Source: Candidatus Eremiobacterota bacterium
Lineage (GTDB): Bacteria; Vulcanimicrobiota; CADAWZ01; Ess09-12
Assembly (NCBI GenBank): GCA_031082125.1
Contig: JAVHLM010000032.1
Span: forward strand, 40,338-82,516
DNA: 42,179 nucleotides
Reading direction: 5' to 3'
A model generated the notes under the pieces. That model had not been told where the DNA came from. It ran no database searches and saw nothing but the letters and a program-made list of their open reading frames with translations. Made by a program: the position numbers and the translations under genes. Every line of letters starts with the position of its first letter. Within the stretch, counting starts at the first letter, position 1. Below are positions 1-42,179 of the stretch, piece after piece.

Positions 1-105
1 CTGCCGAAGCGCCTGCTGCCGAAGCGCCTGCTGCCGAAGCGCCTGCTGCCGAAGCGCCTGCTGCCGAAGCACCACCTGTTGAAGCGCCTGCTGCCGAAAC
101 ACCCG
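1..105 (+). repeat. 15-bp tandem repeat, seven units, four identical
   Basis: The unit ctgccgaagcgcctg occurs four times without change at 1-60. Three diverged copies follow at 61-75, 76-90 and 91-105. The unit is five codons long, so gain or loss of units would keep the Ala-Glu-Ala-Pro-Ala coding frame. The array runs off the left edge, so its full length is unknown. Confidence 0.85.
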
Positions 106-176
106 TGCCCGATACGCCTTCCCCGGAACCTGAGGAAGTCCCCGTGGAAAAGGCTGAAGGAACTGCATCTTCCTAG
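1..176 (+). CDS. C-terminal end of an Ala/Glu/Pro-repeat protein (5' truncated)
   Basis: The frame starting at base 3 is open from the window edge to a TAG at 174-176 and encodes a tail of 57 residues. It opens with repeated Ala-Glu-Ala-Pro-Ala units and continues into a Pro/Glu/Val-rich segment ending in Thr-Ala-Ser-Ser. Such low-complexity acidic/proline tails are typical of linkers, periplasm-spanning segments or disordered C-termini, so the functional part lies outside the window. The other two forward frames give Arg/Leu/Cys-rich repeats, and the ATG-initiated frame beginning at base 79 is a shadow. The gene converges on the receiver-phosphatase gene. Function unknown. Confidence 0.6.
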   Translation, partial: AEAPAAEAPAAEAPAAEAPAAEAPPVEAPAAETPVPDTPSPEPEEVPVEKAEGTASS

Positions 177-255
177 AGTGAAGAGGCTGCCAGATAGCCT
201 GGAGATGAGGAAGGCGAGGTTTCATCCCGCAGGAAGAGTCGGGAAGGCAGGGATC

Positions 256-1416
256 CTAGAGGAACTCCAGGACAAGAAAGGTGAGATCGTCCAGCAAAAA
301 GAAGTTACCGCCAAGGAAAGCTTCAACCTTGTGCATAAGAAGCGTTGACAGGTCCTTCACGGGGCATTCCATGTTTTTGAGGAGCAACCGGTAGAGGCGC
401 TTGATGCCGAAATTCTTGCCCGCCTTGTTTTTCGCCTCGATGAGACCGTCGGTATAGAGGATAAGCCTGTCGCCTTCCTCATATTTTGCCACGTTCTCAG
501 TGTATTCAGGCTCGGTGTACATGCCTATGAACACGCCCGTGGTCTTGAGAAGCTCATGCTTCCTGGTGTTCCGGTGGATAATGATGGGAGGGAAGCTTCC
601 GGCGTTGCAGTAAGTGAATTCGCGCTTCTCCTTATCAATGACGCCGACAAATACGGTGACAAAGCCCTTCTGAACGCTTCTGAGGCTCTCCAGCATTATC
701 CTGTTAGCCTCTGAGACTATCGTCATGGGGGAGTCATGCTCCCTGGCCAGCGTGTCAAGGATTCCAAAGGTAGATGCCATCAGGAGCGCCGCCTTCAATC
801 CTTTGCCGACGGTATCGCCAAGTATGACCATTATCCTGTTCTGGTCCTTCTCGATGAGCTGGCAGAAGTCGCCGCCTATTTTGCCCGAAGGAATGAACTG
901 GAATCCCACGTTGAAATGAGAGGCATCAAAGCTCGCAACACGGGGCTGGTTCTCCTCGAAAAGCCTGAATCCCTCGTTTATTTCGTCCCACTTATTGTCG
1001 ATGATATGCTTTATCTGATCCTTTGTAGTCTCAACGCGCCTGAGCTGGGCACCGAGCCTGGCAAGAAGCTCTTCCATATCAAAAGGCTTGCAGACATAGT
1101 CATCGGCGCCGCACTCAAGACCCTCAACGCGGTCGTGTACCTGCGTCCTTGCCGTGAGCATGATTACAGGCATGGTAAATCCCTGGCTGCGGATTTTTTT
1201 GCAGACAGTGTAGCCGTCCATCTTGGGCATGCTCACGTCCAGAATCACCAGGTCCGGGTTCTCCGAGACTGCCTTTGCAAGGGCTTCTTCGCCGTCCTGG
1301 GCCGTAATCACGTTGAAGTTCTCAATCTCCAGGTTGATCTTGAGAATGTTCCTGAGGTGCATCTCGTCATCAGCGACAAGAATTCTGGGTCTTTCTGCTT
1401 CTTCACTGCCCGGCAT
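256..1416 (-). CDS. Response regulator with PP2C-type (RsbU/SpoIIE) Ser/Thr phosphatase output
   Basis: The 386-residue protein has a canonical receiver domain at about 11-125: acidic pair Asp16/Asp17, phosphoacceptor Asp60 in LVILDVSMPKMDG, Thr88 in MLTAR and Lys110 in CKPFD. A short helical linker leads to a SpoIIE/RsbU-type PP2C domain at about 165-386, with the metal-binding GGDF near 180, GDTVGKG near 197 and LYTDGLIEA near 330. In this family, phosphorylation of the receiver activates dephosphorylation of a STAS anti-anti-sigma protein. Such a STAS gene lies 143 bases upstream on the same strand. The ATG at 1416 follows a GGAGAGG ribosome site. All catalytic positions look intact, so an active enzyme is expected. 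The target sigma factor is not in the window. Confidence 0.93.
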   Translation of the reverse strand: MPGSEEAERPRILVADDEMHLRNILKINLEIENFNVITAQDGEEALAKAVSENPDLVILDVSMPKMDGYTVCKKIRSQGFTMPVIMLTARTQVHDRVEGLECGADDYVCKPFDMEELLARLGAQLRRVETTKDQIKHIIDNKWDEINEGFRLFEENQPRVASFDASHFNVGFQFIPSGKIGGDFCQLIEKDQNRIMVILGDTVGKGLKAALLMASTFGILDTLAREHDSPMTIVSEANRIMLESLRSVQKGFVTVFVGVIDKEKREFTYCNAGSFPPIIIHRNTRKHELLKTTGVFIGMYTEPEYTENVAKYEEGDRLILYTDGLIEAKNKAGKNFGIKRLYRLLLKNMECPVKDLSTLLMHKVEAFLGGNFFLLDDLTFLVLEFL

Positions 1417-1481
1417 ACTTACCTCTCCAGCCCGCTATGGGGAGAATACAAAACAAAAATCCCCCACAGATCAAATCAATC

Positions 1482-1514
1482 CCGGAGCCCATGGAGCCGC
1501 CATGAGCCCCGGAG
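1482..1514 (-). other. Imperfect hairpin between the STAS and phosphatase genes
   Basis: A stem of about 14 pairs with a five-base loop lies in the gap between two minus-strand genes. Read as minus-strand RNA it pairs fully with three G-U wobbles. Read as plus-strand RNA it has two A-C mismatches but is followed directly by six T (1515-1520). It could be an attenuator or processing site separating STAS from phosphatase expression, or an antisense terminator. The structure is visible, the role is not. Confidence 0.35.
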
Positions 1515-1559
1515 TTTTTTGTCAAAGAGAGAGTTCTCTCTCATCTGGAAGGATCGTAT

Positions 1560-1910
1560 TTACTTTTCGCCAACCTGCTCAACGGCTTTTTCGCGCGTCT
1601 CAAAAATCTTGATGTATTCATCCAGGCCGGTGATATCAAAGATCTTTCTGATGTTCATATCAGAGCATATCAGATAGACATCGCCCTGGTGAAACCGGGC
1701 CTTGCTCTGCGTGGAAGTAAGCGCTTCCAGGCCTGAGCTGTCTATGTACCTGACCTTGCTGAGATCAATTATGAGCTTTGATTTCCCGCGGTTGACAAGC
1801 CCTATGAGCTCCTCTTTCAGTTTCTGGGAGATTGAAAAATCTATATCCCCTTCTACTTCTATGAGCGCAACCTTTGCCGAAATCTCTTTCATGTTAGAAA
1901 CGATTCCCAA
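1560..1910 (-). CDS. STAS-domain anti-sigma factor antagonist (SpoIIAA/RsbV-like)
   Basis: The 116-residue single-domain STAS protein carries the conserved loop VRYIDSSGLEAL at about 53-64. Its serines are the site phosphorylated by an RsbW-type kinase and dephosphorylated by an RsbU-type phosphatase. Both partner types are encoded next door: the receiver-PP2C gene downstream on the same strand and a HATPase protein divergently upstream. A TTG start at 1910 is favoured because a strong GGAGGAGGGGG ribosome site lies just before it. The ATG at 1892, six codons in, has no such site. It is expected to be cytosolic and to bind the HATPase when unphosphorylated. Confidence 0.92.
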   Translation of the reverse strand: MGIVSNMKEISAKVALIEVEGDIDFSISQKLKEELIGLVNRGKSKLIIDLSKVRYIDSSGLEALTSTQSKARFHQGDVYLICSDMNIRKIFDITGLDEYIKIFETREKAVEQVGEK

Positions 1911-2017
1911 CTAATTCACCCCCTCCTCCCGTCACACTGTGGAAATTTTCATCTTTCATTCACGAAATCCTCTTTTGATCAATCATACAGATGACAGAAC
2001 AAATTCTTTTATTTAAT

Positions 2018-2046
2018 TTTATACACTTTTTCCGAAATTCCTGCAA
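2018..2046 (-). promoter_or_regulatory. Candidate sigma70-type promoter for the STAS/phosphatase pair
   Basis: On the minus strand TTGCAG (2046-2041) and TATAAA (2023-2018) are separated by 17 bases, about 110 bases before the STAS start, in an AT-rich intergenic stretch. The -10 box is good (5 of 6). The -35 box keeps only TTG. Unproven. Confidence 0.35.
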
Positions 2047-2106
2047 AGAGAAACGAGCCAATTTTCCCCCTTCAGCTTTTGAAATCCCTCAATCGGAAAA
2101 TGGCTC

Positions 2107-3183
2107 ATGAAGGTATTTTCCCTTTTATGGAAGAACTTTAATCTCCTTATATTCTGTAAGTCGCCGCAGAGAACCTGGACAACCATGGAAAGCACCAACG
2201 CCTCCTGCCCTGCAACGCAAGCATTTCTCCACGAGCGGGGAACGATTCTCCTCGCTGGAAGTGAATACTACGACATATCACCTATTATTGCAGCCATTGA
2301 GAGCGGGGGGTATCAACTTTTGCTGGTGAAAGACAATTCCGGGGCTGCTGTTGCTGCTGCAGAAACCTGCCCTGACTTGGTGCTCCTTGATTTCGCCACC
2401 GAACTCGGCGGGCATTTCACCTCCCTGAAGAAGCTGAAGCCCCCGGATACAGAAGAATACCTCCCTGTCATCCTCATCTCACACACCGAGGAGTTCATTG
2501 AAAGGCTCCTTGTATTCAATGAGGGCGCTGATGACCTTTTTTTTACACCGCTCCCTTTCGCGGCCTTTCTCTCCAGGATAGAGGTTCTGATCCACATCAG
2601 GAAGCTTATTCACCTCGTGGGAAAATGCGAGAACATCAGGTCCCCCAGGTGGTGCTCCGCCCAAGGGGATGCAAAAGTCACCTCTCTCCATGAAAAGATT
2701 TTTACCTGTGTAAGAAATGATCTTTCCGTGCTCTCGGGAAGGAAGCTGTCCCTTGTAATGGAGAGGGGCGAACTCGACAGCACGCTGAAAGGCACGGCGC
2801 TCACCAGGGAATACATCGGCGATCTTGCTGACATGAAAAAGATGAAGGCCCTCCTTTCCCACCTTTCGAAAGACCTCCGCATAGGAAGCGAGAAGTGGAA
2901 CAGCATCATTGTGGCCACTTCGGAAGCCCTCTCGAACGTGATAAAATACGCGGGGAAAGGCTCCGTGGCGCTCTGGAAAAACAACAGCACGCTCAGCGTC
3001 AGGATTGATGACGAGGGGCCGGGAGTACGCCTCAAGGACATTCTCAGGTCCGTCTTTATAAAATGCCACTCGCGCCAGAGGATTCACAAGCTGGGATATC
3101 CTCTCATGATGGAGCTGGCCGACGAGCTGATCATCTATACCGGCACGGAAGGCACCTCTCTGGTGCTTCATTTCTCGCTCTAG
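2107..3183 (+). CDS. Degenerate receiver fused to an RsbW-like histidine-kinase ATPase domain
   Basis: Residues 45-166 have the fold pattern of a response-regulator receiver: LVLLD at 91-95 and LISHT at 123-127. The acidic pair is replaced by Ala-Gly-Ser-Glu and the conserved Lys by Thr147 (FFTPLPF), so normal phosphoryl signalling is unlikely. Residues about 225-358 form an anti-sigma-type HATPase_c domain, with N-box TSEALSNVIKYA at 271-282, G1 box DDEGPGV at 301-307 and a G2-like KLGYPLMMELAD near 328. It lacks a histidine phosphoacceptor domain, as expected for RsbW/SpoIIAB-type Ser kinases. Together with the STAS and PP2C genes it makes a full partner-switching triad. The start is uncertain. 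The ATG at 2185 (residue 27) is an alternative, because the first 26 residues are not family-like and neither start has a strong ribosome site. Confidence 0.82.
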   Translation: MKVFSLLWKNFNLLIFCKSPQRTWTTMESTNASCPATQAFLHERGTILLAGSEYYDISPIIAAIESGGYQLLLVKDNSGAAVAAAETCPDLVLLDFATELGGHFTSLKKLKPPDTEEYLPVILISHTEEFIERLLVFNEGADDLFFTPLPFAAFLSRIEVLIHIRKLIHLVGKCENIRSPRWCSAQGDAKVTSLHEKIFTCVRNDLSVLSGRKLSLVMERGELDSTLKGTALTREYIGDLADMKKMKALLSHLSKDLRIGSEKWNSIIVATSEALSNVIKYAGKGSVALWKNNSTLSVRIDDEGPGVRLKDILRSVFIKCHSRQRIHKLGYPLMMELADELIIYTGTEGTSLVLHFSL

Positions 3184-3303
3184 AAAAAATGCCCGATTCC
3201 TATAAAAGGAAAAGCTCAGCTCTTGTCCAATAAAGTTATGGCATGCCAAGGCTTGAGAAAAGACAGGGAAGAGAGGGAGCCTTGAAAAGATAAGGAGGAA
3301 GCA

Positions 3304-3861
3304 ATGATAACCTCAAACGACTTCAAGAACGGGATGACCATCGAGCTGGACGGCCAGCTCATGACCATCGTGGAGTTTCTCCATGTAAAGCCCGGCAAAG
3401 GCTCCGCCTTTGTGAGGACGAAGCTCAAGAATCTCAGGACAGGCTATACCGTTGAGAAAACCTTCAGGGCGGGGGAAAAGCTTATGAGGGCTCACATCGA
3501 GAAGCGCACCATGCAGTTTCTTTACTCCCAGGGCACTGATTACGTCTTCATGGATAGCGAAAATTACGAGCAGATAACTCTGCAGGGTGATCTCGTAGGT
3601 GACGGCACCAAGTGGCTCAAGGACGGCATGGAGGTCTCGATCCTTTTCCACGACACGACAGCACTGGGCGTAGAAGTGCCCAATTTTGTGGAGCTCGTCG
3701 TGACTGAGACTGAGCCTGGATTCAAGGGCGATACCGCCACCGGGGGAACAAAGCCGGCAACCCTTGAGACCGGCACCGTCATTCAGGTGCCCCTTTTCAT
3801 TGAAGTGAACGACAAGCTCCAGATCGACACAAGGTCCTCACAGTACCTGAGAAGAGTATGA
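3304..3861 (+). CDS. efp: Translation elongation factor P
   Basis: The 185-residue protein matches EF-P in length and three-domain layout: an N-terminal KOW-like domain, then two OB folds. The N-terminus reads [17 protein letters not shown]. The loop bearing the modifiable residue reads KPGKGSAF, with Lys34 at the tip, so a lysine-type (EpmA-like) or unmodified form is implied. The C-terminus keeps [17 protein letters not shown], close to the family signature. EF-P binds ribosomes stalled at polyproline and promotes peptide bond formation, which matters for an organism with Pro-rich proteins like those at 1-176 and 9739-10452. AAGGAGG lies just before the ATG. Its last 24 bases overlap the end of the convergent beta-propeller gene. 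Confidence 0.96.
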
Positions 3862-5850
3862 GAGCGGGGCCTTTTTACTTTTCCCTTCATCCTGCACAGG
3901 ATAATCCGGATAATATTGATAGAGATCCCTTGTATTCCCTTCTGCCAGGAGAAAGAGAACCGTTTTGCCGTCGGGGCTCAGGACAGGGAAGACTTTTGCT
4001 CCCTCAAGAGGTAAGGGCATTTTCACCGGAGCGTCATCGCCGTCAATGGACCAGAGCTCATTGTTTCTTGTGAACACCAGCCTGCCGCCCCCTGCGCTCA
4101 GTGAGGGCGGCCTCTCCCCTGCCCTGCTGTTCGCCACCCTCTCTCTCTTCCCTGTCCTTATGTCAAGGCGCCAGATCTCCTCCCTGTCCTCAGGGCAGGC
4201 AGCATAGTAAAGCGTTGAAATGCCCTGAAAACAGAGGGAAGAGCACAGAAGCGCCTCAGAGCGTAGAAGGAGCGCCGCGCTTCCTTTCTTCACCTCAAAA
4301 AGCTTCAGCAGCCATTCTTTCCCCTTCCTGTCCACAAGGGCGATCTGCTCACCGTCAGGTGACCAGCAGGGGGCATGCAGGAGCTCATACTCGTCTGAAT
4401 CAAGAATGAAGGAGCTGTCTTTCCCGCCATGCCATATATGGAGCGCCGTTCGCCCCTTTTCCTTGGCGATAAAAGCAAGGGACTCACCACGGGGTGCCCA
4501 CACAGGCATTGCGGGAAGGGAATCGCCTCTGGTCAGCTCCACTGCCGCTCCTTTCTGGAAGTCCCCTTTCATGAGGGTCAGGATGTCTCCTTTTTTTGCC
4601 ATGAATGCCAGCGACATCCCGTCGGGGCTGAAGGCCGGGCAGAACTGCTCGTCACCGGAGGACTCAAAGCGGAGCCCGCCCTCGCCGCTTCCGGCATCAA
4701 TTATTTTTATGTGCCTCTTTCCATTGACATTCCAGGTGACTGCCGCAGGGCTGCCTGAAGGCCCCACGGCGGGATAATAATCCGCGGCCTCGGTGTCGAT
4801 CAGTGAATGCTCTTCAGCGCTCTCTGCCCTGGTGATAATTATGGAAAAGATGCTGTCAAGATAGGATACCCACGAGACAATGCCCGACGGCATCCATTTC
4901 AGGCCGAAAAGGCTGCCGTGCTGATCGGAGAGCTGCGTGGCCGACTGGCCCTGCCGGTCCATGGACCAGACGTTCATCGCTCCCGAGCGGCTTGACAGAA
5001 AGGCAATCCTCCCTCCCGAAGGAGACCACTTCGGAAGAGTATTGATGCCCGGGGATGCGGTAAGGTCCCGCACCTTACCGCTGGTGAGGTGCATGGTCTC
5101 CACCGATGAGCTCATGGACCCTCCCCGTACAAAGGCTATCTCCGACCCGTCGGGGGAGGGGGCGGGAAGAAGGCATATTCCTTCATCGCCCGTAAGGCGG
5201 CTTTCGCCGGTCCCGTCGGCGTTCATAAGGCAGACATAAGACCTCCCCAGGTCGGTAGAGGCAAAGAGAATCTTGTTCCCATGGTCCATCCATGAGCAGG
5301 CCAGCTCCTTCCTGTCATCGTGGGTGAGCCTGAGGGCGTTCCTGCCATCCCTGCCGAGAAGCCAGAGGTCCCACGTGCTGCCCTTGAAAGAGCTCACGAT
5401 GAGCTTGGAGCTGTCAGGTGACCATACGGGCTCAGTGGTGAGAGGCGTCACGGTTATCACAGGGAAGATCTTCTTCTGTGAAGAGCCGTCGCTCTTCATC
5501 ACGTAGAGGCTCCATTCACCGTCACCGTTGGAAAGGTAGGAGATATAACGGCCGTCAGGCGACCACGAGGGGAGAATGTCCTGGCCGGGGCCTGCCGTGA
5601 GCCTCCTGAGATCGCTCCCGTCCCTGGCGGCGCTCCAGATATCCGTGTTCCCCCCCGTCTCCAGCACGAAAGCAACGCGTTCTTCGCCGGGGGAAAAGGA
5701 GTAGAGGTAATAACCATTGAGCCAGCGGCTCTCGCAGAGCCTCTTGAGGCCGGCAGGCTTCGATGCCCTCTCTGCGGCCGCTCCGGAAAAAGATCCGCAG
5801 GGGGCAGCGAGAAGAAGGGCAATAACTACGACCATGAGCTGTCTTTTCAC
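3838..5850 (-). CDS. Exported TolB/WD40-like beta-propeller protein (PD40 repeats)
   Basis: The 670-residue protein starts with a Sec signal peptide (Lys-Arg, hydrophobic core at about 6-16, likely cleavage after SGAAA near 26). Nearly all the rest consists of TolB-type PD40 blades, recognised by recurring W/F-SPDG-x-x-I/L-A/S-F/Y motifs such as [13 protein letters not shown] near 90, together with D-x-W or L-W strands. There are a dozen or more blades, probably two propellers. No peptidase or other catalytic domain follows, unlike DPP IV or tricorn proteases. TolB is about 430 residues with an N-terminal D2 domain, so this is not TolB itself. A periplasmic or surface binding role is likely, ligand unknown. 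The start is GTG at 5850. An AGGAGG lies 15 bases upstream, rather far, so ATG at 5835 remains possible. Confidence 0.85.
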
Positions 5851-6015
5851 AGGATTGCCAGGGTACCTCCTGATCTACCCGTCTTGTTGCTTTCCGCAGG
5901 AATCCTGATGGTAGTTCTCCCTCGGCTCTTTCTTCTCCTATCAGGCGCTCCCGTCATTTGTTACCATCCGTTAAAGAAAGTTAACATTCTGTTCGCATAG
6001 TTCTTCTGGATCGCT

Positions 6016-6044
6016 TTGACTTCCCATGGCGCCTGCCTTATACT
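6016..6044 (+). promoter_or_regulatory. Near-consensus sigma70 promoter for the 71-residue protein
   Basis: TTGACT at 6016-6021 and TATACT at 6039-6044 are separated by exactly 17 bases, five of six matches in each box. Transcription would begin near 6051, giving a leader of about 30 bases before the ATG at 6081, which has a GAGGAGG ribosome site. This is the best promoter I can see in the window. Confidence 0.75.
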
Positions 6045-6080
6045 ATTCTTAGAATACCCATATTGTGAGGAGGCATCATC

Positions 6081-6296
6081 ATGTCTGACGAGATTAAGGG
6101 CATCCAGGCCATGGACAAAGCGAATGAAAAGGGCTTCAACGAGGTCATGTCAAGCCAGAATGAGAGCGAGAAGGCCCGGGACAAGTTTGCGAAAGAAACA
6201 AGCGAGCAGATAAAGGGTGACGGTGCTGCGGCCAAGGACCCCGTGGACAAGGCAGGTCTTTCCGACGAGGCCAAGGAAGAGAAGAAGGCCCAATAG
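6081..6296 (+). CDS. Small highly charged hypothetical protein
   Basis: The 71-residue protein is rich in Lys, Glu, Asp, Ala and Ser, with no Cys, Trp, Tyr, Pro-rich tract or membrane segment. The N-terminal 45 residues look helical (MSDEIKGIQAMDKANEKG, then Glu/Lys heptad-like runs). The C-terminal third is Ala/Lys/Asp-rich and probably disordered. I do not recognise a family. The composition is reminiscent of small hydrophilic stress or desiccation-type proteins, but no defining motif is present. It stands alone between a near-consensus promoter and a strong intrinsic terminator, with a GAGGAGG ribosome site, so it should be an abundant monocistronic product. The coding signals are better than those of many longer genes here. 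Confidence 0.8.
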   Translation: MSDEIKGIQAMDKANEKGFNEVMSSQNESEKARDKFAKETSEQIKGDGAAAKDPVDKAGLSDEAKEEKKAQ

Positions 6297-6325
6297 AAGC
6301 CGGGGTCAGGAAATTATCACCGCCG

Positions 6326-6364
6326 GGCAGTGCCTCTTTAAACAGAGAGGCACTGCCTTTATTA
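6326..6364 (+). terminator. Intrinsic terminator after the 71-residue protein gene
   Basis: A perfect 12-bp GC-rich stem (6326-6337 with 6346-6357) closes an eight-base loop and is followed by TTTATTATT. It lies 30 bases after the stop codon and ends the short monocistronic unit before the kinase gene. Confidence 0.88.
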
Positions 6365-6482
6365 TTCTCATGCGAAATTTTTTCCCCTGCGGAAGGTTTT
6401 TTCTTTCCCATACCTAAAGAGTATTTCGTGGGCTCTTTGCGGAAAGTGCCCTGATTTGGCTGAGATGCCGTGACAGGTGACC

Positions 6483-7610
6483 ATGAAAAAGTATACCAAG
6501 GGAACGGTCCTCAAGAACCGCTACTCTATCGTAAAAGCCATAGGTGAAGGCTCCTTCGGCGTGGTATATCTCGCTGACGACACCGCGCAAAAAGGGAAAA
6601 AGAGGGCAATAAAGGAGTTCACCAGGGAGGCCATACCGCCGGGAAAAGAAGAGCTCCTCCTTCGCGAGACGAAATTCCTTGCAGGCCTTTCACACCCAGG
6701 CCTTCCCCAGGTAGTTGACCAGTTCTTCCATGAGGACAGCTATTACATGGTGATGGACTACATCGAGGGCGACACTCTGGACTCCCTGATGATAGTAATG
6801 GATGATCCGTTCCAGGAAGAGGATGTCGTTCCCTGGATGATCAAACTCTGCGAGATCCTGGAGTATCTCCATGGCCTTGACCCGCCCGTCATCTACCGGG
6901 ACCTGAAGCCGTCAAACATAATCCTCTGCCCCGACGGCGACGTGAAGCTCATTGATTTCGGCACGGCCCGCTTTTTCAACCCCGTGAAGGTCAAGGATAC
7001 CTTCATCATGGGCACGCCCGGCTTTGCCTCTCCGGAGCAGTACGGCTCGGAGCAGTCCGATGCGCGGAGCGATATTTATTCCCTGGGGGCCACATTCTAT
7101 TTTCTTCTTACCAAGAAAAACATGGAAAATGCGAAATTCACTTTCCCTCCCCTGCGGAGGCTCAACCCGAAAGTGTCTCCCGCCCTCGACGAGATTATCA
7201 TGAAGTGCATCAATATCGTACCAAAGCTCCGTTTCGAATCGGCCGCTGAATTGAAGGAGGCCCTGAAGACCAACTGCAGCGAGAGCGCGACCCCGCCCCA
7301 CCCGCCTCACCTTCATCATCAAAAGCAGGCCGCAGAGGAGCACGAGGCTCCGTCTCAGGAGCGTCCATGGCTTCTCTCGCTGCCCGTTGCCGCTCTTGTG
7401 CTGCTGATACTGAACGTCGCACTCCGTCCCGCGGGCTTCCCGGGCTGGGCCCTCTTCATTGCCTCATTCATTGCAGCAGGTGCCGGCCTCGTTCTGTCGA
7501 TTCTTCCGGTTATCACAAGGAAAGACAAACTCGGGAAAACCGGCCTGATAGTATTTGTGGCCTCAGCGGTTCTTTGGATATGCTCCATGATATTCGGAGC
7601 AGCGAGATGA
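6483..7610 (+). CDS. Hanks-type Ser/Thr protein kinase with C-terminal membrane segments
   Basis: Counting from ATG 6483, the kinase domain (about 14-262) has the Gly loop GEGSFGVVY (21-29), catalytic Lys44 in AIKEF, helix-C Glu62, catalytic loop YRDLKPSN with Asp140 and Asn145, DFG at 158-160, and GTPGFASPEQYG plus SDIYSLGA in the activation segment. All residues needed for activity are present. A His/Pro-rich linker (270-295) leads to three hydrophobic segments at about 297-313, 321-344 and 353-371, so the kinase is held at the inner membrane with its catalytic domain in the cytosol. There is no extracellular sensor domain such as PASTA, which is unusual compared with PknB. ATG 6483 with AGGTGA in front is preferred over the GTG at 6477. 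The downstream helical protein is likely co-transcribed. Confidence 0.94.
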   Translation: MKKYTKGTVLKNRYSIVKAIGEGSFGVVYLADDTAQKGKKRAIKEFTREAIPPGKEELLLRETKFLAGLSHPGLPQVVDQFFHEDSYYMVMDYIEGDTLDSLMIVMDDPFQEEDVVPWMIKLCEILEYLHGLDPPVIYRDLKPSNIILCPDGDVKLIDFGTARFFNPVKVKDTFIMGTPGFASPEQYGSEQSDARSDIYSLGATFYFLLTKKNMENAKFTFPPLRRLNPKVSPALDEIIMKCINIVPKLRFESAAELKEALKTNCSESATPPHPPHLHHQKQAAEEHEAPSQERPWLLSLPVAALVLLILNVALRPAGFPGWALFIASFIAAGAGLVLSILPVITRKDKLGKTGLIVFVASAVLWICSMIFGAAR

Positions 7611-7641
7611 CTGCCGCAGTTCACTAGGAGGAGAGCACGCC

Positions 7642-8259
7642 ATGGACTTCCTTAACAAGATGAAATGGAACCTCAGGAACACCATAGACGAGGTGAAGCT
7701 GAACGTGAAGCACAACCAGCTTGCCGTGGAGAGAAGGTCCATCCTGAGCGAGATCGGGATGCTCTACATCAGGAAAGGGAAAAATCTTGGCTTTAGCGAC
7801 GCCGAGATCGAAGAGCTCGTGAAAAAAGTGGTGATGTTAAGCACCGAGATCAAGGTAGTGGGAAAACAGCTCAAGATGAACGAGGAAGTGGACTTTTCCG
7901 CCATACAGGGCAGCAATGCCGTGACGACAAAATTCAACCAGGCCATGATGAAGATCACCCAGTCCTCTGAAAAATATGATCTCAAGGGCAGGTATGACTC
8001 CCTGGTGGAAAAGGCCGTCGAAGCGCTTGCAGGCGTCGGTCACATGTGCATGTGCGCCAAGAACAAGAACTTCGAAGCGCTCCCCGAATACAGGGAGATC
8101 ATAAAAAGGTTTGAAATGGTCCATGCCGAGTATTCAAAGACGGGAAAAGAGTTAAGGGAGACGCAGGTCCTCGCGAGGGAAAAGAGCGAGTGGCTCATTC
8201 CCTTCCTCACTTTTCTCTATTCATTGAAAGAATTTGCAGGCTCAAAGAAAAGAAACTAG
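7642..8259 (+). CDS. Hypothetical helical protein, co-transcribed with the kinase
   Basis: The 205-residue protein has no signal peptide. Charged amphipathic helices dominate. Residues 1-85 are Lys/Glu-rich with heptad-like spacing, from which a coiled coil is likely. A small Cys-containing turn, GHMCMCAKNKN, sits near 132. A second helical stretch runs to a C-terminal hydrophobic patch, WLIPFLTFLYSL, near 184-195, which could contact the membrane or a partner. No family recognised. It begins 31 bases after the kinase stop with a strong TAGGAGGAGAG ribosome site, which suggests one transcription unit. A role as substrate or adaptor of the kinase is inference from position only. Its stop overlaps the convergent methyltransferase gene by four bases. 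Confidence 0.75.
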   Translation: MDFLNKMKWNLRNTIDEVKLNVKHNQLAVERRSILSEIGMLYIRKGKNLGFSDAEIEELVKKVVMLSTEIKVVGKQLKMNEEVDFSAIQGSNAVTTKFNQAMMKITQSSEKYDLKGRYDSLVEKAVEALAGVGHMCMCAKNKNFEALPEYREIIKRFEMVHAEYSKTGKELRETQVLAREKSEWLIPFLTFLYSLKEFAGSKKRN

Positions 8260-8894
8260 ACCTTCTTCCCTGATACGATATAAATAAGCCCCCCGTGATG
8301 CCATGTCACCTTTACCTCCCCTCCGGCCTTCCTGAGGTACCTGATTATCTGCCTGGAATAGTTGACCCAGCCGTGCCGGAGAAGCCAGGGCCCCATGATG
8401 AGAGGCCCTGCGAACCAGCCTGCAGGGAGGATGTCATCGGCAAGCACAAAGGTCCCCCCCTGTTTCAGGGAGCCTAAAAAATGCTCTAGAGCCTGCTGGT
8501 AATCGGGAATTGTGGAGAAAAGATACGTAGCCACTATGGCGTCAAAGAATCTGCGGGGCATGACCACCTCGGAAACGTCGCCGGCGATGAGATGGGCATT
8601 TCCCATGGAGCACTTCTTTGCGGCCTCCCTGGCTTTTCTGAGCATGCCAAGGCTTGAGTCTATTCCCACGATGAGCCCATTTTCACCCACCTTGGCATGG
8701 ATAAGGCCGAAATTGAGCCCTGTTCCGCATCCCAGGTCAAGCACCCTGTCGCCCTTTTTCAGGTTGAGGCGGCTCACGGCTTCAGCCCTGTAGCGGTGGT
8801 CCTGCCCACAGGAGAGCAGATTAACAAGTCTGTTGTAATAGGGGGCGCGCCTGTCATAGACTGCCCTGATGAGAGCGTGCTCGTCTTCGTTCAT
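8256..8894 (-). CDS. Class I SAM-dependent methyltransferase (UbiE/COQ5-like fold)
   Basis: The 212-residue Rossmann-fold methyltransferase has motif I VLDLGCGTGLNFG (about 50-62), an acidic residue ending strand 2 in GIDSSLGML, motif II-like GDVSEVVMPRRFFDAIVAT (about 104-122), and a post-I LKQGGTFVLADDIL segment. The general form resembles UbiE and related small-molecule methyltransferases. The hydrophobic tract at about 155-175 (GWFAGPLIMGPWLLRHGW) hints at a lipid or membrane-bound substrate. A menaquinone role is possible because quinone genes occur elsewhere in the window, but the usual MenG length (about 230-250 residues) and context are lacking. It is transcribed divergently from the ComEA-like gene. 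Substrate unknown. Confidence 0.85.
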   Translation of the reverse strand: MNEDEHALIRAVYDRRAPYYNRLVNLLSCGQDHRYRAEAVSRLNLKKGDRVLDLGCGTGLNFGLIHAKVGENGLIVGIDSSLGMLRKAREAAKKCSMGNAHLIAGDVSEVVMPRRFFDAIVATYLFSTIPDYQQALEHFLGSLKQGGTFVLADDILPAGWFAGPLIMGPWLLRHGWVNYSRQIIRYLRKAGGEVKVTWHHGGLIYIVSGKKV

Positions 8895-9022
8895 AGCTTT
8901 GGCTCCGGTCTACCCTGGGTACAAAAATTTAACATTTTTTCCTTTCCCGGCAGAAAAATTTCATACTTTTGCAATAACAATCGGCTATCATGAGAGCAGA
9001 ACCTGAAAAGGAGCTTCCTGCC

Positions 9023-9655
9023 ATGGCAGATCCGGGAAAAGAGCACTCCACTCTGGCTGTAGCCCTGGCTGTAACGATAGCCGTGCTGGGAGGATATATC
9101 CTTTATTACCTGGAGAGAAGGGATGTTCCTCCCACAATTTCAATAGTGGCTGCCGGAGGCAGCAGCGCCGAAGAGGCAGAGACCATGAATCCATGGGTAA
9201 AGGGGAATAAAAGCAGTTCAATCTGCGTCCATGTATGTGGTGAGGTGAACAATCCCGGCGTCTATATGCTCCCTGAGGGAAGCATAGTGGTGAGAGCCAT
9301 AGAGGCAGCGGGAGGAGTCACCGCCGGGGCGGACTGCAGGGGAATAAACCTGGCGCAGAAGCTCTCGGACCAGGCAAAAATCCTTGTACCTGCCATACCG
9401 CAGCAGGAAGTTCTCAAGCAGGGTGAGCCGGGAGCCTGCGGGAAGCCTGCTCCCGGAGCGCCGGCCAGGGTGAATATCAACAGCGCCTCCCTGGAGGAGC
9501 TCGACAGGCTTCCAGGAGTAGGCGCCGCCACGGCGTCCAGGATAATAGAGTACCGCAGGGAAAACGGTTCATTCAGCGGCATCGAGGAGCTAAAGAACAT
9601 CCCTGGAATAAGGAAAAAGGTTGTGGAGCAGTGGGAGCCCTACCTGGAGTTCTGA
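9023..9655 (+). CDS. ComEA-like DNA-binding protein (SLBB plus helix-hairpin-helix)
   Basis: The layout matches ComEA of natural transformation. A single N-terminal membrane anchor (about 8-29) comes first. An SLBB domain follows, with the signature VCGEVNNPGVYMLPEGS, then a Pro/Gly/Ala linker. The C-terminal helix-hairpin-helix pair has VNINSASLEELDRLPGVG and ASRIIEYRRENGSF. The C-terminus holds the second hairpin, LKNIPGIRKKVVEQ. ComEA binds incoming double-stranded DNA outside the cytoplasmic membrane and hands it to ComEC. No comEC is adjacent. ATG 9023 is chosen because AAAAGGAG sits nine bases before it. The ATG at 8990 has no ribosome site. Confidence 0.9.
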   Translation: MADPGKEHSTLAVALAVTIAVLGGYILYYLERRDVPPTISIVAAGGSSAEEAETMNPWVKGNKSSSICVHVCGEVNNPGVYMLPEGSIVVRAIEAAGGVTAGADCRGINLAQKLSDQAKILVPAIPQQEVLKQGEPGACGKPAPGAPARVNINSASLEELDRLPGVGAATASRIIEYRRENGSFSGIEELKNIPGIRKKVVEQWEPYLEF

Positions 9656-9738
9656 ATGGGCGCCGATCCATGCCGGGGGGCTGTTGCAAAAAGACCTCCC
9701 ATCCTGTAAAATAATAGTAAGAGGAGAGGTGGAATGAA

Positions 9739-10452
9739 ATGACAAGAAAAGGCAGTTCAGGCCTCAGCACCATATATTTCCTGGTCTTCGGGATCATAAT
9801 CGGGGTGATAATCGTCATCACTTCGGCATCGTTGATCAGGATGAAGGCATCGGCGAAATCAGTGCCGGCGCCTTCTGCACCGTCCACGGCGGCAGGCCTG
9901 CAGCCGGCCTCCCAGGAGTCCGGGGCACCGGCAGCAGGCGGCGATTCAAAGGATCCGGCCCGCGTGGACCTCGTCGAATGCCCTGTCTGCAAGAAGCTGG
10001 TAAATCCCAGCACCGATTATGTTTACAGCATCGACAAGAAGAAGTTTTATTTCGACAACGAGATCTGCATGAGGACCTTTGAGGATGATCCCCTCAGGTA
10101 TGCCGACTTTCAGATGAAGATAAATATCAATATTATCCGGAGCCCCGAGGAGGGCTCAGGATCCGAGCCTCCCTCAGAAGAGTTGCCGTCGGTAAAGGCC
10201 ACCAACGAGATGGCCCCTCCGTCCGACACTGAAGCGACAAAGCAGGCTCCCAAGGCCCCGACGATTGAGATGGTCCCCACGGGAGAAGGCCCGGGGGGAG
10301 GGAAGGCAACAAAAAAGCCGCCGGCTGAGCCAATCATTGAGACCCTGGCACCGCCGCCGGTGAAGACGAAACCCGCACCGCCGCCGAAAGCGCCGCCCAA
10401 GGCGACAGGAGCCCCGCAGGAGCTTCAGATCGAGGAGATCCCCCTCGAGTAG
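9739..10452 (+). CDS. Membrane-anchored YHS-like metal-binding protein with Pro-rich tail
   Basis: The 237-residue protein has one N-terminal transmembrane helix (about 11-33) and an Ala/Pro/Ser-rich spacer. A YHS/TRASH-like domain follows at about 76-122: CPVCKKLVNP (Cys81, Cys84), then KKFYFDNEICMRTFEDDPLRY with Cys110. The usual first Cys of the second pair is Asp106, so three of the four usual ligands remain. YHS domains typically bind transition metals and occur in metal-transport and maturation proteins. Residues 140-237 are a long Pro/Lys/Thr/Glu-rich tail, probably disordered and exposed outside the membrane. The ribosome site GAGGAGAGGTGG precedes the ATG. It lies 83 bases after the comEA-like gene. 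Exact role unknown. Confidence 0.72.
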   Translation: MTRKGSSGLSTIYFLVFGIIIGVIIVITSASLIRMKASAKSVPAPSAPSTAAGLQPASQESGAPAAGGDSKDPARVDLVECPVCKKLVNPSTDYVYSIDKKKFYFDNEICMRTFEDDPLRYADFQMKININIIRSPEEGSGSEPPSEELPSVKATNEMAPPSDTEATKQAPKAPTIEMVPTGEGPGGGKATKKPPAEPIIETLAPPPVKTKPAPPPKAPPKATGAPQELQIEEIPLE

Positions 10453-10459
10453 GATCGCC

Positions 10460-12466
10460 CTATTCGCCTCCCCCGCAGGCAAATTCCTGAGGGCAGAGCC
10501 TGGAGATGCTTCTGCGTATCTTCCTTATTCTCGAGCTGCCGCAGGAGGGGCATTCCCCTTTTTCAGCGAGGGCGCCGCACTCCCTGCACTCGTCGAGGGG
10601 GAAGGAGATGCCTCCGAAACCGATTCCCGCCTCCTTCATCTTCCTCACCGCTTTTTCAACTTCATCATAACGGGGAGGCGCCGCAAGCTTTATGAATGAA
10701 TAATGGCCGCCCTGGCAGAGGCTGTGGTATGGCCCGTCAATGGAAAGCTTCTGTTCGATGGTGAGCTTCGCAGTGTGGGGAAATTCAAAGCCGTTCGAGT
10801 AGCAGGGCATTTCGGTGATGCGGGGGACCACGCCGAATTCCTGCCTGTCCAGCAGGGCAAACTCCGCAGCGATTCTCTCCGTGGAAGGGGCGGCAAGGAC
10901 CAGGTTGAGGTTGTGCTCTTCGGCGCACTCGTCAACCCTGCTTTTCATAAACTCCACGATCTCGACGCCATGGGCCTGAACGCCGGGATCCTCGCCATGG
11001 TGGCGCCCGTATAGGATCAGGAGCGCCTCGGCAAGGCCCACGAAACCTATGGCAAGCGTGCCGTTCCTGAGGGAAGGCTTGATCTCCTCATTTTCATTCA
11101 GTGACTCGGAGCCGAGGTAGATCTTTTCCCCCATGACAAAGGGCATCTCTTTCGCCTTGAGGTGGCCGAGAGTCTCAAAACGGAGGAGGAGCTGCTGCAC
11201 GGCCAGGTTGATGACCCGCTGGAGCTCACTGTAAAAGGAGGTGAGAAGAAATTCACTCCTCTTGTGCGATATGAAAAGAGCAACCCTTGGAAGGTTTATG
11301 GTGATGGCGGCAACTGTCCCTCTCCTGCGGGGAGTGACCTCCCCCGCCCTGTTTTCCGCAATCCTTGACCCGCCTCCCCAGTAGGCAGCCTTTGATGCGG
11401 CGTTGAAAGGGGCATCCATGAAGGAAAAGGTGGGATTCATGCGGCGCGAGGCGACTTCAAGGGCGAGGCGGAAAAGATCGAAGTTGGGATCACCCTCATT
11501 GAAATTAACTCCTTCTTTCACTGAAAAGATCACTTCGGGGAAAAGGGGCGTCTCACCGCGGCCCAGGCCTTTCCTGAGAGCCTCAAGAAGCGTCTTTGCG
11601 ACTATTCTTCCCGCCTGCGAAGTGGCAAGGCCTATTGAGATGGAGCTCTGGGGCACCTGGGCTCCCACCTTTGAATAGAGGGTATTCAGGTTGTACACAA
11701 GACCTTCCATCGCCTGGAAGCACTGCTCCTCGTCAGGCGCGAGGTTTGACGTGATATAGTGTCCCAGCTCGCTGTCGAAATCGGAGAGTGCCTGCTCGCC
11801 ATGCAGGTCGTTCTGGCAGCTCTGGAGAATTATGGCCGCGTGGGCCGCGATAGTGGAGTATCTTCTGGGCGGCCGAAGAAACCCGTATCCTCCTGAAAAC
11901 CCTTTTTCCAGCAGGGTACAGAGGGGGATCTGGAGGCTGTCGGCCGTCTTGCTGTAATATTCCAGCGCATGGATGTAAATCTCCCCCTTGCGGTGTGCAT
12001 CGGCATACTGGCTCGGGATAATCCTGGAGAGGTAAAAGTTGCAGCTCGCGGCGCTCGCCACTTTCATCATCTTTGCCCTCGGCGAGAGGGAGGAAAAGGG
12101 GATTTCCCTGTGGGCCTCTTTCAGGATCTCCTCCATGGTATCCATGAGCTCCGATTTTCCCTCGCGGATGCTTGTCCTCTTTGCGCGGTAAAGTATATAC
12201 GCTTTGGCCGTCGAGAGGTGGCCCTCCTGGATCAGGACCTTTTCCACCATATCCTGTATCTCCTCGACCTGGGGAAGGGTCCCCGCGTGTGACCTGGAAA
12301 GCTCCTTGACCACTATGGTGCTCAGGTGCTCGGCCTTTTCCCTGGAATCTACCCCCGTGGCGTAAAGGGCCTTGAAGATGGCCTCGGTGATCTTCTTCTT
12401 CTCAAACTTGCAGAGTCTGCCATCCCGTTTCCTTAAAATGGGAAAAGAAGCTGTTGTTTTCTGCAT
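10460..12466 (-). CDS. NrdD-like protein: anaerobic ribonucleotide reductase homologue lacking its radical residues
   Basis: The 668-residue protein has an N-terminal ATP-cone (about 8-100) and a full-length class III ribonucleotide reductase barrel with clear family landmarks: HRKGEIYIHALEYY, GFLRPP, AAIILQSCQND, FSFMDAPFN, TINLPR, and a C-terminal zinc site (Cys627, Cys630, Cys639, Cys642). The residues that carry the chemistry are replaced. The first active-site Cys (TCxQ/NC segment) is Ser177 in TADSLQIPL. The second (MGCR segment) is Gly365 in YWGGGSRI. The glycyl-radical RRxxGYL motif reads RRSISRL with Ser655. The protein ends 13 residues later instead of about 25-30. The reading frame is intact with normal codon use and an AAGGAGG start site. 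No nrdG is nearby. I read it as a non-catalytic paralogue, perhaps a nucleotide-sensing regulator through the ATP-cone. The motif comparison is from memory of the family. Confidence 0.85.
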   Translation of the reverse strand: MQKTTASFPILRKRDGRLCKFEKKKITEAIFKALYATGVDSREKAEHLSTIVVKELSRSHAGTLPQVEEIQDMVEKVLIQEGHLSTAKAYILYRAKRTSIREGKSELMDTMEEILKEAHREIPFSSLSPRAKMMKVASAASCNFYLSRIIPSQYADAHRKGEIYIHALEYYSKTADSLQIPLCTLLEKGFSGGYGFLRPPRRYSTIAAHAAIILQSCQNDLHGEQALSDFDSELGHYITSNLAPDEEQCFQAMEGLVYNLNTLYSKVGAQVPQSSISIGLATSQAGRIVAKTLLEALRKGLGRGETPLFPEVIFSVKEGVNFNEGDPNFDLFRLALEVASRRMNPTFSFMDAPFNAASKAAYWGGGSRIAENRAGEVTPRRRGTVAAITINLPRVALFISHKRSEFLLTSFYSELQRVINLAVQQLLLRFETLGHLKAKEMPFVMGEKIYLGSESLNENEEIKPSLRNGTLAIGFVGLAEALLILYGRHHGEDPGVQAHGVEIVEFMKSRVDECAEEHNLNLVLAAPSTERIAAEFALLDRQEFGVVPRITEMPCYSNGFEFPHTAKLTIEQKLSIDGPYHSLCQGGHYSFIKLAAPPRYDEVEKAVRKMKEAGIGFGGISFPLDECRECGALAEKGECPSCGSSRIRKIRRSISRLCPQEFACGGGE

Positions 12467-12628
12467 AGAACCTCCTTGGGGGGAAGGGGTGTTTATATGT
12501 TCCCGTCAATATTCCCCCCGGGAAGGCCCTTATCCTTTCAAAGGCAGAACTCAGTCCGCCCCGCTTGGAGGCTGGATGACGGGTTAAAAGAGGAATAAAA
12601 AGAAAGGAGGAAGAAAGGGTAAACCACC

Positions 12629-14239
12629 ATGGAGCTCTCATTCATCAGGATACCGCAGGCTTCCCGCCGATCTTTCTCCATGGTTTTATTTCTCCTGGTT
12701 CTTTTTGCATGCGCACTCCTCTCCGGGTGCAGGAGGCCCGCCCTTCCCCACGATATCCTCTTCGTGGCCCTCAGGTCAGATCCCATGTACCTCAACCCTG
12801 TCATTGCCTCTGAGATGTCTTCAATGACGGTGAATTCCCTCGTTTTCAACACCCTTGTGAAGTACAATGAGAAGATGGAGATCGTCCCCGACCTCGCCGA
12901 GTCATGGGAGTCCTCGCCCGACGGCACGCGGTGGACCTTCAGGCTGAGAGAGGGCGTCACCTGGCATGACGGAGCCCCCTTTACCTCTGAAGACGTGAGG
13001 TTCACCTTTGAAAAACTCTACGAGCCTTCTACCAACACCTTCAACAGGGGGCTCTTCCAGGTTGACGGGAAAGACCCGGTCGTTGAGGCGCCTGACAGCC
13101 GCACCATAAAGTTCACCCTCCCTGCGCCCTTTTCGCCCTTTTTCGCCAATCTCACCCAGATGGGCATCGTGCCTGCCCATGTCCTCAAGGGCCAGGACAT
13201 CAACAGGTGCGCCTTCAACTGGCATCCAGTGGGGACAGGCCCCTTCAGGTTCAAGGAATGGCGTTCATCGGAGAGGATATACCTTGAGGCACACAAAGGC
13301 TACTTCCTTGGGTGCCCGCGTCTGCGCGGCATGGTGTTCTCCATCATCCCCTCGGCTGAAAGCCGCCGTATCGCCCTGATGACCGGCACCGTCGATATCA
13401 GCAACCTCTCCACCGAGGACCTGAGGGCCGTGAAGGATATGAAGAATATCACCCTGTACCAATGGGAGCAGTTCGTCTATTACTACGTGGGATTTGACCT
13501 CACCAAGGAGATCTTCCAGGACGTAAAGGTGAGAAAAGCCATTAATTACGCCATAGACAAGGAGAAGATAGTGAAAGCCGTTCTCCAGGGCACGGGGAGG
13601 GCAGCGACAGGCCCCATCCCTCTTCCCTCATGGGCCTATTCCGACAGGGTGGAGCGCTACGGATACGACCCCGCAAAAGCAGGGAGGCTCCTTGACGAGG
13701 CGGGATGGAAAAAGGGAAAGGACGGCATTCGCTCCCGTGAGGGCATGAAGCTGGAATTCAAGCTATATTACCCTTCGGGGAACCCTCTTTGCGAGAAAGC
13801 AGCGGTCTTCATCCAGGCCTTCCTTCATGACGCCGGCATCAAGGCCGATCTCCGCGCCACCGAGTTCTCCGCCCTCATCAACCTCTGCAACCCCGGCCAG
13901 TTTGACGCTGTCATCCTGGACTGGGTGGAGAACTTCGACCCTGACTGCTACACCGAGTGGCACTCCTCCCAGATGGGCGACAAGGGGATGAACTTCATGA
14001 GCTATTCCAATCCTTCAGTGGACAAGGTGCTGGAAGAGGCAAGGAAGACGGCGGACCAGGCAAGGAGAAAAGAGCTCTACAGGCAGTTCCAGGAAAAGAT
14101 TGTGGAAGACGCCCCATACGTGTTTCTCTGGAACCCTTACGGGATAGTGGCTGTCAGCAACAGGGTGAGAGGCCTTACAGAGCCCGGCCCGGCAGGGTAT
14201 CTCATTGACCCGGAAAAAGTGTACATCACCGTTGAATAG
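12629..14239 (+). CDS. ABC transporter substrate-binding lipoprotein, peptide/nickel family (SBP_bac_5)
   Basis: The 536-residue protein has a lipoprotein signal ending in the lipobox LLSGC (Cys about 34). It then has the family-5 pattern: RSDPMYLNPVIASE, PDLAESWESSPDGTRWTFRLR, GVTWHDGAPFTSEDVRFTFE, the GTGPFRFKEW loop, and VRKAINYAIDKEKIV. These are hallmarks of DppA/OppA-type binding proteins that capture oligopeptides or related solutes for import. The length is normal. No permease or ATPase genes are next to it, so it is an orphan receptor relying on transporters encoded elsewhere. The start is preceded by AGAAAGGG about ten bases upstream. A start a few codons in is possible without affecting the signal. 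It converges on the esterase-like gene. Confidence 0.94.
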   Translation: MELSFIRIPQASRRSFSMVLFLLVLFACALLSGCRRPALPHDILFVALRSDPMYLNPVIASEMSSMTVNSLVFNTLVKYNEKMEIVPDLAESWESSPDGTRWTFRLREGVTWHDGAPFTSEDVRFTFEKLYEPSTNTFNRGLFQVDGKDPVVEAPDSRTIKFTLPAPFSPFFANLTQMGIVPAHVLKGQDINRCAFNWHPVGTGPFRFKEWRSSERIYLEAHKGYFLGCPRLRGMVFSIIPSAESRRIALMTGTVDISNLSTEDLRAVKDMKNITLYQWEQFVYYYVGFDLTKEIFQDVKVRKAINYAIDKEKIVKAVLQGTGRAATGPIPLPSWAYSDRVERYGYDPAKAGRLLDEAGWKKGKDGIRSREGMKLEFKLYYPSGNPLCEKAAVFIQAFLHDAGIKADLRATEFSALINLCNPGQFDAVILDWVENFDPDCYTEWHSSQMGDKGMNFMSYSNPSVDKVLEEARKTADQARRKELYRQFQEKIVEDAPYVFLWNPYGIVAVSNRVRGLTEPGPAGYLIDPEKVYITVE

Positions 14240-14250
14240 ACCGCTGCGGA

Positions 14251-15234
14251 TCAGGCGAAGCGCTGGAAGCTCCACCAGTGAAACTGCAGCGCCCCCGTGT
14301 AGTTGAGCTTCCAGTAGTCCCAGTCGTGGTGTCCCGGGTTTTCGTAATGCTCCACGTAGAAGCCTAGCTGGCCGAGGGTGAAGGCCATGTCCCTCACCGA
14401 GTCCTTGAGGCTGTCGCTCTGGCCGCATGAGAGGAAGAACCGCACGTCATTCCTTCTCAGGTATTCCTGGTTCTCACGGATGAGCTCGTAGGAAAACTCT
14501 GTGAAATATGCGCTCATGGCGCCGACGGAGCTGTACCTGTCGTGGTAGAGCGCACCGAGGTAGAAGGCGTTATAGCCTCCCGTAGCAATCCCGTCTATCC
14601 CCCTGTGAAACTTGGAGGGGATGGTGCGGAACTCAAAGTCGATGTGGCCCAGGAGGTTCTGGGCAATGGCGCTGCCGTAGCGGTGGTCACCCTTGAAGAG
14701 ATCACCGTTCTCCCTGGCCATCACCACGATGAACTCCCCGATAAGACCCTCATGAATAAGGGCATCCATTATGCCGTTTAGAGAAGCCTTCTCAAGCCAG
14801 GCCCACTCCCAGTCCTGGGCCCCGTGCATGAGGTAGAGGGTGCTGTGCCTTTTCGGAGTATAAAAATAATAAGGAGGAAGGTAGATGAGGTATCCCCTGT
14901 CGGTCCCCAGAGCGGGGCAGTAGAAGGTGAAGTGGTGGAGGCTCCCCTTCTCGGCGCCCACATGGATGATGGATTTCATGCCGCCGAACCCGTCATCGCC
15001 TGACAGGGCGTTATGAGGATCGCGGAACCACTCACCGTCGGCGTGAAACTTGTATCCGTAATCTCCCGGGGGAAGGGGTGCCGTCCTCAGCTCCCAGCCC
15101 TCCTCCACCTTGTAGAGGGGCCAGCCGGGCTCTTCCCACCCGTTGAAATCCCCCGACACGTGGACCTTTTCCTTGTCAGGATATGGGAAGAAAAAAGTGA
15201 TGGCGTTGTCGCCCTGGGGACATGTATAGCGCAT
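14251..15234 (-). CDS. CBM48-like plus esterase D-fold protein with Ser nucleophile replaced by Ala
   Basis: From the ATG at 15234 (AAGGAG six bases before it) the protein has 327 residues. The longer frame from 15291 lacks a ribosome site. Residues 10-95 resemble the E-set/CBM48 domain that precedes Fes-type esterases and glycogen-active enzymes (VHVSGDFNGW, PPGDYGYKFHADGEW). Residues 105-327 are an alpha/beta-hydrolase of the esterase D/enterochelin-esterase family, with LYLMHGAQDWEWAW, GIATGGYNAF, FLSCGQSDSLKDS and PGHHDWDYWK. Asp274 and His303 of the triad are present, but the nucleophile elbow G-x-S-x-G-G is GIATGG with Ala217 (codon GCT). This predicts loss of classical hydrolysis. No signal peptide. 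It may act as a binding protein or use different chemistry. Confidence 0.85.
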   Translation of the reverse strand: MRYTCPQGDNAITFFFPYPDKEKVHVSGDFNGWEEPGWPLYKVEEGWELRTAPLPPGDYGYKFHADGEWFRDPHNALSGDDGFGGMKSIIHVGAEKGSLHHFTFYCPALGTDRGYLIYLPPYYFYTPKRHSTLYLMHGAQDWEWAWLEKASLNGIMDALIHEGLIGEFIVVMARENGDLFKGDHRYGSAIAQNLLGHIDFEFRTIPSKFHRGIDGIATGGYNAFYLGALYHDRYSSVGAMSAYFTEFSYELIRENQEYLRRNDVRFFLSCGQSDSLKDSVRDMAFTLGQLGFYVEHYENPGHHDWDYWKLNYTGALQFHWWSFQRFA

Positions 15235-15409
15235 GGCCTCTCCTTCTGCCTGCCGGGGCTTCCGCCTGCGGAAACAGGCCGCCTCAGGCATTATGAATAT
15301 GCCATCTTTTCTCTGGAACGTGCCCCTCTTCCTGCCCCCCGTAAAAAAGGGACCGGGCCCCGGGGCGCTGAATTCATCAGGAGGGAAAACTCACTTGAAG
15401 GAGCGCTCC

Positions 15410-15628
15410 ATGAACTGCTGGCACTGTGAAAGACCGGCCCACGGCGTGTGCGTGTTCTACGGGAGGGCCGTATGCAGGGACCACATAAAGACTATGCCCT
15501 TTCTCCTCTCAATATACCGCCATAATGACACGAAGCTCCGCGCCATCGCCGTTGACGACACCCTCCACTGCGGGGTCTGCAGGCCCAGGGAGACGCCGCT
15601 CCTGATGGAAGAGCTTGACGGGGACTGA
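15410..15628 (+). CDS. Small zinc-finger-like protein
   Basis: From ATG 15410, with AAGGAG seven bases before it, this is a 72-residue protein. The spacing C-x2-C-x7-C followed by GRAVCRDH recalls B-box or DUF2180-type zinc-binding modules: CWHCERPAHGVCVFYG, then Cys-x3-His, and a second pair CGVC near 55-58. One or two zinc ions are therefore likely. No enzymatic motif. It overlaps the frame of the next gene only if that gene uses its TTG at 15615. With ATG 15633 the two are four bases apart and probably translationally coupled. The role is unknown. Its position suggests it is the first gene of the long co-directional run. Confidence 0.7.
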   Translation: MNCWHCERPAHGVCVFYGRAVCRDHIKTMPFLLSIYRHNDTKLRAIAVDDTLHCGVCRPRETPLLMEELDGD

Positions 15629-15632
15629 CACC

Positions 15633-16451
15633 ATGGAGGGAAGGAAATCCTCAAAGAATACCCTTAACGACCTCACGGGAAAGCAGTGGATCACCTTTAC
15701 GCGGTCATGGTTCATCCATAATCCCCCGCCGCGCTCGCCTAAACAGATCACCCATCCTGCCAAGTTCCCCGAGGGGATGATCAGGGAGTTCATTGAGTTC
15801 TTCACCAAGAAAGGCGAGCTCGTCCTCGATCCCTTCATGGGCGTGGGATCGACCCTCATAGCAGCTTCGCTGGCAGGGAGGAAATCTGCCGGATTTGAGC
15901 TCAACAGCACCTATTACTCCATAGCGATGGACCATGCTCCCGAAAAAAGCATACTTGTCAATGGCGATGCACGCACTATCGCTCAGATCTGGAAAAAGCG
16001 CTCTCTCCCCCCGGCGGACTTCGCCATCACCTCTCCCCCTTACTGGGACATGCTTGCCCACAGCAGGGGAAATGTCTTCAGCACCCAGAAGAGACGCAAG
16101 GCACAAGGCCTTGACACAGTCTATTCCCGCGACGACAGCAACGACCTTGGCAATATCGGCGATTATCAGCAGTTCCTCGACGAGCTCACCATGATTTTCA
16201 AGGGAGTGCGGAAGGTTCTCGCACACGGCAGGTATCTCGTTATCATCCTGCAGAATCTCCGGTCACCCCAGGGAAAGATGATCCCCCTCGCCTGGGACCT
16301 CACCGCGCGCCTTGAGGATCTGTTCACCTTCAAGGGGGAAAGGATCTGGTGCCAGGACAACAAGAGGCTGGGAATCTGGGGATATCCCCGTGAGTTTGTG
16401 ACGAACGTGCACCACCATTACTGCCTTATCTTCAAGAAGGAAAAGCGGTAG
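15633..16451 (+). CDS. Solitary DNA methyltransferase (N4-cytosine/N6-adenine type)
   Basis: The 272-residue protein has the motifs of an amino-methyltransferase acting on DNA: a motif X-like HPAKFPEGMIREFI (41-54), SAM-binding motif I LDPFMGVGSTL (65-75), an acidic residue in GFELNSTYY, then catalytic motif IV TSPPYW (133-138). The linear order X-I-IV with the target-recognition part between IV and the C-terminus fits the DpnM/alpha-gamma-like arrangement. SPPY is frequent in N4-cytosine enzymes but is also seen in N6-adenine enzymes. No restriction endonuclease gene is adjacent, so it is an orphan that may serve epigenetic regulation or protection. ATG 15633 is preferred over the in-frame TTG at 15615, which overlaps the upstream gene. 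Confidence 0.88.
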   Translation: MEGRKSSKNTLNDLTGKQWITFTRSWFIHNPPPRSPKQITHPAKFPEGMIREFIEFFTKKGELVLDPFMGVGSTLIAASLAGRKSAGFELNSTYYSIAMDHAPEKSILVNGDARTIAQIWKKRSLPPADFAITSPPYWDMLAHSRGNVFSTQKRRKAQGLDTVYSRDDSNDLGNIGDYQQFLDELTMIFKGVRKVLAHGRYLVIILQNLRSPQGKMIPLAWDLTARLEDLFTFKGERIWCQDNKRLGIWGYPREFVTNVHHHYCLIFKKEKR

Positions 16452-16588
16452 GAATCATTTCCCGAAGCGGCGAATATCTTCTCACATTTCCCATGGCGGG
16501 CAGAATCACAGAAGACAGAAGGCCTGCCAGTCCTGCATAAGCCTCAAGTCCATAGAATAATTCCCTGAGGGAAGACAGGAGAGACCGC

Positions 16589-16993
16589 ATGGCAAAGGTT
16601 TTAAAGATCACCGATATATACAAGTGCATAGGGTGCTTCTGCTGTATGGAAGCCTGTGCGAGGCAGTGGTATAAAAGCCTCTCCCTCCACAGGTCGGCCA
16701 TCCAGATAAAGACGGCAGGGGGCATCAAGAACCAGATGTTCGCTGTCATCTGCCAGGGGTGCAGCGATCCTCCCTGCGCCCTCTCGTGCCCCACGGGAGC
16801 CCTCGTGCCCCGCAAAGGGGGCGGTGTCATATACATGAAAAAGAAATGCACCGGATGCAGGCGCTGCGAAGCATCATGCCCCGTTCACGCCATCGGCTTC
16901 GACGAGTCGCTGAACGAGATTGTCGTATGCCGTCACTGCGGCTACTGTGTGCAGTTCTGCCCTCACAACGTCATTGCCATGGGGGAGGTATAG
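16589..16993 (+). CDS. Four-cluster [4Fe-4S] ferredoxin subunit, partner of AOR-family enzyme
   Basis: The 134-residue protein holds sixteen Cys ligands in four sets: 13/16/19/23, 55/58/63/67, 87/90/93/97 and 114/117/120/124. This is the arrangement of polyferredoxin electron-transfer subunits such as DmsB/HybA types and E. coli YdhY. No signal peptide or Tat motif is present, so it acts in the cytosol. It lies three bases before the AOR-family gene, as YdhY accompanies the AOR-like YdhV. It is therefore the probable immediate electron carrier of that enzyme. The ribosome site ACAGGAGAG precedes the ATG. A gap of 137 bases separates it from the methyltransferase gene and could hold a promoter, though I see no convincing one. 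Confidence 0.92.
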   Translation: MAKVLKITDIYKCIGCFCCMEACARQWYKSLSLHRSAIQIKTAGGIKNQMFAVICQGCSDPPCALSCPTGALVPRKGGGVIYMKKKCTGCRRCEASCPVHAIGFDESLNEIVVCRHCGYCVQFCPHNVIAMGEV

Positions 16994-16996
16994 CTT

Positions 16997-18736
16997 ATGT
17001 TCAATGAGAAGACCCTGAGCATTCTCCAGATAGATCTTGAGAAAAAGCGCTTCTCAATCGCTATGAGAGAGGACCTCTATGACGACTATCTTGGCGGCAC
17101 AGGCCTTGCCACCAAGCTCCTGGAAGAGAACGTGGCGGCCTCGGCAGATCCTCTTGACCCGGCACAGCCCGTCATTTTCGCCATAGGCCCCCTCACGTTC
17201 ATGTTCCCCATGGTCACCAAGACCGTGGCGATGTTCAAATCGCCCCTTACGGGCGAGCTTGGCGAGACCCACGCGGGCCTCCGCATGGCAATGACCATGA
17301 GAATGGCCGGTTATGACGCCATAGTGATCAGGGGCAAAAGCCCGCGTCCCGTGTATCTCTCCATCACGGGACGCGAGGTGCAGTTCAGGGAGGCTGAGCC
17401 CTTCTGGGGCATGGACGTTGACACCGCAGGCCTCTACATGCGGCAGGCAGTATCGGGAGGCGGCAAGAGGAGCATCATCAGGATAGGCCCGGCGGGAGAG
17501 AAGCTTGTGGGCTATTCCTGCGTGACAGTCGATGACTTCAGGCATTTCGGGAGGCTAGGCCTCGGAAGCCTCATGGGAAGCAAGCTCCTCAAGGGCTTCG
17601 TCATATCAGCCGACAAGAGCTACGGCTTTCCCGACATAAACGGGTATAAAGCCCTTTACGAAGAGATATACAAGAAGTGCACCGAGACGCAGATGCTCCA
17701 GAAATACCATGATCTGGGCACTCCGGAGAATGTGATCCCCCTCAACGTCATAGGGGCCCTCCCCACGAGGAACCTCCTCTCCGGCCATTTTGACGACGCA
17801 AAATCCATCAGCGGGGAATCCTTTGCCGAGGAGGTCCTCGCGAAAAAGCTCTCATGCTCGGGGTGCCCCGTGGGCTGCATCCATATCGCCTCCCTCAGGC
17901 ACATGTTCTCCTCCGAGCATGAATTCGAGACCGTCTCGGTCTGCTATGATTTCGAGCTGATCTTCGCCCTTGGGTCGCTCCTGGGCATAGCAGACAAAAA
18001 AGGCATCCTGCTCCTCATCTTCGGTATCGAGCAGCTGGGCCTCGACGCCATGATGACGGGCGTCGTGCTGGCCTGGCTTACCGAGGGCATACAGACCGGT
18101 GTGCTCAAGGAGGAGGATGTGATGGCCCGCCCCTCCTTCGGCGATACCGATGAGTATATCAAAATCCTGAGTATGCTCGTCAGCCAGCCGAATGATTTCT
18201 ATAAATCCCTGGCGGCGAATCCGGAGAAGTGCGCAGACCATTACGGAGGCCGGGAGTTCCTTCTCACCCTCAAGGGGAACGGCATGGCAGGCTATCATAC
18301 CGGTTATGCCCATCTCTTCGGGCAGACCACGGGGAGCCGCCACTCCCACCTTGACAATGCCGGCTATTCAATCGACCAGCAGAAGCAGACTTACTCCCCC
18401 GCCGAGATGGTGGAGAAAATCATCAAGGAGGAAAAGGAGCGCTGCCTCCTCACGAGCCTTGTCATCTGCCTGTTCGGCCGGAAGTTCTACGATCTCGATC
18501 TCGTGGTAAGGGCTTTCAAGTCAATCGGCATTGAGAAGACAAGGGAAGAGCTCCTCGCCATAGGCGAAAGGATCTACCACAAGAGAATAGAGCTTAAAAA
18601 GTCCTTCGGCTATGACTTCCACAATCTGAACATCCCCGAGCGCTTCTTCCAGACCGAGAGCGCCAGGGGAAAACTGGAGAAGAAGGTAATCGAGGAGATG
18701 AATGGAATTTATCTCCAGAAAATAGGAATCTCGTGA
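16997..18736 (+). CDS. Aldehyde:ferredoxin oxidoreductase family tungsten/molybdenum enzyme
   Basis: The 579-residue protein fits the AOR family in length and motifs: an N-terminal domain with YLGGTGLATKLL (31-42), FAIGPLTF, GELGETHAGL, and the pterin-binding GRLGLGSLMGSKLLKG (185-200). The [4Fe-4S] ligands are Cys287, Cys290, Cys294 (CSGCPVGC) and Cys491 in SLVICLFG, with GLDAMMTG matching the family G(L/I)D segment. AORs oxidise aldehydes to acids, or reduce acids, with a bis-pterin W cofactor and ferredoxin. Substrate class cannot be fixed from motifs. The closest arrangement I know is YdhV beside YdhY. GGGGAGG precedes the ATG. The stop overlaps the extended hemL frame, and the nuo operon follows, which suggests its electrons may enter that complex. 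Confidence 0.93.
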   Translation: MFNEKTLSILQIDLEKKRFSIAMREDLYDDYLGGTGLATKLLEENVAASADPLDPAQPVIFAIGPLTFMFPMVTKTVAMFKSPLTGELGETHAGLRMAMTMRMAGYDAIVIRGKSPRPVYLSITGREVQFREAEPFWGMDVDTAGLYMRQAVSGGGKRSIIRIGPAGEKLVGYSCVTVDDFRHFGRLGLGSLMGSKLLKGFVISADKSYGFPDINGYKALYEEIYKKCTETQMLQKYHDLGTPENVIPLNVIGALPTRNLLSGHFDDAKSISGESFAEEVLAKKLSCSGCPVGCIHIASLRHMFSSEHEFETVSVCYDFELIFALGSLLGIADKKGILLLIFGIEQLGLDAMMTGVVLAWLTEGIQTGVLKEEDVMARPSFGDTDEYIKILSMLVSQPNDFYKSLAANPEKCADHYGGREFLLTLKGNGMAGYHTGYAHLFGQTTGSRHSHLDNAGYSIDQQKQTYSPAEMVEKIIKEEKERCLLTSLVICLFGRKFYDLDLVVRAFKSIGIEKTREELLAIGERIYHKRIELKKSFGYDFHNLNIPERFFQTESARGKLEKKVIEEMNGIYLQKIGIS

Positions 18737-18795
18737 TCTCCCGGCCCGCCGGGGATCACCCTGCAATGAATGCCGCCTGGCAGGAGAAGCACCAT

Positions 18796-20103
18796 ATGCC
18801 GAAAACCTTGACGCGATCCTCGGCTCTTTATCAAGAGGCCCTCACCTGTTTTCCCGCAGGGGTGAACAGCCCTGTGCGCGCTTTCAAAGCCGTGGGAGGG
18901 CAGCCCCTCTTCATAAGGGAAGGCAAAGGCTCAAAAGTTACCGATGCCGACGGCAATGAGTACATTGATTACCTCGGCTCGTGGGGTCCCCTTATCCTGG
19001 GCCATGCACACCCGGAGGTAGTCAGGAAGACCGCGGCAGCAATTGAAAAAGGCACAAGCTTCGGCACCCCCCACGAGGGGGAAGTCGCCCTTGCACGCCT
19101 CGTCAAGGAGTGCTTCCCTTCAATGGAGCTCCTCAGGTTCGTCAACTCAGGCACCGAGGCCACGATGAGCGCCATACGCCTCGCGAGAGGCTTTACCGGC
19201 AGGGATATAGTCCTGAAATTTGAAGGCTGCTACCACGGGCACAGCGACAGCCTCCTCGCGAAGGCCGGCTCGGGCGCGATGACATTCGGCGTGCCGGACA
19301 GCGCCGGTGTACCGGGCGACATTACCAGGAAAACCCTCACGGTCCCTTACAACGATACCGCGGCATTTACCGCGATCATGGAAAAGGAAGGCCCCCGCAT
19401 CGCCGCAGTGATAGTGGAGCCTGTGGCGGGAAACATGGGGCTCGTGCTCCCCCGTGAGGGCTTCCTTGAGGCCCTCAGGGCATCTACGGCCGAACATGGC
19501 GCGGTGCTTATCTTTGACGAGGTCATCACGGGCTTCAGAGTGGCAAAAGGAGGAGCCCAGGAGCGCTGCGGCATCAGGCCTGACCTCACGACGCTGGGGA
19601 AAGTGCTTGGTGGGGGATTCCCCCTGGCGGCATACGGCGGGAAAAAGGAGATAATGGAGCAGGTCGCTCCCCTGGGAAGCGTGTACCAGGCAGGCACCCT
19701 CTCGGGAAACCCCGTGGCAGTGGCGGCGGGAAGGGCCACGCTTGAGGCGATCCTCTCGGAGCAGAATTTTTATGATACCCTCGCCGCGAAGACAGATCTG
19801 CTGGTCCGCACAGTGGGTGAAATTTTTACCAGGAGGGGAATACCCCACGTAATCAACCATTTCGCCTCAATGTTCACCATTTTTTTCACCGGGGGAGAAG
19901 TTTTTGATTACCAGAGCGCAAAGAAGGCACAGGCCGACCGTTATGGGCCTTTCTTCCACCATATGCTTGAGAGGGGAATCTACTTTCCCCCCTCGCAGTT
20001 TGAGACGGCTTTTGTCTCTTCGGCACATACGGAAAAGGATATTGAAGCTACTGCGGCTGCCGCCGAAAAAACCTTCACTCTACAGGAAATGACATGGAAG
20101 TAA
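18796..20103 (+). CDS. hemL: Glutamate-1-semialdehyde 2,1-aminomutase
   Basis: From ATG 18796 the 435-residue protein has standard HemL length and signatures: PAGVNSPVRAF (20-30), the NSGTEA phosphate-binding segment (117-122), GCYHGHSD (144-151), FDEVITGFR (240-248) and PLP Lys269 in TLGKVLGGGFP. It converts glutamate-1-semialdehyde to 5-aminolevulinate in the C5 heme pathway. The frame is open back to GTG 18733, but AGGAG ten bases before 18796 and family alignment support the shorter form. The end overlaps the polyprenyl synthase gene by ten bases, so the two are coupled. Location inside a respiratory operon suggests heme supply is matched to electron-transport synthesis. hemA is not in the window. 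Confidence 0.95.
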   Translation: MPKTLTRSSALYQEALTCFPAGVNSPVRAFKAVGGQPLFIREGKGSKVTDADGNEYIDYLGSWGPLILGHAHPEVVRKTAAAIEKGTSFGTPHEGEVALARLVKECFPSMELLRFVNSGTEATMSAIRLARGFTGRDIVLKFEGCYHGHSDSLLAKAGSGAMTFGVPDSAGVPGDITRKTLTVPYNDTAAFTAIMEKEGPRIAAVIVEPVAGNMGLVLPREGFLEALRASTAEHGAVLIFDEVITGFRVAKGGAQERCGIRPDLTTLGKVLGGGFPLAAYGGKKEIMEQVAPLGSVYQAGTLSGNPVAVAAGRATLEAILSEQNFYDTLAAKTDLLVRTVGEIFTRRGIPHVINHFASMFTIFFTGGEVFDYQSAKKAQADRYGPFFHHMLERGIYFPPSQFETAFVSSAHTEKDIEATAAAAEKTFTLQEMTWK

Positions 20104-21071
20104 TGGGCAAGGAGTCCCTGATCATTGAAAATGAGATGAAAGAGGTCATGGAGTTCATCAACTCCGTGTTCACCTATGATCTTGCCATCCTCAAGGAGAT
20201 TGTGAACCAGGTCCTCACCCGCGGGGGAAAGCGCATCAGGCCCACGCTGGTGCTCCTTACGGCAGATATCTTCGACGGCATCACCAGGGATGCCACCCTG
20301 GCCGCCTCGATAATAGAGGTGGTCCATGCCGCGTCGCTTCTCCATGACGACGTCGTCGATGGCTCACCACAGCGCAGAGGTGCGGAGTCCCTCAACGCCA
20401 GGTTCAACAACAAGGTATCCGTGCTTCTCGGCGACTTCCTTTTCACCAAGGCCTATGCACGCCTCAGCCGGATCCATGATCAGAAGGTGACGGCAGCCCT
20501 CGCCGACGCCGCTGCCCACATGTCATTGGGCCAGCTCGTCGAGGCGTACTTCCAGGGTGACGGCGAGATCACCAGGGAGGAATACTTCTCCGTCATAGGA
20601 GGGAAAACGGCATCGCTCTTTTCAACATGCTGCAGGATAGGCGCGCTCATTGGCCATGCCCCTGAGGAGCAGGTGGAACTTATGGCCCGCTTCGGAAAAA
20701 ACTACGGCCTGGCCTTCCAGATCACCGACGACTGCCTTGATTACTGGGGTGATGAGAAGCTTCTTGGAAAACCCGTGGGCTCCGATCTCATTGAGAAAAA
20801 ATACACCTTGCCGGTAATTCATCTTCTTGAGGAAGGCGGGAAGGAAGATCAGCACCTTGTGAGAGAAATATTCTCCATGGCTTCTCCCGGGAGGGAGCAT
20901 ATAAAGCAGATACTTTCCCTCATGGAGAAGCACCGCACCCGTGAGTTCGCTTACGGAATCGCCCGCGAGTTCGGTGAGCGGGCCCTGGCGGAGCTCTCGG
21001 GCGTGGCGCCCTGCAGAGCACGGGTTGCGCTGGAAAAAATGGTGCGCGACATCATTACAAGAGACAGGTAG
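20094..21071 (+). CDS. ispB: Polyprenyl diphosphate synthase (quinone side chain, IspB/HepT type)
   Basis: The 325-residue trans-isoprenyl diphosphate synthase has both aspartate-rich motifs, LLHDDVVDG (Asp85, Asp86, Asp89) and ITDDCLDYWGD (Asp212, Asp213, Asp216), plus GGKRIRP (44-50). The residues four and five before the first motif are small (Ala, Ser), the pattern of medium/long-chain enzymes rather than farnesyl synthase. A C35-C50 product for menaquinone or ubiquinone is therefore likely. The symbol is by family. HepT/IspB cannot be separated by eye. It starts inside the hemL end and is followed eight bases later by nuoA, so quinone tail synthesis is co-expressed with complex I. Confidence 0.9.
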   Translation: MEVMGKESLIIENEMKEVMEFINSVFTYDLAILKEIVNQVLTRGGKRIRPTLVLLTADIFDGITRDATLAASIIEVVHAASLLHDDVVDGSPQRRGAESLNARFNNKVSVLLGDFLFTKAYARLSRIHDQKVTAALADAAAHMSLGQLVEAYFQGDGEITREEYFSVIGGKTASLFSTCCRIGALIGHAPEEQVELMARFGKNYGLAFQITDDCLDYWGDEKLLGKPVGSDLIEKKYTLPVIHLLEEGGKEDQHLVREIFSMASPGREHIKQILSLMEKHRTREFAYGIAREFGERALAELSGVAPCRARVALEKMVRDIITRDR

Positions 21072-21079
21072 GAGTGAAT

Positions 21080-21445
21080 ATGCTCACAGATTACATCTAT
21101 GTGCTCATGTTCATCCTGGGGGGCCTCTTCATAGTGACGGCAGGCCTTACCCTTTCCAGGCTATTCCGCCCTACTCACCCCACTCCCGACAAGATTTCCA
21201 CGTACGAGTGCGGCGAGCGCCCCATCGGTGAGGCCCGTGGCCAATACGACGTAAAATATTACCTTTATGCCCTCCTTTTCGTGATTTTTGACATCGAGGC
21301 AGTATTCCTGATCCCCTGGGCCGTCTCTTTCAAGTCCATGGGGTCCCTCATGCTTTTCAGCTTCATCGAGATGGTCATATTCATTGCCATCCTCCTTGTG
21401 GCCTTACTCTATGCCTGGAAGAAAGGTATCCTCACATGGGAGTAG
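21080..21445 (+). CDS. nuoA: NADH-quinone oxidoreductase subunit A
   Basis: The 121-residue protein has three membrane helices (about 7-28, 63-83 and 91-114). The conserved loop [17 protein letters not shown] carries the Cys that marks the quinone-site loop in NuoA/ND3. [12 protein letters not shown] marks helix 2. ATG 21080 is preferred over GTG 21074 because TAGGAG sits five bases before it. It is the first nuo gene, starting eight bases after the polyprenyl synthase stop. The stop overlaps nuoB by ten bases. Confidence 0.95.
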
Positions 21446-21963
21446 AAGACGAAAAAAAGGTTTTTATCGAGCGGCTGCCCGGCGTGAGCCTGGCCCTCAC
21501 GGGAATTGACTACGTGCTGGACAACGCCAGGGCATCTTCGCTCTGGTACCTCCTGTACGGCCTTGCCTGCTGCGCCATTGAGCTCATGGCAACGGGAGCA
21601 GCCCGGTACGACTTTGACCGCCTGGGCATGATGTTCAGGGCCACGCCCCGCCAGGTGGATCTCATGATCGTGGCGGGGACCGTCACACTCAAGATGGCAC
21701 CGAGAGTGAAGCTTATTTACGAGCAGATGGCCGAGCCGCGCTACGTCATTGCCATGGGGGGATGCGCCACAGGCGGGGGCCCCTTCTACTATGATTCCTA
21801 CTCGGTCCTCAAGGGCATTGACAAGGTAATTCCCGTGGATGTCTATATCCCCGGATGCCCGCCGCGGCCTGAAGCGCTCCAGGAAGGATGCCTGAAGCTC
21901 GCCGATAAGGTCCGCCACGAGAGAAGGTTTACCAGCGCCATCAGGGCTTGGAGGAAGAGTTGA
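21436..21963 (+). CDS. nuoB: NADH-quinone oxidoreductase subunit B (N2 cluster)
   Basis: The 175-residue peripheral-arm subunit holds the N2 [4Fe-4S] cluster next to quinone. The tandem CysCys of LACCAIELM, Cys in [12 protein letters not shown] and Cys in [13 protein letters not shown] are all present, as is the RYDFDRLGM segment. Length and motifs are standard. The start lies within the nuoA end. The stop TGA shares bases with the nuoC TTG start (TTGA), so translation is coupled. Confidence 0.96.
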
Positions 21964-22421
21964 AAACCGAGAATATCGTCAGGATTCTGAGGGAAAAGCT
22001 CCCTGAAATCGCCATCAGGCAGGAGGAGGACGGCTCGATAAGGATTGAGCCCTCTTCCATAAGGGACCTTGCCCTGCAGCTCCGAAACACGAGGGAGCTC
22101 TCCTTCGATTTTCTCGTGTGCTCCTTTGCCATTGACTACCTGGAGAAGATGGAGATCGTCTATATATTCCACAGCTATCTCCACAACCACCAGGTCAAAA
22201 TAAGAGCCTGGATTGACAGGGGAAATGCCGTAATAGCCACCATAGAGGACCTTTATCCCACGGCGAACTGGCACGAGCGGGAGATGTATGATCTCTTCGG
22301 TGTGACCTTCAAAGGCCATCCCGACCTGAGAAGGCTCCTCCTCCCTGACGAATGGGAAGGAGCCCCCATGAGGAAAGACTATACCCATGAGAATCTTGTA
22401 AGAAGGCCTGAGAACAAGTAA
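21960..22421 (+). CDS. nuoC: NADH-quinone oxidoreductase subunit C (30 kDa)
   Basis: The 30-kDa-type subunit is identified by [19 protein letters not shown] and [11 protein letters not shown] followed by MRKDY, the family signature. It stabilises the N2/quinone module together with NuoD. Two in-frame TTG codons exist. The one at 21960 has GGAGG five bases before it and overlaps the nuoB stop as TTGA, so it is chosen over 21948. It is separate from nuoD, unlike the fused nuoCD of E. coli. The stop shares a base with the nuoD ATG. Confidence 0.94.
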
Positions 22422-23518
22422 TGCACAAGACAGAGGAATTCTACCTGAACATGGGGCCCCAGCACCCGAGCACCCACGGGGTGCTCAAGCTCGTCCTCAC
22501 TATTGACGGCGAGCTCGTCAAGGAGGCGCAGCCTGAGATAGGCTTCCTCCACAGGGCCCTGGAGAAAATTGCCGAGAACAGGACTTACCACCAGTATGTC
22601 CCTTACACGGACCGCCTTGATTACGTCACGTCCATGACGAGCAATTTTGTCTATGTGCTGGCCGTGGAAAAGCTGGCAGGGATAAAGGTCCCTCCCAGGG
22701 CTGAGCATATCAGGATCATCATGGCGGAGCTCAACAGGATTGCGAGCCACCTCCTCTGGCTCGGGGCCATCGGGCTCGAGGCGGGGGCCACCACCCCATT
22801 CCTTTACACCTTCAGGGAGAGGGAGTTAATACTGGACCTCTTCGAGATGACCTGCGGCGCCAGGCTCACTTACAATTATATGCGCATCGGCGGTGTCTCC
22901 AGGGACATCACACCGACATTTATTGAAAAAACAAAGGAGTTCCTTCAGATCTTCAGGCCCTGCATCAAGGAATACGAGGACCTGCTGATCAAGAACGTAA
23001 TTTTCCATCACAGGGTGAAGGGAATCGGCGTGCTCACCGCAGGCAAGGCAGTGGCACTGGGCGTCACGGGGCCCAACATCAGGGCTGCCGGCATGAAATG
23101 GGATCTCAGGAAAGACATCCCTTATTCCATTTACAGGGACTTCGAGTTCGACATCCCCACGCGCACCGATGGTGACACCCTTGACAGGATCCTGGTGCGC
23201 GTCGAGGAGATGAGGCAGAGCTGCCGCATCATCGAGCAGGCCATCGAGAAGCTTCCGAAAGGCGATGTCCAGACCTTTGTGCCCCTCCACCTCGAGCCTC
23301 CCGCGGGAGAAGTCTTCATGAGGACCGAGTCACCAAGGGGCGAGCTCTCCTGCTTTATTTTGAGCGACGGATCCGAGAAGCCTTACAGGCTGAAGTTCAG
23401 GTCCCCCTCGTTCTCGCACGTGAGCGCCCTTCCCACGGTGCTCAGGGGTCTTTACATGGCAGACGTGGTGATCGTGGGAGGAAGCTTTGACATAGTCCTT
23501 CCAGAAACAGACCGTTAA
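22421..23518 (+). CDS. nuoD: NADH-quinone oxidoreductase subunit D (49 kDa)
   Basis: The 365-residue 49-kDa subunit forms the quinone-reduction cavity with NuoB. Signatures include the N-terminal MGPQHPSTHGVLKL, with the quinone-site His, EIGFLHRALEKIAE, YTDRLDYV, ELNRIASHLLW, RIGGVSRDI, and the C-terminal VGGSFDIVLPETDR. It lacks the four Ni-Fe Cys residues of related hydrogenases, which argues for a quinone-reducing complex rather than a group 4 hydrogenase. It is somewhat shorter than the 390-415 residues of many homologues. Confidence 0.95.
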   Translation: MHKTEEFYLNMGPQHPSTHGVLKLVLTIDGELVKEAQPEIGFLHRALEKIAENRTYHQYVPYTDRLDYVTSMTSNFVYVLAVEKLAGIKVPPRAEHIRIIMAELNRIASHLLWLGAIGLEAGATTPFLYTFRERELILDLFEMTCGARLTYNYMRIGGVSRDITPTFIEKTKEFLQIFRPCIKEYEDLLIKNVIFHHRVKGIGVLTAGKAVALGVTGPNIRAAGMKWDLRKDIPYSIYRDFEFDIPTRTDGDTLDRILVRVEEMRQSCRIIEQAIEKLPKGDVQTFVPLHLEPPAGEVFMRTESPRGELSCFILSDGSEKPYRLKFRSPSFSHVSALPTVLRGLYMADVVIVGGSFDIVLPETDR

Positions 23519-23529
23519 GAGAGGCAAGG

Positions 23530-24723
23530 ATGATCAGGCAAGCCAGTGACATACTCGAGAGGATAACCCGGGGGATTATCCAGGTCATCTGGCCGCAGCA
23601 TGCGGCGCAGATGACCATCCCCGCCTGGGCGCACTGGGTATATGCAGTGATCTGCATGGCGGTGATGATCGGGTTCATCAGCGCCATGGCTTTTTTCCTC
23701 ATCTGGCTAGAGAGAAAGATAGCGGGAAGGGTTCAGCGCCGTATGGGGCCCATGGTAACGGGGATCCCGAGGAAATGGAGCGGAGTCATCACCTATCTCG
23801 TAAAGCACCCCGGCCTGGGCACCTGGCTTGGCGGGTGGCTCCAGACGCCCATGGACGCCGTGAAGCTTTTCCAGAAAGAGGATCTCATACCGGAAAAGGC
23901 CGACAGGGTTACCTTTATCGCAGCGCCTTTCCTTGTCATGACGGCCTGCTTCATGACCTTCGTGATCATTCCCTTCGGGCCGGGCCTCATCGTGAGGGAC
24001 CTCAACATAGGTATCCTCTATTTCATGGCCATCAGCTCGCTGGCAGTCGTAGCCATCGTGATGGGCGGGTGGGGCTCCAACAACAAGTACTCCCTGCTGG
24101 GAGGGCTCCGCTCGGCGGCACAGCTCATCAGCTACGAAGTGCCCATGGTCTTCTCGATCCTCTCAGCAGTGCTGCTGGCAGGCTCCATAAGAATGGGTGA
24201 CATCGTGGCGGCGCAGCAGAAAGCATTTTTCACGGGATGGTTCATATGCCCGCTCTTCATCGGCTTTGTCGTGTATATCATTGCGGCAATTGCCGAGACA
24301 AACCGCCCTCCCTTCGATATCCCCGAGGCCGAGTCCGAGCTTGTGTCAGGCTTCAATATAGAGTACAGCGGCATGCGCTTTGCCATGTTCTACCTGGCGG
24401 AGTTCACCAACATGTTTCTCGTTTCGGCCATTGCCACCACTCTTTTCCTGGGAGGATGGACCCTCCCCTTCGGCCTTGGAGCCGCCCTGAGAGACTACCT
24501 GGTTTCGCTCCAGGTGCCCCACATCGGTATCCTCGCCGTCATCGGCGGGCTCATTGTCTTTTTTGTGAAAACGGCGGCGCTTGTCTTCTTCATAATGTGG
24601 ACGCGCTGGACTTTCCCGAGGCTCCGGGCCGACCAGCTCATGGCATTCTGCTGGAAGCTCCTTGTGCCTCTCTCGCTTCTGAATCTCTTGATTGCAAGCC
24701 TCTGGGCAATGAAATTTATCTGA
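23530..24723 (+). CDS. nuoH: NADH-quinone oxidoreductase subunit H
   Basis: The 397-residue membrane subunit has about eight or nine helices and forms the entrance of the quinone channel. Hallmarks: WLERKIAGRVQRRMGPM in the first cytosolic loop, LQTPMDAVKLFQKED, and the acidic quinone-proximal loop AETNRPPFDIPEAESELVSG, both essentially canonical. It directly follows nuoD. In typical operons nuoE, nuoF and nuoG would lie between, and none of the three is present here. The next gene begins ten bases later. Confidence 0.95.
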   Translation: MIRQASDILERITRGIIQVIWPQHAAQMTIPAWAHWVYAVICMAVMIGFISAMAFFLIWLERKIAGRVQRRMGPMVTGIPRKWSGVITYLVKHPGLGTWLGGWLQTPMDAVKLFQKEDLIPEKADRVTFIAAPFLVMTACFMTFVIIPFGPGLIVRDLNIGILYFMAISSLAVVAIVMGGWGSNNKYSLLGGLRSAAQLISYEVPMVFSILSAVLLAGSIRMGDIVAAQQKAFFTGWFICPLFIGFVVYIIAAIAETNRPPFDIPEAESELVSGFNIEYSGMRFAMFYLAEFTNMFLVSAIATTLFLGGWTLPFGLGAALRDYLVSLQVPHIGILAVIGGLIVFFVKTAALVFFIMWTRWTFPRLRADQLMAFCWKLLVPLSLLNLLIASLWAMKFI

Positions 24724-24733
24724 ACGGTGGACT

Positions 24734-26164
24734 ATGAGTGATATTTTGAAAGAATTCGTAGATGGAGTAGGCAGCCTGCTGACGGGCTACAGGATCACCC
24801 TCACGGAGTTCCTGAAGGATCCCGTGACGCTCCAGTACCCATGGGACAAGTGGCCGATCCCCACGAGGTACAGGGGGAAGCTCACCGTCAAGGGCTTCTT
24901 TGACGAGGAGACCATCGAGCGCAAGAGCACCTGTTACCCCGAAAAGGATCTGGCGCCCTGCATGAAGACCTGCCCCGCCTTTACCGATGTAAGGGGCTAC
25001 ATCACGGCTATCGCAGAGAAAAACTACCTCGAGGGCATCAGGATCCTGAAGAATACCTATCCCTTTGCAGGGAGCCTCGGAAGAGTCTGCCCTGCTCCAT
25101 GCGAGGGCCGCTGCACAAGGGGCACGGCCCAGAGGGATCCCCTCACCATAAGGTACCTTAAGAGGTTCCTTGCCGATTACGAGAGAGGCCTTCCTGCCGA
25201 GTCGAGAGTGCCCTACGAGAAAAAGGATGGTCCCAAGCCTCACAAGGTGGCCGTTGTGGGCGCGGGCCCCGCGGGGCTCACATGTGCCTGGTACCTTGCT
25301 CTCAAGGGCTTTCCCGTGACGGTCTTCGAAAAGCTCCCTGTCGCCGGGGGGTACCTTGCCACGGGAATACCGAAATACCGCCTTCCAAGGGAGATCCTGA
25401 AGGAGGAGATCAAGAGCATCACCGATCTTGGCGTTGAGCTGAAGCTCAATACCGCCGTCGGGAAAGATATATCCTATGACGAGCTCTTTTCATCCGGATA
25501 CAGCGCCGTGTTTATAGGGGCCGGCGCAACAAAGCCCTCGAGGATGGGCTGCGATGGGGAGGAGAGCCCATGTGTTCAGACCGGTGAAGATTTTCTTTAC
25601 CGTGTGAACCTCAATCTCCCTTACAAGCTGGGAAAGAGAGTCGTCGTCATAGGAGGCGGCAACACGGCCATTGACTGCGCCCGCGTGGCCAAGAGGCTGG
25701 GAAGCGACGTGACGATCCTTTACCGTAGAACCATGGCCGAGATGCCTGCCGAAGAGCACGAGATCAATGACTGCATTAACGAAGAGGTGAATCTTGAGAT
25801 TCTCACGGCGCCTGTAAAGGTCTGCGGCTGCGATGTGCTCGCCGGCATCGAGTGCGTGAGATGCACCCTTGGCGAGCCCGATGCCTCGGGAAGAAGAAAG
25901 CCCATGCCCCTCGAGTGCTCGGAGTTCATAGTGGAGTGCGACACCATCATCACTGCCGTGAGCAGGACGCCAGAGCTCCCGGGGCTTCCCGAGAGCGTGA
26001 AGCTCACGAAGTGGGGCACCATCCAGACTGACCCCATGACGGGCGCCACCTCAATGAAAGGGGTATACGCTGGCGGTGATGCCGCCCTCGGTGCCGCCAC
26101 CGTGATCGAAGCCATCGCCACGGCGAAAAAAGCGGCCATGGGTATTGAGAAACTCCTATCCTGA
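24734..26164 (+). CDS. NuoI N-terminal segment fused to a GltD/SfrB-type FAD-NAD(P) oxidoreductase
   Basis: The 476-residue protein is a chimera. Residues 10-52 look like the NuoI N-terminus: a helix, then LKDPVTLQYPWDKW and PTRYRGKLTV, matching the YPEE-x-PPRYRG element of NuoI. Residues 65-160 form the Fer4_20 domain of GltD-type proteins, with Cys67, 76, 80, 119, 123 and 127 available for two [4Fe-4S] clusters. FAD binds at VAVVGAGPAGLTC (172-184). NAD(P) binds at VVVIGGGNTAIDCARVAKRLG (303-323). The FAD-closing motif is YAGGDAALGAATVIEAI. The Cys ligands of NuoI are not here but in the next gene. The position between nuoH and the ferredoxin subunit suggests it replaces NuoEFG as the electron-input module and docks through its NuoI-like segment. 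NADH versus NADPH use cannot be read by eye. Confidence 0.92.
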   Translation: MSDILKEFVDGVGSLLTGYRITLTEFLKDPVTLQYPWDKWPIPTRYRGKLTVKGFFDEETIERKSTCYPEKDLAPCMKTCPAFTDVRGYITAIAEKNYLEGIRILKNTYPFAGSLGRVCPAPCEGRCTRGTAQRDPLTIRYLKRFLADYERGLPAESRVPYEKKDGPKPHKVAVVGAGPAGLTCAWYLALKGFPVTVFEKLPVAGGYLATGIPKYRLPREILKEEIKSITDLGVELKLNTAVGKDISYDELFSSGYSAVFIGAGATKPSRMGCDGEESPCVQTGEDFLYRVNLNLPYKLGKRVVVIGGGNTAIDCARVAKRLGSDVTILYRRTMAEMPAEEHEINDCINEEVNLEILTAPVKVCGCDVLAGIECVRCTLGEPDASGRRKPMPLECSEFIVECDTIITAVSRTPELPGLPESVKLTKWGTIQTDPMTGATSMKGVYAGGDAALGAATVIEAIATAKKAAMGIEKLLS

Positions 26165-26180
26165 CGGTGAGGAACAGAAA

Positions 26181-26600
26181 ATGGAAGGAAAAGTAGAAAC
26201 CATAAGAGCGTCTATGCCAAAGCTCCCGGCGCGGGAGCGGGCGGCATCATTTGATGAGGTGGAGAAAGGCCTCCCCGAGGATATTGCCGTCTTGGAGGCA
26301 ATCCGCTGCCTGGGATGCAACGTGGAGCTCTGCGTAGGCTGCAGGATATGCGCCGAGGTGTGCCCTGACGCCTGTATTCACATTAATACGGCCGAGACGC
26401 TCTCGGGGAAGCAGTATGTGACCTCCTATGAGGTGGACAGCGCCACATGCATGTTCTGCGGCCTCTGCACAGAGGCTTGCCCTACAAAGACGCTGGTCCA
26501 CACGGCGGCCTATGAGCTTTCCGTATATGACAAGCAGGAGATGGTCTATCGGGAATCCGTCCCCGCAGCAAAGAAGGCAGGAGGAGAGAAGGAAAAGTGA
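26181..26600 (+). CDS. nuoI: NuoI ferredoxin domain (N6a/N6b) with GltD-type N-terminal linker
   Basis: From ATG 26181, with GAGG eight bases before it, this is a 139-residue protein. Residues 8-46 (RASMPKLPARERAASFDEVE, then EAIRCLGC) match the linker that ends GltD/SfrB-type flavoproteins just before their ferredoxin domain. Residues 51-125 are the NuoI two-cluster ferredoxin: CVGCRICAEVCPDAC (Cys51, 54, 57, 61) and CMFCGLCTEACP (Cys90, 93, 96, 100), then the NuoI-typical AYELSVYDKQEMVY. The usual NuoI N-terminal segment is missing and lies on the previous gene. It passes electrons to N2 in NuoB. Extra Cys43 and Cys46 might bind a further metal site with partners. Confidence 0.92.
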   Translation: MEGKVETIRASMPKLPARERAASFDEVEKGLPEDIAVLEAIRCLGCNVELCVGCRICAEVCPDACIHINTAETLSGKQYVTSYEVDSATCMFCGLCTEACPTKTLVHTAAYELSVYDKQEMVYRESVPAAKKAGGEKEK

Positions 26601-27124
26601 TGCAAGCGATTAACCCGCCGCTTTTCTATGTCCTGGCAGCCCTGGTGATATGCTCAGCTCTTGTGGTGGTAAGAGTCCGGAATATCTTCCATGGCGCTCT
26701 CGCCCTGGGTCTCACGTTCCTTGGCGTGGCAGGTCTTTATATCACGCTCCATGCGGAATTCCTCGCAGGAATGCAGGTTCTCATTTATGTGGGAGCTGTT
26801 GTTGTCCTTATACTGTTCGGTATCATGCTCACCCAGCAGCTTCACAGGAAGGACATGCCGTCCTTTAACGCCTTGCAGCCCCTGGCGCTTGCAGCGACAC
26901 TGTTGACTGCAGTGGTGATGGGCTATTTTATCACCAGCCAGAAATGGTCTTCAGGTGAGCCTCTCATCGCGGCCTCTCCGGAATCCCATGTCCGCGAGCT
27001 GGGCATTTGCCTGATGAGAGATTACCTCGTTCCCTTCGAGGTGCTCTCAGTGCTCCTTCTGGCCGCCCTGCTGGGTGCCCTTGTCATAGCGCGAAAGGAG
27101 GGGAAGCCCGGTGATCGGTCTTAA
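26600..27124 (+). CDS. nuoJ: NADH-quinone oxidoreductase subunit J
   Basis: The 174-residue protein has five membrane helices. The pi-bulge helix GMQVLIYVGAVVVLILFGIML is canonical for NuoJ/ND6, which couples quinone reduction to proton transfer. The ATG at 26600 shares its A with the preceding TGA, so the two genes are translationally coupled. The GTG at 26597 is less likely. The end overlaps nuoK by 14 bases. Confidence 0.94.
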   Translation: MQAINPPLFYVLAALVICSALVVVRVRNIFHGALALGLTFLGVAGLYITLHAEFLAGMQVLIYVGAVVVLILFGIMLTQQLHRKDMPSFNALQPLALAATLLTAVVMGYFITSQKWSSGEPLIAASPESHVRELGICLMRDYLVPFEVLSVLLLAALLGALVIARKEGKPGDRS

Positions 27125-27413
27125 CCACTACCTTATCCTGAGCCTGGCAGTTTTCTCCATCGGAATTTTCGGCGTCCTCACGAGGAGGTCGGCCATAGGG
27201 GTCCTGCTGTCCCTCGAGCTCATGTTCAACGCGGTATGTCTGAACTTTGCCGCCTTCTCATATTTTCTCCATACCATCTCGGGGCAGATCATGGTCATTT
27301 TCATCATAGCCATAGCCGCTGCCGAGTCCTGCGTGGGAATCGCGCTTGTGCTCAGCATCTACCGGCATTTCAAGGATATCTCGGTCGATAAGGTGAGTGA
27401 GCTAAAATGGTAG
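27111..27413 (+). CDS. nuoK: NADH-quinone oxidoreductase subunit K
   Basis: The 100-residue, three-helix subunit has the two family glutamates in membrane helices, in LLSLELMFNAVCLNF and AIAAAESCVGIALVL, which belong to the proton path. GTG start at 27111 with GGAGGGG upstream inside nuoJ. Standard length. Confidence 0.95.
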   Translation: MIGLNHYLILSLAVFSIGIFGVLTRRSAIGVLLSLELMFNAVCLNFAAFSYFLHTISGQIMVIFIIAIAAAESCVGIALVLSIYRHFKDISVDKVSELKW

Positions 27414-27426
27414 AAGGGAGATTCCG

Positions 27427-29397
27427 GTGGAAACCTTGAACGGATCACATCTTCTGATGGACGGGTTCCTGGTGGGCTTTTGCCCCTTTTTCGCCTTCGT
27501 CCTCATCTCCATATTTTCCCTGAGAAACAGGGGTGTCTCGGCAGCCATCTCGATCATGGCCATCGCGCTCTCCGCTGTTCTTTCGGGCATAATACTCTTC
27601 CACCGTCTTAAAGATCCCTTCTCTGCACCCTTCAACTACGAGATCCCCTGGATCACCATCAATGACTTCACGGTGCCTATCGGCCTCCTCATCAACAACC
27701 TCTCGGCGTCGATGATGTTCATCGTAAGCTTTGTCGCCATGCTCATCCAGATTTACTCTGTAAGCTACATGGAGAACGAGGAGGAAACGGTCTTTTCCAA
27801 GTACTTTGCTTTCATGTCCCTCTTTGCGGCCTCGATGCTGGGGCTCGTCATGTCGCCCAATTTTTTCCAGATCTATATCTTCTGGGAGCTTGTGGGCCTC
27901 TCGTCGTATCTCCTGATAGGATTCTGGTACAGCAAGAAGTCGGCCGCCGACGCGGCGAAAAAGGCCTTTGTCGTCACAAGGTTCGGCGACATGGGATTCC
28001 TTCTGGGAATAATACTGCTCTACCTCATCACGGGGAGCTTCTCATTTGACGCCATTCCCGGGCTCCTGGACAAGTATCTCGGCAACCAGGCCCTCACGGG
28101 CCATATGGTGGCAGGCATCGTGCTGTCAAAGACCGCCGTGGTGAACTGGGTGATGTTCCTGGTCTTTTGCGGCGCCATAGGGAAAAGTGCCATGTTTCCT
28201 CTCCACGTGTGGCTTCCCGACGCAATGGAAGGCCCCACCCCCGTGAGCGCCCTCATCCATGCTGCCACGATGGTGGCAGCAGGCGTGTTCCTTGTCGCTC
28301 AGACGCTCCCCATATTCCATAAGGCTCCCGACACCATGGTGGCGATTGCCTATATAGGAGGCTTTACCGCATTCATTGCGGCTACCATGGGCATTGTGCA
28401 GGACGACATAAAAAGGGTTCTCGCCTATTCGACGATCAGCCAGCTCGGCATCATGATCATGGCCCTGGGCCTTGGCGGCTACGTGGCCGGTGTGTTCCAT
28501 CTCTTTACCCATGCCTTTTTCAAGGCCCTCCTGTTCCTCTGCGCCGGCTCGGTAATCCATGCGATCCACTCAAACAACATATGGGAGATGGGCCGCCTCG
28601 GGAAGTACATGCCCACGACAGCGGCAACCTTCCTGATAGGTGCCCTTGCCCTTGCGGGCGTGCCGCCCCTTGCGGGCTTCTGGAGCAAGGACGAGATAAT
28701 GGGTGTGCTGTGGCAGTCAAAACACTACGTGATGATAGTCCTTGGGTTCGGAGTGGCATTCTGCACGGCCTTCTACATGTTCCGGGTCTATTATGTCGCC
28801 TTCTGCGGCAGGGAGCGCTCGGGCCACCCGCCTCACGAGTCCTCGCCGTTCATGACGATCCCCCTGGTGATCCTCGCTTTCTTTGCCATCTTCCTCGGGT
28901 TCATCGGCGTCCCGGGCCACAGCGCCTTTGCTCCCTTCATCGAGGGAAAGGCGCTTGAAGGCCATGAGGCCTTTTTCCTGGGACCCTTGCTCCTCTCGAT
29001 GCTGATGGCGGGCCTGGGAATCCTCACCGCATGGCTCCTTTACGGCAAGGAGCCCGAGAAGAGCGAGGAGATGCTCAAGACCCGGTACAGGGCCATTTAC
29101 ACTCTTCTTGTCAACAAGTATTACATGGACGATTTCTGGTCTTTCATAATGCAGCGCCTTGTCTTCGGAGCGGCGAAAGTGGCATCGTTCATCGATGAGA
29201 AGATTGTCGACAACGTGGTGAACCTTGCCGGCTGGGCTACCGACGAGAGCGGCAAGATGCTCAGGAAGGAAGAGTCCGGCCTTGTGCAGCAGTATGCCGC
29301 GGTCATTGTAATTTCACTGGCGATCATTCTGATGGGTGCCGGTTTCATAGAAGCCATATCGTCGGGAAAAGTATTTCTGCAGATACCCTTCAGATAA
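27427..29397 (+). CDS. nuoL: NADH-quinone oxidoreductase subunit L
   Basis: The 656-residue antiporter-like proton-pumping subunit has about sixteen helices. Landmarks: FFQIYIFWELVGLSSYLLIG with the key Glu, GKSAMFPLHVWLPDAMEGPT, SALIHAATMVAAGVFL, DDIKRVLAYSTISQLG and the long C-terminal lateral helix region (from about 560). GTG start at 27427 after GGGAG. Length is normal, which indicates a full third pump module. Confidence 0.95.
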   Translation: METLNGSHLLMDGFLVGFCPFFAFVLISIFSLRNRGVSAAISIMAIALSAVLSGIILFHRLKDPFSAPFNYEIPWITINDFTVPIGLLINNLSASMMFIVSFVAMLIQIYSVSYMENEEETVFSKYFAFMSLFAASMLGLVMSPNFFQIYIFWELVGLSSYLLIGFWYSKKSAADAAKKAFVVTRFGDMGFLLGIILLYLITGSFSFDAIPGLLDKYLGNQALTGHMVAGIVLSKTAVVNWVMFLVFCGAIGKSAMFPLHVWLPDAMEGPTPVSALIHAATMVAAGVFLVAQTLPIFHKAPDTMVAIAYIGGFTAFIAATMGIVQDDIKRVLAYSTISQLGIMIMALGLGGYVAGVFHLFTHAFFKALLFLCAGSVIHAIHSNNIWEMGRLGKYMPTTAATFLIGALALAGVPPLAGFWSKDEIMGVLWQSKHYVMIVLGFGVAFCTAFYMFRVYYVAFCGRERSGHPPHESSPFMTIPLVILAFFAIFLGFIGVPGHSAFAPFIEGKALEGHEAFFLGPLLLSMLMAGLGILTAWLLYGKEPEKSEEMLKTRYRAIYTLLVNKYYMDDFWSFIMQRLVFGAAKVASFIDEKIVDNVVNLAGWATDESGKMLRKEESGLVQQYAAVIVISLAIILMGAGFIEAISSGKVFLQIPFR

Positions 29398-29413
29398 CAA
29401 AGGAGCACGAGCC

Positions 29414-30931
29414 ATGGAGCCCATAATCCTGTCGATAATCACCTTTTCTCCCCTCCTCGGGGCGCTCCTGATCCTTTTCATCCCCCGGGAGGAAGAGTGG
29501 GAGATCAAGCTGCTTGCCACTTTCTCCACCTTCTGCTCCTTTATCCTTTCCTTATACCTTTTCGTTACCTTTGACAGGTCCCTGGGGAGCGAGACCCTGC
29601 AGTTCGTGGAGAGAATCCCATGGATACCGAAGCTGGGCATTTCCTACATAATGGGCGTTGACGGTTTCAACGCACCCATGGTGCTCCTTTCCGGAATACT
29701 GGCCTTTGCCTGCATCCTGGCATCATTCCGGATCACCCACAGGACAAAAGAGTATTTCATTCTCACCCTCGTCTGCCTCACGGGCGTCATAGGTGTCTTC
29801 AGCACGCAGGATCTCTTTTTCTTTGTGGTATTTTACGAGATGGCCAGTATCCCGATGTATTTTCTCATCGGCATCTGGGGATCAGATAAATCAGGGAACG
29901 GAAAGACGGTGAAAAAGGAATACGCCGCTCTCAAGCTCACCCTCTACCTCCAGCTGGGCGGCGGGCTTGTGCTCCTTGGCATCCTGGGCGTCTATTTCCT
30001 CACGGTGCTCCCCCAGGGCATGCAGAGGACCTTCTTCCTCCATGACCTCATCCAGTACGGGAACCTTGCAAAGCATTACCAGATGATCCTCTTCCCTCTC
30101 ATCTTCCTGGGCTTTGCCATAGAGGCCGGCTTCTGGCCCCTCCACACGTGGCTCCCCGACGGCCATTCGGCAGCGCCGACAGCCCTCTCGATGATCCTTG
30201 CCGGCGTCCTCCTCAAGATGGGCGGGTACGGCATGCTCAAGATCGCCATAGGGCTCGCACCGCAGGGCGCGCTTGTATGGCTGGACATCTTTATAGCCTT
30301 CGGGGTAATCAACATCATTTATGGCGCTCTCTGTGCCATGAACCAGACTGATATCAAATATATGATTGCCTATTCCAGTGTAAGCCACATGGGTTTCGTC
30401 ACACTGGGGATCGCGGCGAGAAATACAGCAGGCTTTAACGGAGCCATCTTCCAGATGTTCTCCCATGGCATCATCACGGCCCTCCTCTTCGCCATCGCCG
30501 GCCTGCTCTACGAGAAGGCCCATACCCGCTCCATGCCGAAGCTTGGAGGTCTCGCGGTGAAAATGCCATACCTTGCCACATTCTTTATCCTGGGAGGGCT
30601 TGCCTCGCTGGGACTCCCCGGTATGAGCGGCTTCGTTGCCGAGTTCCTGGTGTTCATCGCCGTGTTCAAGGCCCACTATATCATTGCCGGCGCCCTGGCC
30701 ATCACGGGCATCGTGCTCACCGCCATCTACATCCTGAGAGCAGTGCAGCGCATATTTTTCGGAGCCTTGCCCGACGGGTATCTCGATATCAAGGACCTGA
30801 CAGGCATCGAGGGCTCCCACCTGGTGCTGCTGTCCCTGGTGATGATTGTCTTCGGGGTGTACCCGCGGCTCCTGATAGACGTGATGAGCCCGAGCACGGA
30901 ATATCTAAGACGGCTCCTTATGGGTCAATAA
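29414..30931 (+). CDS. nuoM: NADH-quinone oxidoreductase subunit M
   Basis: The 505-residue antiporter-like subunit has about fourteen helices. Landmarks: DLFFFVVFYEMASIPMYFLIG with the conserved Glu, IEAGFWPLHTWLPDGHSAAP, LAGVLLKMGGYGML, DIKYMIAYSSVSHMGF and the C-terminal IYILRAVQRIFFG. AAAGGAG precedes the ATG. It follows nuoL by 16 bases. Confidence 0.95.
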   Translation: MEPIILSIITFSPLLGALLILFIPREEEWEIKLLATFSTFCSFILSLYLFVTFDRSLGSETLQFVERIPWIPKLGISYIMGVDGFNAPMVLLSGILAFACILASFRITHRTKEYFILTLVCLTGVIGVFSTQDLFFFVVFYEMASIPMYFLIGIWGSDKSGNGKTVKKEYAALKLTLYLQLGGGLVLLGILGVYFLTVLPQGMQRTFFLHDLIQYGNLAKHYQMILFPLIFLGFAIEAGFWPLHTWLPDGHSAAPTALSMILAGVLLKMGGYGMLKIAIGLAPQGALVWLDIFIAFGVINIIYGALCAMNQTDIKYMIAYSSVSHMGFVTLGIAARNTAGFNGAIFQMFSHGIITALLFAIAGLLYEKAHTRSMPKLGGLAVKMPYLATFFILGGLASLGLPGMSGFVAEFLVFIAVFKAHYIIAGALAITGIVLTAIYILRAVQRIFFGALPDGYLDIKDLTGIEGSHLVLLSLVMIVFGVYPRLLIDVMSPSTEYLRRLLMGQ

Positions 30932-30945
30932 GAGGGAGGCTCAAG

Positions 30946-32454
30946 GTGAATCTCGAGTTGCTTTCGATGGAATTGTTCCTCTGCGCCTGGGGGTTGCTCC
31001 TCATTATTCTGAACCTGGCAGGCCTGAAAAACAACAGGGTGCTTGGGTACATCACGGCAGCGGGCGTCATTATCGCAAGCGCCATAGGCATTTTCTTCCT
31101 TTACGGCAGAAACGAGCCCCTCGCGCGCACGGGGAAAGAGCTCTTCAAAGGCTTCCTGTACTTTACCGATCCTCTCTCGGTGTACTTCAAGATGCTGATC
31201 CTGCTCCTCGTCCTTATGGCCGTGCTGCTCTCAATGGACTATTTCCACCGCCACCGCGGGGCTCACGCCGAGTTCTACCCCATCCTCCTCTTCTGCAGCT
31301 CGGGGCTTTTGATGATGACTTCGGCAGGCGATTTCCTGCTGCTCTTCGTTGCCATGGAACTGGTGAGCATACCGCTTTACGTGCTTGCCGCCTTCGAGAG
31401 GAAAGAGAGAAGGTCCGCGGAGGCCGGCTTCAAATACTTCATGCTCGGCGCATTCTCTTCAGCCCTTTTCCTTTTCGGCGTCAGCATTCTGTACGGCATG
31501 ACAAACTCGCTGATATTCGTCAACAAGAGCTTCGCCACGCTTCCCACGATTACAGGCACCATGAACAACGAGAGCTTTTTTACCGCCGGCCCGGCCATCA
31601 AGGCAGCCCTCTCTCTTGCCATCGTGATGATCGTCGCAGGTCTTGGCTTCAAGATCGCCGCTTCCCCCTTCCACATGTGGGCGCCTGATGTGTATGAAGG
31701 CTCGCCGATCCCCGTGACAGCCTTTATCTCCGTGGCTCCCAAGGTTGCGGGGATCGCCGTATTGCTGAGAGTATTCCCCGGCGGCATCGATGCCTGCTCG
31801 TCAAACTGGATGCCACTCTTTGCCCTTATCGGCATGCTCTCCATTGTAATTGGAAACCTCACTGCCCTGAGGCAGGATAATATAAAAAGGCTCCTTGCCT
31901 ATTCAGGCATCTCCCAGGTGGGCTTCATACTCCTTGGCTTCGCAGGGATAAGCGCCAACAGGGATGCCGCCATATCCTACGTGCTCTTCTACACTACCGT
32001 GTATGCCCTCACCAACATGGGTGTCTTTGCCGTCGCACAGCTTGCCAGCGAGCATTACGGCACAGAAAAATTCTCAGAGTACAAAGGTCTGGCTGTCATA
32101 TCGCCAAGCCTCTCTCTCATGGCGGCCCTGGCTCTTCTCTCCCTGGCAGGGATTCCGCCCCTTTCAGGCTTCATGGCAAAGTTCCTTATCTTCGCCAGTA
32201 TTTTCAACGCCTTCGACCACAGGCTTATGCTCTTTGTCGTGCTGGCTATCATATTCAGCGTCATCTCCCTGTTTTACTATCTCAGGATCCTCAAATACAT
32301 GTACTACCGTGAGATAGAAAATAGAGCGCCTCTTGTCATCCCTGGCGTGTGCATGGTAGTCCTCTCCATATCCACCCTCGCCACGGTCTTCCTGGGCCTT
32401 CTGCCCTCGTTCTTCACGCTCACTGGCTATGTGGCGGAGTATCTCAACAAATAG
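30946..32454 (+). CDS. nuoN: NADH-quinone oxidoreductase subunit N
   Basis: The 502-residue antiporter-like subunit has about fourteen helices. Landmarks: FLLLFVAMELVSIPLYVLAAF, EAGFKYFMLGAFSSALFLFG, KIAASPFHMWAPDVYEGSPIP and DNIKRLLAYSGISQVGF. GTG start at 30946 with GGGAGG six bases before it. Last structural gene of the complex. The three pump subunits L, M and N are all full-length, so the membrane arm is that of an ordinary complex I. Confidence 0.95.
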   Translation: MNLELLSMELFLCAWGLLLIILNLAGLKNNRVLGYITAAGVIIASAIGIFFLYGRNEPLARTGKELFKGFLYFTDPLSVYFKMLILLLVLMAVLLSMDYFHRHRGAHAEFYPILLFCSSGLLMMTSAGDFLLLFVAMELVSIPLYVLAAFERKERRSAEAGFKYFMLGAFSSALFLFGVSILYGMTNSLIFVNKSFATLPTITGTMNNESFFTAGPAIKAALSLAIVMIVAGLGFKIAASPFHMWAPDVYEGSPIPVTAFISVAPKVAGIAVLLRVFPGGIDACSSNWMPLFALIGMLSIVIGNLTALRQDNIKRLLAYSGISQVGFILLGFAGISANRDAAISYVLFYTTVYALTNMGVFAVAQLASEHYGTEKFSEYKGLAVISPSLSLMAALALLSLAGIPPLSGFMAKFLIFASIFNAFDHRLMLFVVLAIIFSVISLFYYLRILKYMYYREIENRAPLVIPGVCMVVLSISTLATVFLGLLPSFFTLTGYVAEYLNK

Positions 32455-32465
32455 AGAGGTTTTCC

Positions 32466-33383
32466 ATGCTCTCAGTTCCCTACCCGATCATCGACGCCCA
32501 TATCCATCTCTTTGTCACGACGCCTCTCACCCATCCCGAGAAATACCGGGACCTTTACACCCCCATGGAAATCAAGATGATGAAGAAGCGCTTTGATAAG
32601 AACCTGAAAGAGCGCGGCCAGCCCCCCATTGACACTTCATGCTGCACGGCGAAGGAGAATGCCGACCGCTGGCACGCCCAGTTTGAAAAATGCGGCATCA
32701 CCCGCGGCGCCTTCATTTCAATGGAAAACGATTACGAGAACCTGCGGGATTTTCTGAGCCTTGGCAGGGAGAGGTTCCTCGGGTACGCCTTTCTCGACCC
32801 CCTCAGGGAAGACGGGCCTGCATACCTCGAAAGATCAGTGAAGGAATACGGCCTCAGGGGCCTCAAGCTCATCGCCACCAACCAGAAGTTCCACCCCTAT
32901 GACGCAAGGATCTATCCCCTCTGGGAAAAAGCCCAGGAGCTTCAGATCCCCGTGCTTATCCACATGGGGGCATCAATAGGTTACTCGGCGGACTTCCGTT
33001 TCGCCAATCCCCTCGATCTCCAGCCCGTGCTCCGGGATTTCCCTGACCTTGTTTTCATGCTGGCCCATTTCGGCGTGGGCTTCTTCAGGGAGGCCCTCCT
33101 GCTGGGCTACCAGTGCGACAACGTTTACTATGACACGTCCAGCTCCAACATCTGGATGAAATACCAGGGATTCCCCATCACCCTCAAGGACGTCTTCAGG
33201 TATGCCCTTGACGCCGTGGGGCCGGGGCGCATCGTGTTCGGCACCGACTCGAGCTACTTTCCCAGGGGATACCGCTTCGACGTGCTTAAGGAGCAGCATG
33301 AGGCCCTGGAAGCACTGGGTGTCTCCGAGGAGGACAGAGCGAAGATATTCGGCGGGAACATTGCCAGGCTGATGAAGCTCTAG
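32466..33383 (+). CDS. Amidohydrolase-2 family metal-dependent hydrolase
   Basis: From ATG 32466, with GAGAGG before it, this is a 305-residue TIM-barrel hydrolase of the amidohydrolase-2 (ACMSD-like) group. It has the metal site IIDAHIHLF (His12/His14), GLKLIATNQKFHPYD, His in VLIHMG, LVFMLAHFGVG, YYDTSS, and the late metal Asp in IVFGTDSSYFPRG. Family members decarboxylate or hydrolyse aromatic and other small acids. The substrate is not predictable here. The frame is open upstream into nuoN, but homology begins at this ATG. It follows nuoN by 11 bases and is probably the last gene of the operon. Its link to respiration is unclear. Confidence 0.87.
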   Translation: MLSVPYPIIDAHIHLFVTTPLTHPEKYRDLYTPMEIKMMKKRFDKNLKERGQPPIDTSCCTAKENADRWHAQFEKCGITRGAFISMENDYENLRDFLSLGRERFLGYAFLDPLREDGPAYLERSVKEYGLRGLKLIATNQKFHPYDARIYPLWEKAQELQIPVLIHMGASIGYSADFRFANPLDLQPVLRDFPDLVFMLAHFGVGFFREALLLGYQCDNVYYDTSSSNIWMKYQGFPITLKDVFRYALDAVGPGRIVFGTDSSYFPRGYRFDVLKEQHEALEALGVSEEDRAKIFGGNIARLMKL

Positions 33384-33400
33384 TGTCGCGGATTTCCCGT

Positions 33401-33583
33401 TCATCGGGCCGTGAGAAACTTCAGGTCTTCTCGAATGAGGCTGAAGTCATAGCAGCCCTTCCCGGTTTCAAGCTGTTTCCAGGCATAGGTGACCTGGGCG
33501 CCCTCGAATGCCTTTACATGGAGAAAAGGTGAGCGGGGGATCGCCTCCCGCTCCATGCAGAAGTAGACATAGTGATGGGCCAC
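33401..33583 (-). pseudogene. Remnant of a glycoside-hydrolase-like gene
   Basis: The minus-strand frame contains a segment very like the barrel start of clan A-type glycoside hydrolases: FLHVKAFEGAQVTYAWKQLE, then KGCYDFSLIREDLKFL, recalling the W-x-x-LEP-x-x-G-x-YDFS-x-I-x-x-DL pattern. The frame is open upstream to about 33730 without a good start and stops at 33401, just where the rest of a barrel should follow. The next 18 bases lead into the end of the convergent amidohydrolase gene. Lengths and position fit a decayed, truncated gene. The assignment rests on about 45 residues. Confidence 0.45.
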
Positions 33584-34054
33584 CCTGGCGCCGGCTGCTT
33601 CAATGAAGACCTCACCATTGCCCCCTGGAATTATTGCTCGAGCAGCACCAGGACCTTCAATGATGTGCTCCTTTTTGAGAGCCTCTCCTCCGCATCGAGG
33701 CTCTCGAGGGAATGGAAGCTGAAAGGATCATTCTCAATCTCCCGCGCGGTTCTTCAGAAAGCCCATGGGAAAGAGAGCCTGGGCCCCGATGAGATGATAA
33801 CGCTGAAGGGATGGATGCTCGAGGCCTTTCCCTCTATATTGCTGCATACCCGGTGGATAACACCTCCCGGAATAAAGGGGCTGCTTGCCGCGGGGGATAT
33901 GATCCACCAGTTTTTCATGCTCTCCACGGCCATCTCGGCGGTGGTCCTCATGGTATGCTCATCTCTCAGGCGCGAGCGCTTCATGGCCTTCTGGGCATGG
34001 GGGCTTGCAGTGTTCTTTTCCCTGCTCTTCCTGTTCTTCGGGTTATGGTGGTAG
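33575..34054 (+). CDS. Hypothetical protein with C-terminal membrane helices
   Basis: A frame of about 159 residues with codon use like its neighbours. Residues about 30-108 are soluble with mixed charge. Two hydrophobic helices lie near 109-125 and 133-157, and the protein ends in a Leu/Phe/Trp-rich stretch. No family recognised. The start is uncertain: ATG 33575 lacks a good ribosome site, the first 85 bases overlap the open frame of the opposite-strand glycoside-hydrolase remnant, and a GTG near 33662 is an alternative. It may itself be a fragment. Confidence 0.42.
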   Translation: MGHPGAGCFNEDLTIAPWNYCSSSTRTFNDVLLFESLSSASRLSREWKLKGSFSISRAVLQKAHGKESLGPDEMITLKGWMLEAFPSILLHTRWITPPGIKGLLAAGDMIHQFFMLSTAISAVVLMVCSSLRRERFMAFWAWGLAVFFSLLFLFFGLWW

Positions 34055-34113
34055 AGGTTTTTCCTGCTTTTCAGCAGTGCCTATTAAAGGGAGGCTTGTG
34101 AAATAGAGCACCC

Positions 34114-34593
34114 TTACAGAGCTTCCAGAAAACCTATAAAAGCCTCCATATCCTCCTTCACCATTTCAAAGGTTCCCTGGGTTTCTTCAACCAAGAATCT
34201 CAGGCGATCATATCTGATTTCAAATCCATACATATTCCTCACCACATGCCTGAAAGCAAGGAACTCCTCAAGACGGGATTCTGTCTCTTTCGAGATTACC
34301 GCCGGTCTCTTTCCTTCTATATCCAGCGACATTATCTTGAGAAGCCTTTTATGCCAGTCAAGAGATTTTGGAACTCCGCTGTTTATATCGTCAGCAATTC
34401 TTCTGAATATCCTCTCACAGCCCGTGTAGAAATTGTGCAACTTGAGGGTAAGGCTTTCTTTATAAATATTCTTTAAATGCTCTGAGTCGGGTATTTCACT
34501 ATTTACCGCCTTGATATCTGAAACGAGGGCCTGCAGTGACCCGAGCTCATCCCTTATTTCAGAGATAAGCTCAGGAAGCCTTTCTTTTCTCAT
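34114..34593 (-). CDS. HepT-like HEPN ribonuclease/toxin
   Basis: The 159-residue all-helical HEPN-family protein has the C-terminal motif FRHVVRNMYGFEI (about 113-125), the R-x4-6-(H/N)-x-Y-type element of HepT toxins. The usual His is Asn, a variant I recall in a subgroup of these proteins. It overlaps the end of the upstream nucleotidyltransferase gene by 23 bases, the standard mntA-hepT arrangement. There the minimal nucleotidyltransferase neutralises HepT by AMPylating a Tyr near this motif. The pair is visibly more AT-rich than the neighbouring genes, which fits horizontal transfer. Activity against RNA is expected from the family, not shown. Confidence 0.82.
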   Translation of the reverse strand: MRKERLPELISEIRDELGSLQALVSDIKAVNSEIPDSEHLKNIYKESLTLKLHNFYTGCERIFRRIADDINSGVPKSLDWHKRLLKIMSLDIEGKRPAVISKETESRLEEFLAFRHVVRNMYGFEIRYDRLRFLVEETQGTFEMVKEDMEAFIGFLEAL

Positions 34594-34933
34594 AGAGCAC
34601 TGTTCCTTTCATGATACTGTCCCTGAATGCCTGCTTCACCTCTTCCAGAGGCTTCAAATCAACAGGAAAAGGGCTTTCCATCGTAAGCCTGGCAAGGGCC
34701 TTGAAATAAAGCGGCACAGGGAGCCCTTCCACTCCTATATCAATATCGGAATCTTCGCGAAAAGACTTTTCCCTTAGAGCCGATCCGAATAAAAATACCC
34801 TTTCAACATCAAACTCATTGACAAGAATATCCTTAATCACCTTTGCAAAATCTATGGCCTGAAGCCGCCTTCTTTCATTCTCTTCATCTTCCCGCAAGGC
34901 CAATGCATCCCATTCTTTTCTGTATCTGTCCAT
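34571..34933 (-). CDS. MntA-like minimal nucleotidyltransferase (antitoxin)
   Basis: From ATG 34933 this is a 120-residue nucleotidyltransferase with the active-site signature LFGSALREKSFREDSDIDIG: GS followed by D-x-D at the normal spacing, plus a later Asp in PVDLKPLE. A helical extension of about 40 residues precedes the core. The frame is open to 35056, but the extra 41 residues are not family-like and would include the candidate promoter. It is translated into the overlapping hepT-like gene, and together they form a type VII-like toxin-antitoxin pair. Confidence 0.84.
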   Translation of the reverse strand: MDRYRKEWDALALREDEENERRRLQAIDFAKVIKDILVNEFDVERVFLFGSALREKSFREDSDIDIGVEGLPVPLYFKALARLTMESPFPVDLKPLEEVKQAFRDSIMKGTVLYEKRKAS

Positions 34934-35007
34934 ATCTATTTTACCAGGCAATTCCCCCCATGCCTCCCCTTGCAGAGGATAGCAGCCAGCTTTGCTGCCT
35001 CCCCACA

Positions 35008-35036
35008 AGTTTAGCAGAAAAAAGTCCTCAAGACAA
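35008..35036 (-). promoter_or_regulatory. Candidate promoter for the toxin-antitoxin pair
   Basis: On the minus strand TTGTCT (35036-35031) and TAAACT (35013-35008) are 17 bases apart, with a TGC just before the -10 that resembles an extended -10 element. Each box matches four of six consensus bases. A start near 35001 would leave a leader of about 70 bases. Confidence 0.35.
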
Positions 35037-35253
35037 GAATTTCTTCCGTATTCCACGCTTTCAAGATTTCTCCGTCCCCGAGGGGGGAGCTGTGTCTCTC
35101 ACCTGTGACAATGTATCATCCGGCGCTGGAGGTGACCCTTTCTGTGCATTGCAGGAAAAGCCTGCATGGGGCCGGTGAGCCCTGAAGACCTGCGTGCTCA
35201 TACCAGAAGCCTGCATATGTGAAAATACCCGCCCCCGGTTATGGACAAGCCAT

Positions 35254-35281
35254 TTTCCATATGTCAGCATAATGCTATAGT
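35254..35281 (+). promoter_or_regulatory. Candidate extended -10 promoter for the FGE-like gene
   Basis: TTTCCA (35254-35259) and TATAGT (35276-35281) are 16 bases apart, and the -10 is preceded by TGC, an extended -10 element. It lies about 130 bases before the ATG at 35409. Moderate match only. Confidence 0.4.
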
Positions 35282-35408
35282 GCACAAGACATATTCATTC
35301 TGCCGCATCAGGCTCTCAGAGAAGGCTCAAGGAACCTCGCGCCCGCAGTCAGGCGCATCGCCGGCGGACTCAACTGTAACTGGAGAAACCAATATAAAGG
35401 GGGCAGCA

Positions 35409-36340
35409 ATGAAAAGTTTTTTTTTCTCTCTCATATGTGTGATGGCGATATCTCTGGCTCCGCCTGCTCAACGGGAGGATCGTCCGATTCGCCGGCAGTA
35501 TTGTCAGGTGCCACTGGCGCCGCCACGGAGATGGTCCAGGTCGGGGATGCCGGCAATGGTGCTGACTTCACAGGCTTCGGAGCTGTCAAATATAACTATT
35601 CCATAGGAAGGTGCGAGGTAACAATAGGGCAATACACTGCATTCCTGAATGCAGTATCCAGGACTGATACCTATGGACTCTATAACTCCACCATGGCAGG
35701 TGATCTCAATGTCGCAGGCATCACCCGGTCAGGCACCCCGGGCGGCTACTCCTATGCTCCACTCAACAACGGCGGCGACAGCACCAACAGGCCGGTCACC
35801 TATTTAAGCTGGTTTGACGCGGCGAGGTTCGCCAACTGGATGAGCAACGTTCAGCCCACGGGCGCCCAGGACAGGACAACGACAGAAGATGGCGCCTACA
35901 ACTTGGCAGTGGAGCCGCAGCGGGTTGAGAGCACGGGGACCGGCGGCTATTACGATTTTCCAACGCGAAGCGACATCCCGCCGGGGAATGTAATCGGCAG
36001 TTCACCCAACCAGGGTAACTACGTCAAGTCTGAAGGAAAGTTCTCTGTGACCCAGCAGGTCGTTGCGAGCTCTTCCCAGAACTACCTGACCGATGTCGGC
36101 GCCTACACAGACAGCGCAAGCTATTATGGCACTTTTGATCAGCTCGGGAACGTCTATGAATGGAACGATCTCACCGGAGAGTCAGCGGGCGCGCGAGGAC
36201 TTCGCGGGAGCTGCTGGTTCGGCTCGCTTGTCAAGGCATACGATGTCTCCAAGCTCTCTCGCGGCATGGTTCCTGCCGCATATGAGACAAACAGCATCGG
36301 TTTCCGCCTCGCAGGCCGTTATTCCACTATTCGCCGTTGA
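35409..36340 (+). CDS. Formylglycine-generating-enzyme-fold exported protein, frameshifted after its signal peptide
   Basis: The main frame (from 35435) encodes an FGE/SUMF1-type C-lectin fold: VGDAGNGADFTGFGAV, YSIGRCEVTIGQYTAFLNAV, RPVTYLSWFDAARFANWMSN, a GAYNL block, GTFDQLGNVYEWNDLTGE, LRGSCWF and NSIGFRLAG. It lacks the Cys pair of catalytic FGE, as most members do, so it is probably a binding protein. This frame has no good start. The ATG at 35409, in another frame and after AAAGGGGGC, encodes an ideal signal peptide (MKSFFFSLICVMAISLA). One added base near 35463-35472 would join it to a following Cys-Ser-Thr-Gly-Gly, giving a secreted or lipid-anchored protein. Either the gene is broken by a one-base deletion, or the sequence has an error there. 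The rest is intact. Confidence 0.75.
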
Positions 36341-36607
36341 AGGCCGCGGGAGCGGCGGAGAAACTCATCGATGATTTTTCACAAGCCAGGCTGCCCGGTT
36401 TTCAGGAAAACCAAGCTCTGCACCCATACCTGTTCAAGCACGCCGCACATGGTGATGGATGTGCTCCTGTGCCTATTTCAGACGCCAGTATCACGGGGCA
36501 TTCTTCTCAACTATCACCATGAAGGGTTTTTAAGGGTTTCTTGTAGAAGGTGAATCTTGCCATAAAAACGCGCATTGCAGATTACCCTATGCAAGGCAAA
36601 GAAAAAT
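36341..36607 (+). other. Intergenic region after the FGE-like gene
   Basis: No gene is supported in these 267 bases. A short hairpin with a 6-bp stem (GGTTTT/AAAACC, 36397-36412) and a direct repeat of AAGGGTTT near 36524-36540 are visible. Neither has a proper T-run to make a terminator. Short open frames here have poor composition and no ribosome sites. Confidence 0.4.
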
Positions 36608-37285
36608 ATGAAAGGTCTGAGCAAGAGAGCCTGGTCCGCCTTTGCCCGCCTCGCCCTGGCGATGGGACTCCTGGTGTTTCTCACGGCAGGGTCCCTCCGC
36701 TACTTTCAGGCCTGGGGGTTTCTGGCCGTCTTTTTCGGAGCGTCCTTTCTGATTACCCGCTCTCTGCTGAAAAATGACCCCGCCCTGCTTGAGCGGCGCC
36801 TCAAAAGCGGGCCTGCCGCCGAAAAGGAGAAGACTCAGAGAATCATCATGCTCTTCGCCTCATTGGGATTCATCGCCCTGCTGGTGGTTCCCGCCCTCGA
36901 CTTCCGCTTCCATTGGTCACGGGTGCCGCTCTGGCTTGTGATTGCAGGCGACGGGGCAATTGTGCTGGGGTTCCTCATCGTGTTTCGAGTCTTACGGGAG
37001 AACCCCTTCACCTCGGCGACCATTGAAATCGCCAGTGACCAGAGAGTGATTTCCACAGGGCCGTACGCGACGGTACGCCACCCCATGTATGCCGGAAGCA
37101 TGCTCTATCATCTCGGCATGCCCTTTGCGCTCGGGTCATACTGGGGGCTGCTCGCGCTGGCCGGCATGGTTCCATTCCTGATATGGCGCCTCTTCGACGA
37201 GGAGCGCTTCCTCTCTGCGAGCCTGCCTGGATACAGGGACTATTGCAGCACGGTGAGATGGAGACTGATACCCGGCATCTTCTGA
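36608..37285 (+). CDS. Isoprenylcysteine carboxyl methyltransferase-like membrane protein (ICMT/PEMT fold)
   Basis: From ATG 36608, with CAAGGC about ten bases before it, this is a 225-residue integral membrane protein of about five helices. The C-terminal half has the ICMT/PEMT signature: TGPYATVRHPMYAGSML, then LGSYWGLLALAGMVPFL and DEERFLSASLPGYRDYCSTV. These form the SAM pocket and gate in the family. Bacterial members methylate small lipophilic or isoprenoid substrates, or are uncharacterised. Prenylated-protein methylation is unlikely in bacteria. The frame extends to TTG 36575 without a better site. It converges on the pentapeptide-repeat gene with 31 bases between. Confidence 0.87.
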   Translation: MKGLSKRAWSAFARLALAMGLLVFLTAGSLRYFQAWGFLAVFFGASFLITRSLLKNDPALLERRLKSGPAAEKEKTQRIIMLFASLGFIALLVVPALDFRFHWSRVPLWLVIAGDGAIVLGFLIVFRVLRENPFTSATIEIASDQRVISTGPYATVRHPMYAGSMLYHLGMPFALGSYWGLLALAGMVPFLIWRLFDEERFLSASLPGYRDYCSTVRWRLIPGIF

Positions 37286-37316
37286 GAAGCCGAGGGCGGC
37301 CGGCACGGGGCCGTGG

Positions 37317-38531
37317 CTATGGCGTATCGTCTTCTATGATCTCCAGCATGTCGAAATAGGATTCAAGCCAGTCATAGAGCTGCTTTTTCGTTATCCTGGC
37401 GTTGATGAGCTGAAGCCCGACATGGGCCTTGAGGAGCGACACTTCCCTCAGGTTGGCACCCATGAAGTTGGTGCCCTCGATATTTGCATATTCAAGCGAT
37501 GCCCCTATAAGGTTCGTATCCTTCAGGACTGCCGATTTAAAGCTTGCCCCCACGCACCGGGCTCCCATGAGGTTCGCAAAGGTCATCTCAGCCCTCTCCA
37601 GATTTGCCCCCTCGAGGTTGGCGCCCTGGAGATCTGCCTTGTCCAGTTTTGCCCCCGTGAGGACCGCCATAGTGAGGTCCGCATTCTTGAGCGTTGCATC
37701 CCTGAGGTCCGCGTTGCTCAGGTTCGCCCCCCGGAGGTTCGCTCCCACAAGCTTTGCGCCCGTGAGCTCGGCGCTTGAGAGGTTCACTTTCTCCAGGTCA
37801 AAGCCCGTGAGGTCCATATACTTCAGGCTGCTCCCGCTCAGGTTGGACTCGCAGAGCACGGTACCCTTGAGGGTGGCGCCGGCCATCTTGACTCCCTTGA
37901 GGTCGCTCCCCTTGAAATTCACCTCGGTGAGATTGGCCCTCACAAAGCTTGAAGCCCTGAGGTCCGCGCCCCTCATGTCGGCTTTTTCAAGGTTCGCCTC
38001 CGAGAAATTCGCCTGGAAGAGCGAAGCATTCCTGAACATAGCTCTTATAAGGCTTGCCGAGCGGAAGGTCACCTTCTCAAGCTGTGCCCTCTCGAAATTC
38101 GTGCGCTCGCAGTTCGTGCTCGAGAGGTCGGCCTCGTTGAGGCACGCATCCTGCATATCGGCAAGCTCAAGGTCGGCGCGGCCCATCGATGCCTCTTCAA
38201 GCTTCGCGCCCTTCAGATTCACGTGCTTCATGGTGGCGCCGCGGAATACCCCCTTCCTGAGAATAGCCGAGGAGAGATCGGCTTCAGTGAAATTGCTGAA
38301 GCGGCCGTTCACCCCCGTAAGGTCTGCATTATGGAGTCGGGCTTTGATAAATTTCGTCTCCTTGAGGATCGCTTCCGAGAGGTTTATCTCGTCTAGCTTC
38401 ACTGCGGTGAAATCATCACCCGAGAAGTCCAGCAGCCTCTCGTTGAATTCAGGGCTTTTGCGCCATTCATTAAAATCCTTGACGGATTTCATCAGGTCGA
38501 AGATTTTCTGCTTTTCCTCTGTGCCCATCAT
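37317..38531 (-). CDS. Pentapeptide-repeat protein
   Basis: A soluble 404-residue protein. After about 40 N-terminal residues, it is built almost wholly of A(D/N)LxX pentapeptides (LSEAILKETKFIKARLHNAD, NLEGANLERAEMTFANLMGA and so on) over about 45-380, predicting a long right-handed quadrilateral beta-helix of fifteen or more coils. A short acidic helix, LESYFDMLEIIEDDTP, closes it. Some pentapeptide proteins (Qnr, MfpA) mimic DNA and protect gyrase, but those are about 200 residues and dimerise through the end. This one is twice that length, so a scaffold or binding role is as likely. Two ATGs, 38531 and 38528, follow GAGGTAT. The second has better spacing. It is nine bases after the CcsA-type gene and probably co-transcribed. 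Confidence 0.93.
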   Translation of the reverse strand: MMGTEEKQKIFDLMKSVKDFNEWRKSPEFNERLLDFSGDDFTAVKLDEINLSEAILKETKFIKARLHNADLTGVNGRFSNFTEADLSSAILRKGVFRGATMKHVNLKGAKLEEASMGRADLELADMQDACLNEADLSSTNCERTNFERAQLEKVTFRSASLIRAMFRNASLFQANFSEANLEKADMRGADLRASSFVRANLTEVNFKGSDLKGVKMAGATLKGTVLCESNLSGSSLKYMDLTGFDLEKVNLSSAELTGAKLVGANLRGANLSNADLRDATLKNADLTMAVLTGAKLDKADLQGANLEGANLERAEMTFANLMGARCVGASFKSAVLKDTNLIGASLEYANIEGTNFMGANLREVSLLKAHVGLQLINARITKKQLYDWLESYFDMLEIIEDDTP

Positions 38532-38540
38532 ATACCTCGC

Positions 38541-39371
38541 TTATCTGCTCCCGTAGCTGTGAATCCCCGCAAAGACGAGGTTCACCCCCAGGTAGCATAT
38601 TGCCACTGAGAGAAAGCCGGCCACGGCAATGACGGCCCCTGCCCGGCCTCTCAATTTCTTCACGAACCGCATATGGAAATAGATGGAATATATGAGGACC
38701 GTGATGAGGGACCATACTTCCTTGGGATCCCATCTCCAGTAACTGCCCCAGGCATAATCGGCCCATATGGCCCCCGTGATGATAAGGAGCCCCATGAAGG
38801 GAAATCCCGTGGAGATGGCCCTGTAAATCATAAAATCAAGCTCATCGAGGGAGGGCAGATCTTTGAGGAGACGGTGGCATGGAAATGCCCTTTCAAGGTA
38901 ATCTCTTACAAGATAGATGACAGCGAGGCCGAAGGACACGGTGAAAGCGCCGTAGGCCACGATTGCCGTAGATACATGGTATATCATCCAGGGGCTCTTG
39001 AGGGCCGGCATGAGATCGGTTATCCTGTTATGAGCTTTGGCTGCCATAAGGAGCAGGACCACCACAAGGGGTGCCACGACGGTCCCCAGCAGAAAAAGCC
39101 TTGCCGAGTACTGGTACATGAGAAGAAAGAAGACAATTCCCCAGGTGAAGATGAGGAGCGACTCGTAAAGGTTTGAGAAGGGTGCCCTGCCGCTGGCGAT
39201 GGTGCGGAGCACAAGGTTTGAGGTGAGAAAGATGAAGCCCAGGGTGAAGAGGCCCGTGCCGAGGTAGCCCCAGAACTCATATCGTGAGAAGGGAAAGAGG
39301 AGGTACGAGAGAGTGCCCAGGGAAAAGCATATAAAGAAGAGCATGAATGTGAGAGGCTCATAAGGATGCAT
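38541..39371 (-). CDS. ccsA: Cytochrome c biogenesis protein, CcsA/CcmC (heme handling) family
   Basis: The 276-residue membrane protein has about eight helices. The tryptophan-rich heme-handling motif WGSYWRWDPKEVWSLITVLIY lies near 212-232, flanked by conserved His candidates in MIYHVSTAIVAYGAF and IYFHMRF. This is the CcsA (ResC/NrfE/CcmC) superfamily, which presents heme outside the membrane for attachment to c-type cytochromes. The partner CcsB/ResB and CcdA are not in the window, so the symbol is by family only. A GGGGGAG site precedes the ATG. It indicates that the organism makes c-type cytochromes, in line with the quinone-based chain encoded upstream. Confidence 0.9.
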   Translation of the reverse strand: MHPYEPLTFMLFFICFSLGTLSYLLFPFSRYEFWGYLGTGLFTLGFIFLTSNLVLRTIASGRAPFSNLYESLLIFTWGIVFFLLMYQYSARLFLLGTVVAPLVVVLLLMAAKAHNRITDLMPALKSPWMIYHVSTAIVAYGAFTVSFGLAVIYLVRDYLERAFPCHRLLKDLPSLDELDFMIYRAISTGFPFMGLLIITGAIWADYAWGSYWRWDPKEVWSLITVLIYSIYFHMRFVKKLRGRAGAVIAVAGFLSVAICYLGVNLVFAGIHSYGSR

Positions 39372-39531
39372 GGAATCTCCCCCCTGGCCTCCCTTTTTTT
39401 CGACACTGTTACTTCCACTCCTTCACAAAGGAACTCGCCCTTTGCCGTAGAAAGCTATACTCGAGAGCATGCCGACGATCTCATCATGCCCGGCAGCCCG
39501 GCCTGCCGGGTATGGCTGCAAGGAAGGTGCT

Positions 39532-41799
39532 ATGAAAAACTTGAGCAAGAAATCATCTGTAATCAACGGGTGCCTGTTCCTGCTGGCTCTTCTGGCGGCA
39601 TGCACGGTGACGCCTGCCCTGGCTGAAAGCACCGGCTCGGCGGCACTCCTCTTCCCGCGGGACACTGAGGCCCTTTTCACCCTCAAGCTGGCAGAGGGAT
39701 CGGAAACACCGTTCCCTGCTGATCTCCTGCAGAAAACAAGGAATTTCATCACCTTGAGCCGTTACCTCGATGATTTTCAGAAAAAGATTGACTTTGACAT
39801 CACCAATGACTTTTTCCCCTGGCAGAAGGGCATTATCCACCTGGCCGCCGTGAAGACGGGCGATGAATCGCCTGTGGCCCGCATGTGCCTTCAGTCCCTG
39901 GCGCTTGGCGATCTCACCCTCTGCAAGATCCACCTTCACGAGCTCTCAAGGGCGCTGGACCGCATTTACGAGGAGAGCGGGAAATACCCTCCCTCGCTGG
40001 AAGGCAGGAAAATGGGGGAATTTTATGAAATGCCGAAATTCCCCGCGGGATGGGAGCTCTCGTACAGTCCGGCGGCCGACGGCAGAAGCTACACCCTGGT
40101 ACTGGAAATGAAAGCGCCGGGCCATGGAGGGACCAGAATCGTCTGCACTCCTGAAAAGGGGCTCACCGTCGAGGAGCAGGGCACCAGGGATCAGAGGATA
40201 GTCTCCAACATAATCGCCGTGATACCCATCAAGAATCATGATCTGGCCCGGGCATTCCTCTCGAAGGTCATCTCGCGCTTCACCACCAGGGAAAGTGTCT
40301 CCTTTGAAGAGTCAACGTACAAGGGATTCGAGCTTTTCGCGCCCAGGAGCAGGATCACCGGCAGCTTCGCTCTCAACAGGAACTACATGCTCATCTCGGA
40401 CAACGTGGAAGTGCTGAAATCGGTCATCGATACCATCAACGGCAAGGGCGCCTCACTTAAAGAGAATGCCCGCTACCTCTCCCATGCGAGAAGGATGCCT
40501 GACACGGCGGTGACGCTCAGCCTCTTCGTGGATTTCCTGTCGATAAACCAGGGAAGCCCTGTGTCCCTGAGCCGCGATGCGGCCCTCATGGAGATCCTCA
40601 GGTCATGCGAGTCCCTGTGGCTCTGGTCGTCAATCAGGAAAAAGGAGATCAAGGGCGAGGCCTCGCTGATGCTGGTCCCCGGGAAGATTTCCAGGAACAT
40701 CGAGACTTTTCTCCACGCCTCGGGAGAGAGCAACCTCTCCACCCTTCTTGCCAGGTTTCCCTCGAATATCTCCACTTTCACTGCCGTGCAGGTCTTTGAT
40801 CTGCTCTCGCTCTTCGGGTCCCTTGACATGCCGGGAAAAAAGGGAGATCTCAACTCTGTCATAGACGCGATGACTTTGAAAAGCCTGGGCCTCTCCTGGA
40901 AGGATGAGATAAAGCCTGCAATAACGGGCCATGCGGGCATCTCTTACGAGATCGGCGAGATTATGATCGATTCTCTCTTCAGGAAGCTGAATATCGACCA
41001 GAAGAGCAAGAACTACCAGGAATGCTGCAACAATCTCTCCAATATGGCAATTGCCATGGACATCTACAGGATAGACCACTCGAAAAAGCTTCCCGTCTCC
41101 CTTGATGACCTTGTGCCTGATTATCTCCAGGCCCTCCCCCGCTGCCCTGCCGGGGGAGGCTATCTATTCGAGCCGCAGCCTGACGGGGGCTACCTTATAA
41201 AATGCCATTCTGATGCCCACAAGAGCTCCGGCATCAAGGGGGACAATCCCTGTTACTCGTCATCGGAGGGCATCGTGGAAAGCGATGAAAAATCCCAGGG
41301 CGGGGCCTCGCTCCTGCCTATGGTCCCTTTCCTGGCGGGCTTCCAGGTCCTCGACGCCCGCAGGGCCGATTCGATTGTGCAGAAGCTGCTGAAGAAGCGG
41401 GGGGCCTTCCACTTGAAGGACTATAAGGAGAGGAAGGTCTTTGTCTCGGAAGATGAGACATGCGCCTATGCGCTGCTGGATAACTACCTTTTCATAGAGA
41501 TGGGGGGCAAGGTCCCCAACAAGCTCCAGAAGACCATTGACGCCTTCATCAACAGCAGGAACTCTCTTCACCACGGCAAGAGCTTCAAGAGCTTCGAAAC
41601 CAGGCTCCAGGGGACTCCCGTCTTCATCCGCTATGAGAAAATCGACTGGGTCACCTCTCTCCTCAAGAGCTTCCTGCTCCTTGCGGGGTATGACTTCAGG
41701 GAATGGGCCGCGATGATCGGGGAGTATGAGGACTCCTGGACGGCCCTCACGCTGAGGGAGAGAGAAGTGAGGCTCCTCTTCGAGGTGTCGGGGCCGTAG
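39532..41799 (+). CDS. Large exported DUF3352-like protein with two pseudopilin-like modules
   Basis: From ATG 39532, after AAGGAAGG, this is a 755-residue protein. The signal peptide ends either at a lipobox-like LLAAC (Cys24) or at ALA (about 31). The general pattern resembles DUF3352 proteins: an opening ALLFPRDTEALFTLKLAEG, a long mixed region with NRNYMLISDNVEVLKSVIDT, and repeated AFLSKVISRF-type helices. Embedded at about 120-205 and 490-580 are two segments like the globular part of type II secretion pseudopilins or type IV pilins: HELSRALDRIYEESGKYPPS, and MAIAMDIYRIDHSKKLPVSL followed by DLVPDYL, PRCPAGGGYLFEP and a late CHSDAH. They lack the pilin membrane helix. The function is unknown, and an exported or envelope-located role is inferred. 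Confidence 0.78.
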   Translation: MKNLSKKSSVINGCLFLLALLAACTVTPALAESTGSAALLFPRDTEALFTLKLAEGSETPFPADLLQKTRNFITLSRYLDDFQKKIDFDITNDFFPWQKGIIHLAAVKTGDESPVARMCLQSLALGDLTLCKIHLHELSRALDRIYEESGKYPPSLEGRKMGEFYEMPKFPAGWELSYSPAADGRSYTLVLEMKAPGHGGTRIVCTPEKGLTVEEQGTRDQRIVSNIIAVIPIKNHDLARAFLSKVISRFTTRESVSFEESTYKGFELFAPRSRITGSFALNRNYMLISDNVEVLKSVIDTINGKGASLKENARYLSHARRMPDTAVTLSLFVDFLSINQGSPVSLSRDAALMEILRSCESLWLWSSIRKKEIKGEASLMLVPGKISRNIETFLHASGESNLSTLLARFPSNISTFTAVQVFDLLSLFGSLDMPGKKGDLNSVIDAMTLKSLGLSWKDEIKPAITGHAGISYEIGEIMIDSLFRKLNIDQKSKNYQECCNNLSNMAIAMDIYRIDHSKKLPVSLDDLVPDYLQALPRCPAGGGYLFEPQPDGGYLIKCHSDAHKSSGIKGDNPCYSSSEGIVESDEKSQGGASLLPMVPFLAGFQVLDARRADSIVQKLLKKRGAFHLKDYKERKVFVSEDETCAYALLDNYLFIEMGGKVPNKLQKTIDAFINSRNSLHHGKSFKSFETRLQGTPVFIRYEKIDWVTSLLKSFLLLAGYDFREWAAMIGEYEDSWTALTLREREVRLLFEVSGP

Positions 41800-41807
41800 T
41801 ATAACGT

Positions 41808-41912
41808 GAGCCCAGGGGCAATTCTCCCGGCAAACAGAGATTGTCTGTATGCCGTTACACCTGCAGAGACAATCTCAAATGTTTGCTGAAGAGGAGAATG
41901 GCCCCTGGGCTC
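41808..41912. repeat. 105-nt long inverted repeat / hairpin
   Basis: Outer arms 41808-41827 and 41893-41912 are complementary over 20 bases with one mismatch. Inside, GCAAACA (41830-41836) pairs with TGTTTGC (41879-41885), and GAGATTGTCT (41837-41846) pairs with AGACAATCTC (41866-41875), leaving a three-base bulge and a loop of about 19 bases. It starts nine bases after the DUF3352-like stop. No T-run follows on either strand, so it is not a standard terminator. Candidates are a small palindromic mobile element or a structured RNA. Confidence 0.7.
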
Positions 41913-42179
41913 TAAGCATAAAGCGATGCAATAGAATGCTCCCTCGTTTTCGTATCCCACAAAAAACTGCCGCCCTGGCACTTTCCGCTCAGCAAGATTA
42001 TATCAAGGTGAAAAGTTTTAGGTAGCACTGACGGCCATGTGTCAGTGGAGAATGCTAAGATGAAATGTGAGGAAAGAGAGGGGTTGCCTGAATACCTGTC
42101 AAATAATGTGTTTAGATAATCTTAATAACACGACTTACGCACATGAATAATTTTGACGACCAAAAATATTTTTCAGGCA
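41913..42179 (+). other. AT-rich right end without a recognised gene
   Basis: Base composition drops markedly compared with the rest of the window. The longest plus-strand open stretch here ends near 42118 with about 35 codons and no ribosome site. I see no tRNA, promoter pair or terminator I would defend. It may be the upstream region of a gene outside the window or the edge of an acquired segment. Confidence 0.4.

Follow-up and report, generated by a model that had tools for sequence, protein, structure and literature searches.

A GltD/NfnB-type dehydrogenase module inserted into NuoI as the probable electron input of a complex I without NuoEFG

We analysed a 42,179-nucleotide stretch of DNA from a Candidatus Eremiobacterota bacterium (the window). 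Two adjacent genes of its complex I operon probably encode, judging from sequence comparison, the NuoI subunit of the complex, opened by the insertion of a GltD/NfnB-type NADPH dehydrogenase module that replaces NuoEFG. On balance, we also favour the view that this complex I forms a class of its own, natively taking in NADPH electrons through a circularly permuted GltD module in NuoI. In its split form, two separately encoded polypeptides would each contribute two ligands to a [4Fe-4S] cluster, which would wire the flavoprotein to the NuoI clusters.

The operon runs on the forward strand from 21074 to 32454 in the order nuoA-B-C-D-H, gene 1, gene 2, nuoJ-K-L-M-N, as read from open reading frames, Pfam and NCBIfam matches and gene spacing; NuoL, NuoM and NuoN were assigned from their order and length and from homology within the phylum. 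It follows tightly on hemL (18733-20103) and a polyprenyl synthetase gene (PPS, 20094-21071), a hemL-PPS-nuo order also present in relatives, and from nuoA to nuoN all gaps or overlaps are of 16 bases or fewer. Homologues of NuoA, B, C, D, H, J, K, L, M and N lie together in this single operon, as in an 11-subunit complex I, and the gene pair fills the nuoI position between nuoH and nuoJ. No nuoE, nuoF or nuoG was found within the window's nuo operon. By motif inspection, NuoD retains the quinone-site residues within HPSTHG (H19) and DYV (Y68), and NuoB retains the N2 cysteines C45, C46, C110 and C141. Directly upstream of hemL and on the same strand (16589-18736) there are a 4Fe-4S ferredoxin-like protein and an aldehyde:ferredoxin oxidoreductase (AFOR). 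On the reverse strand, the window further encodes an anaerobic ribonucleoside-triphosphate reductase NrdD (10460-12466, above cut-off), a 404-aa protein of pentapeptide-like repeats (37317-38531) and a CcsB-type cytochrome c biogenesis protein (38541-39371). The last of these suggests that the organism, which has no haem-copper oxidase match, makes c-type cytochromes.

Gene 1 (24734-26164, forward strand) encodes 476 aa and gene 2 (26181-26600, forward strand) 139 aa. They are separated by 16 bases and read in different frames, and gene 2 starts with ATG preceded by GAGGA. The first 52 residues of gene 1 (24734-24889) form a NuoI N-terminal element, as indicated by TIGR01971, hhalign and phmmer. 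Positions 1-37 of the NuoI model TIGR01971 match gene 1 at 24791-24895 (24.1 bits, E 1e-4), and residues 12-57 match mitochondrial 23-kDa/NDUFS8 chains in phmmer (E about 2e-5). A profile of 18 chimera N-termini, aligned with canonical NuoI proteins from the same phylum by hhalign profile-profile comparison, gave a probability of 98.6 and E 1.3e-15. P30, T32, Y35-P36 and R47-G48 are invariant within the element. Gene 1 continues with a truncated Fer4_20 domain (residues 53-151; 24890-25186), found by Pfam and with its ligands mapped to NfnB and StnC, and a FAD domain with an embedded NAD(P)H domain (Pyr_redox_2; residues 171-464; 25244-26125), after which it stops. The closest structures to this middle part are StnC and NfnA/NfnB. 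Gene 2 consists of a linker equivalent to the NfnB N-terminal segment (about residues 5-42) and containing RCLGC with C43 and C46 (26220-26318), the NuoI 2x[4Fe-4S] ferredoxin domain (residues 48-125; 26322-26555; TIGR01971 E 6e-23) and the NuoI tail. TIGR01971 positions 41-118 match gene 2 with 80 bits. Thus, instead of an intact one-polypeptide NuoI, the model is divided by an insert of about 430 residues and a gene break. The first-pass annotation had described a GltD-like module between the two halves of NuoI, in two genes of an operon without nuoE, nuoF and nuoG, and its domain assignments, gene order, spacing and frames all hold; its own doubt, that the start of gene 1 might not resemble NuoI, is answered by the significant similarity.

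The arrangement of the GltD module itself is unusual. In NfnB, a helical segment with RCLQC (C39, C42) comes first and is followed by C47...C51, C90, C96 and C100, and then by the FAD and NAD(P) domains. In the chimera, the equivalent of NfnB residues 46-454 comes first, and the equivalent of residues 5-49 follows, directly before the NuoI ferredoxin. From this order and residue mapping, what had been noted as a GltD-type linker is, by sequence, the first piece that the GltD module otherwise lacks, displaced from its N-terminus by circular permutation. The cluster ligands given for NfnB (PMC7596348) have their equivalents accordingly. NfnB C39, C42, C47 and C100 at the distal cluster correspond to C43 and C46 of gene 2 and C76 and C127 of gene 1, and NfnB C51, C90, C96 and E117 at the proximal cluster correspond to gene 1 C80, C119, C123 and K143. 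All these positions are invariant in every chimera member, and so are the first-motif cysteines of the NuoI ferredoxin. The pair has the GltD/NfnB/StnC module, with Fer4_20 ligands and FAD and NAD(P) domains, two of its ligands coming from a C-terminal linker. Since two of the four ligands predicted for the distal cluster come from the linker, this cluster should be held in the split form by both polypeptides. Moreover, C46 of gene 2 is only five residues away from C51, the first NuoI cluster ligand, and so the GltD and NuoI redox chains should lie close to each other.

The same architecture, for which the first-pass annotation had proposed a genome search, was found in 21 of the 149 genomes of the phylum (in two of the 21 as fragments only), belonging to at least ten families (f1, f3, f4, f6, f7, f8, f11, f12, f13 and f15). 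The chimeras form one clade among GltD-like proteins (support 99/97). The two-gene form occurs in f1, the family of the window, and in f4, f6, f7 and f8; f3, f11, f12, f13 and f15 have a single gene of about 670-710 aa, and these fused forms are one clade inside the chimera clade (support 100/99). An assembly frameshift was considered as the origin of the gene split and ruled out by its recurrence in f4, f6, f7 and f8. Nor is the split due to chance, because the same pair occupies the same slot between nuoH and nuoJ in two further families, f6 (L048) and f7 (L049), and the fused form exists in five more. In f8, about 0.7 kb separates one chimera gene from the other in G010 (L054, 10193-13000) and G013 (L019), and an unrelated ORF lies between nuoD and nuoH (L092, L101).

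In f3, f11, f12, f13 and f15 the fused gene lies away from the nuo genes. This fact, together with the resemblance of the gene 1 core and of gene 2 to PRK12771/PRK12814 proteins (residues 7-105 of gene 2 match the C-terminal part of PRK12771 as well), would fit a soluble DsrL/SfrB-like NADPH:acceptor enzyme that merely resembles NuoI and shares its transcript with a complex I fed by ferredoxin. We consider this highly improbable: the N-terminal element is significantly NuoI, other GltD paralogues were found without it, the slot of the pair in the operon is the NuoI slot and, if the pair is set aside, no NuoI is left for the complex in the window genome (G000), G008 or G009. The reading as a NuoI subunit extends to the fused form, whose assembly into complex I we infer from nuo operons that have no nuoI. 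In f11 and f13 the hemL-PPS-nuo operon lacks this gene. In three f13 operons (L089, L094 and L097) the nuoH-nuoK interval is only about 560-580 bp, which fits nuoJ alone, and in f11 nuoH overlaps nuoJ. The fused gene is the best TIGR01971 match in the searched genomes of f3, f11 and f13. Families f12 and f15 have an additional canonical 14-subunit set with its own NuoI. In f12 genomes this second set includes NuoEFG and provides an internal contrast, and the set in G018 (C35, L091) has the NuoEFG N-module, unlike the window operon. In f5 (G007), where no chimera was found, a plain 200-aa NuoI is encoded beside NuoB. A search of plasmids returned GltD cores only. A scan of contigs from other phyla returned generic GltD fusions, with the NuoI element in none of seven inspected and, by strict motif, in none of 80 among the matches listed; this is only a weak negative, since the motif is over-strict, missing many true chimeras too, and the window's own phylum is absent from the scan.

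The window genome yielded neither a separate full-length NuoI nor a complex I NuoG matching TIGR01973 above cut-off, which removes the other objection raised at first pass, an intact nuoI with nuoEFG elsewhere. The best NuoG-like match is a formate dehydrogenase alpha (TIGR01591) with an in-frame TGA. Four NuoE-type loci are present, three of them in Stn/Nfn-ABC-like or HydABC-like sets. The fourth is a NuoE/NuoF pair on contig C4, near the formate dehydrogenase alpha gene, and NuoEF homologues of the genome were assigned to FDH, Hyd or Stn-like sets. One could imagine that NuoEF encoded elsewhere, such as the C4 pair, still docks as the N-module, with the GltD insert serving as an additional or regulatory entry point. 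This seems to us scarcely credible, given that the C4 pair has the formate dehydrogenase gene with its in-frame TGA as neighbour, that complex I NuoG was not found in the genome, and that the NuoF iron-sulfur domain is missing altogether from three near-complete genomes (G006, G010 and G013, 96-98% complete) in which NuoD and the chimera are retained. For the window genome, the idea that the true N-module is a NuoEFG encoded elsewhere was rejected on the identity of the C4 NuoG-like gene as formate dehydrogenase alpha. A second 49-kDa protein on contig C1, considered as evidence of a second complex I, is part of a group-4-hydrogenase-like cluster (identities of 34% for NuoD, 39% for NuoB and 23% for NuoH).

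The C1 cluster (575000-581000; L059) encodes a membrane complex resembling group 4 hydrogenases, with distant homologues of NuoD, NuoB, NuoH, NuoL and ferredoxin. The formate dehydrogenase alpha-like gene (C4, 57484-59553; L256, L063) has one in-frame TGA after DHCART, likely a selenocysteine site, and a similar in-frame TGA occurs in G005 and G028; the NuoE/NuoF pair is about 3 kb downstream of it, with a lipoprotein-like gene between them on the other strand. On C37 (26000-33000; L061) there are, in a row, a NuoE-like protein, a 1073-aa NuoF+GltD fusion, a NuoG/HoxU N-terminal-like protein and a GltB-like protein, a cluster that appears by sequence to be unusual and bifurcating-enzyme-like. 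On C14 (80000-86000; L060) a NuoF-like protein (596 aa) and a 1223-aa GltD + NuoG-like protein adjoin a NuoE-type match, and this locus looks like Stn/NfnABC. The window operon is not a Stn transhydrogenase, having neither the NuoG-like C-terminal half nor NuoEF-like StnAB.

Information about the electron donor comes from the NAD(P)H domain. The motif Y330-R331-R332 (25721-25729, forward strand), predicted to bind the NADPH phosphate, is invariant in all chimeras. YRR binds the NADP phosphate in NfnB, and DsrL-2, which has YRR, uses NADP(H) and not NAD(H), whereas DsrL-1 without YRR prefers NAD(H) (PMC7596348). This three-residue motif thus predicts NADPH as the donor. The FAD of the GltD module in StnC also takes electrons from NADPH and is reported to be non-bifurcating (PMC10482914). 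K143 of the chimera corresponds to StnC K170, and the lysine is invariant across chimeras; in StnC, the K170A mutation causes a severe loss of activity (PMC10482914). NfnB, with its bifurcating flavin, has a glutamate (E117) where the chimeras and StnC have lysine. It might still be thought that the GltD FAD bifurcates or confurcates, so that NADPH electrons would go in part to the NuoI clusters and in part to a low-potential carrier such as ferredoxin, as the FAD of NfnB is a bifurcating flavin and its arginine is kept (R216, StnC R239). That arginine, which contacts FAD in NfnB, was discarded as a bifurcation marker, though, being non-discriminating: it is present both in the chimera and in StnC, whose FAD is reported as non-bifurcating. 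With the invariant lysine instead of glutamate at the proximal cluster, as in StnC, and an operon containing no second flavoprotein or ferredoxin-docking domain, we regard bifurcation as very unlikely. Among the donors and modes listed at first pass, NADPH is therefore favoured by the invariant YRR and bifurcation disfavoured by the StnC-like lysine ligand and by the fact that no second acceptor module is present; ferredoxin as a direct donor is possible. The more general proposal of a dedicated electron-input module attached through NuoI gains support from the spread over at least ten families and from the fused gene being the best NuoI match where the operon has no nuoI.

Domain order, insertion point, conservation and the conserved ligand set are read directly, and upon them we propose the following course for the electrons. 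NADPH would transfer a hydride to FAD, from which single electrons would pass to the proximal [4Fe-4S] cluster (C80, C119, C123 and K143) and then to the distal one, held by C76 and C127 of gene 1 and C43 and C46 of the gene 2 linker. The distal cluster would reduce the two NuoI clusters, and these N2 in NuoB and finally the quinone at NuoD/H, this flow driving ion pumping by NuoH, J, K, L, M and N. We hypothesize that the NuoI N-terminal element and ferredoxin retain their usual seat on NuoB/C/D/H, by which the inserted dehydrogenase would be anchored. An AlphaFold2 model of a fused relative (L011; 23 sequences) had a mean pLDDT of 79.9 and a pTM of 0.78. It is unreliable at residues 28-45 and 482-508, and the junction between the NuoI N-element and the insert and the linker have pLDDT below 50. 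Its best PDB matches in foldseek were 9bov_A, 8oh5_C, 9n5u_A and NfnB chains including 5jca_L.

Complex I is reversible, and the same chimera might work backwards, quinol and ion-motive force (or equilibration) reducing NADP+ at the GltD FAD, as an energy-driven NADP+ reductase. GltD-type modules of Stn and Nfn do run in both directions (PMC10482914), and the genome also has Stn/Nfn-like and AOR systems. Direction cannot be told from sequence. COX1 is present in some chimera members (f4, f8, f11, f12 and f15) and missing in others, and a chimera common to members with and without it fits better with an entry point than with a reductase. We consider the reverse reading unlikely and retain the chimera as an input of electrons. 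As to the quinone, in the window genome no match to the MqnA/MqnD families was found, and only a MenA-like UbiA, under the menA cut-off, was detected.

Complex I without NuoEFG has been reported in other lineages (PMC6349859). The 11-subunit complexes of Desulfitobacterium, cyanobacteria (NDH-1) and Saganbacteria/Melainabacteria similarly consist of NuoA-D, H and J-N without NuoEFG, with the NuoI clusters as entry to the Q-module, but they have a plain NuoI and ferredoxin or unknown donors, whereas in the chimera a flavoprotein donor is built into NuoI. In the passage of PMC11238625 that cites Moparthi and Hagerhall, the donor of the 11-subunit complex is given as unknown and a search for a common donor is reported to have failed. 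StnC of the Stn transhydrogenase (8oh5) and the A subunits of NfnABC (9bov, 9n5u) share with the chimera a GltD module with FAD, two [4Fe-4S] clusters and a C-terminal RCxxC linker, as well as the feeding of electrons into a complex-I-derived module, and StnC also has the lysine at the proximal cluster. In StnC, however, the module is joined to NuoG-like domains and passes its electrons to NuoEF-like StnAB, while in the chimera it is joined to NuoI, as part of a full membrane complex. DsrL and PRK12771-type proteins have the GltD core, the linker and a C-terminal two-cluster ferredoxin, with YRR as in the NADP-using DsrL-2. DsrL differs in its DsrAB partners and in keeping its N-terminal ferredoxin domain in place; the chimera is instead marked by the N-element of NuoI, a permuted segment and the ferredoxin of NuoI. 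NfnB (NfnL; 4ylf_B, 5jca_L) of the NADH-dependent ferredoxin:NADP oxidoreductase has the same fold, and its C39, C42, C47, C51, C90, C96 and C100 all have equivalents; in contrast, the chimera is circularly permuted, has lysine instead of Glu117 and comes without an NfnA partner. No published description of a NuoI-GltD chimera was found in the open-access literature, which was the scope of our search. The building blocks are known; their combination, the insertion into NuoI, the permutation in such a setting and the two-polypeptide cluster appear to be new.

In summary, within one phylum the donor would be a covalent or operonic part of NuoI. The question of which donor serves a complex I without NuoEFG thus becomes directly testable, as donor, cofactors and stoichiometry could be read from one purified complex. 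Our results suggest that the input of complex I is swappable at the level of NuoI, one step deeper than the known attachments of NuoEFG or ferredoxin (NdhS), and they predict an NADPH-driven entry point to respiration in aerobic and anaerobic lineages alike.
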